Shown here: piece by piece, positions 1 through 64,000 of the stretch | How positions within the stretch are numbered: the stretch's first letter is position 1 | Layout of the letters: each line of letters opens with the position of its first letter | NCBI RefSeq assembly: GCF_008000815.1 | Contig: NZ_CP042806.1 | Span: 2,480,001 to 2,544,000, forward strand | DNA: 64,000 nt | Origin: Terriglobus albidus | Lineage (GTDB): Bacteria; Acidobacteriota; Terriglobia; Terriglobales; Acidobacteriaceae | Direction: 5' to 3' | Program-made: the position numbers and the translations under genes | The notes under the pieces: generated by a model | Databases searched by the model: none | Told to the model about the DNA's origin: nothing | Seen by the model: only the letters and a program-made list of their open reading frames with translations

Positions 1-2
1 AG

Positions 3-2171
3 CGCCTCGCTCCGCCCAGCACGCGTTCCAAGGATTACGCGGGAGCGTATGGTCTTACTCCGGCATCCTTCGGATATGGCTTCCCAAGCCTTGGCAACCT
101 GAACGCCAACGGAGTCGGGTACACCATGCAGATGGGCCTCTCCAATGCGGCAATCCAGGTGGACCAGAACTTTATCGCCGGGGACGACATTACCTGGACC
201 CACGGTCGCCACGTAGTAGAGTTCGGTGCTGACATCCGCTGGCTGCAATCGAGTCAGTATGATCTGGGCGGAGCCACGGGAGGACGCTATTCCTTCACAG
301 CCAGCAGCACCAACAACGGTTCGACTGGTGGCGCACCTCTGGCCAGCTTTATTCTCGGAAGTATTGCGTCGTTCTCCAATACGCCGGTTGCGGTGCCTGG
401 CTATTACCGCTGGCGCTACTACGCCGGCTACATCCAGGACAAATGGCGCATCACACCAAACCTGACGATTGATGCCGGTGTCCGCTATGAGCTTGAGACT
501 CCTCGTATGGAGAAGTTCAACAATCAGGCGTATATCAATCTGAGCACCGCTGGAAATCTCAATGGCCTGCTGCCGACCACCTCAGCGTTCTGCTTCTCAG
601 GTGCATGCGGCAACCCACAGTCACTCTGGCCGATCAACTACAAGGGAATTGAGCCCCGCGTTGGCTTTGTCTATGCCCCCACGCCCAAAACATCCATACG
701 TGCTGCATACACACTGCAACGGCTGCCGCTGACGGGATACGAGAATACGCCGGATCCCAACTTCAACGTTGCGTCTCAGGCGGTCGGCGGTCAGAGCGGA
801 GGTGTGACGCCGAATTCAACGGTGAATTACATCACCAATCCAATTGGGCCGCTCACCTCTGCCTATACGGCCCTGGCAGGCAATCGTGGACCGATTCTGT
901 ACTCTACGGGGCTGTCGCCGGTGTTTGTAAATCAAAGTAATGCTGTTCCTTATACTCAGACCTGGTCGTTTACGCTGCAGTATCAGCCGGCAGCGCGCAC
1001 GGTGGTACAGGCGACCTATAACGGCTCTAAGGGAACGCATCTCATCGGCCCTTTCACGAACGCACTCAATGTCCCGAGCCTCGGCACACTTGTCAACGCG
1101 ATTCAGACGCACCAGAATCTGGGAGCTACGTCGCCGAACAAGTATGGCATCACCCAGAATGGAGCGCTGGTCAGCGAAAGCAACCTTCAACTCCTCAATC
1201 CCTACCAGAATTTCTACAACCAGCCACTCCCTGAGATCTATCCGCGTGGTGGAACCATGGAGTACAACGGGCTCTATCTCAGCGTGAACCAGCGTTTTGG
1301 ACATGGCCTTTCCGCACTGGCGAACTATACCTGGTCAAAGATCATGGACAACATTCCGGATACCAACACGGGAGCGAATGGTGGAGGCTTCGGATTTGTG
1401 GCTCCACAGGATCCGACCAACCCATACGCCGAATGGGCGGTCGCAAGCTTCGACCAGGCAAGCCGCCTTAAGATCGGTTATACGTACGATCTTCCGATCG
1501 GCTCTGGACACTTCTTCAGCGCCCACAACCGTCTTCTGGATAACATCATCGGCAATATCTCTACAGCGGGTATCGCCACTTATGCGGACGGTTTGCCAAA
1601 CTCCGTAATCCTGGGAACGGGAAATGCCGGCTACTTCGTTTCGGTAACGCCTTCCGGTACGAACGGATGCACTGCGAGCGGCTCTAATAAGTACTGCACT
1701 GCAAGCGCTCTTCCTGCGAACTATGGTTATACTTTGCGGCCGGATATCATTCCCGGCGTTCCATTGATCAACAAAGACTGGAAGAAGAACGCTCTGAACT
1801 CCAACTTTACGCCTTACCTCAATCCGGCGGCATTTGCTGTGCCCGGTTCTGTCAACAATCCCCGGCTGGGAAACGCGCCTCGTACCCTGGCCGGCGCACG
1901 CAGTCCGCGTGAAGCGCTATTCGATATGCGCTTCAGTAAGGGCATCAAGTTCGAAAGCCGTTACGCTATCAATGTCAACGCAACCTTCAGCAATGTCTTC
2001 AATCACCCGGTCTACTATGGCGTGGGACGGGCCCTGCTGAGTTCTACGACTGCTTCTAACGTCACCGGAGCTGTAACGCCGGTGAATGCGGCAAACTTTG
2101 GACAATTCAACCAGTCGCAGACCGCAGGTATGTCCCGCGTCATTCGTATCGGGGCGGAGTTTACTTTCTAA
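3..2171 (+). CDS. TonB-dependent receptor (Oar-like), C-terminal part
   Basis: The reading frame is open from the first bases of the window, so the 5' end lies outside and the ATG at 126 is internal. The visible 722 residues are the tail of the plug and the outer-membrane beta-barrel of an acidobacterial Oar-like receptor. Alternating strands carry motifs shared with the two other receptors in this window (YAGYIQDKWRITPNLTIDAG, then GIEPRVGFVYAP and NVFNHPVYYGVG), and the chain ends on aromatic FTF, as expected for a barrel C-terminus. The N-terminal signal, carboxypeptidase-regulatory domain and TonB box cannot be seen. It stands directly ahead of the GH92 and GH27 genes, suggesting uptake of the oligosaccharides they release; the ligand is inference only. 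Confidence 0.9.
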   Translation, partial: RLAPPSTRSKDYAGAYGLTPASFGYGFPSLGNLNANGVGYTMQMGLSNAAIQVDQNFIAGDDITWTHGRHVVEFGADIRWLQSSQYDLGGATGGRYSFTASSTNNGSTGGAPLASFILGSIASFSNTPVAVPGYYRWRYYAGYIQDKWRITPNLTIDAGVRYELETPRMEKFNNQAYINLSTAGNLNGLLPTTSAFCFSGACGNPQSLWPINYKGIEPRVGFVYAPTPKTSIRAAYTLQRLPLTGYENTPDPNFNVASQAVGGQSGGVTPNSTVNYITNPIGPLTSAYTALAGNRGPILYSTGLSPVFVNQSNAVPYTQTWSFTLQYQPAARTVVQATYNGSKGTHLIGPFTNALNVPSLGTLVNAIQTHQNLGATSPNKYGITQNGALVSESNLQLLNPYQNFYNQPLPEIYPRGGTMEYNGLYLSVNQRFGHGLSALANYTWSKIMDNIPDTNTGANGGGFGFVAPQDPTNPYAEWAVASFDQASRLKIGYTYDLPIGSGHFFSAHNRLLDNIIGNISTAGIATYADGLPNSVILGTGNAGYFVSVTPSGTNGCTASGSNKYCTASALPANYGYTLRPDIIPGVPLINKDWKKNALNSNFTPYLNPAAFAVPGSVNNPRLGNAPRTLAGARSPREALFDMRFSKGIKFESRYAINVNATFSNVFNHPVYYGVGRALLSSTTASNVTGAVTPVNAANFGQFNQSQTAGMSRVIRIGAEFTF

Positions 2172-2179
2172 ACGCAACC

Positions 2180-2200
2180 GGGATGTTCATAGAACATCTC
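2180..2200 (+). other. Small hairpin after the receptor stop codon
   Basis: GATGTTC (2182-2188) pairs with GAACATC (2192-2198) around an ATA loop, extended by two pairs including one G-U. There is no T-tract, so it is more likely an mRNA 3'-end or attenuation hairpin than a strong intrinsic terminator. Confidence 0.3.
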
Positions 2201-2353
2201 TCAATCAGTACACACACTTTGTGCGATGAGATGGATGCGTCAGAGGCTGCGATGTGTATTCTGCATCGCGAATCTGACTCGCATCCATCTCCCTTTGTTG
2301 TTCTTGTGCGTAACTGGAACGGTAGGAACCGTGGGAGAGGGCAATACGTTTCA

Positions 2354-4630
2354 ATGACTGTTATCAAGATTCGACCGGCAAATGTAGTTCTGCGTAGATT
2401 GAGCTTTTTTGCCATGCTCGCAGGCATGGTGACGGGAGCCGCTGTGGGGCCACTCCTGTCGCAGCAGAAGGCGGCTCATATTGACCCACTTGCTATGGTT
2501 GATCCAAGAATCGGTACCTCCAATGAAGGCCAGACCTACCCTGTGGTGGGCGTGCCTTTCGGTATGACCGGATGGACTCCTGAGACGCGGAGTACCGAAG
2601 CAAAGTGTGTGTCGCCCTACTATTACGACGACATGAAGATTACCGGCTTTCGCGGGAGCCACTGGCTCAGCGGAAGCTGCACGCAGGACTATGGCACCGC
2701 AACCCTGATGCCGACGGTTGGGCCAATCAAGGTCGACCCGGAAGAGCGTGGTTCTTCCTACAAGCACGCCTCCGAGATCATGTCTCCGGCCTACTACTCC
2801 GTTCATCTGGACGACTACGATTTGAAGGCAGAACTCGCCGGAACAACGCGGGCGGGAATGTTGCGGATTACCTATCCGGAAAAGGGAAAACGCAATCTTC
2901 TCATCGAGCCCAATGTCAGGCCTGGACAGGGTTTCGTTGAAGTGCGCCCTGAGAAGAAGGAGATCGTTGGCTACAACCCGGTGGTACGTATGTATCAAGG
3001 TGCGGGAAAATCGGCAGGCTTCAGCGGATACTTCGTGATCAAGTTCCGTGAAGAAGTTCAGGAGTTTGGCACCTGGTGCGGAAAAGCGGTGACTCCGCAT
3101 GGCCGTACTCAGGGTTCTGGATGTGAGCGCCTGGGCGGCTTCGTAACTTTTTCCGACAATGCACCGAAGACCGTTATTGCGAAGATCGGAACCTCATTTA
3201 CCAGCCTTGAGGAAGCCGAGAAGAATCTCGCTGCCGAAGAGTCCGGATGGGAGCTTGAGTCCCTCCGCCGGCAGGCAGAAACTGCATGGCGTAACTACCT
3301 TGGACGCATTGAGATCGCTGGGGGTACCGCAGAACAGCAGAAGATGTTCTATACCGCCCTGTTCCATGCGTCGCTGGCTCCCCGTATCGTGAGCGATGCC
3401 GACGGAACTTATAACGGATTCGGCCAGGAAGGGAAGCTGCACCACACACGCCCAGGAACGGACTATTATGACGATTTCTCTTTGTGGGATAGCTTCCGTT
3501 CATTGCATCCATTGCTCACGATTCTTGATCCCAAACGTGATGGGGAGATGGTGCAGAGCCTGGTCGATAAGGGCACTGAGGGTGGCTTTCTTCCGATCTT
3601 TCCTACGTGGAACAGCTATACCTCAGAGATGATTGGTGATCACACCGTTGCCGTGATCTATGACGCTTACGCCAAAGGGATTCGCAACTTTGATGTTCCG
3701 GAGGCGTATCGCCTGGTGCGTCAGAATGCGTTTATCACGCCTCCTCACGATGATTATGTGGAAGGGAAGGGACGGCGCGCTCTGGTCTCCTATGACAAGC
3801 ACGGCTACATCCCGCTGGAGGACGAGGTCCTGGATGCCTTCCATCAACGTGAGCAGGTCTCTCGCACGTTGGAGTATGCCTACGATGACTACGTCGGCGG
3901 GCAATTCGCCGCGGCGTTGGGACACAAGGAAGATGCGGCACGTCTGTTCAAGCGTTCGGCCAACTGGAAGAACGTTCTCGATCCTGAGACCCGTTTCGTT
4001 CGCGGACGGCATGAGGATGGCAGTTGGGTCACTCCATTCGCCCCCGATAAGCCGGCTACCTATATTACGGAGGGGCTGCCGTGGCAGTACACCTTCTTTG
4101 TTCCTCATGACATCGAGGGCCTGAGCAAGGCGCTGGGCGGGCATGAAGCAATGATCGCAAAGCTGGATGGCCTCTTCGATAAGAAGCTCTATAACCAGGG
4201 AAACGAACCGAGCCATGGAATTGCGTATCTCTATAACTTCATTGGCGCGCCATCGAAGACGCAGCAGCGGGTGCGCGAGATTCTGAAGACAGACTTCGGA
4301 CCCGGACCGGAGGGGCTTCCAGGGAATGACGATGCCGGGCAGATGTCGGCGTGGTATGTGCTCAGCGCGATGGGTTTTTATCCCTGGTGTCCAGGAACGC
4401 CGAGCTATACCATCGGCTCTCCTCTGTTTTCCCATGTCGCGATTCATCTGCCGAACGGAAAGCGTTTCAGCATTGAGGCCAAAGATAACTCTGCCTCGAA
4501 TCCCTATGTGCAATCAGTTCGGCTGAATGGCAAGGCATACTCCGGATGGACGTTCTCCCATCAGGAGATGCTGCAAGGCGCTTCGCTTACGTTGCAGATG
4601 AGTTCCGAGCCATCCATTGAGAAGCACTAG
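2354..4630 (+). CDS. GH92 family alpha-mannosidase, secreted
   Basis: A 758-residue exo-alpha-mannosidase of family GH92, which removes mannose from high-mannose or mannan-type glycans in a calcium-dependent inverting reaction. The N-terminus MTVIKIRPANVVLRRLSFFA followed by a hydrophobic stretch looks like a signal peptide. The mature part begins with the family hallmark DPRIGTSNEGQ. Two diagnostic motifs follow: GNEPSHGIAYLYN (the Glu acts as general acid in the family) and GNDDAGQMSAWYVLSAMGFY (the Asp pair is the base region). I chose the ATG at 2354, preceded by a purine-rich GGGAGAGGG, because the in-frame extension to 2183 lacks signal-peptide character. The gene sits 45 bp ahead of the GH27 gene and is probably cotranscribed with it. 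Family assignment is firm; linkage preference (1,2, 1,3 or phospho-mannose) cannot be read from sequence. Confidence 0.92.
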   Translation: MTVIKIRPANVVLRRLSFFAMLAGMVTGAAVGPLLSQQKAAHIDPLAMVDPRIGTSNEGQTYPVVGVPFGMTGWTPETRSTEAKCVSPYYYDDMKITGFRGSHWLSGSCTQDYGTATLMPTVGPIKVDPEERGSSYKHASEIMSPAYYSVHLDDYDLKAELAGTTRAGMLRITYPEKGKRNLLIEPNVRPGQGFVEVRPEKKEIVGYNPVVRMYQGAGKSAGFSGYFVIKFREEVQEFGTWCGKAVTPHGRTQGSGCERLGGFVTFSDNAPKTVIAKIGTSFTSLEEAEKNLAAEESGWELESLRRQAETAWRNYLGRIEIAGGTAEQQKMFYTALFHASLAPRIVSDADGTYNGFGQEGKLHHTRPGTDYYDDFSLWDSFRSLHPLLTILDPKRDGEMVQSLVDKGTEGGFLPIFPTWNSYTSEMIGDHTVAVIYDAYAKGIRNFDVPEAYRLVRQNAFITPPHDDYVEGKGRRALVSYDKHGYIPLEDEVLDAFHQREQVSRTLEYAYDDYVGGQFAAALGHKEDAARLFKRSANWKNVLDPETRFVRGRHEDGSWVTPFAPDKPATYITEGLPWQYTFFVPHDIEGLSKALGGHEAMIAKLDGLFDKKLYNQGNEPSHGIAYLYNFIGAPSKTQQRVREILKTDFGPGPEGLPGNDDAGQMSAWYVLSAMGFYPWCPGTPSYTIGSPLFSHVAIHLPNGKRFSIEAKDNSASNPYVQSVRLNGKAYSGWTFSHQEMLQGASLTLQMSSEPSIEKH

Positions 4631-4675
4631 CCGCAAGAATCCACATACTCAGTCTCAGGGAGGGATTGAATCGTC

Positions 4676-5878
4676 ATGCGTCGACTTGTTGTTCATTGCG
4701 TTGCTGCCGCTGCGTTGCTGGCTTCTGTTCCCCTTGCTTCTGCTCAAGTGGGGCTTGCCGCAACGCCCCTAATGGGCGCAACACCTCCAATGGGGTGGAA
4801 CAGCTGGAACCATTTCTTTGAAAAGGTAACGGATGCGGATGTGCGCGCCACGGCTGATGCCATGATTGCGAATGGCATGCGGGATGCAGGCTATGTCTAC
4901 GTCAATATCGACGACGGTTGGCAGGGAACACGGCGTGCAGACGGCTCCATTCAGTCGAACGATCGTTTTCCGGACATGAAGGCTCTGGCAGATTACGTTC
5001 ACGCACGCGGGCTGAAGCTTGGGATCTACTCTTCGCCTGGACCCAGGACCTGTGCGAAGTTCGAAGGTAGCTATGGACATGAAGAGCAGGACGCCCGTAC
5101 CTACGCTGCCTGGGGCATCGACTATCTGAAGTATGACCTGTGCAGCTTCGGCGGCATGTTGAGCAAGGCAGGCAATGGCGATCAATCGGCTCCTGCTGCG
5201 TTTGCTCTGCAGCAGGAGGCTTATCGCAAGATGCATGATGCTCTGCTCGCCACGGGGCGGCCGATTGTCTTCAGCCTTTGCCAATATGGTATGAGCAGCG
5301 TATGGGAGTGGGGGCCTCAGGTCGGAGGAAATCTCTGGCGCACGACTGGTGATATCAGTGACAAGTATGACCGGATGTCGCTCATCGGTTTTCAGCAGGC
5401 AGGGCTGGCGCGTTACGCGAAGCCTGGCCAGTGGAATGATCCTGACATGTTGGAGATCGGTAACGGCGGTATGACGCTCGATGAATACAAGACCCACATG
5501 AGCCTGTGGGCGATTCTGGCAGCCCCGTTACTGGCTGGCAATGATCTCAGCAAGATGAAGCCAGAGCATCTGGCGATCCTGGTCAATAAGGATGCGATTG
5601 CCATCGATCAGGACCCGTTGGGCAAGCAGGGTGACCGCGTCTCGGCGGTTGGACCCTATGAAGTATGGAGTAAGCCGCTGGCACACGGCGGCATGTCGAT
5701 AGGGCTCTTCAATCGCGGAGAACTGGCACATCCGGTCACTGCGAACCTGAAAGAGCTAGGCATTTCCCGAAAGGAACATCTGCGGGATGTGTGGGCCGGC
5801 AAAGAGATGTCCTATGCCGACATGTTTACCGCGACCGTTCCTAAACATGGCGTCGTGCTTCTATTGATCCATCCGTAA
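4676..5878 (+). CDS. GH27 alpha-galactosidase, secreted
   Basis: A 400-residue GH27 glycosidase that releases terminal alpha-linked galactose with retention. The signal peptide covers about residues 1-23, ending ASA. The (beta/alpha)8 barrel starts at TPPMGWNSWNHF (37-48). The nucleophile is Asp154 in YLKYDLC. The likely acid/base is Asp226 in WRTTGDISD, aligned by eye with Asp231 of human alpha-galactosidase A. WNDPDMLEIG (253-262) is the third family signature. The start has a good GGGAGGG Shine-Dalgarno. A short beta-sandwich follows the barrel, as is usual for the family. It follows the GH92 gene at close spacing. An alpha-N-acetylgalactosaminidase is possible, since the subsite loop cannot be separated reliably by eye. 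Confidence 0.92.
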   Translation: MRRLVVHCVAAAALLASVPLASAQVGLAATPLMGATPPMGWNSWNHFFEKVTDADVRATADAMIANGMRDAGYVYVNIDDGWQGTRRADGSIQSNDRFPDMKALADYVHARGLKLGIYSSPGPRTCAKFEGSYGHEEQDARTYAAWGIDYLKYDLCSFGGMLSKAGNGDQSAPAAFALQQEAYRKMHDALLATGRPIVFSLCQYGMSSVWEWGPQVGGNLWRTTGDISDKYDRMSLIGFQQAGLARYAKPGQWNDPDMLEIGNGGMTLDEYKTHMSLWAILAAPLLAGNDLSKMKPEHLAILVNKDAIAIDQDPLGKQGDRVSAVGPYEVWSKPLAHGGMSIGLFNRGELAHPVTANLKELGISRKEHLRDVWAGKEMSYADMFTATVPKHGVVLLLIHP

Positions 5879-6251
5879 TGAAGACAGATCGCAGCCCACA
5901 TACGGAGACAAAACTGGATTGCTTGGGGGCGAGTCGTAGCCTTCGCTGGGTTCTATCTTCTTGGAACAAACAATGCTGGATCGAGCCGTCCTACAAAATG
6001 GCGCTGTATCTGACGTTGGAAAAATACGATCTGTACGAATTTGATACAGCGTCAAGTTAATCGTTTGTTTGAGGGAAAAGCCACAACATAAATTTCTCAT
6101 AGACCTGTTGCAGACGCATGTTAGACTGCTCCCTACCAATACAAACTTGGATTTTGCAGATGCTTCCTGCGGGAGCTCCAGGGGTTTTGCCCTTTGTGGT
6201 GCGTTTCTGGTGATCGCAGCATCTTTGCTTGCCGTTTGCGGAGTGGGTTCT
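5879..6251. other. Intergenic region before the giant S53 protein
   Basis: This 373-bp stretch has no convincing gene; a 60-codon frame starting on the GH27 stop looks accidental. CGCTGTATC (6002-6010) and GATACAGCG (6043-6051) form a 9-bp inverted repeat 32 bp apart, enclosing an AT-rich core with two TACGA direct repeats. This could be a promoter/operator zone for the downstream gene, but no clear sigma70 hexamer pair was found. Confidence 0.35.
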
Positions 6252-9200
6252 ATGGTTAGCGGTTTTTTGCCTCGGTTCGATGTGGGAATAATGTCTTCAA
6301 CTGGTCGTATCGGCCGTATCTTCCCCAGATATTTCCTTCTCTTTACAGCTCTTTTGATGTCGGTGGTAGCGACGCTACCGGTGCAGGCGCAGTCGCCACA
6401 GACGCTCCGTAACCATGTGATGCCGGCAGTGACGCAGGGCACGGCGCCCATGGTGGCTGCTATGTCAGAGAGCGAACAGATGAGCTTTTCGATTGTGCTT
6501 CCGCTGCGCAATCAGTCAGAGCTGACGAGCCTGCTGAAGCGTCTCTATGATCCGAGCAGTCCCGATTACCGGCAGTTCCTCAGTGTGTCGGAGTTTACCG
6601 AGCGCTTTGGCCCGACGGCCCAGGACTACGAGACGGTGGCAAGCTATGCCCGTGCGAATGGCTTCACGGTAGCCGATGCTCCGGCAAATCGCATGGTGCT
6701 CTCCCTGTCCGGCACCGCGGCTCAGGTAGAGAGCGCCTTTGGCGTACGGATGAACTATTACCAGCATCCGACAGAGAGCCGCACCTTCTTCTCTCCGGAC
6801 CGGGAGCCTACTGTCGATCTCGCCGTGAAGATCGCTCATATCAGCGGCCTTAATAACTTCTATCTGCCGCGGCCGGCATTTCAACTTGGCAGCAATGTCC
6901 AATCCATGGCGTCCGTTAACGGATCGGGACCTGGCGGATCGTACCTCGGCAGTGATATGCGCGCGGCCTATTACGGTGGCTCCACCCTGGACGGTAATGG
7001 ACAGGTTGTCGGCTTGCTGGAGTTCGAGGGCTACAACAAGAGCGACGTCGACCTGACCTTTACCAATGCGGGGCAGACCTACAAGGTACCTGTAACGAAT
7101 GTTTTGCTCAATGGGATGACCGGCGCTCCGGTATCAAGCGGAGGCGAAGCAGAGGTCGTACTGGATATCGTCCAGGCTATTGGCATGGCGCCCGGTCTCA
7201 AGCAGGTGCGCGTCTATATCGGCAACAACGATGCGTCCATGCTCAACTCCATGGCATCGGAGAATCTTGCTAAACAGATCGGCTGCTCCTGGAGCTGGCG
7301 GCCTGACGATCCTGCGGTTGCTGATCCTTTCTTTCAGGAGATGGCGGCCCAGGGACAGAGCTTCTTTACCGCATCTGGAGATAACGGCGCCTTTGCAGCC
7401 AATGTCCCCTTCTACTTCCCGGCCGAGGACACCTATGTCACGGCAGTAGGTGGTACCCATCTGACGACAAGCGGAGCCGGCGGAAGCTGGGTTTCGGAGA
7501 CAGCATGGAATAGCAGCGGATACGGTACCGGCGGCGGTGTCAGCCCCGATAGCATCGGGATTCCGAGCTGGCAGGCGGGCTTGGCCACGACCGCAAATGG
7601 CGGTTCCACCACATTACGCAATGTTCCTGACGTGGCCATGGAAGCCGACTTCGATAACTACATGTGTTACATGGGAACCTGCATTACCACCGGCGCCGGC
7701 ACGAGTTTCGCCGCTCCGCGATGGGCAGGCTTTATGGCCATGGTGAACCAGCAGGCCATCGAAGCGGGCAATGCCCCTAAGGGCGGACTCGGCTTTATCA
7801 ATCCGACCATCTATGCCATCGGCTCCGATAGCCGCTTCGCCACTGAGATGCACGATACTACCAGCGGAAATAACCAAACTGCTGGGCAATCTGTCTGGTA
7901 TAGCGCTGTGACCGGCTACGATCTGGTAACCGGATGGGGCAGCGCCAATGGTCAGAACCTGATTGACGAGCTCGCGGGAAGGCAGGTCCCCGGCTTCTGG
8001 ATTGCCGCGGCGGACGGCACAGTCTCTCTGAATCAGGGGAAGACCAGCTCGACCACGATCACGGTAACCGATGCCGCCGATTTCACCGGCAGCGTGAATC
8101 TAGCGGTGACCTCGACGTTGCCTACGGGGGTGACGGCAACCTGGGGTACGAATCCCACGACTAACACCAGCGTGCTGACGTTCACCGCAACCGCTTCGGC
8201 GCCTGAGAGTTCCACGCCGGTAACGATCACCGGAACCTCTGGAAGCCTGACGGCAACGACCACACTAACGTTGGCCGTTCATCAGCCGAGTTTCACGCTT
8301 TCTCCATCACCTGCGACGGTATCGGTGAATCCCGGCAACTCCGTTACTTCCACCATCACGGTAACGCCGAAATATGGTTTTAGCGGCGACGTGACCCTTG
8401 CTGCCTCCGGGCTTCCTGCAGGTGTAACGGCGACCTGGGGGACGAATCCTACCACGGGTTCCAGCGTGCTGACGCTCGCAACCAGCAGCTCTACCCTCGG
8501 CGGTACTTATCCAATTACGATTACCGGAACCTCCGGCAGCATCACCGCCACGACGACGGTCTCAGCGGTGATCCAGGCGCCGAGTTTCCGCATCAGTGGA
8601 TATGGCAGCGTCAATATCGGCAAGAATGCTTCCGGGTCCGCTTATTTCTATGTAACGCCCCTCTATGGATTTACGGGGAACGTGAACTTTACGGTATCTG
8701 GTTTGCCGACGGGAGTTTCCGCGTATTTCTCTCCCGCTTCGAGCGCCTATTCCTCGACTCTCTATCTTTCGGCAAGCGGCGCTACGCCCGGACAATATAC
8801 GGTCACTGTTACGGGAACCTCCGGTAGCTTAACAGCTTCGACAACTTTCATTCTGGGCATCTATGAGCCAAGCTTTACTCTAAGCTCTAACGGATCAGTT
8901 GATGTCGGTCAGGGAAGCTCTACATCCGCGTACGTGTACGTCAGCGGGCAGTATGGTTTCAATAGCAATGTCAATCTCTCCGTCTCCGGTCTTCCCAGTG
9001 GCGTATCGGTTCTATGGAATCCGAATCCTACTACCTACTCCAGCACACTCTCCCTGATTACTTCCAGTAGCGTCCCGACGGGACAATATACGCTCACGAT
9101 CTCCGGCAAGTCCGGCAGCCTGTCCGCCTCAACGACGTTGAAGCTCAATGTCTATGCACCGACGTTCAGCATCTCAGGCTATTCGAATGTGACGATCGGC

Positions 9201-12200
9201 CAGGGGAGTACGGCCACTAACTACGTCTATGTCAGTCCCCAATATGGGTTCAATGGCAGCGTAAATCTTTCGGTATCAGGCCTGCCGAGCGGAGTCACGG
9301 CTGCATTTTCTCCGAATCCAACTACGGGATCCAGCAACCTCACCTTCACCGCAAGTTCGAGCACGGCGGTAGGCCAGTATCCGCTGACGATCACAGGAAC
9401 TTCGGGAACAATTACAAAGACGTTCTCCACGACACTGAGCGTCTATACTCCCACCTTTACACTCTCTGGTAGCGGCACCGTCAATATTGGACAGGGAACC
9501 AGCGGCACGGGGTATCTCTACGTCAATGGTCAGTATGGATTTTCGGGTAACGTGAACCTGAGCGTATCGGGTCTTCCAAGTGGCGTGACCGCCACGTTTT
9601 CCCCAAACCCAACGACAGGTTCCAGCCAGATCACGTTTGCAGCGGCCAGCAGCGTTGCCGTGGGACAATACCCTCTCACCATTACGGGTACGTCCGGTTC
9701 TAAGACGGTTACGATGACCATGACTCTCGGCGTGTATACGCCGACCTTTACCTTGTCCGGTTATGGTGCATCCATCGGGCAGGGTACCTCGGGCAGTGGA
9801 TATGTTTACGTCAACACACAGTATGGGTTCAGCAGCCCCGTAACCCTGTCTGCCACTGGCGTGCCCAGCGGTGTAACGGCGACGTTCTTATCAAACCCAA
9901 CAACAGGTTCCACTACCATCACGTTTGCCGCGAGCAGCTCTGCTGCGACCGGACAGTACCCGATTACGATTACAGGAACCTCCGGCTCCCTAACGGCGAC
10001 GACAACATTGACACTGAGTGTTTATGCGCCGTCATTCACTCTATATAGCTATGGTGTGAGCATGGGGCAGGGAAGCACTGCCTCCGGCTACGTTTACGTC
10101 AATTCGCAATATGGATATCCGGGCAGCGTAACCTTGTCTGCTTCCGGACTGCCGGCGGGCTTAACCGCTTCGTTTACGACCAATCCCACGACCTCCAGCA
10201 GTCAGGTCTCCTTGACGTCCAGTTCCGCTCTGGCGCCAGGGCAGTATCCGATAACCATTACGGGAACCTCTGGAAGCCTGACGGCGACAACTTCGCTGGT
10301 CGTCAGTGTCTATGCCGCCGGATTCTCGATCAACACTCCTTATTTCGGAAGTGCTAACCCTGGCACCACGCAGACGGGAACGGTCACGGTGAATCCCCAG
10401 TACGGTTTCAGTGGAAATGTCACGCTCTCCGCTACAGGTTTGCCGAGCGGAGTTACGGCCTCATTCTCGCCGAATCCCACCACGGGTTCGAGCATCATGA
10501 CACTGACGCTGAGCAACAGTGCGACTCCTGGTTACTCACAGATCACTGTTTCTGGTGTCTCCGGTTCCGTCACTGCCGTGGGTTCAACATCGCTCACGGT
10601 CAATCAGCAATCATTTACAGTCTCTTCCGCTCCAGGAGTCCTGAACCTGTCTCCAGGTACCACAGCGAAATCGAGCGTTATGGTGAAGCCGCTGAATGGG
10701 TTTAGCGGCAGCGTAAACTTTACTGCTACAGGTTTGCCCAGCGGAGTTACGGCTTCGTTCTCTCCGAATCCCACGACCGGAAGTGCGATCGTGACGTTTA
10801 CCGCCGATAACTCGGCGACTGTCGGCTCTGGAACGGTGACGATTACGGGAACATCGAATGGTGGAAGTGCTTCGACGGCACTCACCGTAAACGTCGTTGC
10901 GGCATCGACGGCGACGTCGACCTCGCTTTCGGCGATCTCGAACGGTACGGCTGTGACTTCTATCGGCACCGGATCGCCAATTGCTCTAACCGCGGCTGTG
11001 ACGTCTGGCGCTACGGCGGTAACCAGTGGCGAGGTGATCTTCTGCCAGGATGCGGGCACCACGTGTGATGTGGGGCATCGATTTGCTTCGGCACTGCTCG
11101 GAAGTGGAGGGAAGGCTGTTGTTCGCTTGATCCCCGGTCCGGGAGTTCATAGCTATGGCGCGACCTTCCTGGGAAGCAATGGGCTCTCAGCCAGCACATC
11201 CAGTGCCGTGGCTCTCACCGTGACAGCAACGCTGCCAACGACAACCACGTTGTCCTCCAGTGGCAGCCCGGGTAACTACACACTGTCTAGTACGGTTACG
11301 GGACAGGGAAGACTGGCTCCAGGGGGCACCGTTTCATTTGTCGATGTGACGAGCAATAACGGCATAGTGAAGGCGCTGACATTGTCGCCTTCCCAGACAA
11401 ATGCCAGCTTCGCAACCAGTGCAAGCGCGGTGGGTAGCACGTCGCTCTATGGTCTCGCTTCTGGAGATTTCAATGGAGACGGCGTCACTGATCTTGCAGT
11501 TGGAAATTCATATTCCAAGCAGCTCACGATTCTTCTTGGCAAGGGAGACGGCACTTTTACTGCCACGAGTCAGGGACTTACGACCACCAGCCAGCCGCTT
11601 GCCAGCGTGGCGGGAGATTTCAATGGAGATGGCAAACTGGATCTCGCGGTCGCCTGCTCCAATGCGAATGCCCTCTTGTTCTTCCTCGGGAATGGCGACG
11701 GCACATTCCAATCGTCAACTGCTTTGACAACGGGAAATAGCCCGGTCGGACTTGTGGCGGAAGACTTCAACCGCGATGGCAAGCTGGACGTAGCGGTTGC
11801 GAATAGCTATAGCAACACTGTCAATATCTTCCTTGGCAATGGAGATGTTACGTTTACGAACAATCAGAGTCCTCAGACCGGAAATTCTCCGCGAGCGATT
11901 ATCGCTGCGGATTTCAACAAAGATGGCCTGATCGATCTGGCGGTCGCGAACTCCGACTCAACCCTGACAATTCTGCTGGGAAGCGGAGATGGATCGTTCA
12001 CTGCGGCTCTGAGTCCGTCTACAGGCTCTTATCCAGTCGCTATCGCTGCGAGCGACTTGAACGGCGACGGTATTACTGATCTGGCAGTGGCAAATTCAAG
12101 CAGCAGTACCGCCACCATTCTGTTGGGAAATGGTGATGGTACGTTTACGGCAAGTGTCAGTGTGGTTACGAGTTCGAATCCGGGATCGATCGTTGCAGGC

Positions 12201-14012
12201 GACTTCAACGGCGATGGTAAACAGGACCTTGTTCTTGCAAGCACTTATCAAAACGGCGTTTCTCTGATTCCTGGAAAGGGCGACGGTACGTTTGGTGCGA
12301 GCGTAACGACGTCGTCAGGAACGTCCCCATCCTTTCTGTTAGCGGGAGACTATAACGGTGATGGTGTGCCGGATATTGCAGCTCTAAACGCCAGCAGCGG
12401 TCTGGTTACCACACTTGTATCAAAGTGGGTTCAAACGGCAAGTGCTTCAGCAGCGGGGGTATTCCCGTTCGGACAGGGACAGCACCAGGTCAAAGCCAGT
12501 TATGCGGGCGATGCCAGCTATCAGGGAAGTTCCTCAAGTGCGATAACCCTCACAGCTCAGGCCGGTCCGCCGGCGGTGACGGTAACACCAGCTTCGGCTA
12601 CGATATCCGTCTTGCAGCCACTGACGGTCGCAGTGAATGTGGGGGCCGGAAGTGGATACCCGACTCCTTCCGGAACCGTTACATTGACCAGCGGCAGCTA
12701 TAGCGCACAACAAACACTGGCTTCCGGTGCCGCCAGCTTTACGGTTCCTGCCAACGCACTTGTTGTGGGGAATGACACGCTGACTGCAGCCTATGTGCCG
12801 GATGCCTCGAGTACATCGACGTATACGAATGCAAGTGGAACCGCAGCGGTTAAAGTGACGTCAGCGATTACACCGACGGTCACGGTAACTCCTGCTGCGT
12901 CGAACATTACAACTGCACAGCCGCTTTCGGTTTCAGTAGGCGTTGCCGGCGGTAATGGAAACCCAACACCAACCGGTACTGTTACGTTGACGAGTGGAAG
13001 TTACAGTGCACAACAGACACTTAGCTCGGGCTCGGCGACGTTCAGTATCGCTGCGGGGACTCTGGCTGTCGGCAATGACACGCTGGCAGTTGCATATGCA
13101 CCCGATACGTCCGGTGCCACGATCTATACATCCGCCAACGGATCGGGAGCAGTGACGGTAACTCAGGTCATTGGCAGCGGCTCGGCTGCGTTGGCGATGA
13201 CCGTATCGCCTGCAGTCATCACAGATAAGCAGGCTGCCACGGTTAGCATCTCCGTGGCAGGTCCGAGTGGACAGGCCGTACCGACCGGTACTGTAACTCT
13301 TAGTAGCAGTACCTATACGTCTCAGCTCACACTGGCCAATGGAAGCGCAAGTGTTTCGGTTGCTGGCTCAAGCCTGAGCAGCGGTTCGAACACACTCTCG
13401 GTGACATACTCCGGAGATGCAAACTATGCCTCCACCACCGGATCCGGAACCGTAACGGTCACACCCGTTGTGGCCGCGGGAGCGACGCCGTCTCCGGTGA
13501 ATCGTGGGTCGAATACAACCAGCACCATCACCTTCAATGCCGGCAGCGGCTACAGCGGCACGATGAATGTAGTCTGCGCGCTGACAGCCTCGCCTTCCGG
13601 AGCACAGAATGCGCCCACCTGCAGTCTGTCGCCCTCGAGCTTCTCACTGACTGCAGGCGGTAGCGGTACGACGACGCTGACCATCCGTACAACGGCGCCC
13701 ACATCTGCGGCGTTGACGATGCCTGGCAATCCTCGGAGCTGGGGAGCAGGTCTGGTGGTTGCGGCATTTGCTCTACCCGTCCTATGGTGCATGCCGCGTC
13801 GTCGCAAGCTGATTCCGCTCCTCATGCTGCTGATGGCTATCACAATCACAATCGGCAGCAGCGGTTGCGCCGGAGGAGGAAAGTCTTCCTCTTCGGGCTC
13901 CACGGGCTCGACAGGGACGACCACGGGTAGCTACACCTTTACGGTAACGGGCACGGATGCGACCAACACAAGCGTCTCCGCTACTACGGCCGTCACGGTC
14001 ACCGTCCAATAG
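6252..14012 (+). CDS. Giant sedolisin-type (S53) protease with Ig and FG-GAP repeats
   Basis: About 2,586 residues. After a signal peptide (cleavage probably after VQAQ) comes a pro-kumamolisin propeptide (about 6400-6850), then an S53 domain with Glu (7152) and Asp (7164) in AEVVLDI, the oxyanion-hole Asp in SGDNG (7380) and the catalytic Ser in GTSFAAP (7704). About ten tandem 90-residue Ig-like repeats follow (8000-10890), each with YGFSGNV, GLPSGVTA and YPITITGTSG signatures. Seven FG-GAP/VCBS repeats (11450-12430) with DxNxDGxxDL calcium loops probably form one seven-bladed propeller. Two to three further Ig-like repeats follow. The tail has a membrane-like segment near 13740-13800, a basic stretch and a lipobox-like SSGCAGG. 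The ATG at 6252 has GGAG 8 nt upstream; the ATG at 6291 is an alternative. Role: secreted acid protease or adhesin. Confidence 0.85.
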   Translation: MVSGFLPRFDVGIMSSTGRIGRIFPRYFLLFTALLMSVVATLPVQAQSPQTLRNHVMPAVTQGTAPMVAAMSESEQMSFSIVLPLRNQSELTSLLKRLYDPSSPDYRQFLSVSEFTERFGPTAQDYETVASYARANGFTVADAPANRMVLSLSGTAAQVESAFGVRMNYYQHPTESRTFFSPDREPTVDLAVKIAHISGLNNFYLPRPAFQLGSNVQSMASVNGSGPGGSYLGSDMRAAYYGGSTLDGNGQVVGLLEFEGYNKSDVDLTFTNAGQTYKVPVTNVLLNGMTGAPVSSGGEAEVVLDIVQAIGMAPGLKQVRVYIGNNDASMLNSMASENLAKQIGCSWSWRPDDPAVADPFFQEMAAQGQSFFTASGDNGAFAANVPFYFPAEDTYVTAVGGTHLTTSGAGGSWVSETAWNSSGYGTGGGVSPDSIGIPSWQAGLATTANGGSTTLRNVPDVAMEADFDNYMCYMGTCITTGAGTSFAAPRWAGFMAMVNQQAIEAGNAPKGGLGFINPTIYAIGSDSRFATEMHDTTSGNNQTAGQSVWYSAVTGYDLVTGWGSANGQNLIDELAGRQVPGFWIAAADGTVSLNQGKTSSTTITVTDAADFTGSVNLAVTSTLPTGVTATWGTNPTTNTSVLTFTATASAPESSTPVTITGTSGSLTATTTLTLAVHQPSFTLSPSPATVSVNPGNSVTSTITVTPKYGFSGDVTLAASGLPAGVTATWGTNPTTGSSVLTLATSSSTLGGTYPITITGTSGSITATTTVSAVIQAPSFRISGYGSVNIGKNASGSAYFYVTPLYGFTGNVNFTVSGLPTGVSAYFSPASSAYSSTLYLSASGATPGQYTVTVTGTSGSLTASTTFILGIYEPSFTLSSNGSVDVGQGSSTSAYVYVSGQYGFNSNVNLSVSGLPSGVSVLWNPNPTTYSSTLSLITSSSVPTGQYTLTISGKSGSLSASTTLKLNVYAPTFSISGYSNVTIGQGSTATNYVYVSPQYGFNGSVNLSVSGLPSGVTAAFSPNPTTGSSNLTFTASSSTAVGQYPLTITGTSGTITKTFSTTLSVYTPTFTLSGSGTVNIGQGTSGTGYLYVNGQYGFSGNVNLSVSGLPSGVTATFSPNPTTGSSQITFAAASSVAVGQYPLTITGTSGSKTVTMTMTLGVYTPTFTLSGYGASIGQGTSGSGYVYVNTQYGFSSPVTLSATGVPSGVTATFLSNPTTGSTTITFAASSSAATGQYPITITGTSGSLTATTTLTLSVYAPSFTLYSYGVSMGQGSTASGYVYVNSQYGYPGSVTLSASGLPAGLTASFTTNPTTSSSQVSLTSSSALAPGQYPITITGTSGSLTATTSLVVSVYAAGFSINTPYFGSANPGTTQTGTVTVNPQYGFSGNVTLSATGLPSGVTASFSPNPTTGSSIMTLTLSNSATPGYSQITVSGVSGSVTAVGSTSLTVNQQSFTVSSAPGVLNLSPGTTAKSSVMVKPLNGFSGSVNFTATGLPSGVTASFSPNPTTGSAIVTFTADNSATVGSGTVTITGTSNGGSASTALTVNVVAASTATSTSLSAISNGTAVTSIGTGSPIALTAAVTSGATAVTSGEVIFCQDAGTTCDVGHRFASALLGSGGKAVVRLIPGPGVHSYGATFLGSNGLSASTSSAVALTVTATLPTTTTLSSSGSPGNYTLSSTVTGQGRLAPGGTVSFVDVTSNNGIVKALTLSPSQTNASFATSASAVGSTSLYGLASGDFNGDGVTDLAVGNSYSKQLTILLGKGDGTFTATSQGLTTTSQPLASVAGDFNGDGKLDLAVACSNANALLFFLGNGDGTFQSSTALTTGNSPVGLVAEDFNRDGKLDVAVANSYSNTVNIFLGNGDVTFTNNQSPQTGNSPRAIIAADFNKDGLIDLAVANSDSTLTILLGSGDGSFTAALSPSTGSYPVAIAASDLNGDGITDLAVANSSSSTATILLGNGDGTFTASVSVVTSSNPGSIVAGDFNGDGKQDLVLASTYQNGVSLIPGKGDGTFGASVTTSSGTSPSFLLAGDYNGDGVPDIAALNASSGLVTTLVSKWVQTASASAAGVFPFGQGQHQVKASYAGDASYQGSSSSAITLTAQAGPPAVTVTPASATISVLQPLTVAVNVGAGSGYPTPSGTVTLTSGSYSAQQTLASGAASFTVPANALVVGNDTLTAAYVPDASSTSTYTNASGTAAVKVTSAITPTVTVTPAASNITTAQPLSVSVGVAGGNGNPTPTGTVTLTSGSYSAQQTLSSGSATFSIAAGTLAVGNDTLAVAYAPDTSGATIYTSANGSGAVTVTQVIGSGSAALAMTVSPAVITDKQAATVSISVAGPSGQAVPTGTVTLSSSTYTSQLTLANGSASVSVAGSSLSSGSNTLSVTYSGDANYASTTGSGTVTVTPVVAAGATPSPVNRGSNTTSTITFNAGSGYSGTMNVVCALTASPSGAQNAPTCSLSPSSFSLTAGGSGTTTLTIRTTAPTSAALTMPGNPRSWGAGLVVAAFALPVLWCMPRRRKLIPLLMLLMAITITIGSSGCAGGGKSSSSGSTGSTGTTTGSYTFTVTGTDATNTSVSATTAVTVTVQ

Positions 14013-14039
14013 CAATCGCACCTTGTTGCATCTACTAGG

Positions 14040-14073
14040 CCGCATGGGGAACAACCCATGCGGTTTTTGTTTT
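14040..14073 (+). terminator. Rho-independent terminator of the S53 gene
   Basis: A 9-bp perfect stem (CCGCATGGG at 14040-14048 with CCCATGCGG at 14055-14063) around GAACAA is followed by TTTTTGTTTT. It lies 27 bp after the S53 stop. Confidence 0.9.
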
Positions 14074-14152
14074 AGAGGCCATCCTTCGGTTCCTATTGAC
14101 CAACCAGGGAGGAAGTTTGAGAGCATGGACAGGTCACAAGGAGCCGAACGCA

Positions 14153-15805
14153 ATGGAACGTATCGATGGTCTTAGTCGTAGAAACCTGTTGAAACGTGGT
14201 GCGCTCGCACTCGCATCGGCAAGATTGGCCCGCTTTGCGAAGGCACAGAGTGTGGCGGCATCAGGGCCGTACGGGCCGACCTGGGATTCACTCAAGCAGT
14301 GGCGAATGCCGGAATGGTTTCGCGATGCCAAGTTTGGCATCTGGGCGCACTGGAGCGCGCAATGCGTGCCGGAGCAAGGAGACTGGTACGCACGCCGCAT
14401 GTACCTGCAGGGAGACGCCTGCTACGACTACCACGTGAAGACATATGGGCATCCGTCGAAGGTTGGCTTTAAAGAGATTGATTATCTATGGAAGGCTGAG
14501 CGCTGGCAGCCGGAACAGTTGATGGAGCTCTATGTGAAGGCGGGAGCAAAGTACTTTATGGCGCTCGCCTGTCATCATGACAATCTGGACTGCTTCGATT
14601 CCACCCACCACGCATGGAATACCACGCGGGTGGGCCCTGGAAAGGATATCGTCGGCACCTGGGAGAAGATCGCTCGCGCGCACGGAATGCGTTTTGGCGT
14701 TTCCAACCACACTTCGCATGCCTGGCACTGGCTGCAAGCGGCCTATGGATACGATCCCGAGGGGCCGATGGCAGGAGTCCGTTATGACGCCTATCAGCTC
14801 AGCGCTAAAGATGGAAAGGGAACCTGGTGGGATGGACTGGACCCGCAGGAGCTCTATACCGGCCGGAATATCGTCATGCCCGATGGTTTCAAGACAATTG
14901 CAGAAGCCAATGCCTGGCATGAAAAGCACGATCGTGTCTGGGATGAAGCTCCGCCGCGGGCGAACCCGGAGTTCGTCCGCACCTGGTATCTCCGGTGCAA
15001 AGATCTGATCGACAAGTACAAGCCCGATCTTCTCTACTTCGACGATCGCGAATTACCGCTCGGCCAGGCTGGTCTCGATATTACCGCGTACTACTACAAC
15101 GCCAGCCTGTCGTGGCATGGAGGCCAGCAACAGGCCGTTGTTGCGGCGAAGGAATATAGTCCCGAGCATGCGGGAGCAACGATGCTGGACATCGAACGTG
15201 GTCGTGCCCAGGGCATCCTGGAAGCTCCGTGGCAAACGGATACCTGTATCGGTGACTGGCACTACAAACGCTCGCTCTTTGAAAAGCACGAGTACAAGAC
15301 TCCGGACTGGGTGGCCAAGTCGCTGGTCGACATCGTCAGTAAGAATGGCAACCTCATGCTGAATATTCCTGTCCGCGGAGACGGCAGTATCGATGAGGAC
15401 GAGCACAAGTTCCTTGCGGAGTTCGGTCGCTGGATGTCAGTGCACGGAGAGGCCATCTACGGTACCCGTCCCTTCAAGATCTATGGCGAAGGCGCACCGG
15501 ATGTGAGCGGATCGCATAATTTCAACGAGTCCAAAGCAAGAGCCTTCGACTCCAGCGACATCCGTTTCACCGCTAAAGGCGATGTGCTGTATGCGTTCGT
15601 CCTGGGATGGCCGGCAGATGGCAAGGTGAGCATTAAATCGCTCGCTGCAAACAATGCGATGTATCCCCGCAAGATCGGTTCTGTCGAGATGCTGGGGGGA
15701 CATGGTCGCCTCGAGTTCCGTCAGGAAGCGGAGGCGCTGACGATCAAGCTTCCAGCAAAGCCGCAAGACCGTCTTGCCGTCTATGCCTTCCGCATCCGCG
15801 CTTGA
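14153..15805 (+). CDS. GH29 alpha-L-fucosidase with Tat signal
   Basis: A 550-residue retaining alpha-L-fucosidase. The N-terminus has a twin-arginine motif, SRRNLLKRG, then a hydrophobic run ending AKAQS, so export of the folded enzyme by Tat is likely. WFRDAKFGIWAHWSAQCVPE is the GH29 N-terminal barrel signature. The expected nucleophile is Asp297 in LLYFDDRE; most family members have W/Y-F-D-G here, so FDD is slightly unusual. KNGNLMLNIP is the conserved strand near the end of the barrel. The C-terminal beta-sandwich runs from about residue 430. The ATG at 14153 has AAGGAG at 14138-14143. An in-frame upstream ATG at 14096 would put residues ahead of the Tat motif and is less likely. It completes a mannosidase/galactosidase/fucosidase set in this region. 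Confidence 0.9.
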   Translation: MERIDGLSRRNLLKRGALALASARLARFAKAQSVAASGPYGPTWDSLKQWRMPEWFRDAKFGIWAHWSAQCVPEQGDWYARRMYLQGDACYDYHVKTYGHPSKVGFKEIDYLWKAERWQPEQLMELYVKAGAKYFMALACHHDNLDCFDSTHHAWNTTRVGPGKDIVGTWEKIARAHGMRFGVSNHTSHAWHWLQAAYGYDPEGPMAGVRYDAYQLSAKDGKGTWWDGLDPQELYTGRNIVMPDGFKTIAEANAWHEKHDRVWDEAPPRANPEFVRTWYLRCKDLIDKYKPDLLYFDDRELPLGQAGLDITAYYYNASLSWHGGQQQAVVAAKEYSPEHAGATMLDIERGRAQGILEAPWQTDTCIGDWHYKRSLFEKHEYKTPDWVAKSLVDIVSKNGNLMLNIPVRGDGSIDEDEHKFLAEFGRWMSVHGEAIYGTRPFKIYGEGAPDVSGSHNFNESKARAFDSSDIRFTAKGDVLYAFVLGWPADGKVSIKSLAANNAMYPRKIGSVEMLGGHGRLEFRQEAEALTIKLPAKPQDRLAVYAFRIRA

Positions 15806-15818
15806 ACGCAGTGATCAG

Positions 15819-15853
15819 AAAACAGCAAGGGCAGAGCCGAGGCTCTGCCCTTG
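15819..15853 (-). terminator. Terminator of the minus-strand TonB receptor
   Basis: A 13-bp perfect inverted repeat (15826-15838 with 15841-15853) has only GA between the arms, and the minus strand then reads TTTT. It sits between the convergent fucosidase and receptor genes and can serve both, better on the minus strand. Confidence 0.7.
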
Positions 15854-15870
15854 TGCATTGTGGAGGACTT

Positions 15871-18800
15871 TTAGAAATCGAGCCTCAGCGCCAGTTGTCC
15901 GGTTCGATTGCCGGAGTTCTCGGCCGTTTGTGTTGCGGTGATCTGTCCAAACGAATCAGGAGCAGACACATTCACAGCAGGCGGCGCGAAGTTGGGATGG
16001 TTGGGAAGGTTGGTGAAGGTCGCCTCAAAGCGCATCCGGAGCGACTCTCTGAGTGGAAACGTCTTCGACAGACCACCAGCGACCGCGGTCGTGCCAGGTC
16101 CTACCAGGCTGCCGACGGCACAGTTTCCAATGCGGCCGGCGCCCGGAATCGGATTGAATGCGTTGATATTGAAGTAGTTGGAGAGCGAACGGTTCGAGGG
16201 AATCGGATTCCCGATGCAGTCTGGCCGGAGTGCGGCTCCACGAAAGACCAGATTCAGATTCGCGGTGTCGTAGCTCGGGCTGGTGGTCGGCGTAAGGTAT
16301 GGTCCTGTCTGCCACATGGAGACGGTGCTGATCTCCCATCCACCCAGCAACGCATCGCCGAAGGAGTTCATGTTGCTGAAGAATGTCCTCTTGCGGCCAA
16401 AGGGAAGCTGATAGATCGCGGAAGCGAGGAAACGGTTGCGGCGCGTGCCGACAACATTACCCCGATTAGCGCGCAGGTTGAACCGATCGGCCACAGGAAC
16501 GCCATAGTTGACCTCAGGCGCAAAGACCGACGGAGCATCGCCCGCGGCGTTGCTCAGGTTTTTTGCCCAGGTGTGATTTACCTGTAAGAGCAGGCCATGG
16601 CTCATACGTTGGTTGAGCTCTGTCTGCAGCGCCTGGTAGTTCGCTCCGCCGGCATTTTCGCTGGAGAGGATGCGTGCCCAGTTCGGATAAGGCCGTTTGC
16701 TGTAGTCGTTCGGAGTGACGCTGGCGTGCTGCTGGTTCAGGTCGACGGTCTGTCCCATGCGATAGGAGTTCATGCCAACGTAGCTGACACGAAGCCCCAT
16801 GGCGTCCGTGACCTGACGCTCGACGGTGAAGTTCCACTGCGCTGCCTGGGGATCGCGGAAGTGCAGATTGACGTTCTGATAGAAGTCGCCCGTGCCTGCT
16901 GCCTCCTGGGGAGTAAGAGGTGCATTCACATTCGGAAACTGGAAGGCGGGTTGCCCATTTGCTTGTTGGTTGGCTGTCGTCTGCACAACGCCTACGTTGA
17001 TATTGGTGGTGTTGAACGAGAGTTGTCCGAGGCTTGTCATCGTAAAGATACCGAAGCCGGCACGCAGGACCGTCTTGCTATCGCCGAAGGGACGATAGGC
17101 GATGCCGAGACGAGGCTGGAAGTTCCCTTTGTAGAACTCCCGCAGACCATTGCCCACGCCCTTCTGGCTGGCCTTTTCGATTGGAGCGCAGGGGAGAGAC
17201 GCGTTCACGCCTGGGCAGCCATTGATGGTGTACAGCATCTCCTGTCGCGCGGAACCGTCGTTAGGGAGAATGAAACCACCATTCGATGGATCGAATGCTC
17301 CGAGGTTATTGTTCTCGCTCACGAAGGGGGGCAATGCCTGCCAACGGAGACCGGCGCTGAAGGTGATGTAGCGCGTCATGTGCCATTCGTCCTGAGCATA
17401 GAGACCAGTCTCATAAGCATGCAGCTTAGTGTCAGGCCCGGAGCGGGCGACATAGCTCTTCGAGGGAAGTCCCAGCAGCAGATCGGAGAACGCGTTTCCG
17501 CTGAAGGTGGCCGCGTTGAAGGTGAAGGCGCCAAAGTCGTTCGAGCCACCGAAGCTCTCCAGGTCGGTATAGCGGACGCGACGGAAATCGACACCGAACT
17601 TCATGGTGTGGCTGCCCTTCACCCATGTGAGATTGTCGGCGAACTGTAGTGTTTGTGATCTCGTGGTTCCAGTCTTGTCGCGCCCGATCGGTGTGAAGTT
17701 TGTACCGTCACTGAAGTCGAAGGTCGGAAATGCATTGACGTTCGGCACATCGCTCAGGTTCAGGCCCTGAAGGCCGAGTTGCTGTACGGCGGATGCTCCG
17801 CTGATCGGGAAGTCGACGACCGCGGTGTAATACGTCAAACCGAAGCGGGCTTCGTTCAAGAGCGTGGGGCGGATGGTGTAGTTGTGCGAGAGGATCAGGT
17901 TACGATTCGATTCGCGGTGCACCTCGGTGGGAAGCAGATTGTTCGTCACCGTCGAGTCGACATTCTTCCAGCTCCAACGGCCGTAGAGCTGCTGCTTGTC
18001 AGAGAGTGTGCGGTCGATGCGGAGATCGTATCCATTAATGTTCGCGGGAGTAGGTGCCTGGAAACGGTAGTTGCCCGTCAGATTGGAACCATCGCCGGAG
18101 TTCGGAAGAGGCACATAGTTATTCAGCAGCGACTGCGAAACCGCACTGAGCCGGTTAGACGGAACCTGATTATTGGCGAACGCTTGTCCAGTTGCGGGAT
18201 CGACGGCCGCTGGACCGGGAACGTTATTCAGATTGCCCGACCGCATCGCGGCTGTAGGAACGCTGAGCACGAGGGGCGTTGTGAAACGGCGACGGTTGCC
18301 TTCGTAATCCGCAAAGAAGAATGTCTTGTCGGTGCCAGGCTTTACATGGGGAAGGCGGAGCGGTCCGCTGAAGCTGCCGCCGAAGGTGTTGTAAGCCTTG
18401 TGCGCCTTGCTGTCGAATCCCCATGTCTTCGCATCGAAGGCGCTGTTCTGCAGGTATTCGAACGCACTGCCATGGAAACGGTTCGCTCCGGATTTGGTAA
18501 TGATGGTGACGTCGGCCATCTGCGAGAACTCGGCATTGTTATTGAACTGGGTCACCTTCATCTCGCTGATGAGCTCTGAGGAAGGATTCATGTTGTTCAA
18601 TGCGCCATTCTGGCGAATGTTCACCGTTGATGTTCCATCAACCGAGTACTGAATCTGGGCGGAGGTTCCGCCGCCAATAGAAACATTGCCGCTGCTGTCC
18701 TGCTGGACACCGGGGACGGCGACGAGGGCCGCCAGCGGGCTGTCATTCCCGCCACGATAGTTCATGGGGAGCTGGACTACCTGGTTAAATTTCTTGGTAT

Positions 18801-19236
18801 CGCCGATCGTGCCGCTTTCTGTGTTGACTGTTGTGGCGTCGGCTTCGACGGATACAGTCTGTTGCGCGTTATCGACCTGCAGCTTCACATCGACTCGCAA
18901 CTGCTGACGCGCATCGAGGGTGATGTTCGTGATGGTGGTTGCGGCGAAGCCATCCGAGCTGGCAGTGACGGCATAAGTTCCGGGATTCAGATTGAGCACC
19001 TGAAACTCGCCCCCTGCGTCCGCTGTCGTATCGCGAGTGGAGTTGTCGTTCAGATTTTTGACATGCACAATCGCTCCCGGTAACACAGCTCCGGTGGAAT
19101 CCTGCACTGAGCCGATGAGGCTACCGAATGTTGATTGGGCGTGTGTCGGCGCGACAACAAGCAGGCCTGCCAGCAGGAGTGCAGTGAGCGCACGGGCCAG
19201 CCGACCGAATAGGTTACGACCCCCAAAAGTGTTCAT
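15871..19236 (-). CDS. TonB-dependent receptor (Oar-like)
   Basis: A 1,121-residue outer-membrane receptor. The signal peptide is MNTFGGRNLFGRLARALTAL plus a hydrophobic run ending THAQ. A carboxypeptidase-regulatory-like beta-sandwich (about residues 35-120; GSVQDSTGAVLPGA, LNPGTYAV) is followed by a plug (QYSVDGTSTVN, EFSQMADVTIITKSGANRF) and a long barrel ending in LALRLDF. The start at 19236 is chosen because AGGAG lies 7 nt upstream and a signal peptide begins there; the frame stays open to 19320. It is transcribed toward the fucosidase and diverges from the histidine kinase gene. The ligand is unknown; a carbohydrate is plausible from context. Confidence 0.93.
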   Translation of the reverse strand: MNTFGGRNLFGRLARALTALLLAGLLVVAPTHAQSTFGSLIGSVQDSTGAVLPGAIVHVKNLNDNSTRDTTADAGGEFQVLNLNPGTYAVTASSDGFAATTITNITLDARQQLRVDVKLQVDNAQQTVSVEADATTVNTESGTIGDTKKFNQVVQLPMNYRGGNDSPLAALVAVPGVQQDSSGNVSIGGGTSAQIQYSVDGTSTVNIRQNGALNNMNPSSELISEMKVTQFNNNAEFSQMADVTIITKSGANRFHGSAFEYLQNSAFDAKTWGFDSKAHKAYNTFGGSFSGPLRLPHVKPGTDKTFFFADYEGNRRRFTTPLVLSVPTAAMRSGNLNNVPGPAAVDPATGQAFANNQVPSNRLSAVSQSLLNNYVPLPNSGDGSNLTGNYRFQAPTPANINGYDLRIDRTLSDKQQLYGRWSWKNVDSTVTNNLLPTEVHRESNRNLILSHNYTIRPTLLNEARFGLTYYTAVVDFPISGASAVQQLGLQGLNLSDVPNVNAFPTFDFSDGTNFTPIGRDKTGTTRSQTLQFADNLTWVKGSHTMKFGVDFRRVRYTDLESFGGSNDFGAFTFNAATFSGNAFSDLLLGLPSKSYVARSGPDTKLHAYETGLYAQDEWHMTRYITFSAGLRWQALPPFVSENNNLGAFDPSNGGFILPNDGSARQEMLYTINGCPGVNASLPCAPIEKASQKGVGNGLREFYKGNFQPRLGIAYRPFGDSKTVLRAGFGIFTMTSLGQLSFNTTNINVGVVQTTANQQANGQPAFQFPNVNAPLTPQEAAGTGDFYQNVNLHFRDPQAAQWNFTVERQVTDAMGLRVSYVGMNSYRMGQTVDLNQQHASVTPNDYSKRPYPNWARILSSENAGGANYQALQTELNQRMSHGLLLQVNHTWAKNLSNAAGDAPSVFAPEVNYGVPVADRFNLRANRGNVVGTRRNRFLASAIYQLPFGRKRTFFSNMNSFGDALLGGWEISTVSMWQTGPYLTPTTSPSYDTANLNLVFRGAALRPDCIGNPIPSNRSLSNYFNINAFNPIPGAGRIGNCAVGSLVGPGTTAVAGGLSKTFPLRESLRMRFEATFTNLPNHPNFAPPAVNVSAPDSFGQITATQTAENSGNRTGQLALRLDF

Positions 19237-19244
19237 TATTTTCT

Positions 19245-19267
19245 CCTGACCATTTGTCCCGGTCAGG
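19245..19267 (-). promoter_or_regulatory. Hairpin overlapping the receptor ribosome binding site
   Basis: On the minus strand CCTGACC, nine bases and GGTCAGG form a 7-bp perfect stem. The 3' arm contains the AGG of the AGGAG Shine-Dalgarno, so the fold would partly hide the ribosome binding site. Confidence 0.4.
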
Positions 19268-19387
19268 ACGATTGAAGCTTCGTTTTCATCAGGGAGGCAT
19301 AAAGCTTCCGTTGTTACCAACGCGAAAGGCTTAACCTTTACGCATTTCTTATGTATTTCTGGCTAGTCTCTGAGGTGAAGGGTCCAT

Positions 19388-20827
19388 GTGAAGGCGCTTC
19401 GATCGAGATCGGTGCTGTGGACTGCGGCTACTTGCGGCGCGGTTGGATTGTTCGGTTTCGTCTTTGGCGATCGGCTCCAGCTTGCGTTCGCCTGCGTGAT
19501 CTATCTGTTGCTGACGATCATCGTGGCCTGGCAGGCAAGGTTCCGAGCCGCGGTGGTTACGGCTGTGTACGCAACGTTATGTCTCGACTATTTCTTTACC
19601 GAGCCGAAGAGAACGCTTCGACTCGTCTCGATTGCGGATTTCGCATCAGTGACTGCATTTGCTTCAGTAGCGCTGCTCGTGAGCCATCTCTCAAATCGAG
19701 TTCGGCAACAGGCAGAAGATCTGGTGCTGCAACGGGAGAGACAGCGAGCGTTGCACGAACTATCCGCGGCCGCTCTTCTTCTGGACTGGCGTGAAGCTTA
19801 TGGCGAGCATCTGGCATGGTTGGTGGAGCGGACCCTCAATACAGAAGGTGTATCGATCTGGACCGCGCGTGAAGAGCGGACGTGGGTGGCGGGGAATATC
19901 GATATTCCTGCAGACTCGCTACGCGCTACGTTTATGGCTGGAAAGGAATATGACCTTACGCGGAATGGAGTTGCGATCCGCCTGCTCAAATCGGGGACGC
20001 GGAATATCGGAGTTCTCTGCATCAGGTCGCAACAGGTAGATGCCCTCACCGTGGACTCGGTAGCGTCGATCATCTCGTCTTCACTGGAACGTGTACGGGC
20101 ACTTAGGAGCGAGGTAACCGCTCAATCAGAGCGCTTGTCGGAGCAGCTTCGTACCTCCGTGCTCGATGGCCTGGCCCATGCGTTTAAAACGCCCTTGACG
20201 ACGATCTCCGTTGCAAGCGCGGGATTGGCTGAAGTGGCAAACCTTCCTGAGGAGCAGCGCGGCGAACTACTGGCGCTGATCCGCAAGGAAGCTGATCGTC
20301 TGAACCTGATCACCGAACAGGTTCTGCGAACGGCGCGCCTGGAGTGGGATAAAGTGCTGACGCTCACCTGCGTGAATCTCGGGGTCCTTCTGGAAGAGAC
20401 GATCTCTGTCCTTGGAGAGCAGGCAGCCGGCAAGATAGAGGTCGTTCAGCAAACGCCACGCATGACGATCGAAGCTGATCGGGCGGTTCTCAAAATTGCG
20501 TTCGAGCAGATCCTTGAAAATGCCCTGAAGTATGGAGATCCGGGAGCGCGTGTGACCGTATCAATCGCAGTCCGGGAAAGCGCGGCGATGATCTCGATTC
20601 ATAACCACGGCTCTTATATCTCGCCGGAGGAACAGCAGCTCGTCTTTACGAAGTTCTATCGCAGTCCGACCGTAGTACATCGCGCCAGCGGAACAGGGAT
20701 CGGCCTCTCGGTGGCGCAGCACGCGGTGGTAGCCCATGGCGGGACGATCACGATCAAGAGCGATGAAGGCGAAGGCACGACCTTTGTCATCACATTGCCG
20801 ATCCAGGAAGGGGAAGGAGAATCATGA
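19388..20827 (+). CDS. KdpD-like membrane sensor histidine kinase, short form
   Basis: A 479-residue sensor kinase starting at GTG, with AAGG 6 nt upstream. Residues about 8-100 contain four hydrophobic segments and CLDYFFTEPKRTL, characteristic of the KdpD DUF4118 membrane domain. A GAF-like region (about 120-240) follows. The HisKA phosphoacceptor is His264 in GLAHAFKTPL. The ATPase has N-box ILENALKYGD and G-box GTGIGLSVAQHAV. Compared with E. coli KdpD (about 890 residues) it lacks the whole N-terminal cytoplasmic KdpD/USP portion. It overlaps the response regulator by ATGA. No kdpFABC genes are present, so a role in potassium control is not shown. Confidence 0.88.
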   Translation: MKALRSRSVLWTAATCGAVGLFGFVFGDRLQLAFACVIYLLLTIIVAWQARFRAAVVTAVYATLCLDYFFTEPKRTLRLVSIADFASVTAFASVALLVSHLSNRVRQQAEDLVLQRERQRALHELSAAALLLDWREAYGEHLAWLVERTLNTEGVSIWTAREERTWVAGNIDIPADSLRATFMAGKEYDLTRNGVAIRLLKSGTRNIGVLCIRSQQVDALTVDSVASIISSSLERVRALRSEVTAQSERLSEQLRTSVLDGLAHAFKTPLTTISVASAGLAEVANLPEEQRGELLALIRKEADRLNLITEQVLRTARLEWDKVLTLTCVNLGVLLEETISVLGEQAAGKIEVVQQTPRMTIEADRAVLKIAFEQILENALKYGDPGARVTVSIAVRESAAMISIHNHGSYISPEEQQLVFTKFYRSPTVVHRASGTGIGLSVAQHAVVAHGGTITIKSDEGEGTTFVITLPIQEGEGES

Positions 20828-21525
20828 AGAGATCCATCATGATTGTGGAGGATGATGAATCGTTACGGCTGAGTCTGTCGAAGACTCTTGCGGCGATGGG
20901 GCTGGAAGTGATCCAGGCTTCGAGCGGAGAACAGGCTCTTGAGTCCCTCAGCGATCATCCGCATGCGTGTGACGTCGTTCTTCTGGATCTGAATATGCCA
21001 GGGCTGGGGGGAGTTGCAACGTGCCGTCGGATACGTGAGTCATATCCCTTGCTCGGCATCATCGTCTTGACGGTGCGTGACCGTGAAGACGATAAGATCA
21101 TCGCTCTCGATGCAGGAGCGGATGATTATGTGACAAAGCCGTTTCCCCTGGGAGAGCTCTTTGCGCGCATCCGCGCCGCATTTCGCCGGGCCAAGCTGAT
21201 TGAGACAGACCGCGAGGCTCCCATCGAGAGCGCAGAGATACTGATCGATCCGGCACAGCATCGTGTCGTGAAGCGTGGAGAACCTGTCCACCTCACACCC
21301 AAGGAGTTCGATCTTCTCCATCTGTTGATGCGTCACCTGGGGCGTCCGCTTTCGCATCATCTCCTGCTTACGTCCGTCTGGGGGCCGGAATATGGCAACG
21401 AGCGAGAGTATCTGCGCACCTACATAAACCAGCTTCGCCGGAAGATCGAAGATGAGCCGGCCCGGCCAAGGTATATCTTGACCGAAAATTACATCGGCTA
21501 CCGCTTTAACGATCTTGCCGGCTGA
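20824..21525 (+). CDS. KdpE-like OmpR-family response regulator
   Basis: A 233-residue two-domain regulator. The receiver domain has acidic residues VEDDE near the start, phosphoacceptor Asp55 in VVLLDLNMPG, and the Lys of VTKPF. The winged-helix domain (about 130-230) contains LTPKEFDLLHLL, VWGPEYGNEREYLRTYI and ILTENYIGYRF, closely matching KdpE. Its ATG lies within the kinase stop (ATGA), so the two are translationally coupled. Targets in the window are unknown; the receptor promoter across the divergent region is the nearest candidate. Confidence 0.92.
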   Translation: MKRSIMIVEDDESLRLSLSKTLAAMGLEVIQASSGEQALESLSDHPHACDVVLLDLNMPGLGGVATCRRIRESYPLLGIIVLTVRDREDDKIIALDAGADDYVTKPFPLGELFARIRAAFRRAKLIETDREAPIESAEILIDPAQHRVVKRGEPVHLTPKEFDLLHLLMRHLGRPLSHHLLLTSVWGPEYGNEREYLRTYINQLRRKIEDEPARPRYILTENYIGYRFNDLAG

Positions 21526-21578
21526 CTCTTTATGCCTTCTTCATCGCTTTCTTTAGAAGCTGATCGAAGGAGATTTAT

Positions 21579-21959
21579 ATGTTCGTCCGGTTACCAGTCC
21601 TGACTGTTTTAGCGTGTGTACTTCTTGCAGGGAGTGGAGGGAATGCGCAGCAGGTGGAGCACCTGTCACCCCGGGAGGCTAAGCTCCTGGCACAGACCGC
21701 ACATACGAGCGTGGATTTTGAAAAGCTGGCGGACTACTTCCACGCACAATCGCTCCGTTTCCAGAAGCGTGCCGCTGACGAGGAAATTATTATGCGCCGA
21801 GAGGCGGAACATATGTCCGGAACAAAGTATCCGTCCAGCTACGAGACGGCGCATCGCCTCCACGATTACTACCGGCAACGCGCCCAGGATGCAGCCGCGA
21901 ACGCCGCCGCATACGAACGCAGGAGCCAGGCTTCGGGGGCGGCTACCGCATCACGGTAG
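21579..21959 (+). CDS. Small secreted helical protein, unknown function
   Basis: A 126-residue protein with a clear signal peptide (MFVRLPVLTVLACVLLAGSG, then GNAQQ) and a charged, mostly helical mature part rich in Ala, Arg, Glu and His (EKLADYFHAQSLRFQKRAAD, TAHRLHDYYRQRAQDAAANA). AAGGAG at 21567-21572 is well placed. It starts 53 bp after the response regulator and may share its transcript. I do not recognise a domain. The periodicity suggests a periplasmic coiled-coil or stress-type protein. Confidence 0.7.
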   Translation: MFVRLPVLTVLACVLLAGSGGNAQQVEHLSPREAKLLAQTAHTSVDFEKLADYFHAQSLRFQKRAADEEIIMRREAEHMSGTKYPSSYETAHRLHDYYRQRAQDAAANAAAYERRSQASGAATASR

Positions 21960-22067
21960 GTGGCGGCTGTGCTGATGCTTGTTGCGGCGAAAACGAGGTT
22001 CTCTGCATACGTTTGTGCATATCTCGGTTAGGATGAAGGCAATTCTTTCCTTATCCGGGGCTGGTGC

Positions 22068-23108
22068 ATGGCGATCCGTCTTCAAGACATCGCAGACGAT
22101 CTGAAATTGTCGAAGATGACGATCTCAAAGGTCCTTCGGGGCCAGACAGACGTCAGCGAAGAGACCAAGGCGCGTGTTCTAAAGCGCGTGCAGGAGCTCA
22201 ACTACCGGCCTAATATCTCGGCGCGCGGTCTGAGGACCGGCCAGACCTTTACTATTGGCCTGGCGCTTCCTTCGCTGCAGGACTCCACCTCGGCACAGAT
22301 AGTCGCTGGCGTGAACGAGGGGGTACGTCCGCACGGCTATAGTGTCGTGATTACGTCAGCGGATGGCGATGCGGAACGGGAAGAGCGCGAGGTCGAGCTG
22401 CATCTTTCCAGGCAGGTTGATGCACTGCTGCTCTGCCTGCGGGGTGATGCTTCCGATTTGCCCCAGGTGCTGGAAACGACAACCGTCCCCGTTGTATTGA
22501 TCGGATATCCGCCTGCGCGCTTCAACGGGATCAGCGTTGCGATCCGGGAGACTGAAGTTGGGCAGATCGCCGTACAGCACCTGCTGGAGCACCGATGTCG
22601 GCGGATCGCCTATCTGCGCGGACCGCGTACTCCCATTGGGGATATGCGGTTCACCGGCTTCCTGGAAGAGATGCGAAGTGCGGAACTTGCCGTGAAACAG
22701 GAGTGGATCCTGGAGCCCCAGCCGGGAGAGACCGGCTATCGCAGCGGTTATGACGCCATGCAACGACTCATGGCAGCAAAAACGATTCCGGATGGGGTAA
22801 TGACTTACAACGACCTGCAGGCGATCGGTGTAAGAGATGCTGCCTTGGAGGCCGGTCTGGAGGTTCCACGGCAGCTACGCATCCTGGGCTGCGGCAATAC
22901 GCTGCCTCTCTGCGAAACGGGACTTACTCTCTCAAGCATCGATCTTGCTTACCGCGAGCTTGGAAAACGGGCGGCCAAGATTGCCCTGCGCGGCATTGGG
23001 GAAAAGGGAAATGGAACGGCGCAGCGCTCGGTCTCTCTTTCTCCGCGCATCGTGCCAAGAAGCTCCACGGGCGAGTGGGTTCCGACGGAAAGGAAAAAGA
23101 CGAAATGA
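22068..23108 (+). CDS. LacI-family transcriptional regulator
   Basis: A 346-residue repressor. The N-terminal helix-turn-helix reads MAIRLQDIADDLKLSKMTIS, followed by the hinge region NYRPNISARGLRTG. The periplasmic-binding-protein-like effector domain runs from about residue 60 to the end (IGLALPSLQD, YNDLQAIGVRDAALEAGLEV). It overlaps the PfkB kinase by ATGA, so the regulator and kinase are made together, ahead of the operator at 24146-24171. The effector is likely a sugar or phospho-sugar handled by the operon. Confidence 0.93.
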   Translation: MAIRLQDIADDLKLSKMTISKVLRGQTDVSEETKARVLKRVQELNYRPNISARGLRTGQTFTIGLALPSLQDSTSAQIVAGVNEGVRPHGYSVVITSADGDAEREEREVELHLSRQVDALLLCLRGDASDLPQVLETTTVPVVLIGYPPARFNGISVAIRETEVGQIAVQHLLEHRCRRIAYLRGPRTPIGDMRFTGFLEEMRSAELAVKQEWILEPQPGETGYRSGYDAMQRLMAAKTIPDGVMTYNDLQAIGVRDAALEAGLEVPRQLRILGCGNTLPLCETGLTLSSIDLAYRELGKRAAKIALRGIGEKGNGTAQRSVSLSPRIVPRSSTGEWVPTERKKTK

Positions 23109-24100
23109 GCAATACCAGCAGAAAGACGCGCACTGGCGCTGCCAAGAAGTTCGACCTGGTGATCTTTGGCGAGTTCTTTTCCGACATGATCTTCTACCAG
23201 TTGCGTAACCAGCCGCGTTTTGGCGAAGAGGTAAAGACCGATAGCTTCCTCATTGCTCCAGGCGGCGGTTTAGCCCGCGCAGCAATTGCCGCCAGCAGGC
23301 TCGGCTCTGCCACCGGAATCGTGACTCGCGTTGGAACCGACGCTGCAAGTCTGCCCACATGGAATGCTCTGATGGCGGAAGGACTGGATGTCAGCGCCTG
23401 TGAGATTAACAAAGACTATGCCACGGCGTTGACGGTTTCGATGGCCTACCGTTCCAACCGGATGATGGTGACGCATGATCCGATCAATCAGCGGCTGGAA
23501 GATCTGCTCTCCAGTTCCGCGGTACAGCAGAAGCTGCATCGCGCGCGGCATGTACACTTCGCCTGCGCGCTACGTCGTCCGAAGCAATGGATCCCGGTGT
23601 TGAAGCAGCTGCGAGAAGCCGGCATTACAGTATCCGCCGACTTCGGCTGGAATCCCGATCTGTCGCCCTCGCAAATCCACTCCATCGTGCGTCACTGCGA
23701 ATTCATCTTTCCCAACGAGAACGAAGCAAAGGCTATTACTGGGGCAGGTGATGCGGTGCGGGCCTTGGAGAAGCTGCAGGAGTGGGTCCGGGTGCCTGTC
23801 ATCAAACTCGGCCGCCGCGGCGCCATGCTGATGGCCGATGGCAAGATCTATCGGGAACCGGCATTGCCTATCGCAGTGGTGGATGCAACCGGTGCTGGGG
23901 ATGCATTCGACGGTGGTTTCCTGCATGCCTTTCTTCACGGATCGGACTGGGCCGATTGCCTGCGGGCGGGAAATATCTGCGGAAGCCTGTCGTCGGCCTA
24001 TCCTGGCGGCTCGCACGGTTTGCCCGATCCGAAGGAGTTTCGCCACTATATGGCGCAGGGGAGCGGCCGTTCGGGGCGAGTAAGAGCGCGAAGCCGATAA
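23105..24100 (+). CDS. PfkB-family carbohydrate kinase (first of two)
   Basis: A 331-residue ribokinase-fold kinase that should transfer phosphate from ATP to a sugar hydroxyl. The N-terminal sugar-binding region contains GEFFSDMIFY and APGGGLARAAIAASRLGS. The C-terminal PfkB signature is VVDATGAGDAFDGGFLHA, in which the Asp of GAGDAF is the catalytic base and the GAG forms the anion hole. The start at 23105 is fixed by the ATGA overlap with the LacI gene. The second PfkB kinase at 31824 shares the family motifs but differs in the substrate region, so the two may act on different sugars or sequential steps. Confidence 0.9.
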   Translation: MSNTSRKTRTGAAKKFDLVIFGEFFSDMIFYQLRNQPRFGEEVKTDSFLIAPGGGLARAAIAASRLGSATGIVTRVGTDAASLPTWNALMAEGLDVSACEINKDYATALTVSMAYRSNRMMVTHDPINQRLEDLLSSSAVQQKLHRARHVHFACALRRPKQWIPVLKQLREAGITVSADFGWNPDLSPSQIHSIVRHCEFIFPNENEAKAITGAGDAVRALEKLQEWVRVPVIKLGRRGAMLMADGKIYREPALPIAVVDATGAGDAFDGGFLHAFLHGSDWADCLRAGNICGSLSSAYPGGSHGLPDPKEFRHYMAQGSGRSGRVRARSR

Positions 24101-24118
24101 AAAATCCATAAAAATTTG

Positions 24119-24148
24119 TTGACAGGGAAAGTTTGGCGGCTTTACGTT
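24119..24148 (+). promoter_or_regulatory. Sigma70-like promoter of the receptor operon
   Basis: TTGACA (24119-24124), an 18-bp spacer and TACGTT (24143-24148) fit a sigma70-type promoter. The -35 box is perfect; the -10 keeps only T1, A2 and T6 of the consensus. It lies between the PfkB stop and the TonB receptor start. Confidence 0.6.
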
Positions 24149-24171
24149 ACCGATAACGATACCGATATCGG
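24146..24171 (+). promoter_or_regulatory. Candidate LacI-family operator
   Basis: The site holds GTTACCGATAAC (24146-24157, inverted GTTA/TAAC) and the perfect 10-bp palindrome CCGATATCGG (24162-24171). TACCGATA is repeated at 24148 and 24160. It overlaps the -10 box and the presumed transcription start, the standard position for repression. The LacI regulator encoded two genes upstream is the natural candidate. Confidence 0.6.
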
Positions 24172-24246
24172 AACGCCGGGAGCCTGGTTCCGTCACCCTT
24201 GTTGCAGGGGCTGCTTCCGGTTAATCCGCTCCTTAGGAGGCAGTCG

Positions 24247-27200
24247 ATGAGCTCGTTTGTCACTGTGGTCCCCGCATTCTCCAACATCTTTTCCCGGACG
24301 GTCCTGATTCGCCTCCTTCTCCCTCTGTGTCTTCTTCTCGGAGCCGTCCACGCACATGCTCAGCTCGACAATGGATCGATTACCGGTACGGTGCGCGACG
24401 CCAGCGGCGCGGTGATCCCCAGCGCTTCCGTGACCATCCGTAACATAGCCACCGGCGTCACCACGACGCTGATAACCAACCAGGATGGCGTGTACCAGGC
24501 GCTCGCCCTCATTCCTGGAACATATGAAGTTGAGGTTGCGTCCCCCGGCTTCGGTAACTCGAAGCAGACCGGAATCGACGTACACGTCAAGACACGTGCG
24601 CAGGTCGATTTTGAGCTGAAGGCAGGCAGCCAGAACGATACGGTGGAGGTCAGCGCCGAGGTTCTTGGCCTGCAGACGCAGTCTGCTGATGTAGGTAACG
24701 TGGTCAGCACAACCCAGATCAACGATCTTCCGCTAAACGCCCGCCGTTATGCGGACCTGGCGCTGCTGGAACCAGGCATCTTCAAGAATCCGGCAGTGGC
24801 GAATAGTGCGCCAGACCGCTTCAGCTCCAATGGCAACCTGGAAACCCAGAACTACTTTGCCCTGGATGGCGTGGACAACAACTCCGGATCGACCAATCTG
24901 CAGGAGGGCTCGGTGCAGAACGTGCAGCCTCCGCCGGATGCGATCCAGGAGTTCCGTCTGCAGACACGTACCTACTCGGTGGAGTTCGGCACTTCTGCCG
25001 GAGCGGTGGTGAATGCCTCCACCAAGAGCGGTACCAACGCCTTCCACGGCAGTGCATGGGAATATGCTCGCAACAGCGTCTTCGACGCCAATAGCTGGGC
25101 CAACAATCATGCAACACCCAAGGTTGCGAAGGGTAATTTCAGCCAGAATCAGTTCGGTGGAACCATCGGTGGCCCGATTCGTCACGACCGCCTGTTCTTC
25201 TTCGGCGACTACCAAGGGCTGCGCAGCACGCAACAGACGACAGTTTTGTCGGTTGTTCCCTCGGCAGCAATGAAATCGGGTGATTTGAGTGAGGTTGCGG
25301 CTTACAATCCGACGGGCACCCTTCCGGGACAAATAGGTTGCATCGTTCTTAAAGTGGTCAATCCGAATTGCATTGATCCTGTAGCACGACGCGTTCTTGC
25401 GTTACTTCCCGATCCGAATAACATCCAGAGCCTGAATAACAGATGGGACGGTTCGAGCAACTACAGGTTTAGCTATCAGCTTCCCCAGCAGGTGAACTCG
25501 TTCGACACGCGCATTGATCAGAAGATCAGCGAGCGTCACTCGATCTTTGGCCGCTACAGTTTTTTGGACCAGCACCGCCAGGATCCGCCGTGGACGTCAA
25601 ACCCGACGGTCGGCAATGGCGGGTTCGCAACCGACTACAAGATCCGCAATCAGGGGCTTGCACTGGGATGGACGACAGTCTTCTCGTCCTCTGCTGTAAA
25701 TCAGGCGCGTTTTGGGTGGAGCCGCGACAGTGCGCATAGCGATCCCATTGGACTCACCTTGGGAGCATCGGCTGCAGGCGATGTCGGGCTCTCAGGCGTT
25801 CCAGTTTCTTCCTACGCCGCTGGCCTGCCGCCCATGAGTATCTCCGGCGGTTTTCGAAGGATTGGCGTGGATCTGTACCGTCCACAGTTTCAGGCAGCGC
25901 AGGTGTATCAGTTCCTGGATACCTTCACCAAGTTGAAGGGGAATCACAGCCTGATGTTTGGCTATGAGTATCACCGCAACACGTCGACCTTCCTCGATCT
26001 GCAGGCTCCGCAGGGCTATATGGGTTTCTCTGGTCTGTTTACCAATAGCAATGGATTTGGTTTTGCGGACTTCCTGTTGGGCAATGTGAATCAGACCATC
26101 TACAACAGCGCACTGGTCGTCCATAACTTCTTGTATGGCAACTCCTTTTTCGGGCAGGACACCTGGCGTGCAACGCGGAACCTGACCATTACGTATGGAA
26201 CCCGCTATGAGTTGTATTCGCCGATGCTGAACCGGACCAATCAGCTCTCGAACTTCAACACTGCTAATGGCGGATCACTGGCGGTGGCGAGTAGTGGCGG
26301 ATGGGCGCAGCGAGCCCTCATCAATCCGGACAAGAACAACTTTGCTCCGCGCGTCGGCTTCAGCTACCAGGCGACCGATAAGATCGTTCTGCGTGGCGGA
26401 TACGGTGTCTTCTACCAGTACATCAACCGTATCGGCTCTGAGTCGCAGTTAGCTCAAAACCAACCGTTCCTGAAGTTCGTGAACGACTCCCGCACAATCT
26501 CCGGAAGCTCGCCGGTCTTCTTCCTGCGGAACGGCTTCCCGGGAGCGACGTATGCCAATGCGACAACGCCGCTCTACATCCAGAAGACAAACTGGCAGGA
26601 CCCAAATCAGCGCACCAGCTATGTCCAACAGATGAGTTTTGGACCGCAGATTCAGTTGCCCAGCAATATGGTGCTGGAGACCATATGGGTAGGGAACTTC
26701 GGACACAAGATGAACCGCCTGCGGAACGCCAACCAGGGGCTGATTACGGGCTATACGGGCTCAACTCCGAACGTGGTCTTTCCCTATGCCAACCTGAACT
26801 CCGGCACTCTGCATGCCTTCCTCGAGCAGGCGACCAACGACGGCAACACCAATTATCACGGTCTTGTCGCCAGCCTGCGGCGGCCCATGAAGAATGGTCT
26901 GGCGTACCAGTTCAGCTATACCTGGGCGCATGCCTTCAGCGACTATGCGGATAACCTTACTGCCGGTTCCACACCGCAGAACGCTTATGACTATGCGCAT
27001 GAGTACTCGCAGTCGCCCTTCGACCAGCGTCATCGCTTTGTGGCGAACGCGCAGTGGAAGCTGCCGATCGGACGTAATGGCCTAGTGCTGAACAATGGCT
27101 CGACGGCATCCAAGCTGGTCGGTGGCTGGCAGCTCAATGCCATCGTTACGATGGAGGCGGGAAACCCCTTCAACGTGACAGCCACTGACTTTACGCAGAC

Positions 27201-27600
27201 CGGGTCAAATCATGCGATGTATGCTAACTGCCTTTCCGATGGTTTTGCAGGAGCCTCGCGTGACCGCATGGCGATTACAAATGCTGCTGTATTGACAACT
27301 AATGGACGCTATTTGAATCCGGCTGCTTTCGCGCAGCCGGCAAACGGGACCTTCGGCACTTGCCGTCCGCGGCCGTATGCGGGGCCTGGGCGTCATAACG
27401 AAGATTTGAGCCTCTTCAAGCAATTTGAATTTACAGATGCGCGCAAACTGGAGCTGCGTTTTGAGTTCTTCAACGCATTCAACCATCCAAACCTGGCCGC
27501 CCCAGGGACCAGCGTAGCGACCCCGAATACGTTTGGAAAAATCAGCAGTGTGGTGAACAACGCACGCCAGGTACAGATGGCCGCCAAGTTCTACTTCTGA
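24247..27600 (+). CDS. TonB-dependent receptor (Oar-like) of the deacetylase operon
   Basis: A 1,117-residue receptor. The signal peptide ends HAHAQ, followed by a carboxypeptidase-regulatory-like domain (about 40-125; GSITGTVRDASGAVIPSASV, LIPGTYEVEV). The plug has NYFALDGVDNNSG, and YSVEFGTSAGAVVNASTKSG precedes the large barrel. The C-terminus is QMAAKFYF. AGGAGG ends 6 nt before the ATG at 24247. It is the first gene after the operator and is followed by the deacetylase behind a strong intercistronic hairpin. This makes it the presumed outer-membrane entry gate for the operon's substrate. Confidence 0.93.
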   Translation: MSSFVTVVPAFSNIFSRTVLIRLLLPLCLLLGAVHAHAQLDNGSITGTVRDASGAVIPSASVTIRNIATGVTTTLITNQDGVYQALALIPGTYEVEVASPGFGNSKQTGIDVHVKTRAQVDFELKAGSQNDTVEVSAEVLGLQTQSADVGNVVSTTQINDLPLNARRYADLALLEPGIFKNPAVANSAPDRFSSNGNLETQNYFALDGVDNNSGSTNLQEGSVQNVQPPPDAIQEFRLQTRTYSVEFGTSAGAVVNASTKSGTNAFHGSAWEYARNSVFDANSWANNHATPKVAKGNFSQNQFGGTIGGPIRHDRLFFFGDYQGLRSTQQTTVLSVVPSAAMKSGDLSEVAAYNPTGTLPGQIGCIVLKVVNPNCIDPVARRVLALLPDPNNIQSLNNRWDGSSNYRFSYQLPQQVNSFDTRIDQKISERHSIFGRYSFLDQHRQDPPWTSNPTVGNGGFATDYKIRNQGLALGWTTVFSSSAVNQARFGWSRDSAHSDPIGLTLGASAAGDVGLSGVPVSSYAAGLPPMSISGGFRRIGVDLYRPQFQAAQVYQFLDTFTKLKGNHSLMFGYEYHRNTSTFLDLQAPQGYMGFSGLFTNSNGFGFADFLLGNVNQTIYNSALVVHNFLYGNSFFGQDTWRATRNLTITYGTRYELYSPMLNRTNQLSNFNTANGGSLAVASSGGWAQRALINPDKNNFAPRVGFSYQATDKIVLRGGYGVFYQYINRIGSESQLAQNQPFLKFVNDSRTISGSSPVFFLRNGFPGATYANATTPLYIQKTNWQDPNQRTSYVQQMSFGPQIQLPSNMVLETIWVGNFGHKMNRLRNANQGLITGYTGSTPNVVFPYANLNSGTLHAFLEQATNDGNTNYHGLVASLRRPMKNGLAYQFSYTWAHAFSDYADNLTAGSTPQNAYDYAHEYSQSPFDQRHRFVANAQWKLPIGRNGLVLNNGSTASKLVGGWQLNAIVTMEAGNPFNVTATDFTQTGSNHAMYANCLSDGFAGASRDRMAITNAAVLTTNGRYLNPAAFAQPANGTFGTCRPRPYAGPGRHNEDLSLFKQFEFTDARKLELRFEFFNAFNHPNLAAPGTSVATPNTFGKISSVVNNARQVQMAAKFYF

Positions 27601-27616
27601 TCTTGTGTGAATAGGA

Positions 27617-27640
27617 GCGGCCGGACCGCGGTCCGGCCGC
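27617..27640 (+). promoter_or_regulatory. Perfect 24-bp intercistronic palindrome
   Basis: Arms GCGGCCGGACC and GGTCCGGCCGC around GC give an 11-bp GC-only or nearly GC-only stem between the receptor stop and the deacetylase ribosome binding site (AAGGAG directly after). With no T-tract it is not a classical terminator. It probably stabilises the receptor message or reduces downstream expression. Confidence 0.6.
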
Positions 27641-27659
27641 AAGGAGATGAAAGGTCGTT

Positions 27660-30458
27660 ATGCCGTTTGTCAGAAAGTTCACTGTATTGGCGCTGACTCC
27701 CGTGTTGTTTGCGGGACCTATCTCCGCCGCACATGCCTTTCAGGCGCGCCCGCAGGTCGATGCACGGCCGATCGCAGCGGATGAGGGGGCCGCCGCGTTG
27801 TGGCAGTCGTTGAAGCGCCTGCAGACCCGCGCCAGCCTGATGATGATTGTGGCGCATCCGGACGACGAGGATGGAGCGACCCTGGCCTACCATAGCCGCG
27901 GTGTTGGCGCGCGCGTGGCCTTGCTCACACTGGACCGCGGGGAAGGCGGCGCAAACGTGATGTCCTCCGACTACTGGGACGCCCTCGGCCTGGTGCGTAC
28001 AGAAGAGCTGCTACAGGCTGGCCGCTATTACGGTCTGGATGCACAGTACTTCACGTCGATGACGGACTACGGCTTTTCGAAGTCTCTCGATGAAGCGTTG
28101 GGACAGTGGGGACACGACAAGGTTCTGGAACAGGCGGTGCGTGTTGTCCGCACCGTGCGCCCGCTCGTCGTTTGTTCCGTCTTTGTAGGCGGCCCAACCG
28201 ATGGACATGGACAGCACGCAACCGCCGGTCTGATGGCGCAGGAGGTCTTTAAGGCCGCCGGCGATCCAACGAAGTTCCCAGAGCAGATCAAGGAAGGCCT
28301 GTTGCCCTGGTCCCCGGTGAAGACATACGCCCGCGCTCCCTTCTTCCGCGTTTCAGAGAAGGGAATGTACGACTATGCCAACCACACCTGGGGTCCGGTT
28401 GGAGTCACGAATCACATCACAGGTAAGTGGGAAGAGGGGCGGCCCTCGGTCACGGTCAGCATTCCGGCCGGAAGCTTTGACCCGGTGATCGGCGAGACCT
28501 ACTCCCAGGTATCCCGTGAGGGCCTCGGATATCAGCGCTCGCAGAACGGCGGACAAAGCGTGCCCTTGCCAGGCTCGCAGATGAGCGACTATCACCGCTT
28601 CGGATCGGTACTCAACTCTCCCGCGAAGGAAGAGACCTTCTTCGACGGTATCGACGTTTCGCTAGCGGGGATTGCAGATCTCGCAGGATCGAAGCCTCCC
28701 GCTTTTCTGAAGCCAGGATTAGAGGAGATCGCATCGCAGATCGAACAGGCGATGAAGAGCTTCTCGGCACAGAAGCCTGCGACGGTGGCCTCTCCTCTGG
28801 CGAAGGGCAAGCTGAAGGTTGAGTCTCTGATCGCCGAGACGGAGAAGAGCGGTCTCTCCGCGGAGGCGAAGTACAACGTCCTGCATGAGCTGCGGGTCAA
28901 ACAACGCCAGTTCAATGATGCTCTGGTAGCGGCGCTGCAGTTGAAACTGAATGCCGACGTCATTCCAGCAGGGCAGGAGGACGGCATGATGGCCGCAATG
29001 CGCGGCGCAGCTTCTACCTTCCAGATGGCAACGCCCGGTCTTGCATTTCCCGTAAAGGTTCATCTCTACCAACCCACGGTCCCGTCGTTGACGGTCAAGA
29101 GCGTGAAGCTGGTGGGCACATCCGGCAAAGACTGGAGCGTCTCAGGTCCCACCTCTCCCGCAACATTGACCGCAGAAAAGGCAGCAGACCCGACCTTCAA
29201 GGTTAAGGTCCCAGACAATGAGCCATACACGCAGCCATACTTCACCCGTGCGGGTCTGCAGAATGCTGCATATGATGTCGCTTCCAGTGCGCCCAGGAAT
29301 ACACCGCTCACTCCTTACCCATTGCAGGCTGTGGCACAGGTGGAGTACGAAGGCGCCACTGTCGGTCTGGCAAGTGTCGTTCAGGTCGTCAGCAAAGTGA
29401 ACGGACCAGGTACGCTGCGGTATCCCATGCCGGTTGGCCCCGCGCTGTCGGTAGCGATGTCGCCGTCGGCTGGAGTTGTGCCGCTCGGCAGTAAGTTGAT
29501 CAACGTGAGCGTCCGCGTGCATAGCAACGTGAAGGGGGTCGCTTCACCATCCGTGAGTCTGTCGCTTCCCGAAGGCTGGACTGCCGAGCCTCGGTCCATT
29601 CTAGTGAAGTTCTCGCAGGAAGGCGAAGAGCAGACCGTCGCCTTCACCGTGACTCCCAAGGTTGCGGAAGGGAAGGAATACATCGTCACCGCCGTTGCGG
29701 AGCTTGATGGCAAGTCTTACTCCGAAGGCTATGTGACGATCGGTTACACCGGTCTACGGCCGTATTTCCTCTACTCGCAGGCGAAGTATGCCACCACTGG
29801 AACCGATGTGAAGATGGCTCCGGATGTCTCCGTGGCCTATGTCGAAGGCAGTGGCGATGACGTTCCGGCAGCGCTGGAGCAGATCGGTGTACACGTGTCG
29901 TATCTCTCGGCGCAGGATCTGGCAAATGCCGATCTGCAGAAGTACAGTGCAATCGTCCTCGGTGTTCGTGCGTATGCTGTGCGCCCTGATCTCATCGCGA
30001 ATAATGCACGTCTATTGCAGTATGTCGAGAAGGGCGGTACCGTCATCGTGCAGTACAACACGCCCGAGTTCGACCACAACTTTGGACCCTATCCTTACGT
30101 GATGAGTAATGATCCGGAAGAGGTGACAGACGAGAAGTCGGTTGTAAAGATCCTCGACCCAAAGAATCCCGTCTTCAACTGGCCGAATAAGATCACGGAA
30201 AAGGACTTCGACGGCTGGATCGAAGAGCGAGGATCAAAGTTCCTGCAGTCCTGGGACCCGAAGTACACCGCGCTTCTGGAGACGCACGATGCCGGCCAGC
30301 CGGAGCAGAAGGGCGGCCTGGTGTATGCGCGCTATGGCAAGGGCGTATACGTCTACAACGCATATGCTTTTTATCGCCAGCTCCCGTTAGGAGTTCCAGG
30401 GGCCTTCCGTTTGTTTGCCAATATGCTGAGTTTGCCGAAGAATCCGGAGATCAAGTAG
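27660..30458 (+). CDS. PIG-L/LmbE deacetylase with NEW3 and amidotransferase-like domains
   Basis: A 932-residue exported protein (signal peptide ending AHAFQ). The PIG-L domain (about residues 55-260) contains the zinc motif AHPDDEDGA and the distal histidine motif GPTDGHGQH. This family removes N-acetyl groups from GlcNAc-type substrates, including GlcNAc-inositol in the best-known members. A long middle region with helices (about 320-450) and two beta-sandwich stretches follows; PSVSLSLPEGWTAEP matches the NEW3 type. The last about 210 residues (GDDVPAALEQIGVHVSYLSA, YSAIVLGVRAY, VEKGGTVIVQYN) look like a ThuA/class-I-amidotransferase-like flavodoxin fold without an obvious Cys nucleophile. 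Location is probably periplasmic or surface. Substrate identity is inference. Confidence 0.82.
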   Translation: MPFVRKFTVLALTPVLFAGPISAAHAFQARPQVDARPIAADEGAAALWQSLKRLQTRASLMMIVAHPDDEDGATLAYHSRGVGARVALLTLDRGEGGANVMSSDYWDALGLVRTEELLQAGRYYGLDAQYFTSMTDYGFSKSLDEALGQWGHDKVLEQAVRVVRTVRPLVVCSVFVGGPTDGHGQHATAGLMAQEVFKAAGDPTKFPEQIKEGLLPWSPVKTYARAPFFRVSEKGMYDYANHTWGPVGVTNHITGKWEEGRPSVTVSIPAGSFDPVIGETYSQVSREGLGYQRSQNGGQSVPLPGSQMSDYHRFGSVLNSPAKEETFFDGIDVSLAGIADLAGSKPPAFLKPGLEEIASQIEQAMKSFSAQKPATVASPLAKGKLKVESLIAETEKSGLSAEAKYNVLHELRVKQRQFNDALVAALQLKLNADVIPAGQEDGMMAAMRGAASTFQMATPGLAFPVKVHLYQPTVPSLTVKSVKLVGTSGKDWSVSGPTSPATLTAEKAADPTFKVKVPDNEPYTQPYFTRAGLQNAAYDVASSAPRNTPLTPYPLQAVAQVEYEGATVGLASVVQVVSKVNGPGTLRYPMPVGPALSVAMSPSAGVVPLGSKLINVSVRVHSNVKGVASPSVSLSLPEGWTAEPRSILVKFSQEGEEQTVAFTVTPKVAEGKEYIVTAVAELDGKSYSEGYVTIGYTGLRPYFLYSQAKYATTGTDVKMAPDVSVAYVEGSGDDVPAALEQIGVHVSYLSAQDLANADLQKYSAIVLGVRAYAVRPDLIANNARLLQYVEKGGTVIVQYNTPEFDHNFGPYPYVMSNDPEEVTDEKSVVKILDPKNPVFNWPNKITEKDFDGWIEERGSKFLQSWDPKYTALLETHDAGQPEQKGGLVYARYGKGVYVYNAYAFYRQLPLGVPGAFRLFANMLSLPKNPEIK

Positions 30459-30474
30459 TTCGGGGACGATCTTC

Positions 30475-31827
30475 ATGGCGAACGCGGGACAACAACTCGG
30501 GCATCTGGAGCGTGGAATCGGTCTGTGGGGGGCGCTGTCGGCCAATGTGTTGAACATGGTCGGCGTAGGCCCCTTTCTTACTATTCCTCTGGCGCTGGCA
30601 GCGATGGGCGGTCCCCAGGCGATGCTCGGTTGGATCCTGGGAGCGCTGCTGGCGTTGTGCGATGGGATGATATGGGCCGAGCTTGGCTCCAGGATTCCCA
30701 ACTCCGGCGGTTCCTATCACTACCTGCTGATGGCTTTCGGTCCCAAGAGGCTCGGACGCCTGATGGCTTTTCTCTTCCTCTGGCAATCACTGCTGGTGGG
30801 GCCCATCTCCATCGCCTCAGGCGCAGTAGGCTTCGCGGACTACGCCAGCGTCTTCCATCCCATGTCGGCTGGTCAGTTGAAGCTGATAGCGATGGTGTTG
30901 TGTCTGTTCAATATGGCCGTGCTCTACCGCTCGATCCGCTCCATCGGAGTGCTGTCGGTTGTCGTCACAGTGATTGTGCTGGCGACCTGTTGTTGGATCA
31001 TCCTGAGCGGCATTACACACTTCCATCCGGCTACCGCCTTCAATTTTCCTCCCCACGCCTTCCATCTCTCCCATACATTCTGGCTTGGCCTCGGCTCCGC
31101 AACCCTGATCGCAACCTACGATTACGGCGGCTACAACAATGTCTGCCTGTTGGGCGGAGAGGTCAGAAATCCAACCAAAAATATTCCGCGCGTTGTGCTG
31201 CTCTCGATTGTGTTGGTGGCAGCCATGTACCTGGCGATGAATATCTCGATCCTTGGCACGTTGCCATGGCGTGAGGCGCAACATTCGAAGGTGATCGTCT
31301 CCGACTTTATGTGGGCGGTGCATGGAGCATGGGCCGCCAAAGCAGTCTCCATCCTGATCCTGATCGCAAGCTGGGGATCGGCCTTTGCCATCCTGCTCGG
31401 GTATTCGCGCATTCCCTATGCGGCCGCGGCAAATGGAGAGTTCCCCGCTGTCTTCGCCAGGGTGCATCCGAAGGATCACTTTCCAACCGTCTCGCTCATC
31501 TACATGGGGATTGCCTCGATGGCGATGTGTTTCTTCTCGCTGGCTGATCTGATTGCGGGACTGATCGTGATTCAGACTATGCTGCAGTTTCTCGGACAGT
31601 GTATTGCGGTTATGTTGCTGCGGCGGCAGTCACCACCTGCACCCGGCAGGTTCCGCATGCCGCTCTATCCGCTGCCCGCCCTGGTGGCATTGGCGGGATG
31701 GCTCTACATCGTTGGCACCAGCCAGCTAAAACACGTCGCCGTAGGCGCAGGCCTGATCGTCGCCGGTGCGGCGGTCTTCTTGTTTCAGGCAAACCGGGCG
31801 CAGGAGTGGCCATTTCAGCAGGCATGA
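30475..31827 (+). CDS. APC-superfamily permease
   Basis: A 450-residue inner-membrane transporter with about 12 hydrophobic segments. The N-terminal GIGLWGALSANVLNMVGVGP corresponds to the unwound TM1 substrate/proton site of amino acid-polyamine-organocation carriers. GSRIPNSGGSYHYLLMAFGP and EVRNPTKNIPRVV are further family motifs. Typical substrates are amino acids and amines, which is unusual beside sugar kinases and a glycosidase. In this operon it would suit an amino sugar or amine-bearing glycoside. It starts 16 bp after the deacetylase stop and overlaps the next kinase by ATGA. Confidence 0.85.
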   Translation: MANAGQQLGHLERGIGLWGALSANVLNMVGVGPFLTIPLALAAMGGPQAMLGWILGALLALCDGMIWAELGSRIPNSGGSYHYLLMAFGPKRLGRLMAFLFLWQSLLVGPISIASGAVGFADYASVFHPMSAGQLKLIAMVLCLFNMAVLYRSIRSIGVLSVVVTVIVLATCCWIILSGITHFHPATAFNFPPHAFHLSHTFWLGLGSATLIATYDYGGYNNVCLLGGEVRNPTKNIPRVVLLSIVLVAAMYLAMNISILGTLPWREAQHSKVIVSDFMWAVHGAWAAKAVSILILIASWGSAFAILLGYSRIPYAAAANGEFPAVFARVHPKDHFPTVSLIYMGIASMAMCFFSLADLIAGLIVIQTMLQFLGQCIAVMLLRRQSPPAPGRFRMPLYPLPALVALAGWLYIVGTSQLKHVAVGAGLIVAGAAVFLFQANRAQEWPFQQA

Positions 31828-32747
31828 AATACGACGTCACAGTCATCGGTGAGATTTATCTGGACCACGTCTTCAGCGGGTTTGCGGACTGGCCTGTCCC
31901 TGGGTCTGAGGTCTTTACCGACGAATACACCTGGGAGCTTGGCGGTGGCGCTATCACGACGGCCTGCGCGCTCTCACTGCTGGGAGCAAAGGTGCGTCTC
32001 GCAGGCGTTGTAGGCGAAGGTGACTATAAGGCCATCGCAGATCGCCTGGAAGAGTTCGGCGTCTCGGCTGACAGTCTAATCGTTGAAAAAGGGCGCAGCG
32101 GCGTCACCGTCAGTATCTCCACTGCACATGACCGCACCTTCTTTACCTATCGCGGTGTGAATGACCGTCTCGCAACGTATCTGGAACAGCATCTCGAGGT
32201 GATGGAGGAAGCTGCGCAGGCCAGGCACGTCCATCTCGCGCTTCCGTTAGAGGTGGGAGCAGGCGCCAGAATCGTGAAGGCGCTGAAAGGCCATGGAGCT
32301 ACTGTCTCCATCGATGTCGGACATCATGTCGAGTGGTTGCAGAACCAGGAGAATTGGACGCTGATGCGCATGATCGACTACGTCATGCCCAACGAGAAAG
32401 AGTCAATGATGCTTGCCGGAAGCCCTGAGGCGTATCTACGGCTCTGTCGTCAGCACGATGTGGAGCATGCGCTGGTGAAGCTTGGGCCTGCGGGTGCGAT
32501 GATGTTGTCGAACGGCAAGGAGTACTGGGCAGCGCCACCCCTGGTGGATCTAGTCGACACAACCGGCGCCGGTGATGCCTTCGATGCCGGCTTTATCCAT
32601 GCGCTGCTGGAAGGACTTTCGCCGCAGCAGTGCCTGCAGCATGGCTGCGTCTGCGGAGCTCTTTCGACTCGCGCCGCCGGCGCTCTGCGAGCGCTTCCTA
32701 CTCGTAATGAGGTAGAGGCCGCCCTTGAGGAGTTCTATGCCACGTAA
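31824..32747 (+). CDS. PfkB-family carbohydrate kinase (second of two)
   Basis: A 307-residue ribokinase-fold sugar kinase. Motifs are GEIYLDHVFSGF and the glycine-rich ELGGGAITTACALSLLGAKV near the N-terminus, YVMPNEKESMML in the middle, and LVDTTGAGDAFDAGFIHALL as the C-terminal signature with the catalytic Asp. The start is set by the ATGA overlap with the permease; the frame is open upstream inside that gene. It overlaps the GH4 start by 11 nt, so kinase and phospho-glycosidase are tightly coupled. This fits a route in which the kinase makes the phosphorylated substrate that GH4 needs. Confidence 0.9.
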   Translation: MKYDVTVIGEIYLDHVFSGFADWPVPGSEVFTDEYTWELGGGAITTACALSLLGAKVRLAGVVGEGDYKAIADRLEEFGVSADSLIVEKGRSGVTVSISTAHDRTFFTYRGVNDRLATYLEQHLEVMEEAAQARHVHLALPLEVGAGARIVKALKGHGATVSIDVGHHVEWLQNQENWTLMRMIDYVMPNEKESMMLAGSPEAYLRLCRQHDVEHALVKLGPAGAMMLSNGKEYWAAPPLVDLVDTTGAGDAFDAGFIHALLEGLSPQQCLQHGCVCGALSTRAAGALRALPTRNEVEAALEEFYAT

Positions 32748-34095
32748 GATTGCATTTCTCGGCGGTGGCGGTGTTCGCACGCCGCTGGTTGTTTTCGGCA
32801 TTAATGAGTCAGCACAAACGCTGAATGCGGAAGAGCTGATGTTGTACGACGTTGACCGGCATCGGGCGGAGATGATCGCTCGCCTGGGACGTGAGGTAGT
32901 CCGTCGCGAGTCTGGCGCGCTGAAGATTTCGGTTGCGAAGTCCCCGGAAGAAGCTGTAGATGGCGCGAGTTTCGTGCTGAACAGCGTCCGTGTTGGAGGC
33001 ATTGGGTCACGCGCCAATGACGAACGTGCGGCGATGCAGTGCGGTTATCCCGGACAGGAAACGACCGGCCCCGGTGGCGTGGCCATGGGACAGCGCACGA
33101 TTCCGGTCGCTATTGAACAGGCAAGGCTGGTGGAACGGCTTGCTCCCTCCGCATGGATCATCAACTTCACCAATCCAGCGGGTCTCATTACTCAGGCGAT
33201 TGCTCATCATTCTGATGCTCGTGTGATTGGCATCTGCGACACGCCAACGGAGCTGCTTCATCGCATCCAGACCGCACTGCAGGCTCCCACGAAAGATGTT
33301 GTCTGCGAGTATGTTGGTCTGAATCATCTGGGATGGGTACGCCGTGTCACGCTGCGCGGTGAAGATGTGACCTCACGCATCCTGCAGGACGATGCGATTC
33401 TCTCGCAGCTTTACTCTGCACCGCTGTTCGATCATGAACTGATCCGTGCCATCGGCCTGATTCCGACCGAATATCTTTTCTTCTATTACTCTCGTCGTCG
33501 TGCGCTTGAGAATCAGCGCAAACAGGGAGCTACCAGGGGAGAGCAGATTGCAGCAATGAACGAGCCGCTGATGCAGCGATTGATAGAGTTGTTGACGGCC
33601 GGTGAAGATGCGGCTGCACTGCAAGCCTATGTGGACTACCTGAACCTGCGCTCCGGTTCCTATATGAAGCTGGAAGGCGAAGGAAAGTCGGCGTTCGATG
33701 AGGCGACGCCGCAGGAAGATCCATTCCGTGCAGCGAGCGGTTATCATCGCATCGCGTTGCAGGTGATGAATGCACTCAGCAGTGAGACGCCGGAGAGTGT
33801 GATCGTCAATCTCCGCAACGGCAATACGATTCCCGAGATTGCTCCGGGAGACATTATCGAAGCCGCGACACAGATCAGCCGGACTCAGCTTGCTCCCATT
33901 CCCGTGGGCCCACTACCGGAAGCTGTGCGGGGCCTCGTGTTGGCAGTGAAGGCGTATGAACGCGCGGCGATTGCTGCTGCCGTCAGTGGCTCGGAGCGAG
34001 ATCTTCGCAAGGCGATGCTGCTCTATCCCAGCATCGGCGAATGGGAGCCATCAGAGGAACTGTTAAAGACAATGAAGTGGAGTAGTAAGGCTTAG
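32737..34095 (+). CDS. GH4 phospho-glycosidase (NAD+ and Mn2+ dependent)
   Basis: A 452-residue cytoplasmic enzyme of family GH4, which cleaves 6-phospho-glycosides by an NAD-mediated redox-elimination route. The Rossmann motif [13 protein letters not shown] is at the N-terminus. Metal ligands are predicted as Cys167 (GICDTP) and His197 (LNHLGW). NFTNPAG (143-149) is the conserved phospho-sugar region. The start at 32737 gives [10 protein letters not shown], typical for the family. GH4 enzymes normally act after PTS uptake, but no PTS gene is visible here and two PfkB kinases are. Alpha versus beta and glucose versus amino-sugar preference cannot be read. Confidence 0.88.
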
Positions 34096-34117
34096 CGAAT
34101 AACCCATGCGCTGGGTG

Positions 34118-34247
34118 CCCATGTCCGGGGTCCCCAACAAACTTGTTTGTTGGGGTGGTGTCCCTCGGGGACATGGGCATTCGAGCGAAGCTCGAACCGC
34201 TTTGTGATTTCGCAACAAAGCAGGTCCTTCGCTCCGCTCAGGATGAC
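34118..34247. repeat. Dispersed intergenic repeat with nested hairpins, copy 1
   Basis: An 11-bp stem (34132-34142 with 34145-34155) with a TT loop is enclosed by CCCATGTCC (34118-34126) and GGACATGGG (34169-34177). A TTCGAG/CTCGAA hairpin (34180-34196) follows. GCAGGTCCTTC...CTCAGGATGAC (34220-34247) is the reverse complement of the flanks of copy 2 near 47.2 kb. It lies between convergent genes and probably also ends their transcripts. Confidence 0.7.
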
Positions 34248-34269
34248 AGCAAAAAAGCAATCGAGCGAT

Positions 34270-35394
34270 CTATTTCTTTGCGCCCGATACAGCCACGCCA
34301 ACCAATGAGTCAGCGCATCCGTAGTAAAGGAACCATTTGTTCTTGAAGTACACCAGACCTTCAGCAAAGGTCGTTCCGGTAACGTATTGTCCCGTTTTCT
34401 CGAACGGCAACTCTGGCTTGAGAAAAGGCTCCGCTGTCCTCTCCAAAAGCTTGGAAGGCTCCGTCGCAGAGAACAACGCCTGCCCAACCGAGTAAGCGCC
34501 TGGATCAAGCCCAGGCGCCCCATCACTGGAACCATTCTTCCCGTTATAGAGAACCACGATTCCGCGTTCCGTCAGCACCGGCGGAGGACCGACCTCGGGG
34601 AACGCACTGTCGAAGAGTCGGGCCCGCTGCTTAAGCACCGTCACCGGAGAGCCGTCGGCATTCTCCACCGGTGTCCAGTGAACGAGATCAGGAGAGGTCG
34701 CCAGATGAACCTCCACCTCACCCCAGTACATCCAGTACTTGCCTTGAATCTTGGCTGCGATCAGTCGACCACTGTTGAGCCGCGTAACGATACCACCAGA
34801 CTTATAGCTGTGATATGCGCCTGAATCTTTGCCAGGGAACATGGGGCCGTACTTGGTCCAGTGGGCAAGATCCTTTGAGGTTGCAATGCCGATGCCGGTG
34901 CTCTTGCGATTCCACTGGGTATAGGTCAGCACATAGGTGCCGTCCTCGCCTTCAACCAATCGCGGGTCCTCAGTGCCTCCAGGCCACTCCCGATCTTTCT
35001 GCGCATCGCTTGCCGGATAGAAAACCGGTTCAGGCTCGCGGGTGAAGTGAACACCATCGTCACTGGAGGCCAACCCCAGCCGCGAGGTATGCATGCCGAT
35101 CTTCATCTCGCCGGAGTCATCCTCGGCGCGATACAGCACGTAAACCTTGCCGTTACGCACCACGGCGGATGGATTGAAGGTACTGGTGGCTTCCCAGTGG
35201 ACGGTCTGTTGGCTTAGAGGATCGGTGAAAGAAGATGCCGGTCGCGGCGAGAGAATCGGAGCGGAAACAGGCCGGTCGAATGGCCCGATCGTCCAGTTCT
35301 GAGCAGAACTCTTTTGAGCAAAACTCATGGCTGGCAGCAGAGCTACCAGCCATGAGAGGTGACGTATCGTCGATGTCTTAGACCGCAAAGCCAT
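34270..35394 (-). CDS. GH130 family mannoside phosphorylase or hydrolase, exported
   Basis: A 374-residue five-bladed propeller enzyme. The signal peptide is MALRSKTSTIRHLSWLVALL plus PAMSFA. The family signature GGTEDPRL is present, as are NPSAVVRNGKVYVLYRAEDD near the N-terminus and WFLYYGCADSLVGVA at the C-terminus. GH130 members are beta-mannoside phosphorylases or beta-1,2-mannosidases; an exported one is more likely a hydrolase, because phosphorolysis needs cytoplasmic phosphate handling. I placed the start at 35394, 31 bp after the oxygenase stop, rather than 35460, which would overlap it. It is probably cotranscribed with the inositol oxygenase. Confidence 0.8.
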   Translation of the reverse strand: MALRSKTSTIRHLSWLVALLPAMSFAQKSSAQNWTIGPFDRPVSAPILSPRPASSFTDPLSQQTVHWEATSTFNPSAVVRNGKVYVLYRAEDDSGEMKIGMHTSRLGLASSDDGVHFTREPEPVFYPASDAQKDREWPGGTEDPRLVEGEDGTYVLTYTQWNRKSTGIGIATSKDLAHWTKYGPMFPGKDSGAYHSYKSGGIVTRLNSGRLIAAKIQGKYWMYWGEVEVHLATSPDLVHWTPVENADGSPVTVLKQRARLFDSAFPEVGPPPVLTERGIVVLYNGKNGSSDGAPGLDPGAYSVGQALFSATEPSKLLERTAEPFLKPELPFEKTGQYVTGTTFAEGLVYFKNKWFLYYGCADSLVGVAVSGAKK

Positions 35395-35425
35395 AGGGAT
35401 CAACCCTACAAAGCCGCGAGCGAAA

Positions 35426-36283
35426 TTACCAGTCCAGCTTCTCCGGTAGGAACTCCGCAAACAGATCGTCGTAGTAGGGCTTCAGTTCCTTCATGTTCGG
35501 CTTGGTGTGGCCCTTGGAATAGAGGTCATACGGATTGAACTTCCGCACCCACTCCAGCATGGCCTCGTCCTTCTTGTTCATCAGATGCGTGTAAGCGCCA
35601 TGGCGGTGCCACGCATAGAACGAGTGGAAGCGCAGCATGTACAGCGCCTCATCCGGAAGGTAGGGCTTCATTACTTCGGCGATGTAGCCGTCGTGACCGA
35701 AGGACATGTGCACGTTTTCGAGACCGCAATTCGGCTCATAGATGCCGTACTTGGTCTGGTACTTGGCCACCAGGCGATCCGGGTTAGCGGCGAAGTACTC
35801 AGGGAAGACGATCTGATTGGACCACGCACAGCCTACCGGGAAGGTGTCGCCCACAACACCCCACTGCGGCTCGCCATAGAGGCAGAGGCACTTGCCCAGG
35901 TCATGGATAAAGCCCACCAGAGCCATCCAGCGAGGCTGCCCGTCCCGGCGCATGGCTTCGGAGGTCTGCAGCAGGTGCTCGATCTGGGTAAGGTCGGTAT
36001 CCGGGTCGCTGTCATCGACCAGAGTGTTGAGGAACTCGGCCGCTTCCCATACGGTCTTCTTGCCGCGCGTCAGGCCGAAGTACTCCTTCTCCTTGCCGAG
36101 AACGTAGTCAACGGTCTGGAACTCGTGGTTCAGGCGATAGAACTCGGCCACGCCGGGGTTGGCCTCGGCATCATACTGGCGGAATTCAGTCTCAGACTTT
36201 CCTTCCTTGTAACGGCCTTCCAGGAAGTCTTCCCACTGATCGAGATCGTGGAGGGGAGTAGCATTGGCGGGTGTGGCGGACAT
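35426..36283 (-). CDS. MIOX: myo-Inositol oxygenase, eukaryotic type
   Basis: A 285-residue diiron oxygenase converting myo-inositol and O2 to D-glucuronate. The metal ligands known from mouse MIOX are all in place by eye: His103 (IEHLLQ), His127 and Asp128 (FIHDLGK), His197 (SFGHDGY), His220 (LRFHSFYAWHRHGAY) and Asp253 (NPYDLY). Full family length is present (mouse and human about 285), beginning with the typical DQWEDFLEGRYKEGKSETEF region. It is the first gene after an 18-bp palindrome and promoter at 36343-36392. The LacI regulator lies immediately upstream on the same strand. The product would feed the glucarate genes 2 kb away if a uronate dehydrogenase exists elsewhere. Confidence 0.95.
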   Translation of the reverse strand: MSATPANATPLHDLDQWEDFLEGRYKEGKSETEFRQYDAEANPGVAEFYRLNHEFQTVDYVLGKEKEYFGLTRGKKTVWEAAEFLNTLVDDSDPDTDLTQIEHLLQTSEAMRRDGQPRWMALVGFIHDLGKCLCLYGEPQWGVVGDTFPVGCAWSNQIVFPEYFAANPDRLVAKYQTKYGIYEPNCGLENVHMSFGHDGYIAEVMKPYLPDEALYMLRFHSFYAWHRHGAYTHLMNKKDEAMLEWVRKFNPYDLYSKGHTKPNMKELKPYYDDLFAEFLPEKLDW

Positions 36284-36342
36284 TGGGGCGGCTCCTTGGT
36301 GTACGGATCGAGCGTGATAGCCATTCTTCGCCAGAGGCTATC

Positions 36343-36360
36343 TACGTAATCGATTACGTA
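36343..36360 (-). promoter_or_regulatory. 18-bp perfect palindromic operator
   Basis: TACGTAATCGATTACGTA is a perfect palindrome located directly downstream of the -10 box of the oxygenase promoter. The size and central CG are typical of LacI-family operators, and the LacI gene at 36433-37446 is adjacent. Confidence 0.75.
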
Positions 36361-36362
36361 AA

Positions 36363-36392
36363 ACTATAGACACGCCCTGTCAGCATTGACAA
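36363..36392 (-). promoter_or_regulatory. Promoter of the inositol oxygenase operon
   Basis: Read on the minus strand: TTGTCA (36392-36387), an 18-bp spacer and TATAGT (36368-36363). The operator begins three bases after the -10, so bound repressor would block initiation. Confidence 0.7.
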
Positions 36393-36432
36393 TAGAGATT
36401 CAAGGAATATTTACAATTCGCTCCGGTATCGG

Positions 36433-37446
36433 TTACGCCGGCTTCCAGCTGCTCGCGCGAACGCGGAGATGCGGCTGGATCAGAATGCTGCGGGCTGGTT
36501 CTTCCGGATCGTCCAACAGGCGGATGACTTCTTCTCCCGCAGTCCGGCCGATCTGGTCTGTCGACTGGTCGACCGAGGTGAGCGGCACCCGTAAGTATTG
36601 GGCATAGCGGAAGTTACCGCAACCAACGATGGCGACGTCCTCCGGAACGCGGAGGCCGGCCTCCAGAACCGCCTCAATGGCGCCGATGGCTGTCAGATCG
36701 TTGTAGCAGAAGACGGCGTCTGGCCGGTGATTGAGTTTCAGCAACTGCTGCATGGCCTTCTGTCCGGCGGCGATACCCGTCTCTTCGAAACGCTCGTGCA
36801 TCAGCACATATTCCGGCGGCACTATGGCACGATGCCGCTGCAGGGTTTCTGAGTAACCGCGCATACGCTCATGGCCGGTACTCAGGTGCGAAGCACCGAT
36901 GTGTGCAATGCGCTTCCGTCCGGTCTCCAGAAGATGTTCGGTAGCAATCTCCCCAATCTTGAAATCGTCTGACCCGACATAATGAGCATCCAGGAGAGGG
37001 AAATTGCGGTCTACCAGAAGGATGGGTGTCTGCTTTTCGCCGACCTTGAAGATGTTTTGCAGTTTGCGCTGGCAGGATGAGATCAGCAGCATGTCGACCC
37101 CGCGGGTGAGCAGGGCACGAATCTCCCGCTGTTCGATCTCAGGATCATCCTCAGAGGAGGCCAGCAGCAGAGCCCGGTCATGTTCGCGCAGTACCGCACC
37201 CAGGCTCTTGGCTACTTCGCCGAAGTAAGGATGCAGCAGGTCCGGCACCACCAGGCCGACGTTAGCCGTGCGTCCGCTAATGAGGGCCCGGGCGATGAGG
37301 TTGGGTTTGTACTGCAGCTCCTCCATCCGCTTAAGCACGCGCTGGCGGGTCTTTTCACCGACGTCTTTACGGTTGCGGAGCACCTTGGAAACCGTAACGG
37401 TCGAAACTCCAAGGTCACGAGCAATGTCCTTCAGGCGGACAGCCAT
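36433..37446 (-). CDS. LacI-family regulator of the inositol oxygenase operon
   Basis: A 337-residue repressor with helix-turn-helix VRLKDIARDLGVSTVTVSKV, hinge YKPNLIARALISGRT and a periplasmic-binding-like effector domain (VGLVVPDLLHPYFGEVAKSL, YNDLTAIGAIEAVLEAGLRV). It is encoded just upstream of, and in the same direction as, the oxygenase, with the palindrome at 36343-36360 between them. That makes repression of MIOX and GH130 the simplest reading. The inducer could be inositol, glucuronate or a mannoside. Confidence 0.93.
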   Translation of the reverse strand: MAVRLKDIARDLGVSTVTVSKVLRNRKDVGEKTRQRVLKRMEELQYKPNLIARALISGRTANVGLVVPDLLHPYFGEVAKSLGAVLREHDRALLLASSEDDPEIEQREIRALLTRGVDMLLISSCQRKLQNIFKVGEKQTPILLVDRNFPLLDAHYVGSDDFKIGEIATEHLLETGRKRIAHIGASHLSTGHERMRGYSETLQRHRAIVPPEYVLMHERFEETGIAAGQKAMQQLLKLNHRPDAVFCYNDLTAIGAIEAVLEAGLRVPEDVAIVGCGNFRYAQYLRVPLTSVDQSTDQIGRTAGEEVIRLLDDPEEPARSILIQPHLRVRASSWKPA

Positions 37447-37494
37447 CCAATCTCCTTTTAACTCAGTGTAGAAGAAAGACCCTCTTCGCGGATA

Positions 37495-38397
37495 TCAGTT
37501 GCGTGTCGGCGCCAGGCGCGCGCGCTTGCGGATGAGCTGCACGAAGGTTTTTACGGCCGGGTTAGTGTTGGATTTCTTCCAGACGAGATACAGGTCGGCA
37601 TGAACCGGGGGCATCTTGATGTGGCGAAGCGCCACACCGTCAAAGTGCAGCGCCTCGGCCGTCTCCGGCACCAGCGCTACCCCCAGCCCGGCACTTACCA
37701 GCGCCAGCATCGAGTGGATCTGGCTGACGTGTTGTACATAGATCGGCTGCAGGTTGTGGCGGCGGAAGATGCTGTCGATCAGGGCATAGAAGTAGAAGCC
37801 GTCCTTGGGCGAGAAGGTGATGATCGGCTCAGAGCGCAGATCGTCCAGAGCAACCGTGGTTTTACAAGCGAGTGGATGCTCCGCCGGCACCGCGAGCAGT
37901 AACTGCTCGCGGGCGATACACAGCCCATCCAGGTCGGGCTGGTTAGGCTGCTGGCGTCCTAAACCCAGGTCAATCTGGTTGGCCTGCAGGGCTTCGACCT
38001 GCTGCACCGTCACCATCTCCTCCAGCACGATCTCCAGCTCTTTTAGCTCGCGGCTGGAATAGGCCAGAAGACGAGGAAGATGGCGATAACTGGAACCGGC
38101 AGTGAAACCCATGCGCAGACGTCCGGCCTGTCCCTGCGAGTGCCGCCGGGCGACAGAGACTGCATTTTCAGCGAGCGAAAGAAGCTGCCGCGCCTCTGCA
38201 CGAAACGCGTGCCCAGCCGGGGTGAGTTGCACACTGCGGTTGTTGCGCTTGAAGAGCGGAAACTGCAGCGTGTGTTCCAGCATCTGGATCTGGCGGCTGA
38301 GTGGCGACTGCGTTATATGCAGCCGTTTTGCTGCCCGTCCGAAGTGGAGCTCGTCGGCCAGGACCAGAAAATAATGCAGTTGTTTGAGCTCGAACAT
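37495..38397 (-). CDS. LysR-family regulator of the hexarate operon
   Basis: A 300-residue LysR regulator. The winged helix-turn-helix is LHYFLVLADELHFGRAAKRL followed by HITQSPLSRQIQMLE. The effector domain (about 90-290) contains AGLGVALVPE. It is divergent from the 5-dehydro-4-deoxyglucarate dehydratase gene across 120 bp, the classical LysR arrangement, so it probably activates the hexarate operon in response to a pathway intermediate. Confidence 0.92.
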   Translation of the reverse strand: MFELKQLHYFLVLADELHFGRAAKRLHITQSPLSRQIQMLEHTLQFPLFKRNNRSVQLTPAGHAFRAEARQLLSLAENAVSVARRHSQGQAGRLRMGFTAGSSYRHLPRLLAYSSRELKELEIVLEEMVTVQQVEALQANQIDLGLGRQQPNQPDLDGLCIAREQLLLAVPAEHPLACKTTVALDDLRSEPIITFSPKDGFYFYALIDSIFRRHNLQPIYVQHVSQIHSMLALVSAGLGVALVPETAEALHFDGVALRHIKMPPVHADLYLVWKKSNTNPAVKTFVQLIRKRARLAPTRN

Positions 38398-38458
38398 TAA
38401 GTCCTTTTCTGCATGATTTGATGCTCACTATGATTCCACAAAGCATCGTTCGGCGGAC

Positions 38459-38464
38459 TATAGT
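38459..38464 (+). promoter_or_regulatory. Probable -10 element of the hexarate operon
   Basis: TATAGT lies 54 bp before the dehydratase ATG. No good -35 is found 16-19 bp upstream, which fits an activator-dependent (LysR) promoter. Twelve bases around it (CTATAGTTTTAC) are identical to the oxygenase promoter. Confidence 0.45.
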
Positions 38465-38517
38465 TTTACCTGCCGAGCGGCGGCGCGATCGCCGCGGGCT
38501 GGAGAAGAAGAGACAGA

Positions 38518-39432
38518 ATGCCCCAGATGCTTCCCGCAGACCTGGCAAAGACGATCGGCAGCGGCCTGCTGTCGTTTCCGGTAACCCACTTCACCGCAGC
38601 GAACACCTTTGATGAGAGCGCCTATCGCACTCATATCGGCTGGCTGCTCGAGCACAATCCCGCGGGTCTATTTGCCGCTGGTGGCACGGGCGAGTTCTTC
38701 TCGCTTACCCTTTCGGAGTTCTCCCATGTCGTACGTGCTGCCGTAGAAGAGACAGCCGGACGTGTTCCTGTACTCGCCGGTTGTGGATACGGCACGGCCA
38801 TGGCGATTGAGTTCGCAAAAGCCGCCGAGGCTGCCGGAGCCGACGGCATTCTTCTGCTGCCCCCATATCTGGTCGGCGCAGAGCAGGCTGGTTTGATCGC
38901 CCATGCCGAAGCGGTCTGCGGCGCCACCAAGCTGGGCGTCATCCTCTACAACCGCGACAACTTCGTTATTAACGAGGACAGCCTCGAAGCGCTCTGCAAT
39001 CGTTGCCCGAATCTGATCGGTTTCAAGGATGGCTACGGCGATATCGAACTGATGACCCGCATCTTTACCCGCATGGGCGACCGGCTGACCTACGTAGGCG
39101 GTCTGCCGACGGCGGAGACCTTCGCGCTGCCGTACCTGGAAATGGGCGTCACCACGTACTCCTCGGCGATCTTCAACTTCCTGCCTAACTTCGCGAATGA
39201 GTTCTATGCCGCGGTACGTCGCCGCGACCACGAGACCATCTACAAGGGCTTGAAAGAATTTGTATTGCCCTACAGCACCATTCGCAATCGCCGCAAAGGC
39301 TATGCGGTTTCGATTGTGAAGGCCGGCCTGAAAGTTGTGGGACGTCCCGCCGGTTCGGTACGCACTCCATTGCTGGATCTCACGCCGCATGAACTGGAAG
39401 AGCTGAAGGCACTCATCGGCAACCGCTCGTAG
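38518..39432 (+). CDS. kdgD: 5-Dehydro-4-deoxyglucarate dehydratase (decarboxylating)
   Basis: A 304-residue class I aldolase-fold enzyme of the DHDPS/NAL superfamily that dehydrates and decarboxylates 5-keto-4-deoxyglucarate to 2-oxoglutarate semialdehyde. The Schiff-base Lys170 is in [11 protein letters not shown], the Tyr144 of ILYNRD is the proton-relay position, and [10 protein letters not shown] (55-64) is the family substrate loop. Length matches known KdgD (about 300). It is the first gene of the operon. Assignment over other superfamily members rests on the FKDGYGD context and on the neighbouring glucarate dehydratase and semialdehyde dehydrogenase. Confidence 0.93.
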
Positions 39433-39454
39433 AAAGCAAAAGGGTTGATGCAGG

Positions 39455-40798
39455 ATGGCAGGGAAAGAACAGTCGCATATCCGCTTTCTCATCGTGTTGA
39501 TGCTTTTCACCGCAAGCTGCTGCAGCTACGGTGATCGCGTTGTTCTCTCTATCGTGGGAGTCGACATCTCGCATCAGCTTGGTCTCAATCCACTGAAGCT
39601 CGGGTATCTCTTCTCCGGCTTCAGTTGGGCCTATGTCGTTGCGCAGTTGCCGGCGGGCGGCCTGCTGGACCGTTATGGATCCAAGCGCGTCTACGGCATC
39701 AGCATCGTCGCCTGGTCGATCCTGGCGCTGATTGCGGGCTTCATCGGGTTTCTTCCGGCCGCGATGGGATTTGGACTGCTGTTCGCGATACGTCTGCTCT
39801 CCGGTCTGGCACAGTCGCCTGTCTTTCCTGGGAACGGACGCATCGTCGCGGCATGGTTTCCTACCGCGGAGCGCGGCCGCGCTTCCGCCATCTTCAATTC
39901 ATCGCAGTATTTTGCCCTGGTGATCTTTGGGCCGGTGATGGGCTGGCTGGTGCAGCACTACGGCTGGAAAGCCTGCTTCTGGCTGGGAGGCATCGTCAGT
40001 TTGCTGCTCAGTGTCGTCTGGTTCCGCGTCATTCATAGCGTGAAGTCGCATCCTCATATCTCCGATGCAGAGATCAGCTACATCGAGGAGGGAGGCGGTC
40101 TCGCAAACATGGACCAGAACCTCAGGAAGGGTGCGAATCCGAACCAGTTAACCTGGTCGGCTGTGCGCATGCTTTTGAGCAACCGGATGCTGGTGGGTAT
40201 CTATATCGGTCAGTACTGCATTACCACGCTGACCTGGTTCTTCCTGACCTGGTTCCCGGTCTATCTCAACCAGGCTCGGCACATCGCGATTGCGAAGGCC
40301 GGGTTGCTGGCTGCGGTGCCGGCGCTGTGCGGATCCATCGGCGGCGTCTTCGGTGGTATTGTTTCCGATCATCTGTTGAAGAACGGCAACTCGCTATCGG
40401 TGGCGCGCAAGGTGCCGATTGTCGCTGGCATGGCTCTTTCGATGACCATGATCGGTTGCAACTATGTTTCGGGCCAGATGGCAGTCATTCTGCTGATGTC
40501 GCTGGCCTTCTTCGGTAAGGGCTTCGGGGCCCTCGGCTGGACGGTCATCTCAGATGTTTCACCGCGCAACATGATCGGCATCAACGGTGGTCTGTTCAAT
40601 CTGATTGGGAACATCGCCGGCATTACGACACCGATCATCATCGGCTGGATCGTGCAGCGGACGGGATCGTTCAACCTGGCGCTGGTGTTTGTCGGGGTTA
40701 CGGCACTGGCCGCTATCGTTGCCTACCTTCCGTTGGTGGGCAGAATTCATCGTGTGGAGTTTGGCAGTAAGGAGCAGACGAAGGAGCAGCCAGCATAA
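39455..40798 (+). CDS. gudP: MFS hexarate transporter (GudP-like)
   Basis: A 447-residue major facilitator with 12 predicted membrane segments. The early [11 protein letters not shown] and [20 protein letters not shown] stretches match the anion:cation symporter (phthalate/glucarate permease) group. [20 protein letters not shown] is the loop conserved in GudP/GarP-type carriers. It shares one base with the glucarate dehydratase start (TAATG). Expected role is proton-driven uptake of D-glucarate and/or galactarate into the cytoplasm. Confidence 0.85.
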
Positions 40799-42135
40799 TG
40801 TCGAGTCCGAAGATTGCAACTATGCGCGCTATTCCGGTCGCCGGACAGGACAGTATGCTGTTGAACCTGAGCGGAGCTCACGCGCCGTACTTTACCCGCA
40901 ACCTGCTGGTCCTCACAGACACCGACGGCAAGACTGGTGTGGGAGAAGTTCCGGGTGGAGAGAAGATCCGGTCGGTTCTGGAACAGGCCGCGCCGCTGGT
41001 AATCGGGCGTCCTGTCGCTCACTACCAGAGCGTATTGCAGCAAGTACAGTCGGTGTTTGCCGAACTGGATCAAGAAGGCCGCGGTCTGCAGACCTTCGAT
41101 CTCCGCACTACCGTTCACGCGGTCACGGGGATTGAGGCCGCCATGCTGGACCTGCTGGGTCAGTTTGTCGGCCTGCCGGTAGCGGCGTTGCTCGGTGAAG
41201 GGCAGCAGCGAGAGAAAGTTGAAGCGCTGGGTTACCTGTTCTTCATCGGTGACCGCAAGCGCAGCGATGCCGGATACCGCGCCGAAGAGAATGCCGATGA
41301 TGCGTGGTTCCGCCTGCGCAACGAAGAAGCACTGACTCCGGAGTCAATCGTGCGACTGGCCGAGGCGGCTCATGCACGCTATGGCTTCAACGACTTCAAG
41401 CTGAAGGGTGGGGTGCTTGCGGGTGCGGCAGAGATGGAAGCGATCGAGGCGTTGGCCGCGCGTTTCCCCAAGGCTCGCATCACGCTTGATCCGAACGGCG
41501 CATGGTCACTGGACGAAGCGGTGCGGCTGTGCACCGGCAAGCACGGCGTGTTGGCGTATGCGGAAGATCCCTGTGGTGCGGAGAAGGGCTTCTCTGGCCG
41601 CGAGATCATGGCGGAGTTTCGTACCGCCACCGGCCTACCCACGGCCACCAATATGATCGCCACCGACTGGCGGCAGCTGCGGCATGCGGCGCAGCTCAAG
41701 TCTGTGGATATCCCACTGGCTGACCCTCACTTCTGGACGATGCAGGGATCGGTGCGTGTAGCGCAGTTCTGCCGCGACTGGGATCTGACCTGGGGTTCGC
41801 ACTCGAACAATCACTTCGATGTCTCGCTGGCGATGTTCACCCACGTAGCCGCCGCGGCTCCGGGACGCGTCACCGCGATCGATACTCATTGGATCTGGCA
41901 GGATGGCCAGCGGCTGACCCAGGACCCCTTCCGCATTGTGAATGGAGAAATAAAAGTGCCGTCGACACCAGGCCTGGGTGTCGCTCTGGACTGGGAGAAG
42001 GTGGACGCCGCACACGAGACTTACAACAGCCTGGGACTGGGTGGACGTGACGACGCCCTGGGGATGCAGTGCCTGATGCCCGGCTGGACCTTCGACCCGA
42101 AACTCCCCTGCATGCTGCCTCGCGTGGCACGATAG
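40798..42135 (+). CDS. gudD: D-glucarate dehydratase (enolase superfamily)
   Basis: A 445-residue enzyme converting D-glucarate (and often idarate) to 5-keto-4-deoxyglucarate. Active-site features line up with E. coli GudD: Lys201-x-Lys203 (FKLKGG), metal ligands Asp231 (LDPNG), Glu256 (AEDPCG) and a third near Asn285, and the general base His339 in [11 protein letters not shown]. Length is almost the same as E. coli GudD (446). It is translationally coupled to the transporter, and 18 bp separate it from the dehydrogenase. Confidence 0.95.
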
Positions 42136-42153
42136 AAGAGACGGGAGAACTGA

Positions 42154-43734
42154 ATGCAGATTACAGGCGAGATTCTGATCGGCGGAAAAGCGGTTGCAGG
42201 CAAGGGCGAGGCCTTTACGGGCTGGAACCCATCAACGGGCCAGGCTTTGGAGCCGACTTTTTACGGCGCGACTACAGAACAGGTGGACGAAGCCTGCGCG
42301 TTTGCAGCAGAGGCCTTCGATGCATTCCGCGGCACCACGCTGGAAGAGCGCGCAAAGTTTCTCGAGGCCGTTGCGCAGGCGATCCTCGATCTGGGCGATG
42401 AGCTGATCGAGCGCACCATGGCTGAGAGCGGTCTGCCGCGTCCCCGGATTGAAGGCGAGCGCGGCCGGACGGTCGGCCAGTTACGTCTCTTCGCGCAGGT
42501 GGTGCGGCAGGGACTATGGCTTTCCCCGGTTCTGGACTCAGCGCTGCCGGATCGTACGCCGCTTCCGCGGCCCGACCTGCGGTTGCGCAAGATTCCGATC
42601 GGCCCGGTCGTGGTCTTTGGCGCGAGTAACTTCCCGCTGGCGTTTTCCGTAGCCGGTGGCGATACGGCATCGGCCTTCGCGGCCGGTTGCCCTGTCGTTG
42701 CCAAGGCGCATCCATCGCATCCTGGCACGTCGGAGCTGGTCGGCCGCGCGATTCAAAAGGCCGTTGCCGCCAGCAATCTGCCTGCAGGCGTCTTCGCGAT
42801 GGTTGGGGGGCGGGACAACGGCGTCGGTGGCGCCCTGGCATCGCATCCTGCCATCGCTGCCATTGCCTTTACCGGCAGCCGCGCTGGGGGCCTGGCGCTC
42901 GCTGGCATTGCCGCGAAGCGGCCGGTGCCGGTCCCTGTGTATGCCGAGATGAGCAGCGTCAACCCGGTCTTTCTGCTGCCCGGCGCGCTGCAGGGTGATG
43001 TAGCTGCGCTTGCTCAGGGCTTTGCAGACTCCGCCACTCTGGGCACGGGACAGTTCTGCACCCAGCCTGGCCTGGTCCTGGGCTTGGCCGGACCGGAGTT
43101 CGACGGCTTTGCCCAGGTTGCGGCTGAGAAGATGTGTGCCAAGACCGCAACGACGATGTTGAACAAGGGAATCCACGATGCTTATGAAAAGGGCGTGAAG
43201 ACAGTAGAAGCACATGCTTCCGTGCAGACAGTAGCTCGAGGTCAGGCGGGAAGCGCAGCGTGGGGCGGTGTGCCGGCGCTCTTCCAGACCAAGGCTAGTG
43301 AGATTCTGAAGGACCGCCATCTCTCGGAAGAGGTCTTCGGCCCGTCGTCCATTCTGATCGCGTGCGAGAACAAGGAAGAGATGCTGGCGATTGCCGCATC
43401 GCTCGAAGGGCAGCTTACGGCGACATTGCATATGACGGCAGCGGATACGGAGCTGGCGCGGGAGCTTGTCCCGGTTCTTGAGAAGAAGGCCGGCCGCATC
43501 CTGGTGAATGGATTCCCCACCGGTGTTGAGGTCTCCCATGCCATGGTGCATGGCGGACCGTTCCCGGCGACCAGCAACGATCACTACACCTCAGTAGGCG
43601 CCACAGCGATCGATCGTTTCCTTCGCCCGGTCTGCTACCAGAACTTCCCGGCGGCGCTTCTGCCGGCGGAACTGGACGATGCCAACTCGCTCGGCCTGTG
43701 GCGACTGCGCGATGGCAAGGTGGAACAGAGATGA
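42154..43734 (+). CDS. 2-Oxoglutarate semialdehyde (2,5-dioxovalerate) dehydrogenase
   Basis: A 526-residue aldehyde dehydrogenase that oxidises 2-oxoglutarate semialdehyde to 2-oxoglutarate, the last pathway step. The catalytic Cys302 is in [11 protein letters not shown] and the general base Glu265 in [11 protein letters not shown]. The cofactor loop [19 protein letters not shown] and FTGSRAGG are in place. NADP preference is common in this subgroup but is not proved here. Length 526 matches the hexarate-operon class and not shorter ALDHs. Its stop overlaps the galactarate dehydratase start by ATGA. Confidence 0.93.
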
Positions 43735-45278
43735 GCTCAGAAAACGAACCGCGGTATATCCAGGTTCATCCTCAGGACAACGTCGCCATCATTGTGAATC
43801 CTGGAGGTCTGCCCGCTGGAACAGAGTTTCCCTCCGGGCTTGTCCTGCAAGAGGCAGTCCCCGAGGCGCACAAGGTTGCCCTGGTAGCGCTTCAACCTGG
43901 TGATGCTGTGATTCGCTACGGTTCGGTGATCGGTTATACCGCGCGTGCAATTCCGCAGGGTGGATGGGTGGCCGAGGATGCATTGACCTCGCCACCTCCT
44001 CCGGCACTCGATGCCTTGCCACTAGCGACCGAGACACCTGCCGCACTTCCTCCGCTTGAGGGCTATACCTTCCAGGGCTACCGGAATCCCGACGGCACTG
44101 TCGGTACGCGCAACATCCTGGGCATCAGCACGACGGTGCAGTGCGTCGCGGGCACGGTGGATTATGCTGTTCGCCGCATCAAACAGGAGCTTTTGCCGAA
44201 GTATCCGAACGTCGATGATGTCATCGCAATCACGCACAACTACGGCTGTGGTGTCGCCATCAATGCGCCCGGTGCTGAGATTCCTATCCGCACACTGCGG
44301 AACCTGAGCTTGAACCCTAATCTCGGCGGAGCGCCGATGGTGGTCAGCCTCGGCTGCGAGAAGATGCAGCCCTCACAGATGTTGCCTGTCAGCACGCTGC
44401 CTGTTCTGAGCGAAGAACCCTACGTGGTTCGCCTGCAGGACGAAGAGCACTACGGCTTTGAAGAGATGGTCTCAGCCCTGATGGAGATGGCCGAAAAGCG
44501 TCTGGAGCGTCTGAATCAGCGTAAGCGCGTTACCTGTCCAGCCTCTGATCTAGTTGTTGGTCTTCAGTGCGGAGGAAGCGATGCCTTCTCCGGCGTTACC
44601 GCGAATCCCGCCGTAGGCTTTGCTGCAGACCTTCTGGTCCGTGCCGGTGCTACGGTGATGTTCTCTGAGGTGACGGAGGTGCGTGATGCCGTCCACCTGC
44701 TGACAGCCCGTGCAGCGAACGAGCAGGTGGCTCGGGACCTGGTGCGCGAGATGGCCTGGTACGACGAGTATCTCGCGCACGATAACGTCGACCGCAGCGC
44801 GAATCCTTCGCCCGGCAACAAGAAGGGCGGCCTGGCCAACATCGTAGAGAAGGCTTTGGGCTCTGTCGCGAAGGCCGGCACAAGTCCGCTTGCTGCTGTT
44901 ACTGGTCCTGGTGAGCGCGTCACGACGAAGGGCCTGGTCTTCGCCGCGACACCCGCGAGCGATTTCATCTGCGGCACCTTGCAGCTTGCCGCCGCGATGA
45001 ACATGCATGTCTTTACCACCGGCCGCGGAACACCGTATGGTCTTGCGATGGCGCCCGTCATCAAGGTAGCCACACGCAGCTCACTTGCAAAGCGGTGGTT
45101 CGACCTCATCGATGTGGATGCCGGAAAGATCGCTACCGGTGAAGCAACCATTGAAGATATCGGTTGGGAGATCTTTCGGCTTATCCTTAAGGTCGCGAGC
45201 GGTGAGCAGCAGACATGGGCGGACCGTTGGGGTCTGCACAACGAATACGCCCTCTTCAATCCGGGGCCCGTCACCTAA
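43731..45278 (+). CDS. garD: Galactarate dehydratase (GarD/UxaA family)
   Basis: A 515-residue two-part dehydratase with a small N-terminal SAF-like domain (about residues 10-80, INVxPxDNVAI style start) and a large C-terminal UxaA/GarD domain. Motifs are [55 protein letters not shown] and [13 protein letters not shown]. The family dehydrates galactarate, altronate or similar acids using Fe2+. The hexarate operon favours galactarate to 5-keto-4-deoxyglucarate, giving a second entry to the same intermediate. Altronate dehydratase is the main alternative. The start is fixed by overlap with the preceding stop codon. Confidence 0.82.
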
Positions 45279-45308
45279 GCAGCACCGCCACGCAGATCGC
45301 GAGGAACG

Positions 45309-47129
45309 ATGCAGCAGCACACGACTGAGCTTCCGACGACGAACCGTCACCTTATCCGTTGGGTAGAGAAGATGGCGGATCTATGCCAGCCGTCGTCGAT
45401 TCACTGGGTAGATGGCTCGCAGGAAGAGTACGACCGGTTGTGCGAACAACTGGTGGTTGCCGGAACCTTTCAACGTCTCGATCCGAAGTTGTGGCCCGGC
45501 TGCTTCTACGCCCGCTCCAGCCCGAGCGACGTCGCGCGCGTCGAAGACCGTACCTTCATCTGTTCGCTGTCGAAAGACAATGCCGGTCCGACCAACAACT
45601 GGGAAGACCCATTCGCGATGCGCAAGAAGCTGAAGAGCCTGTTCCGCGGATCGATGAAGGGAAGAACCATGTACGTTCTCCCGTTCTCGATGGGACCGAT
45701 CGGATCACCGTTCTCGCAGATCGGTGTGCAGTTGACTGACTCGCCTTATGTCGTGGTGAACATGCGCATCATGGCGCGGATCGGTAAGGTCGTCTTCGCC
45801 GAGATCGATAAGGACACCCGCCGTGTTGTGCCCTGCATGCACACCGTTGGAGCGCCACTGGCGCCCGGGGAACAGGATGTTCCCTGGCCGCAGAACGAGA
45901 CCAAGTACATCGTGCACTTCCCGGAGACGCGCGAGATCTGGAGCTACGGCTCGGGATATGGGGGTAACGCGCTGCTGGGCAAGAAGTGTTTTGCTCTCAG
46001 GATCGCTTCCAACATCGCCCGCGACGAGGGCTGGATGGCCGAGCACATGCTCATCCTGGGTGTGGAATCGCCGCAGGGAGAGAAGACCTATGTCGCTGCT
46101 GCTTTCCCGTCAGCCTGCGGCAAGACCAACTTCGCCATGATGATTCCGCCCAAGGGCTTCGAGGGCTGGAAGGTGTGGACGGTGGGCGACGACATCGCCT
46201 GGATCAAGCCGGACGCGACCGGGCATCTGCGAGCCATCAACCCGGAGGCGGGCTTCTTCGGCGTGGCTCCCGGCACCAGCGCCAAGACCAACCCGAATGC
46301 GATGGCGGCGCTGAGCAAAAACAGCATCTTCACCAACGTTGCGTTGGTAACGAAGAACGGTGCGCCAACGGGCGATATCTGGTGGGAGGGCATGACGGAC
46401 GAGCCGCCTGCGGAGGCGTTGGACTGGCAGGGCAGACCCTGGACCCCGGCCTCAACGACGCCGGCAGCACATCCGAACGGGCGCTTTACGGCGCCGGCAT
46501 CGCAGTGTCCGTCGATCGATCCGGCATGGGAAGACCCGGAGGGCGTTCCTATCTCGGCGCTGATCTTCGGTGGACGCAGAGCGACGACGATGCCTCTGGT
46601 CTATCAGGCCTTCAACTGGTCCAGCGGTGTTTATACCGGAGCGACGATGGGCTCGGAGATGACAGCCGCCGCAGCGGGCAAGCTGGGTGCGGTACGCCGC
46701 GATCCGATGGCGATGCTTCCGTTCTGCGGCTATCACATGGGCGACTACTTCCGTCACTGGCTGAAGATGCAACGAAAACTGAAGCGCACGCCGCGTATCT
46801 TCCATGTGAACTGGTTCCGCAAAGATGGGGAAGGGAAGTTCCTGTGGCCGGGCTACAGCCAGAACATGCGCGTGCTGAAGTGGATCGTCGATCGGGCTAC
46901 GGGCAAAGTGGGCAGCGACGAGACACCGATCGGATGGACGCCGCGCTATGAGGACATGCACTGGAAGGGGCTGAAGTTCACCCGCGAGCAGTTCCTGGAA
47001 CTGCAGCACGTCGATCATGCCGCCTGGAGAAAAGAGGTGATGGACCATGAGGAACTCTTCCTCCTGCTCCACGCTCACTTGCCACCAGAGATGATCTACG
47101 AACGAGAACTGCTCATCTGCAGACTCTAG
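45309..47129 (+). CDS. pckG: Phosphoenolpyruvate carboxykinase (GTP)
   Basis: A 606-residue GTP-dependent PEPCK converting oxaloacetate and GTP to PEP and CO2. The P-loop with the family's reactive Cys270 is [13 protein letters not shown] (267-279). The substrate-binding [20 protein letters not shown] and the nucleotide-site stretch [18 protein letters not shown] are both present. Full length for the family (about 600) with no disruption. It starts 30 bp after the galactarate dehydratase, so it may be transcribed with the hexarate operon. That makes sense because 2-oxoglutarate from hexarates must pass oxaloacetate to reach gluconeogenesis. Confidence 0.95.
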
Positions 47130-47162
47130 TGTCCTGAGTCTGAAGTTCTTGTCGTAAATGTT

Positions 47163-47230
47163 GTCATCCTGAACGTTCGGGGTTCCCAGCGAACTTGTTC
47201 GCTGGGGTGATTCGTGAAGGACCTGCTTTT
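47163..47230. repeat. Dispersed intergenic repeat with hairpin, copy 2
   Basis: GTCATCCTGA (47163-47172) and GAAGGACCTGCTTTT (47216-47230) flank a 10-bp stem, CCCAGCGAAC (47185-47194) and GTTCGCTGGG (47197-47206), with a TT loop. It resembles copy 1 at 34.1 kb with paired base changes in both arms. It lies between the convergent PEPCK and porin genes. Confidence 0.7.
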
Positions 47231-47306
47231 CAACGCTTCGGATGGCAACAGCTCTTCATGATTTATGTCACGAACTTTAGATTTCGGATTCTAGGACATA
47301 CCCTGG

Positions 47307-48716
47307 CTATTCAGCCGGCGGATTGTGATCCATGCGGAAACGATAGGTCAGACCGACGTAAACCAGCGTTTCGGGAAGTCCCTTGCTGTTGTCTTTGAGC
47401 AGCTGGCCAGGGAAGAGGTGGCTTATGCCCAGATTAGCTACGACCGACTCGTGGTAAACGTACTTGGCTGAGAGATCGAGAGAGTTTCCGAGATTGGTAT
47501 TGGCAAAGCCGGTGGTAGGAGCCTTGACGAGAACAGATCCGGCGCTGTTGTAAAGACTATCCATCTTCGTGGTCAGGGTCTGATGGCTTGCCTGGAAGAG
47601 CAACGTAAGGTTGGTTGTTGGACGCAGATCGAGATTGAGCCTGCGCTGCTTGATGTTCTGGAACCCGAACAGGTCCATCAATTGAAAGGCGTTGTGATTG
47701 CTGGGATAAAGCTGGTCGTAGGTGCTGATGCGGTTGAGGTTGCGATGAGGGTTGCCGGTGGCGTAATCGTACTCGACACCTGCCCGAGGCTGTAAAGGCA
47801 GCTTCGCGGCGCTGTAGTAAACCTTCGCAAAGCCCGCACCCGCATGGATCGTATTGTTGGAGAAGCTGCCGCGCTGCAGGTTTCCCATCGCCTGGTAGTT
47901 GAAGTGCGCAGGCAGAGCGCCTTCGACCTCGGTGCCGAAGGTGGTCTCCAACTCACTGCCGGCGATCTTTTGCTGGCTGGTTACGGAGCGCATGGCTTTG
48001 ATATAGACAAAAGGCTGCACGTTGGCATTGGGAACGATCGAACGCAGGGAAGCATAGGCTCCATGGAAGTTCAGACCGGCGCCATGCGTGTCCAGGGACG
48101 TGGGATGCACCGCAACCACAGAGCTGGTGAATAGATCCAGGTGGTTCCTGCGTCCTCCCATACTCAGGCGGAAAGCATCGAAGGTACGGCTGTTATTGGC
48201 CCAGTCGCTGATACCGATAAGGCGCTCGCTGCCGAACTTCAGCTCCTGTCGCCCGGCGATGAGCTGAAGATAACGATGGTGCAACTCAAGATAGCCCTGA
48301 CGCAGATCGAACCCATCGCGCATGTTACTGGCAACCAGCCCGGCGGGCTGACCAAGAGCATGGGTGTCATGGAACTGCATATAAACCGACATGAAGCTTG
48401 TCGGGCGAATCGTCATACCGCCACGCACACGCGTCAGGCTGTAAATGCGTTGACCTTTGGTGTAGTTGTAGGCCGTTTGAAGTTCACCGCGGTCCCGCAC
48501 TTCCATGTCAAAGGAGAGCCAGCGTGGCAGGGGATCAACCTTGATAGGCTGAACCTTGCCCTTCTTCTGCGGATAATCGGCATAGACCGGCGTCGAAGCG
48601 ATCTTCCTGGCAGGTGCTTTTTTATCTTTAGGCGCGGGCTGTGCCTGGACGGACGGAACAACCATGCCTGCAGAAACCGCAGCGGCTAAGAAGAGTCGGG
48701 ATAGACGGACAGTCAT
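47307..48716 (-). CDS. Alginate-export-like outer-membrane porin
   Basis: A 469-residue protein with a signal peptide (MTVRLSRLFLAAAVSAGMVV, ending VQAQP). A lysine-rich linker precedes a predicted beta-barrel with many alternating strands (VRGGMTIRPTSFMSVYMQFH, LQLIAGRQELKFGSERLIG) and ends in a Tyr/Phe-rich region. RQELKFGSERLIG and DWANNSRTFDAFRL resemble the alginate_exp family of AlgE-like channels. In soil acidobacteria these often act as general anionic-sugar porins. It lies just downstream of a CheX gene on the same strand and converges on the PEPCK gene, so hexarate uptake is a tempting but unproven role. Confidence 0.75.
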   Translation of the reverse strand: MTVRLSRLFLAAAVSAGMVVPSVQAQPAPKDKKAPARKIASTPVYADYPQKKGKVQPIKVDPLPRWLSFDMEVRDRGELQTAYNYTKGQRIYSLTRVRGGMTIRPTSFMSVYMQFHDTHALGQPAGLVASNMRDGFDLRQGYLELHHRYLQLIAGRQELKFGSERLIGISDWANNSRTFDAFRLSMGGRRNHLDLFTSSVVAVHPTSLDTHGAGLNFHGAYASLRSIVPNANVQPFVYIKAMRSVTSQQKIAGSELETTFGTEVEGALPAHFNYQAMGNLQRGSFSNNTIHAGAGFAKVYYSAAKLPLQPRAGVEYDYATGNPHRNLNRISTYDQLYPSNHNAFQLMDLFGFQNIKQRRLNLDLRPTTNLTLLFQASHQTLTTKMDSLYNSAGSVLVKAPTTGFANTNLGNSLDLSAKYVYHESVVANLGISHLFPGQLLKDNSKGLPETLVYVGLTYRFRMDHNPPAE

Positions 48717-48754
48717 AGGGTTACTCGCAAAGGAAGCAGGAATTTCTTTATTTC

Positions 48755-49198
48755 TTATCGTTCGTTTGGATGGTCCCAGCCGGTGGAGACGCGGACAACA
48801 TCTTCTCCAACCATGAAGATCCCGCTGAAGTTGTCGTGAGCCAATTCCGGACGGTCGGCCTGTATATCGCCGACGACTGGCATAGACAGCAGTGCGTCGG
48901 TCTTGCCCCGCAGTGCCTTTACCTTACCGGCGATGATGTTCACGATCTCTCCGATGGCGTCATTTCTCATCTCGACGTCATCGACTTCGCTGGGATCGTC
49001 GAAACCGAGCATGGTAGCGCTCAGGCGATCGGCTGTTGCCTGGCTCAACTCCAGGCGGATCATGCCCGATGGCGTTCCGTTGAAATCAACAACGGCATGT
49101 AACTCTACTGGGAAGCTCTCGCAGCCAGTCTGCGACATCTGTACCTCACAGCCTGTAAGTGCACTCAGCGCATCCTGAATTGTGTTTGATACGTTCAT
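48755..49198 (-). CDS. CheX-like chemotaxis phosphatase
   Basis: A 147-residue CheX/CheC-fold protein, expected to dephosphorylate CheY-P. The ExxN catalytic signature occurs in NDAIGEIVNIIAGKV. The AGGAGG ribosome binding site lies just upstream of the start. It is downstream of a CheY and a second, divergent ExxN protein on the same strand, so a phosphatase/response-regulator pair is encoded together. Confidence 0.8.
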   Translation of the reverse strand: MNVSNTIQDALSALTGCEVQMSQTGCESFPVELHAVVDFNGTPSGMIRLELSQATADRLSATMLGFDDPSEVDDVEMRNDAIGEIVNIIAGKVKALRGKTDALLSMPVVGDIQADRPELAHDNFSGIFMVGEDVVRVSTGWDHPNER

Positions 49199-49222
49199 GA
49201 AAACGTCCTCCTAAATTTGGCC

Positions 49223-49690
49223 CTAGTAGACTCCCAGCACGGAGACGAGGCCGCAGTCCTTTCCAGAGATAACAACTTTGTAGTTAATGGCTGATCCAGA
49301 CTTCTTCAGGAGTTCTGAAGCCGGGTGAAGGATCTTCATCTTATTCGTGGTCATCATGCGAAGCAGCACACGCTCGCCACCGCTGAGGCACGTTGAGCAG
49401 ATATTCAATGCCTCATAGATGGGATCGCGCACGCTGTCTTCCATGGGCTCAACCTGCGCTCGCTCGAGCGCGATATTTGCCGGCATTCCAATCAGTAGCC
49501 CGGCAATCGCCGCAATAAAGGGAAGATCTGCCTGGACGATGATGGGCCGCCCCGCCGGTAACGTCTCGTAAACGCCATAGACTTTTTTTGCCTCAACCGC
49601 AGGCAGGGTCCTTGCTTCCGAGAAGTTGACGGGGCGGTCCACCAGGTCGGTGAATAGGTGGGAAAGCGCAAATGCAGTGGGTCCAGACAT
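49223..49690 (-). CDS. Divergent CheX/CheC-like protein, unnamed
   Basis: A 155-residue protein starting MSGPTAFALSHLFTDLVDRP, 2 nt after the CheY stop. I do not recognise a named family. DPIYEALNICSTCLSG aligns by eye with DAIGEIVNIIAG of the next gene (D-x-I-x-E-x-x-N-I), keeping the ExxN residues of CheX/CheC phosphatases. The size is also right. I infer a divergent CheY phosphatase or a docking protein. The frame remains open upstream to 49840 inside the cheY gene, but the ATG at 49690 fits the operon layout. Confidence 0.6.
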   Translation of the reverse strand: MSGPTAFALSHLFTDLVDRPVNFSEARTLPAVEAKKVYGVYETLPAGRPIIVQADLPFIAAIAGLLIGMPANIALERAQVEPMEDSVRDPIYEALNICSTCLSGGERVLLRMMTTNKMKILHPASELLKKSGSAINYKVVISGKDCGLVSVLGVY

Positions 49691-49692
49691 AG

Positions 49693-50058
49693 CTACTTGC
49701 TCATATGCGGCGCAAGAGCCGCGTCGATATTTTCCGGGGTAAAGGGTTTGGTGATGAAAAAGCTGGCGCCTTCTTTCATCGCGGTCTCGCGGATGTCTTC
49801 CGAAGATTCCGAGGTGATAAAGCCGAAGGGCACCTGGCAATTTTGACCACGAACCCGTTTCAACAGATCGATGCCAAGCATTTCCGGCATATTCCAGTCC
49901 GAAAGAACAAGTTTCGGCTGTTCAGCCTGCACCATGCTGAGCGCCTCGGCGCCGTTGCCGGCCTCGCCGATCTGCAGATTTTCGTAGCCGGCCTGGCGTA
50001 GCGCTCGTTTAACCAGCTGGCGCATTGTCTTGCTGTCGTCTACCAAGAGGATGTCCAT
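49693..50058 (-). CDS. CheY-like single-domain response regulator (minus unit)
   Basis: A 121-residue receiver-only protein. DILLVDDSKTMRQLV carries the acidic pair, LVLSDWNMPEMLG the phosphoacceptor Asp, FGFITSES the Ser/Thr switch, and FFITKPF the conserved Lys. It is divergent from CheD across 190 bp and leads the minus-strand CheY, ExxN protein, CheX unit. The true output (flagellar motor, pili or other) cannot be told from this window. Confidence 0.9.
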   Translation of the reverse strand: MDILLVDDSKTMRQLVKRALRQAGYENLQIGEAGNGAEALSMVQAEQPKLVLSDWNMPEMLGIDLLKRVRGQNCQVPFGFITSESSEDIRETAMKEGASFFITKPFTPENIDAALAPHMSK

Positions 50059-50248
50059 ATTTCGCTCGCTTGTAGTCGCGGGATGCGACTGGTGACCTTA
50101 TCGGCGGTCGCTTCCGAAAGATGAGGGCATATAAGCGAAGTTTCGCCCAAAAGGTCGGCTCATGTTGGCCACTGCCGGGTCGATAAGAAGGGTGAATGAT
50201 GTTGAAACACTTTTGGGCGGTACCGTGACATTGACAAGCAGATCTCTC

Positions 50249-50752
50249 ATGACCGTAGGCATCAGCGATTGCGCCGTGACTGCTGATCCGCAGGGTGTGC
50301 TGGCGACACATGCTCTTGGTTCATGCATCGCAGTGGTAATCCATGACCCGGTTGCAGGGGTAGCGGGTCTGCTGCACTTCATGCTCCCGGACTCTTCAAC
50401 CGATCCGGAACGAGCCCGGAGCAAGCCATTTATGTTTGCGGACAGTGGTATTCCCGCCTTCTTCCGCATGTCCTATGAGCTTGGAGCATTGAAGCAGCGG
50501 CTTAAGGTTTCGCTGATCGGCGGTGCCCAGGTTCTCGGTTCGAACGATGTATTTCAGATTGGGAAACGAAATCATGTAGCCGCGCGCAAGATCCTGTGGA
50601 AGGCCGGCGTCATGGTGCACCATGAAGAGGTTGGCGGCGATGAGCCAAGAACGGTCCACATGGATGCGAGCTCAGGAAGAGTAGTGATCTCGCACGGTGG
50701 TAAGGAACGTGAATTAGTGCCTGCAGCAGAGGAAAGGAAGCGCAACGTATGA
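50249..50752 (+). CDS. cheD: Chemoreceptor deamidase CheD
   Basis: A 167-residue chemoreceptor glutamine deamidase. The catalytic Cys is in HALGSCIAVVIHDP and the His in AGLLHFMLPDS. The family N-terminus begins about 25 residues before GSC, so the ATG at 50249 (MTVGISDCAV) is preferred over the ATG at 50162. The stop overlaps the next gene by ATGA. CheD normally deamidates MCP glutamines and is modulated by CheC/CheX-type phosphatases, in keeping with the neighbours. Confidence 0.9.
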   Translation: MTVGISDCAVTADPQGVLATHALGSCIAVVIHDPVAGVAGLLHFMLPDSSTDPERARSKPFMFADSGIPAFFRMSYELGALKQRLKVSLIGGAQVLGSNDVFQIGKRNHVAARKILWKAGVMVHHEEVGGDEPRTVHMDASSGRVVISHGGKERELVPAAEERKRNV

Positions 50753-51129
50753 CACGGAATGTATTGATCGTCGATGATTCCCCGGCGATGCGTAAGGTGA
50801 TCCGGAAAGTGCTCATGCTCTCGAACTTCGAGACACAGGAGTGCTTCGAGGCCAACGATGGCCTGGAAGCATTGGATATCCTGCGCATCGAGGCGGTAGA
50901 CGTAGTCCTGACGGACATCAACATGCCGCGTATGACTGGGGAAGAACTATTGGAACAGATGTCGCAGGATGACATTCTGTCGCAACTGCCGGTGATGGTG
51001 ATCTCCACCGACCGCAGTGAGGAACGCGTACGGCGCATGAATGCGCTGGGCGCCAAAGGATATGTCACCAAACCCTTTGCTCCGGAGACGCTTGGAGTAG
51101 CGTTGAACGAGCTATTCGTGGAGGCTTAA
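50749..51129 (+). CDS. CheY-like response regulator (plus unit)
   Basis: A 126-residue receiver-only protein: NVLIVDDSPAMRKVI, VVLTDINMPRMTG with the phosphoacceptor Asp, and YVTKPF with the Lys. It is coupled to CheD by ATGA and followed after 2 nt by a CheX-like gene whose GGAGG lies inside the cheY end. This mirrors the minus-strand CheY unit. Confidence 0.9.
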   Translation: MTRNVLIVDDSPAMRKVIRKVLMLSNFETQECFEANDGLEALDILRIEAVDVVLTDINMPRMTGEELLEQMSQDDILSQLPVMVISTDRSEERVRRMNALGAKGYVTKPFAPETLGVALNELFVEA

Positions 51130-51131
51130 CA

Positions 51132-51560
51132 ATGTCAGTCGAACAGATATCGGCAACTCTTCAAACAGCGATGACCGAAGTGCTGGAGTCGATGTGCTTT
51201 ATCCTGCCGGGAGAGCCGGTCGATATGGCAGCCTTTGCGGGTGAACCCTGGATGGAACATACCCTCACCTTCCACGGTCCGGAGGAGGGCCGCTTTGGAA
51301 TCCGCGCGCCGCGGCCGGTGGCGGTTCGTATCGCCTCCGATTTCCTTGGAGAGGATCCCGTTGATCTGAGCGAGCAGCAGGTGGGCGAAGTCATGAACGA
51401 GCTGGCCAACATGGTATGCGGCAACGTGCTCGGACACTGCTATCACGATCACGCTTTTGCCCTGACATCGCCAACAGTGATGAATCCCATCTCGCAGGAG
51501 CAGGGAGCCCAGTTCGATTGGGAAGAGGGTGTGCTTGTCGCGTGGGTAAAGACCTACTAG
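51132..51560 (+). CDS. CheX-like phosphatase (plus unit)
   Basis: A 142-residue CheX-fold protein. The ExxN signature is in MNELANMVCGNVLG (Glu-Leu-Ala-Asn). The first half resembles CheX in spacing but has little sequence in common with the CheX at 48755. It ends the CheD-CheY-CheX operon, followed by a strong terminator. Confidence 0.78.
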   Translation: MSVEQISATLQTAMTEVLESMCFILPGEPVDMAAFAGEPWMEHTLTFHGPEEGRFGIRAPRPVAVRIASDFLGEDPVDLSEQQVGEVMNELANMVCGNVLGHCYHDHAFALTSPTVMNPISQEQGAQFDWEEGVLVAWVKTY

Positions 51561-51577
51561 ATCTCTGTACGAATCGG

Positions 51578-51612
51578 AAAAGCCCTCTCGGAAGAGAGGG
51601 CTTTTGTTTTTT
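51578..51612 (+). terminator. Rho-independent terminator of the CheD operon
   Basis: AAAAGCCCTCTC (51578-51589) pairs with GAGAGGGCTTTT (51594-51605) around GGAA, followed by GTTTTTTT. It sits 17 bp after the CheX stop and 18 bp before the convergent cytochrome gene end. Confidence 0.95.
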
Positions 51613-51630
51613 TGCTGCATCGATTCTATT

Positions 51631-52341
51631 TCAGGGTGTGCTGGAAGTCAGCGAAGGGCTAAGCACCGTGAAGAACCGATGGATAGACTGATCCATACCG
51701 GTGTGGCCGGAAGACGTAAGACCCGCAAGCAGAGCCGCATGCGACGCCGGAAGCGGAGCATGTAGCTGTACAGAGTTGAGTTGATGGCAGGTATCGCAAC
51801 CGGTCGGCGCGCTCTTCTGGGTGTGGCACGAGATGCAGCCGCCCATCGAGAGATCCTTTTCGCGCGTAATGGCTTCGCGTTCGGCCACTGGACCATGGCA
51901 GTCCGCACACTGGGCTCCGGCGGTGGTGTGCGTGTCGTGGCTGAAGTTGACGAACGACGGCACCCGATACACGCGGACCCACTGCAATAGCTGATTGTTT
52001 TGCGCCGCTTCCGCAATGCGTTTGATGTCGGGTTTGTCAGTGGCGATAGAGGCATGGCACAACATGCACTTGGAGGCCTGCGGCATGGCTACCGTCACTC
52101 CATTGCGCGCTGGGGCATGACAGGTATCGCAGGCCATCTTGCCGTCTCCGGCGTGCTTCTTATGGCTGAAGGCGACAGGCTGTGTCGGCGCCGGCGCAGG
52201 ATTCGTGATGGTAGGTGCGCCGGAGGAGGCTACGGTTCCCGGCCCGGGGGCGGTGGAGGGCTTGGCGCCCGAGGGTACGTCCTGGGCGCGAACAACAGAG
52301 GCCGTACACAGAAGAGCTGCGATCAGCAGGAAACGACGCAT
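51631..52341 (-). CDS. Pentaheme c-type cytochrome
   Basis: A 236-residue periplasmic cytochrome. The signal peptide is MRRFLLIAALLCTASVVRAQ, followed by a Pro/Ala/Thr linker. Five CxxCH motifs occur (CDTCH, CMLCH, CADCH, CISCH, CDTCH) with additional histidines such as FSHKKHAG and FSHDTH that can be distal ligands, as in class III / c7-type multiheme proteins. The start at 52341 is 1 nt from the stop of the upstream flavoprotein gene, so they are cotranscribed. Role: electron acceptor for the GMC/gluconate-dehydrogenase-type complex. Confidence 0.88.
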   Translation of the reverse strand: MRRFLLIAALLCTASVVRAQDVPSGAKPSTAPGPGTVASSGAPTITNPAPAPTQPVAFSHKKHAGDGKMACDTCHAPARNGVTVAMPQASKCMLCHASIATDKPDIKRIAEAAQNNQLLQWVRVYRVPSFVNFSHDTHTTAGAQCADCHGPVAEREAITREKDLSMGGCISCHTQKSAPTGCDTCHQLNSVQLHAPLPASHAALLAGLTSSGHTGMDQSIHRFFTVLSPSLTSSTP

Positions 52342-52342
52342 G

Positions 52343-53914
52343 TTAGATGTTCCCCTTTCGCATCTCTTCAGCCAGGTATTCAGAAGCGCGCATCGCGAGG
52401 GCGCACATGGTGATAGTGGGGTTCTGCCATCCGGCGGAGACGAAGACACTCGCATCTGTGATGAACAGGTTCTTGACGTCGTGGCTCTGGTTCCACTTGT
52501 TCACCACGCTGGTCTTGGGATTGTCGCCCATACGCGCGGTGCCCTGTTCGTGAATCGAGTAGCCGGGCGGGTTGAACTCATAGTTGCGGACCAGTACTTC
52601 AAAACCGGCAGCTTCGGCCATGGCCGCGGTAGTGTCGACCATATCCTTCGCCATGTTGATCTCATTGTCGCCGTATTTAGTGCTGATGGTGAGCGTCGGC
52701 ATGCCCCATGCATCCACAACCTGCTTGTTCAACGAGACATGGTTTTCGTAGTGGCCAAGAGTTTCACCCATGATATTGGTGATGAAGCCGCTGCCGTAAT
52801 ACTCGTCCAGCTTCTTCTCCAGGGTGCTGCCGTATTCTGTGAACCAGCGCGCGTCCATGGGGCCGGTGCTGCTGGAGACGTTGACGGCGTAGCCGCGCAG
52901 GTAACCCGGAGTCTTTGTCTCAAGGTTGCGGAAACGCGGAATCAGCGCACCGCCGCCAGTAACACCTCGTTTACCTTTACCTCCACGAGCCTCGGGCACG
53001 GAAGCTGCGATGCCGGCGCCATAGATCTGGTCGCAGAGATGGTGGCCCAGCACACCACTGGAGTTAGCGATCTCGGAGATCATGAGCAGACGCGTCGTCT
53101 CCAGAGTTCCTGCTGCCACAATGACGACACGCGCCTTGAGGGTCATCTCGCGATAGGAATGGCGGTCGATGAAGATCACGCCGTCAGCCAGGCCGGTGTG
53201 CTTATCAACGGTGATCTTCCGCACGATGGAATTAGGAATCGTGGTGAGCTTCCCGGTAGCCACAGCATCCGGGATAAGCAGGTTGATAGATGCCGCCAGA
53301 CCGCCAGTGCCGAGCGCCGAACGGGGCTTGGTTACGGGCACGCCCATCTTCTTGCCGGCATCGACGAAGCGCTGCATGGCGTTTGACCACGGAACGTTGT
53401 CTTCAATGAAGTTGCCGTCAGGATATTGCGGCAGACCGTCCGTGTGGCCCTGCACGCGGAAGATTCCTTCAACCCGCGAGTAGAACGACTCGAGGTCCTT
53501 GTAGGAGATCGGCCAGTTTTCGCCAAAGCCATCGTGGTCTTTGCACTTGAACTCGTAGTCGCTCAGACGGAAGGACTGGCGGCCCCAGAAGGGCGAACGT
53601 CCGCCCACGCTGCGGATACGAACCCAGTTGTACTGCTGGCCGGCGGGGTAGTTGTACGGGATGACCTTCTCGTCGACCCACTGGTTGGCGCTGAACTCAC
53701 TTGCCTGAAAGATGTGTGGGTGACGGCCCGGCGCATCCAGACCGCGAAACGGGAGCTGATTTGCGGGCTTCAGGGTGCGGTCACGCTCGAAGTTGAGCAT
53801 TGGACCCGCATCCAGCATGGTGCAGGAGATGCCCTTCTCCGTGAGGATCTTTGCAGCCATGCCGCCGGTATGTCCCGACCCAATGATCAGGACGTCAACT
53901 TTCTTCTCTGCCAT
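52343..53914 (-). CDS. GMC-family flavoprotein dehydrogenase (large subunit)
   Basis: A 523-residue FAD-dependent oxidoreductase. The Rossmann motif is DVLIIGSGHTGGMAAKIL near the N-terminus. GYSIHEQGTARMGDNPKTS and ITDASVFVSAGWQNPTITMC contain the C-terminal catalytic His and Asn region of GMC enzymes. It resembles the large subunit of gluconate-2-dehydrogenase-type membrane-bound sugar/alcohol dehydrogenases. No signal peptide is seen on this chain, so export would have to be by hitch-hiking with the Tat-tagged small subunit. That arrangement is known in the family. The substrate, sugar or sugar acid, is unknown. Confidence 0.9.
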   Translation of the reverse strand: MAEKKVDVLIIGSGHTGGMAAKILTEKGISCTMLDAGPMLNFERDRTLKPANQLPFRGLDAPGRHPHIFQASEFSANQWVDEKVIPYNYPAGQQYNWVRIRSVGGRSPFWGRQSFRLSDYEFKCKDHDGFGENWPISYKDLESFYSRVEGIFRVQGHTDGLPQYPDGNFIEDNVPWSNAMQRFVDAGKKMGVPVTKPRSALGTGGLAASINLLIPDAVATGKLTTIPNSIVRKITVDKHTGLADGVIFIDRHSYREMTLKARVVIVAAGTLETTRLLMISEIANSSGVLGHHLCDQIYGAGIAASVPEARGGKGKRGVTGGGALIPRFRNLETKTPGYLRGYAVNVSSSTGPMDARWFTEYGSTLEKKLDEYYGSGFITNIMGETLGHYENHVSLNKQVVDAWGMPTLTISTKYGDNEINMAKDMVDTTAAMAEAAGFEVLVRNYEFNPPGYSIHEQGTARMGDNPKTSVVNKWNQSHDVKNLFITDASVFVSAGWQNPTITMCALAMRASEYLAEEMRKGNI

Positions 53915-53952
53915 AACGAATGCTCTATGCCTTCCGGGGTAACAAAACCTGA

Positions 53953-54705
53953 TTAGCTATGTGCCTGCTTCGTGAGGGGGGCGGCTGCCTTCGGTGCACC
54001 GTGGCTTACCCACTTCTCCATGCCGGGATCGATCGGAGCCCAGTAGAGGCCAACTCCCGGCGTACGCTCTCCGGAGGCCTCCGCAGCCGTAGCCCAGGCC
54101 GGCGAATTCATCGTGACGGTGCGAATGTCGCGATGAGCCAAAGCAATAAAGCGCTCGTGCTTCTCCCGGGGCGGGTGGTCGTTGATCCAAGCCTTCAGGA
54201 AGGGACGAATGATGGCGTCGGCCTGCTTTGCATCTGTCTTGGCGAAGGCGACGTTGAACTTCTTCATGGAGTCGGCATTCAGCCGATCCAGGCCGTCGTT
54301 GTACATCGCCTGTCGGTCCGCCGGCGAACCACCGATATGGAAATCCAGGAACTGCGGTGTATCCGCCTGCAGAGCGGTGGGATATCCCTCTCCGCCGGGC
54401 ATCAGGATCTCGCACAGGTGCACCAGTGTGGCATAGCGCACGGCGGTGAAGTAGTGCGTGTCGGTGCTGGCGACCACATCCGGCAGGGTTACAGGGATGT
54501 TCGGCGAACGAAATGCCGCCATCTGCTGCATCCGGGTCTGGGCCGGGGCACTGGATGCCGCATTGGGTGAGACCGCCATCGTGCCCTGATCCACGGTGCT
54601 GGTGGACGGTACAGGAGTAGTTGCCTGTGGTGGCTTTTGCTGGCCGAGCGCTGCCCCGGTAGCCGTTGCCGCGGCCAGCCCCTTAACAAAATCACGCCTC
54701 TTCAT
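53953..54705 (-). CDS. Gluconate-2-dehydrogenase subunit-3-like protein (Tat)
   Basis: A 250-residue small subunit. MKRRDFVKGLAAATATGAAL is a Tat signal. The mature part contains the family features ILMPGGEGYPTALQADTP and FLDFHIGGS. It probably carries the folded flavoprotein through Tat and anchors the complex. The ATG at 54705 is chosen for the Tat motif; an upstream ATG at 54741 would put 12 residues before it. It is the first gene of the operon: small subunit, GMC protein, cytochrome. Confidence 0.85.
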   Translation of the reverse strand: MKRRDFVKGLAAATATGAALGQQKPPQATTPVPSTSTVDQGTMAVSPNAASSAPAQTRMQQMAAFRSPNIPVTLPDVVASTDTHYFTAVRYATLVHLCEILMPGGEGYPTALQADTPQFLDFHIGGSPADRQAMYNDGLDRLNADSMKKFNVAFAKTDAKQADAIIRPFLKAWINDHPPREKHERFIALAHRDIRTVTMNSPAWATAAEASGERTPGVGLYWAPIDPGMEKWVSHGAPKAAAPLTKQAHS

Positions 54706-55032
54706 GAGAGGAACTTTATTTGCCACAAAGATGACCGTCAAGGTTACCCAGTCGATCGCTTAACTACGGCAGTGATTTCAACAGGATGGCTTTACCGGTT
54801 CGTAGCGATTCGGAGCGCGCCCACCGCAAGGAAATCAAGGAATTATCGCGGTTGGCGGAGACCGTTAGAGCCCTGGCTGTCACCACTTTTTCACCTTGTA
54901 ACGCGGCGATAAATTTCCGGATGCCGACGGTCGATACGGCAAATGTCCTACGTGATTTGCGTTCGCGTTACAGATGCAAGAACGATGCCCTTCCGGGGAA
55001 GGGCATCGTTCTTGAGCAGTTGGCGATAGGAG
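54706..55032. other. Intergenic region between the oxidoreductase and CheB
   Basis: A 327-bp stretch with no convincing gene. It holds the CheB terminator hairpin (54978-55013) and should contain the promoter of the minus-strand oxidoreductase operon, which I could not place with confidence. Confidence 0.5.
54978..55013 (-). terminator. Terminator hairpin after CheB
   Basis: A perfect 17-bp stem (54978-54994 with 54997-55013) with a minimal GG centre lies 19 bp after the CheB stop on the minus strand. There is no long T-run, so termination efficiency is uncertain. Confidence 0.65.
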
Positions 55033-56184
55033 CTAACGACCGATGGCGGCAGCTTTCCTGACGAAGGGCTGTGATATCTGTCTCAGAATCTCGCCGGCAA
55101 TTTTCTCAAGCGGCAGTGTCATCGCCGCCGCACCGATGCGGGCGGCTTCCTTCGGCATACCGTAGACAATGCTGGTGTTTTCATCCTGGGCGATCGTGAC
55201 AGACCCTGTCTGCCGCATCTGCAGCATGCCTCGAGCTCCGTCAGTTCCCATGCCGGTAAGCAGTACACCCAATGCCGGACCACCCACGAGTTGGGCGACC
55301 GACGCGAACAGGACATCGACAGACGGACGGCTGAAGCATACCTGGGGGCCTCCGGCAACGCGTACCTTCAATCCGGCACTCGTGTGCTGCAGCGTCATGT
55401 GAAAGTCTCCTGGCGCGATCAGGATCAGCCCCGGATGGACATCGTCTCCATCCTTTGCCTCTCTGACTTCCATGGCGCAGGATTTATTCAGCCGCTCTGC
55501 AAAATGTGTTGTGAAACCTGCCGGCATGTGTTGCGTGATGAGGACCGGCGGCATGTCCGCGGGGAACTGACTCACGATCTTCGCGACCGTTTGGGGACCT
55601 CCCGTCGAGGATCCGATAGCGATGATCCGACGCGAGGCAAAGCCGGGGAGGGCTCCGGACGGAAGCGGCGGGACAAATGACGAGATCGGTTGTGCCACTG
55701 GTTGCGCGATTGCTGGCGCTGGTGCCGGCGGTGCCGATACTTCTGCGATGACTGCCGCTGATGGCTTGAACGCACGCGGATTCGCCTGCGCGCAGGCGCG
55801 AATCTTATCCGCAAGTGAGTTCGCGAGGTCGCCGACGGAGTAGGGGCCATTCGGCTTCGCAAGGACCTCGACTGCTCCCAGGCGGAAGGCTTCCATGGTT
55901 GCCGCGGCGGAAGCCTGTCCCAGCGAACTGATCATGATGACAGGCATAGGCTTGTAATCCATCAGCTTCTTCAGGAAGGTGAGGCCGTCCATTCTCGGCA
56001 TTTCGATGTCGAGAGTCAGAACGTCGGGGTTCAAGGCGAGGATCTTTTCGCGGGCAACATACGGGTCCGGAGCTGTGCCTACTACTTCAATCCCAGGGGC
56101 ATTGCGCAACGCGTCGGAAAGAATCTTGCGTACGGTTGCTGAGTCGTCCACGATGAGGACGCGAATCGGAGAGGATGTCTTCAT
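55033..56184 (-). CDS. cheB: Chemotaxis protein-glutamate methylesterase CheB
   Basis: A 383-residue protein. The receiver domain is 1-125 (VLIVDDSATVRKIL, phosphoacceptor Asp in VLTLDIEMPRMDG), followed by a Pro/Ala-rich linker. The CheB_methylest domain has Ser of AIGSSTGGPQT, His of ITQHMPAGFT and Asp of GMGTDGARGM as the catalytic triad. It removes methyl groups from the MCP encoded at the head of the operon. It starts 7 bp after CheR. Confidence 0.95.
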   Translation of the reverse strand: MKTSSPIRVLIVDDSATVRKILSDALRNAPGIEVVGTAPDPYVAREKILALNPDVLTLDIEMPRMDGLTFLKKLMDYKPMPVIMISSLGQASAAATMEAFRLGAVEVLAKPNGPYSVGDLANSLADKIRACAQANPRAFKPSAAVIAEVSAPPAPAPAIAQPVAQPISSFVPPLPSGALPGFASRRIIAIGSSTGGPQTVAKIVSQFPADMPPVLITQHMPAGFTTHFAERLNKSCAMEVREAKDGDDVHPGLILIAPGDFHMTLQHTSAGLKVRVAGGPQVCFSRPSVDVLFASVAQLVGGPALGVLLTGMGTDGARGMLQMRQTGSVTIAQDENTSIVYGMPKEAARIGAAAMTLPLEKIAGEILRQISQPFVRKAAAIGR

Positions 56185-56191
56185 CGATGAC

Positions 56192-57043
56192 CTACCGGGA
56201 TCTCAACGAGCCAGGCTTCTTGTAGACAGCAGGCTGTACATATTCGAATCTGTGCTTCAGGTTGTTCAGGCTTTCGGCATGTCCGACGAAGAAGTATCCG
56301 CCGGGCTCGAGATGCTCATAGAAGCGGTTGACGAGTTCCTGTTGCGTCGGAATGTCGAAGTAGATCATGGCATTCCGGCAGAGGATCAGAGGATAGCTCT
56401 CGACAAACGACTCAAACTGCCTGATGAGGTTCAGTCGGCGGAAGGAGATCGCTTCGCGAATGAACTGCTTGACGCGATAGTTTCCGGCAGCCGGCCCTAC
56501 GCCGCGTTGCAGATACTTGCGCAGCACCTCCATCGGAACCTGCTGGAAGCACTTCTCGTTGTAGGTCCCATCCTGCGCGCGCGCCAGCACTTTGGTTGAG
56601 ATATCCGTGGCCAGGAGTTTTACGGTAGGCCCGGAATTGCCATAGTGTTCATGAGCCGCAAAGGCGAGCGAATAGGGTTCTTCTCCGGTGGCACAGGCTG
56701 CACTCCAGATCGTGTACTCGCTGCGGTTAGCGAGCGCTGGAAAGATAGTGCTGGAGAGGAACTCAAAGTGCTTTGGTTCGCGGAAGAAGTTGGTGTAATT
56801 CGTCGTCAGGTGATCGATCATCGTCACCAGAGCGTCGGACGACTTATCGTTGATCACGTACTCGTAGTACTCGGAGAAAGAGCCGATGTTCAGCGAGCGC
56901 ATGATCTTGGTCAGGCGAGAGGCAACCAGACCTTCCTTGCCCTCTTCGATTGCCAAACCGCAATAGTCGTAGGCAAGTTTCCTGAAGCGATTAAAGTCCT
57001 TCTGTGAAAGCGTCAGGTTGCTGATGGTGGTGACTGTGCTCAT
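56192..57043 (-). CDS. cheR: Chemotaxis methyltransferase CheR
   Basis: A 283-residue S-adenosylmethionine-dependent methyltransferase that methylates MCP glutamates. An N-terminal helical domain (about 10-80) is followed by the SAM-binding IWSAACATGEEPYSLAFAA. YPLILCRNAMIYFD and GGYFFVGHAESLNNL are later family motifs. It overlaps cheA by ATGA. The MCP lacks an obvious NWETF-type CheR tether at its C-terminus, so CheR must bind receptors directly. Confidence 0.95.
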   Translation of the reverse strand: MSTVTTISNLTLSQKDFNRFRKLAYDYCGLAIEEGKEGLVASRLTKIMRSLNIGSFSEYYEYVINDKSSDALVTMIDHLTTNYTNFFREPKHFEFLSSTIFPALANRSEYTIWSAACATGEEPYSLAFAAHEHYGNSGPTVKLLATDISTKVLARAQDGTYNEKCFQQVPMEVLRKYLQRGVGPAAGNYRVKQFIREAISFRRLNLIRQFESFVESYPLILCRNAMIYFDIPTQQELVNRFYEHLEPGGYFFVGHAESLNNLKHRFEYVQPAVYKKPGSLRSR

Positions 57044-59340
57044 GCTGCCTCCTCACCGGGTTCGTTCGGCATCTTGAAGATCTGGACAACATCGAGGATC
57101 AGGCCGATGCGGCCATCGCCCAGAATCGCGCATCCAGTCAGGCCGGTGCTATCGCTGAAGGTCTCGCCCAGGCTCTTGATTACAATCTCCTGACGCCCGA
57201 GGAGATCGTCCACGTGGAGACAGAACTGACGTCCTGCGCCCTCGCACACTACAACCAGGCCTTGGCAGATATCTTCAGATCGAGGCTTGATACCGAAGCG
57301 GCGATGCAGTCTGACGAGCGGGTAGAGGTTGCCGCGCATCAGGATCATCTCTTCCGTGCCCTGCACCCGGACCAGCATTTCCTGTGTCGGGCGCAGCATC
57401 TCGCGAACCGAGAAGACCGGAATGATGTAGCGGTGGTCGCCGACCACGATCACAAGGCCTTCGATGATAGCCAGCGTGAGCGGAAGATGGATGTAGAAGG
57501 TCGTGCCCTTACCGAGCTCAGACTCAATCTGGATCTGACCGCGAAGATTCTCCACATGTTTGCGGACGACATCCATGCCGACGCCACGGCCGGAGATATC
57601 TGTAATCTTTTCCGCTGTCGAGAAGCCTGGTGCGAAGATGAGCTGGAAGATCTCAGTTTCTGTCAGTTGTGTATCTTCGGTGACCAGGCCGCGTTCCAGA
57701 GCCTTGCGGAAGATCTTGTCCGGATTGAGGCCGCGCCCGTCATCGGAGATGGAGACGACGATCTTACCGGACTCGTGTTCCGCGGAAAGACGCAGTGTTG
57801 CAGTCGGATTCTTGCCGGCGGCCGTGCGCTCCTGCGGGGTCTCGATACCGTGATCGAGCGCATTCCGGATCATGTGCAGCAACGGATCAGAGAGCTCTTC
57901 CGCGATCGTCTTGTCGAGTTCCGTGCCTTCACCAGCGAGCAGCAATTCCACCTGTTTGCCGTGCCGGCGCGAGAGATCGCGAACCAGCTTGGCATTCTTC
58001 TGGAAGAGCGGGCCGATGGGCATCATGCGGATGTTCATGGCGCGCCGCTGGACCTCACCGGTAATGCGGGCAAGTTGCGCCAGGTCGCCGATAAGCCGAG
58101 CATCGCGGTTGCTGGCGAACATCGGATTGTGGCTCAGGATCGACTGTGCGATCACCATCTCGCCGACCATGTCCATAAGTTGGTCGAGCTTGGCGGTATC
58201 GATACGGATTGAGGCCGAGACGGGTTCGCTCTTGCTGACAGCAGCCTGAGGCGCAATTGCGGGGGCGGAATCGGGCTCTGCCTTTTTCTGTGCGGGCGCT
58301 GGGGCTGGAGTGGCTTCTGCTTTCGGTGCAACAGCAGCAGTGGCCTCTACCTTGGGTTCAGGAGCCGGCGTAGCGGCTTCCACCTCTAGTGCAGCAGGAA
58401 CAGCAGGGGCAACAGGAGCAACCGGATTCTCTTCCTTGGCTACGGGAGTGGCTACAGACGCAGCAGCCGGTGTCTCTACCTTCGGTGCGGGGGCAGGTAC
58501 TTCTTCCTTCACTGGAGCAGGTGCAGGTGTGGCTACCAGTGCAGCCTGTTCAACGGCCGCGGGTTCACCATCAAGTGCTCGTTGAGTGACGGTGGCAATG
58601 GTGCGCAGCAGGGCGCGGTTGTTCTTCGCCTTGCCGGGATCAGCTCCATTCAGGGCGCCATTGATACGGTTGACTTCGGCCTGCAGATACTCTGAGCTCT
58701 CCAGGACGAGATCGACGATCTCGACGCTGATCTGAACGCGGCTGTTGCGTGCATGATCCAGCAGCGTTTCAACCTCGTGAGCCACGCCCTGAACACCCTT
58801 CAGGCCAAGGAAACCCGCCAGGCCCTTGATGGTGTGGAAGGCACGGAAGACGGCATGGACCGCGGGCAACTGGGACGGATCACGCTCCAGCGCCAGGATC
58901 TGTTCTTCGATGGCGGCCAGATGCTCCTGCGATTCGGTGACGAAGCCGGCAAGCATCTCAGGATCGTCGTCGAAGGCGACTTCATCCTCTTCCATCGGTT
59001 CTTCTTCCACGGCAACAGCGGTCGCGGTCTGCGCGGCAGCTGCCGCAGGTGCGGGCGCCGGCGCCTGGACGACCGGTTCTGCTTCACCGCGCATCAGACG
59101 CTGGAACGCGGTGAAGGGCTCGTCGGCGACCATCTTGCCCTTTGAGCGGTCATTGGCCAGTGCGTTCGCGCGTTTTGCGATCTCTGCAAACGCAGGATCT
59201 TTTTGTGCGAGCGCCGCCAATTGGATAAGGCGCTGTTCGGTCAGAGAACCTGGTCCATCGACCATCCAGAGCGTTGCCAGCTCGTCGAGCCGCGCAGCAA
59301 GCTGGTCGGCAACCGGTGCAGTATTTTTCGTGGCACTCAT
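57040..59340 (-). CDS. cheA: Chemotaxis histidine kinase CheA with N-terminal extension
   Basis: A 766-residue kinase. The phosphotransfer His169 is in FRAFHTIKGLAGFLGLK. Preceding it is an unusual extension of about 125 residues: a helical block (residues 10-80) and an Ala/Pro/Glu-rich linker. A second long Ala/Pro linker (about 270-370) comes before the dimerisation domain (KLDQLMDMVGEMVIAQS). The ATPase has HMIRNALDHGIETPQ, VSISDDGRGLNPDK and GRGVGMDVV. The C-terminal CheW-like domain spans about 625-755. No separate P2 domain can be assigned. It is the central kinase of the cluster. Confidence 0.95.
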   Translation of the reverse strand: MSATKNTAPVADQLAARLDELATLWMVDGPGSLTEQRLIQLAALAQKDPAFAEIAKRANALANDRSKGKMVADEPFTAFQRLMRGEAEPVVQAPAPAPAAAAAQTATAVAVEEEPMEEDEVAFDDDPEMLAGFVTESQEHLAAIEEQILALERDPSQLPAVHAVFRAFHTIKGLAGFLGLKGVQGVAHEVETLLDHARNSRVQISVEIVDLVLESSEYLQAEVNRINGALNGADPGKAKNNRALLRTIATVTQRALDGEPAAVEQAALVATPAPAPVKEEVPAPAPKVETPAAASVATPVAKEENPVAPVAPAVPAALEVEAATPAPEPKVEATAAVAPKAEATPAPAPAQKKAEPDSAPAIAPQAAVSKSEPVSASIRIDTAKLDQLMDMVGEMVIAQSILSHNPMFASNRDARLIGDLAQLARITGEVQRRAMNIRMMPIGPLFQKNAKLVRDLSRRHGKQVELLLAGEGTELDKTIAEELSDPLLHMIRNALDHGIETPQERTAAGKNPTATLRLSAEHESGKIVVSISDDGRGLNPDKIFRKALERGLVTEDTQLTETEIFQLIFAPGFSTAEKITDISGRGVGMDVVRKHVENLRGQIQIESELGKGTTFYIHLPLTLAIIEGLVIVVGDHRYIIPVFSVREMLRPTQEMLVRVQGTEEMILMRGNLYPLVRLHRRFGIKPRSEDICQGLVVVCEGAGRQFCLHVDDLLGRQEIVIKSLGETFSDSTGLTGCAILGDGRIGLILDVVQIFKMPNEPGEEAA

Positions 59341-59377
59341 GCGTCTAATACCTGAAAGAGGGGCTGTAGTGTCTTGC

Positions 59378-59872
59378 TTAGTTGATTTCCTGCGAGGCTT
59401 CGATATAGAAGACCTTGTCGGTGTCGAGCAGCAGCTTTACTTTTCCGCGTACCTTCGCCATGCCAAGCAGATAGGGAACTGAGGCTCCATTGCCGAAGTC
59501 CGGGCTGGGTTCGATGTCCTCTTCTGAGATGGACAGCACTTCGCTCACTCCGTCAGCTACGGCGCCAATCAGCCGTTCGCCCATCGATGTGGCCAGCCGA
59601 ACGACCACGATGCAGGTATGGGGCGTGTACTGACGCTGAGGAAGATTGAAGCGAGCCGACAGATCAAGTACCGGAATCACCTGGCCGCGCAGGTTGATGA
59701 CGCCTTTGACGTAGACCGCGGTCTTGGGAACGGCGGTGATCTCCTGCATCTGGATAATCTCCTTGATGTTCAGGACCTGAATGCCAAACTCCTCGTCGCC
59801 GAGCGAGAAGATAAGGTGTTTGCGTGATGTATCCGCCACCTGCTTCGCCTGGTTGTTGTTCTTGATTGCCAT
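59378..59872 (-). CDS. cheW: Chemotaxis coupling protein CheW
   Basis: A 164-residue CheW adaptor. Motifs are FSLGDEEFGIQVLNIKEIIQ, YVKGVINLRGQVIPVLDLSA, and LIGAVADGVSEVLSI. The fold is two intertwined five-stranded barrels. It lies between the MCP (81 bp upstream) and CheA (37 bp downstream), so the three make the core array. Confidence 0.95.
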   Translation of the reverse strand: MAIKNNNQAKQVADTSRKHLIFSLGDEEFGIQVLNIKEIIQMQEITAVPKTAVYVKGVINLRGQVIPVLDLSARFNLPQRQYTPHTCIVVVRLATSMGERLIGAVADGVSEVLSISEEDIEPSPDFGNGASVPYLLGMAKVRGKVKLLLDTDKVFYIEASQEIN

Positions 59873-59953
59873 GTATTACTCCTGAGATAGATCCAGATAG
59901 TTGATGTATCGGCGGAAAGTGGCTCAGGGATGAGCCACTCTCACCGGGTCGAA

Positions 59954-61558
59954 CTAGAAGTCTGTAAAGTTAGCGTCGATATTGCTGGCCGCGGCCGGTG
60001 CAAGACGTTGTGGAACGAAGGTATTCACCGCTGGAGCTTTTGCAATCGCCGGACGTAGCACTGGAGCTTTGACGGGCTTGAGCACAGGCGTCACAACTGC
60101 CTTTTGCGAGTGGCCACGTACAGGGACACCGGTCATGCGCGCCAGACCCGTCGCGACTCCACGCAACGCATCGGATTGGGCATTCAGTTCCTGTGCCGCG
60201 GCCGCGCTTTCTTCTGCATTGGCTGCGTTCTTCTGGGTTCCACTCTCCATGCGGCCGATGGCGCGGCTGATCTGGTCAATCCCCTTGCCCTGCTCCTGGC
60301 TGCTCATGCGGATCTCATCGATCATGACCTTGATGCGACCAAAGACCTCATGCACCTTGCGGCCCGAGTCAACCAGGGTGGTCATCCGCTCACGGCCTGC
60401 GGCGGTGTTGTCGACGGAATTCTTGATTAGGACCGAGGTCTCCTGTGCCGCCTGAGCGCAACGTTGAGCCAGATTGCGAACCTCTTCGGCGACGACGGCG
60501 AATCCCATACCGGCTTCACCGGCACGCGCGGCTTCGACCGCGGCGTTCAGCGCCAGAATGTTGGTCTGGAAGGCGATCTTATCGATCACTCCGATGATCT
60601 TGGCGATCTGTTCGCTGGACTGGCTCAGTGCATCCATGGCTTCCACGCACTGTGCGACGGCATGATTGGCATCGTCACTATGGCGAACCGCTTCAGAGAC
60701 CAGGGCTGTAGAGTGATCCGAGTTCTCCGCATTGCGGCGGGCCATGGAGTTGATCTCCTCTGCCGAAGCTGAGGTCTCTTCGATCATTGCGGCCTGCTCA
60801 GAGGTGTCCTTCGCCAGATTCTGGCTCGAGGTGGCAACCTGGGCCGATGCCTCCGTTACCTGATCGGAACCGACTGAAAGCTCGCGTACAGCGTGGCGCA
60901 ACTGGCGGTCCAGTAAGCGGACGATAAATGCGATCAGAACTCCGGAGACGGCTCCAAGGGTGAGCAAGGTGCCGATGAGCCAGCGTGCGAATGTGATTGC
61001 ATCTTCTGCCTTGGTATTCGCTTTGCCCATCACGACCTTTTGGCGCTCCAGCATCTTCGAACCGGCTGCATCGACATCAAGAAGGGCAGGTTCAAGTTGG
61101 CTCTCTGCAAACTGCGAGGCTTCTTTGACCTGGTGAGAACGAATCAGCTCAAGGTAGTGCGGGAACAACTGTGCCGCCATATCCAGCTTGGTGGTGGCGG
61201 CCTCCAGCGTCGGGCGGCCTTCTGCTGAGACACCCTGCTTCAGAATGGTGGCGATGTCCTCGCGCATCTTTTTCTCGTACGCGGTGTACTCATCGATGGC
61301 CCGGCTCACGCCTTCCGCATCACCGATCGACTCTTTGACCGCGATTCTGCGGCTGGCGGCGAGCATCTCAGTCGAATGACCATTCGCCATGCCGGCGTTA
61401 TACATCTTGGTCGCGTCCTTGATGCCGAGTTCCCACGTCAACTCGCCGAGACCACTAATCTCGTAAACGGCGAGTCCGCCCAGCAGGACCAGAAGAATCA
61501 TCATGGTCCCGTATGAGATAAGAAGTTTCTGTTTGACGGTATAGCGTTGCAGGTTCAC
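59954..61558 (-). CDS. Methyl-accepting chemotaxis protein, apparently without HAMP
   Basis: A 534-residue receptor: TM1 about 12-34, a 4-helix-bundle-type periplasmic sensor about 35-188, TM2 about 190-215 and a cytoplasmic MA domain. The signalling hairpin is [20 protein letters not shown] followed by [19 protein letters not shown]. Between TM2 and the methylation helices only about 20 residues ([18 protein letters not shown]) precede MA heptads, too short for a normal 50-residue HAMP. A Pro/Ala/Lys-rich disordered tail (about 480-534) ends DANFTDF, not NWETF. It is the first gene of the MCP-CheW-CheA-CheR-CheB operon. Confidence 0.9.
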
Positions 61559-61727
61559 GTTGGTGGCTCCGTTCCGCTGGGTTCAACAATTGAGCGCATC
61601 CAGCGTTCTCAGAACTCCTCATCGGCATCGCGTGCAGTATCTTGAAGCGATTCGATGCCATTAATTCACCGGTTTTCCACCTATCGCCGGTTTTCCGGGA
61701 GCCGATAGCTGCAGTGAGGTCCGCAAT

Positions 61728-62021
61728 ATGCAGGTCGCTCTCAGAAGACATGCTGCATTGTTCGCGTCGGTGCTCCTCATCTTTGCGTGGGTTCTCCTGG
61801 TTATGGTCGCGGGCACGATGCTGACGTCGTGGCACAGCCGCTCCATTACTGGTCCCCGCACCGCTCTGTCCAAAACGTCTCGTGATATTGCCAGCGGACT
61901 CGTCGCGCTGGGAGGCAATCGTCCGGCCTTCTCAGAGATCTCTCAGTCGTGGACGTCGAAGGTAACAGTGGTCTTTCCCGCCGATGCGACCCAGGGACGC
62001 GCAATCGAGGGAGCGTTCTAA
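61728..62021 (+). CDS. Possible small membrane protein
   Basis: A 97-codon frame with GAGG about 10 nt before the ATG, one strong hydrophobic segment (residues 9-30, LFASVLLIFAWVLLVMVAG) and a soluble tail of about 65 residues. I do not recognise it. The compound hairpin shortly after its stop could be its terminator, which is the main reason for listing it. It may equally be chance. Confidence 0.3.
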   Translation: MQVALRRHAALFASVLLIFAWVLLVMVAGTMLTSWHSRSITGPRTALSKTSRDIASGLVALGGNRPAFSEISQSWTSKVTVVFPADATQGRAIEGAF

Positions 62022-62043
62022 CGCTTTCATTCCGCCACCGTTC

Positions 62044-62099
62044 GTTCGACACCATAACCCCTCCTGCGCAGCAATCGCAGGGGGGGGGTCCGGTCGAAC
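62044..62099 (+). other. Nested hairpin with a nine-G run
   Basis: Outer arms GTTCGAC (62044-62050) and GTCGAAC (62093-62099) enclose ACCCCTCCTGCG and CGCAGGGGGGGGGT around CAGCAAT, with a wobble pair. The run of nine G (62080-62088) is exceptional here. It could be a terminator or part of a structured RNA. Confidence 0.5.
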
Positions 62100-62400
62100 A
62101 TATTTCAAAAATGAGATTAATGGCCACTGTTTCCACCTGCTAGAGCACTCTTCTTCAAAAATCTGTCGTTACTGCCGTTCTTTTTAGAAACCAATGCGTC
62201 TATTTTGGCCTTTCATGCGTCGATAGGGCGGGAGTTTGATCTTCCCAATCATCGATTAGGTCATTTATAAAAGAACGCGCTCCGAATCATGCTTTTTTGA
62301 TGCGTCTTCGGGACACTCTTGGAATGAGCTCTCTCGGCGGCAGGACAGTCGGAATGATGTCTTGGCGGAGATCTATTTACATCACGACAAGGTTTGGCCA

Positions 62401-63336
62401 ATGACGATCTTCAACTCGAAACTTCGCCGAAGCGCACTGGTTGGCGGTTTTGCCGCGGCAGTGTCTTTATCGGTTTGGCTGTGTACCGGCAATCTTCATG
62501 TATCTGCTCAGCAGGTGCCGAGCGGCGAGCACGGCGGGCAGGCTGAGCCGCCTGCTCAGGGAGCCAGAAACCGTGGTGGCCTGGTGGCCTATCCCGACCG
62601 GGAGAAGGCGTCACAGGAAGTGCTCGATCGCGGCAAGGCCACTTTCGGTGTGAACTGTGCCTTTTGCCATGGATCGGATGCAGGCGGTGGATCCGTCGGC
62701 CCCAACCTCTTGCGTTCTGAGATTGTGCTGCAGGATCAGAAGGGCGAACTGATCGCTCCCATTGTGCACGGAGCCCGTGTCGACCGCGGCATGCCCAAGA
62801 TAGATCTGACCGATGCGCAGGTTGCTGACGTTGCCGCCTGGCTGCATAGCCTGAAGGTCAGCAGCCGCGCCGTCATCACCGAAAAGATCAACATCGTGGT
62901 GGGCGACGCGAATACCGGCAAAGATACATTCACCCATCTCTGCGGATCGTGTCATTCCGTGACCGGCGACCTTTCCGGGTTCGCTGCAAAGTACTCCGAA
63001 CCCCGCGCGATGCAGCAGGCCTGGTTGCTGCCGGGGATGCCTGCAGGCCGCTTCCCAGGAGCTCCTGCCGGTCCTTCCGTACCTCTGAAGGTACCGCCGG
63101 TTACAGCAACCGTGACTCCGCCAAAGGGAACGCCTATTACCGGCAAGCTCGATGCCATTGACGATTTCTACGTCCAGGTCTCGACCGAGGATGGCGTTGC
63201 ACACCGCTTCCTGCGGGACAACGATCTTCCGAAGGTCGAGATCCACGATCCTCTTGCCGCCCATCGTGCGATGTTCCGCACTATCAAGGACAAAGAGATC
63301 CACGACATTACCGCCTATCTGGTGACGCTGAAATAA
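62401..63336 (+). CDS. Diheme cytochrome c with an inserted beta domain
   Basis: A 311-residue exported cytochrome (signal region through residue about 38, VSAQQ). The first heme site is CAFCH, followed by a typical cytochrome c fold ending DVAAWLHSLK. The second is CGSCH. After it the second domain is interrupted by a Pro-rich stretch and about 55 residues that look like beta strands (GTPITGKLDAIDDFYVQVST), before the closing helix KDKEIHDITAYLV. The ATG at 62401 has AAGG at 62389-62392. It lies 11 bp before a quinoprotein dehydrogenase gene and is its likely electron acceptor. Confidence 0.88.
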   Translation: MTIFNSKLRRSALVGGFAAAVSLSVWLCTGNLHVSAQQVPSGEHGGQAEPPAQGARNRGGLVAYPDREKASQEVLDRGKATFGVNCAFCHGSDAGGGSVGPNLLRSEIVLQDQKGELIAPIVHGARVDRGMPKIDLTDAQVADVAAWLHSLKVSSRAVITEKINIVVGDANTGKDTFTHLCGSCHSVTGDLSGFAAKYSEPRAMQQAWLLPGMPAGRFPGAPAGPSVPLKVPPVTATVTPPKGTPITGKLDAIDDFYVQVSTEDGVAHRFLRDNDLPKVEIHDPLAAHRAMFRTIKDKEIHDITAYLVTLK

Positions 63337-63347
63337 AGGGGACAAGG

Positions 63348-64000
63348 ATGCGCGTACTAAGAACGTTTGCAGCAATTGCAGTGGCGGCCATGACCGTGGC
63401 TCCTGCCATGGCGCAGAAGGCGTGGCTGGACCCCGCCGATATCCTGAACCCCAAGCCCGATACCTGGCTGACCTACTCTGGCGACTACAGTGGCCGCCGC
63501 TTCAGCTCTCTGAAAGACATCAACGCCTCGAACGTTCATGGCCTCACCCTGGCATGGGCACAGCGCCTGAGCGCTGGTTCGGCCCCACCAAGCGCTGGTC
63601 CATTCTCGTTCGCTCCTCCGGCGCCTCCGACGACCGTAGGTGGTGTCGGTACGATCGAGGCCCAGATGGGTAGCGTGAAGGGCGCCATCCTGCAGGTGAA
63701 TGGGGTGTTGTATGTCACTACGCCGGACAATGTGTGGGCGCTCGACGCCTACGATGGTCATGAGCTGTGGCACTACCTGTGGAAGACACGCGGCGGTACG
63801 CACATCGGCAACCGTGGCGTGGGCATGTGGCACGACCGCCTCTTCTTTGAGACCCCGGACAACTTCCTTGTGGCTCTGAACGCAACCACGGGTAAGGAGA
63901 TCTGGCACAAGGAGATCGCCTCCTTCGATCTGCAGTACTTTTCCACCATGTCGCCGATCGTTGTTGGAGATCACCTGCTGGTCGGTACCGGCAACGACCT
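63348..64000 (+). CDS. PQQ-dependent dehydrogenase, 5' part
   Basis: The frame runs open to the window end (217 codons visible). The signal peptide is MRVLRTFAAIAVAAMTVAPA ending MAQ. The first propeller blades follow: DTWLTYSGDYSGRRFSSLKD, INASNVHGLTLAW, then the W-motif-like pairs VWALDAYDGHELWHY and LVALNATTGKEIWHKE. This is a quinoprotein alcohol/glucose dehydrogenase of the eight-bladed type. Metal and PQQ residues beyond the window cannot be checked. It is translationally close to the diheme cytochrome, so the two form a PQQ dehydrogenase-cytochrome pair. Confidence 0.9.
   Translation, partial: MRVLRTFAAIAVAAMTVAPAMAQKAWLDPADILNPKPDTWLTYSGDYSGRRFSSLKDINASNVHGLTLAWAQRLSAGSAPPSAGPFSFAPPAPPTTVGGVGTIEAQMGSVKGAILQVNGVLYVTTPDNVWALDAYDGHELWHYLWKTRGGTHIGNRGVGMWHDRLFFETPDNFLVALNATTGKEIWHKEIASFDLQYFSTMSPIVVGDHLLVGTGND

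Follow-up and report, generated by a model that had tools for sequence, protein, structure and literature searches.

The window analysed here is a 64,000-nucleotide stretch from Terriglobus albidus, and it contains genes that probably form an operon for breaking down an alpha-linked amino-sugar-inositol glycoside. The simplest candidate is alpha-glucosaminyl-inositol (GlcN-Ins), delivered to the cell in N-acylated form. We assign this reading of the sequence a probability of about 0.6. The compound would reach the periplasm through an outer-membrane receptor, an exported PIG-L protein would remove the N-acyl group, and the free amine would be taken up by an APC permease. A PfkB kinase (kinase 2) would then phosphorylate C6 of the sugar, replacing a PTS, and a GH4 enzyme with NAD and a metal ion would cleave the product to glucosamine-6-phosphate and myo-inositol. 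The latter would pass to MIOX and the glucarate genes in the window, or to the iol pathway in relatives. Mycothiol, GlcNAc-inositol and GPI remnants may be the sources of the glycoside. Since mycothiol and GPI anchors are both built around alpha-glucosaminyl-inositol, the compound is presumably released constantly in soil; no route for its breakdown was described in titles and abstracts of the open-licence literature, among the matches listed. If the reading is correct, a kinase and a carrier of the amino-acid type would take the place of a PTS in supplying GH4, and APC, PfkB and exported PIG-L proteins now known by family name only would gain functions. The gene set yields specific, assayable predictions.

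All seven same-strand genes, the families of which had been named in the earlier note, were found as ORFs on the forward strand and their families were recovered by Pfam. They encode a LacI-type regulator (22068-23108; LacI and Peripla_BP_3), PfkB kinase 1 (23105-24100; PfkB, 148 bits), whose ATG overlaps the LacI stop codon, a TonB-dependent-type outer-membrane receptor with a carboxypeptidase-regulatory-like N domain (24247-27600; OMP_b-brl_4, 781 bits, and CarboxypepD_reg), a de-N-acylase of the PIG-L/LmbE type whose C-terminal part is long (27660-30458), an APC-family permease (30475-31827; AA_permease_2, 145 bits), PfkB kinase 2, the proposed kinase for the imported glycoside (31824-32747; PfkB, 134 bits), and a GH4 enzyme assigned by Pfam, motif and structure comparison (32737-34095). 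The APC and kinase 2 genes overlap by 4 nt (ATGA), and the overlap claimed between kinase 2 and GH4 is exactly 11 nt (32737-32747). This GH4 was the sole GH4 match genome-wide. A second kinase of the kind of kinase 1 was not present in every GH4 locus on the locus maps.

The order and overlaps agree with the single gene run proposed earlier, except that the gap before the receptor contains a predicted promoter and operator (24119-24170), which comprise TTGACA (24119-24124), the palindrome-like CGTTACCGATAACG (24145-24158) and trailing half-sites. With this box and an operator of the LacI type in the gap, the run may be transcribed as two units, LacI-kinase 1 and receptor-to-GH4. The operator was found before the receptor in nine loci of the window clade, window included, with 0-1 mismatch; outside these nine, locus L092 has a further copy with 1 mismatch, 267 bp upstream of its receptor ORF.

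The GH4 enzyme matched both GH4 Pfam domains (137 and 130 bits), and its C166, D167, H196 and N145 were invariant among 19 aligned sequences. It scored 309-222 bits against phospho-GH4 structures and 114-99 bits against non-phospho GH4 structures and, judged from its sequence, is a member of the 6-phospho-glycosidase group. Nothing usable on GH4 phosphate-binding residues was found in the literature. Its motif CDTP ... NHLGW is of the alpha type (CD.P, NH.GW), with CDTP in 19/19 aligned sequences and in both sphingomonad enzymes considered below. Fold and phospho-glycosidase group are shared with the GH4 6-phospho-alpha-glucosidases (6vc6, 6wbt, 6dux and GlvA 1u8x), and the CD.P and NH.GW motif was common to the operon GH4, 6vc6 and 6wbt in alignments of the latter two. 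The operon enzyme differs from these glucosidases in its gene setting with APC and PfkB, and its full length was slightly closer to 6-phospho-beta-glucosidases (5c3m, 1s6y) than to alpha-glucosidases.

This full-length similarity would fit an amino-sugar glycoside without inositol, for example chitobiose, handled by the same enzymes with another sugar as the aglycon, and so would the fold model of PIG-L, for which MshB and diacetylchitobiose deacetylase were tied as nearest. ChbF is a GH4 enzyme, and the chb operon combines PTS import and phosphorylation with a YdjC-type deacetylase and a beta-linked substrate. The window operon has instead an APC permease, a PfkB kinase, PIG-L, an alpha-type GH4 motif and inositol genes; 0/7 of its genes encode a PTS component, and the context supports the PTS-independent route suggested before. 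In the chb operon of E. coli and Klebsiella (ChbG, ChbF) an amino-sugar disaccharide is de-N-acetylated and its 6-phosphate form is then cleaved, as proposed here, and in an excerpt of the source ChbG-deacetylated chitobiose-6-P is the ChbF substrate, which is a precedent for deacetylation before cleavage (PMC9402603). Nevertheless, a substrate of the chitobiose type appears quite improbable, since CDTP/NHLGW resembles the 6-phospho-alpha-glucosidase 6vc6 (CDQP, NHYGW) and not the beta enzyme BglT (CNVP, NHLSF), and since MIOX, the Iol genes and the shared operator would be left unexplained. The alpha-type CD.P motif is therefore an argument against chitobiose, and this beta-linked compound, named earlier as a substrate to try, is disfavoured despite the full-length comparison.

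In the PIG-L protein, AHPDDE and HGxH were invariant in 19 aligned relatives, and the N terminus was judged by eye to be signal-peptide-like. The PIG-L domain, the AHPDD and HxxH zinc motif and the fold place it in the PIG-L/LmbE superfamily. Its best NCBIfam match was Mca, with scores below the cut-offs of both Mca (43/277 bits) and MshB (34/224 bits). With these mycothiol enzymes, which act on GlcNAc-Ins and mycothiol conjugates, it shares the PIG-L domain and MshB as the (tied) nearest fold, whereas it differs in falling far under the cut-offs, in its length of 932 aa with a large C-terminal part, in its signal-like N terminus and in its location in a catabolic operon. GH4-linked PIG-Ls were spread over several tree groups and did not form one (the tree kept L162, wrongly labelled 'other', and left out pieces of 600 aa or less from L101, L102, L105 and L122). 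Since PIG-L and APC pairs also occur without GH4, some next to MIOX and some next to other genes, PIG-L and APC are not specific for this substrate.

A pathway dedicated to eating mycothiol, with a sister locus for the glucosaminyl-malate of bacillithiol, is conceivable but doubtful. The exported Mca-like PIG-L would free acetyl-cysteine, an M20 hydrolase would deacetylate the acetyl-cysteine, and GlcN-Ins would enter by APC and be split by the kinase and GH4, with the inositol being burnt. Glucosaminyl-malate would be treated likewise by the sister locus, in which a gene resembling argininosuccinate lyase is present. The M20 hydrolase was called in 4/39 GH4 loci.

GH4 was present in 19/200 genomes of the family and 21/396 genomes of the phylum at the thresholds used. 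A total of 39 distinct Acidobacteriota GH4 loci were compared, and the same stretch contained PfkB in 37, APC in 35, PIG-L in 31 and the receptor in 29, so the co-occurrence of the gene set looked for across Acidobacteriota was found. The final counts were made by tblastn because the codon-score gene caller dropped some kinases, and the 39 loci leave out L162 (contig as long as that of L022, PIG-L identical) and L021 (contig as long as that of L086). Because GH4 and its partner genes are conserved, chance is excluded for the gene set. In another phylum, two sphingomonad plasmids displayed APC-PfkB-GH4 in this order, head to tail on one strand, adjoining annotated iolE-iolD-iolC-iolG. The pairing of a kinase with GH4 is thus supported by context in both groups. 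PIG-L had no match in either 37-kb sphingomonad stretch and is therefore not core everywhere; its inclusion in the set, as first proposed, holds for the 31 acidobacterial loci and does not extend to these plasmids.

The lack of a PIG-L match in the sphingomonad stretches and the PIG-L/APC pairs without GH4 would also suit a neutral alpha-glycoside of inositol as the GH4 substrate, with PIG-L and APC acting separately, for example in amino-acid or amine uptake. The GH4 group is known for neutral 6-phospho-sugars. Most APC carriers of known function transport amino acids, a point against the main reading. However, APC is kept with the kinase and GH4 even across phyla, APC is no usual carrier of neutral sugars, and PIG-L is present in most of the 39 loci; this alternative is unlikely.

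The kinases were also compared with IolC, which was among the better matches of kinases 1 and 2 (100 and 89 bits), and in locus L100 the kinase comes after IolB. These observations would fit IolC-like PfkB kinases that do not feed GH4, in which case the cluster would be an inositol operon to which the glycosidase is accessory. But both kinases fell far below the IolC cut-off of 300, three relatives tested reached at most 113 bits, and the MIOX route yields no IolC substrate. On the cut-offs and the separate annotated iolC beside APC-PfkB-GH4 in the sphingomonads, the identification of the PfkB kinase as IolC was rejected, and the wider alternative is very unlikely. The fructoselysine operon is another likeness, in which the FrlA APC permease imports an amine-bearing sugar, followed by the FrlD PfkB kinase. 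The operon APC (96/800 bits for FrlA) and kinases (72 and 67/247 bits for FrlD) were far below the respective cut-offs, and GH4 stands in place of the deglycase. A Frl-type Amadori route was rejected on these scores and on the lack of a deglycase, no SIS-type gene being among the seven. The NagB match of the genome itself was below cut-off (140/237 bits), which speaks against the main reading.

Beyond GH4, three genes on the reverse strand encode a beta-1,2-mannosidase-like GH130 protein (34270-35460; Pfam GH130; NF058598, 463 bits, below the cut-off of 550), whose membership in the system is uncertain, myo-inositol oxygenase (MIOX), the proposed consumer of freed inositol (35426-36283; Pfam MIOX, 353 bits, cut-off 25), and a second LacI-type regulator assigned by Pfam and adjoining MIOX (36433-37446), with relatives in the GH4 loci L094 (59%) and L092 (65%, partial). 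The forward strand then carries 5-dehydro-4-deoxyglucarate dehydratase KdgD (38518-39432; TIGR03249, 437 bits), an MFS transporter of sugar-acid type (39455-40798; TIGR00893, 418 bits) and galactarate dehydratase (43728-45278; TIGR03248, 912 bits), all over cut-off, together with glucarate dehydratase (40798-42135; TIGR03247, 817 bits, just below the cut-off of 829) and an aldehyde dehydrogenase (42154-43734; NCBIfam matches far below cut-offs), plausibly for alpha-ketoglutarate semialdehyde. It is because of neighbouring genes that inositol was singled out as the aglycon; the earlier note had offered GlcNAc-inositol as one option among others.

GH92 was found in both sphingomonad loci and, in the window, some 17 kb ahead of the LacI gene. 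A mannosidase that regularly accompanied GH4 would suggest GPI glycans as the source, but such a link was rejected: no mannosidase was detected among nine large ORFs scanned near acidobacterial GH4, which matched GH95, receptor, PNGase A, protein kinase, radical SAM and other families, except for one without a match.

In 14/39 loci, GH4 had an inositol gene at a distance of 0.1-12 kb, from one or the other of two unrelated routes for myo-inositol (MIOX; IolD/IolB). MIOX was within 1.6 kb of GH4 in seven of them, belonging to the window lineage, genus g54 and family f71, the last with the order APC-kinase-MIOX-GH4. IolD (at least 62% to the L097 query) or IolB (at least 50%) lay within 12 kb in seven further loci; NCBIfam cut-offs were passed by IolD and IolB in L097 and by IolD and IolG in L100, and IolG-like matches at 28% were left uncounted. 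MMSDH (IolA family) followed GH4 in three further loci, an arrangement that the remaining 36 lacked. MIOX or IolD was present in 17/19 GH4 genomes and in 66/181 others (Fisher p=8e-6, kinship ignored).

A perfect 18-bp palindrome, TACGTAATCGATTACGTA (36343-36360), is the predicted operator before MIOX; it was the single hit when the window was searched with up to 3 mismatches allowed, against 0.01 expected, and was conserved in four Terriglobus-lineage loci, window included. In the window clade, the operators before the receptor and before MIOX are similar but 2 mismatches apart, and they are not taken to be identical. In one clade, the LacI-type operator from MIOX promoters was also found upstream of PIG-L/receptor, APC and kinase-GH4 genes, with 19 sites (two of them seed sites) in 159,414 bp. 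By comparison, a Markov model gave 1.1 sites on average and at most 6 in 20 runs, and the other loci had three sites in 872,899 bp.

MIOX, IolD, IolB and MMSDH were all absent from the fetched stretch of 22/39 loci, and sugar genes tend to cluster, as expected if chance or general sugar-gene clustering had brought MIOX and glucarate genes unrelated to GH4 into its vicinity. This explanation, already disfavoured, is highly improbable: the linkage spans ten genus- or family-level lineages and two unrelated inositol routes, a binomial sketch gave P ~4e-15 for 8/17 genomes within 10 kb (kinship ignored), and the operator is shared.

Loci on S. meliloti pSymB and on a plasmid of Streptomyces sp. 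NBC_00316 contain GH4, a carbohydrate kinase and an ABC transporter. As in the window operon, GH4 is near a carbohydrate kinase and no PTS is listed, while GH4 identity is 35-38%, import is of ABC type and no APC or inositol genes are listed in the stretch. A kinase-fed GH4 without PTS, as the earlier note had it, therefore agrees with the context in the window and is not unique to it.

The seven genes at 22068-34095 on the forward strand, encoding LacI, PfkB kinase 1, a TonB-type receptor, PIG-L, an APC permease, PfkB kinase 2 and GH4, were confirmed in ORFs and families as the earlier note described them, in a complete genome of 6.4 Mb. The kinase 1 ATG lies across the LacI stop, APC and kinase 2 overlap by 4 nt, and kinase 2 and GH4 overlap by 11 nt (32737-32747). 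The best GH4 matches in the genome collection were from a MAG (96%) and from Terriglobus albidus (95%), the nearest named organism. That note had proposed a PTS-independent route for amino-sugar glycosides, which was partly supported: the kinase-fed GH4 route was retained, while its substrate was made more specific. Judging from the neighbouring genes, the substrate is most likely an alpha-amino-sugar inositol glycoside, which the kinase is predicted to supply to GH4 in phosphorylated form.

The gap preceding the receptor gene contained TTGACA (24119-24124) and the element CGTTACCGATAACG (24145-24158). The latter preceded the receptor with 0-1 mismatch in nine loci of the window's clade, the window counted, so the receptor-to-GH4 unit probably has its own LacI-controlled promoter. 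A long GC-rich inverted repeat, seen by eye at 34100-34270 where GH4 and GH130 converge, is a possible two-way terminator. Elsewhere in the window, a single ORF of 2647 aa with many repeated segments (6069-14012) was located downstream of GH92 and GH27 genes.

GH4 was detected in 19 of 200 family genomes (E 1e-30 or better) and, using a profile, in 21 of 396 phylum genomes (E 1e-60 or better), of which 14 belonged to other families. The comparison covered up to 21 kb around GH4 matches and around five named loci, giving 39 loci, including the window, after two duplicates were dropped. By tblastn (E 1e-20), the PfkB kinase was matched in 37 loci, an upper figure since the query also picks up other PfkB proteins, APC in 35, PIG-L in 31 and the receptor in 29. 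All four loci without an APC match were on contigs no longer than 25 kb, as were four of the eight without a PIG-L match; the other four (L091, L147, L151 and L155) were on contigs above 25 kb, the L147 stretch stopping at the contig end. A PNGase A-like amidase gene (4014-5879) adjoined GH4 on the same strand in L091.

Seven of the 39 loci had the myo-inositol oxygenase gene (MIOX) at a distance of 91-1572 bp from GH4: the window (35426-36283, reverse strand), L086, L087 and L024 from one lineage, L099 and L102 from genus g54, and L147 from family f71, with APC-kinase-MIOX-GH4 arranged in that order on one strand. IolD (62% or more) or IolB (50% or more), measured against L097 queries, was encoded within 12 kb of GH4 in L097, L098, L100, L151, L152, L155 and L156. 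NCBIfam cut-offs were passed by IolD and IolB of L097 and by IolD and IolG of L100; IolE of L097 fell below (201 vs 290). The L100 order was APC, LacI (other strand), transaldolase-like, IolG, IolD, IolE, IolB, kinase and GH4. The next gene after GH4 in L148-L150 encoded MMSDH, of the IolA family, which also has a role in valine breakdown; that of L149 scored 597 bits (cut-off 449), the other two were 92% and 78% identical to it, and the remaining 36 loci had no match. None of MIOX, IolD, IolB and MMSDH was found within the stretch compared in 22 of the 39 loci. At the genome level, MIOX or IolD above cut-off occurred in 17 of 19 GH4 genomes versus 66 of 181 others (p=8e-6, kinship ignored). 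In the window, genes for KdgD, glucarate dehydratase and galactarate dehydratase came after MIOX; these enzymes belong to the known route that leads from glucuronate via glucarate. In L161 these genes came directly after GH4.

The three genes also occurred together in another phylum: plasmids from Novosphingobium capsulatum and Sphingomonas parapaucimobilis encoded APC (58-59%), PfkB (43-46%) and GH4 (58%) in the window's order, with an overlap of kinase and GH4. A receptor gene, GH92 and annotated iolE, iolD, iolC and iolG adjoined them, and annotated iolB was also present in S. parapaucimobilis. PIG-L was unmatched in both 37-kb stretches. This gene content argues that the conserved core is APC-kinase-GH4 plus inositol catabolism. 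PIG-L is apparently an acidobacterial front end, and would be dispensable for a substrate whose amine is already free, for example a GPI remnant.

In the second clade (11 loci, 159,414 bp), the palindrome CCGAAACGTTTCGG, derived from the promoters of the L099 and L102 MIOX genes, had 19 sites with up to 2 mismatches, including these two seed sites. A Markov model predicted 1.1 (largest of 20 runs, 6), and the other loci gave 3 matches in 872,899 bp. Sites also preceded receptor/PIG-L pairs, APC/creatininase pairs and transaldolase genes, among them that of the transaldolase-iol-kinase-GH4 run in L100; one lay about 30 bp upstream of kinase-GH4 in L098. One site fell within PIG-L, and three within the 5' portion of a receptor or creatininase ORF as called, ahead of the divergent gene. 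The sites common to inositol and PIG-L/APC/GH4 genes make it likely that these form one regulon in this clade. A creatininase-family gene was divergent from APC in L096, L100, L102, L103 and L105, the gap holding the shared operator in L100, L102 and L105; the L096 enzyme, the one tested, was distant from the creatininase, IolN and MftE models.

The predicted exported de-N-acylase PIG-L reached no cut-off for the mycothiol enzymes MshB or Mca, and GH4-linked PIG-Ls formed several groups in the tree. M20 was called in four GH4 loci (L092, L095, L096 and L102). PIG-L/APC pairs without GH4 comprised six at L106-L111, chosen for nearness to MIOX, and others, three of which adjoined ROK, receptor and argininosuccinate-lyase-like genes. 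The window genome's second PIG-L/APC locus, L113 (G000:C1:2999000-3018900), of a type noted also in L122 and L124, encoded PIG-L, a ROK-family protein, a receptor, an argininosuccinate-lyase-like enzyme, APC and a GH63-like protein. One may speculate that the lyase-like enzyme could split glucosaminyl-malate, the bacillithiol core, to release fumarate.

An iol cluster in L121 (G126:C264, 7338-18950) contained an APC permease, a DegT-type aminotransferase and a dehydrogenase weakly similar to IolM, with neither PIG-L nor GH4 called in this stretch. It looks like a locus for amino-inositol use and suggests amino-cyclitols as the cargo of some of these APC carriers. MIOX was near a PIG-L/APC pair and a sugar-transport-type membrane protein, RhaT/EamA-like as tested on L106 alone, in the GH4-free loci L106-L110 and L122. 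In the acidobacterial L122, a subclass B3 metallo-beta-lactamase gene (3711-4619; 332 bits vs a cut-off of 240) was located between MIOX and a LacI gene.
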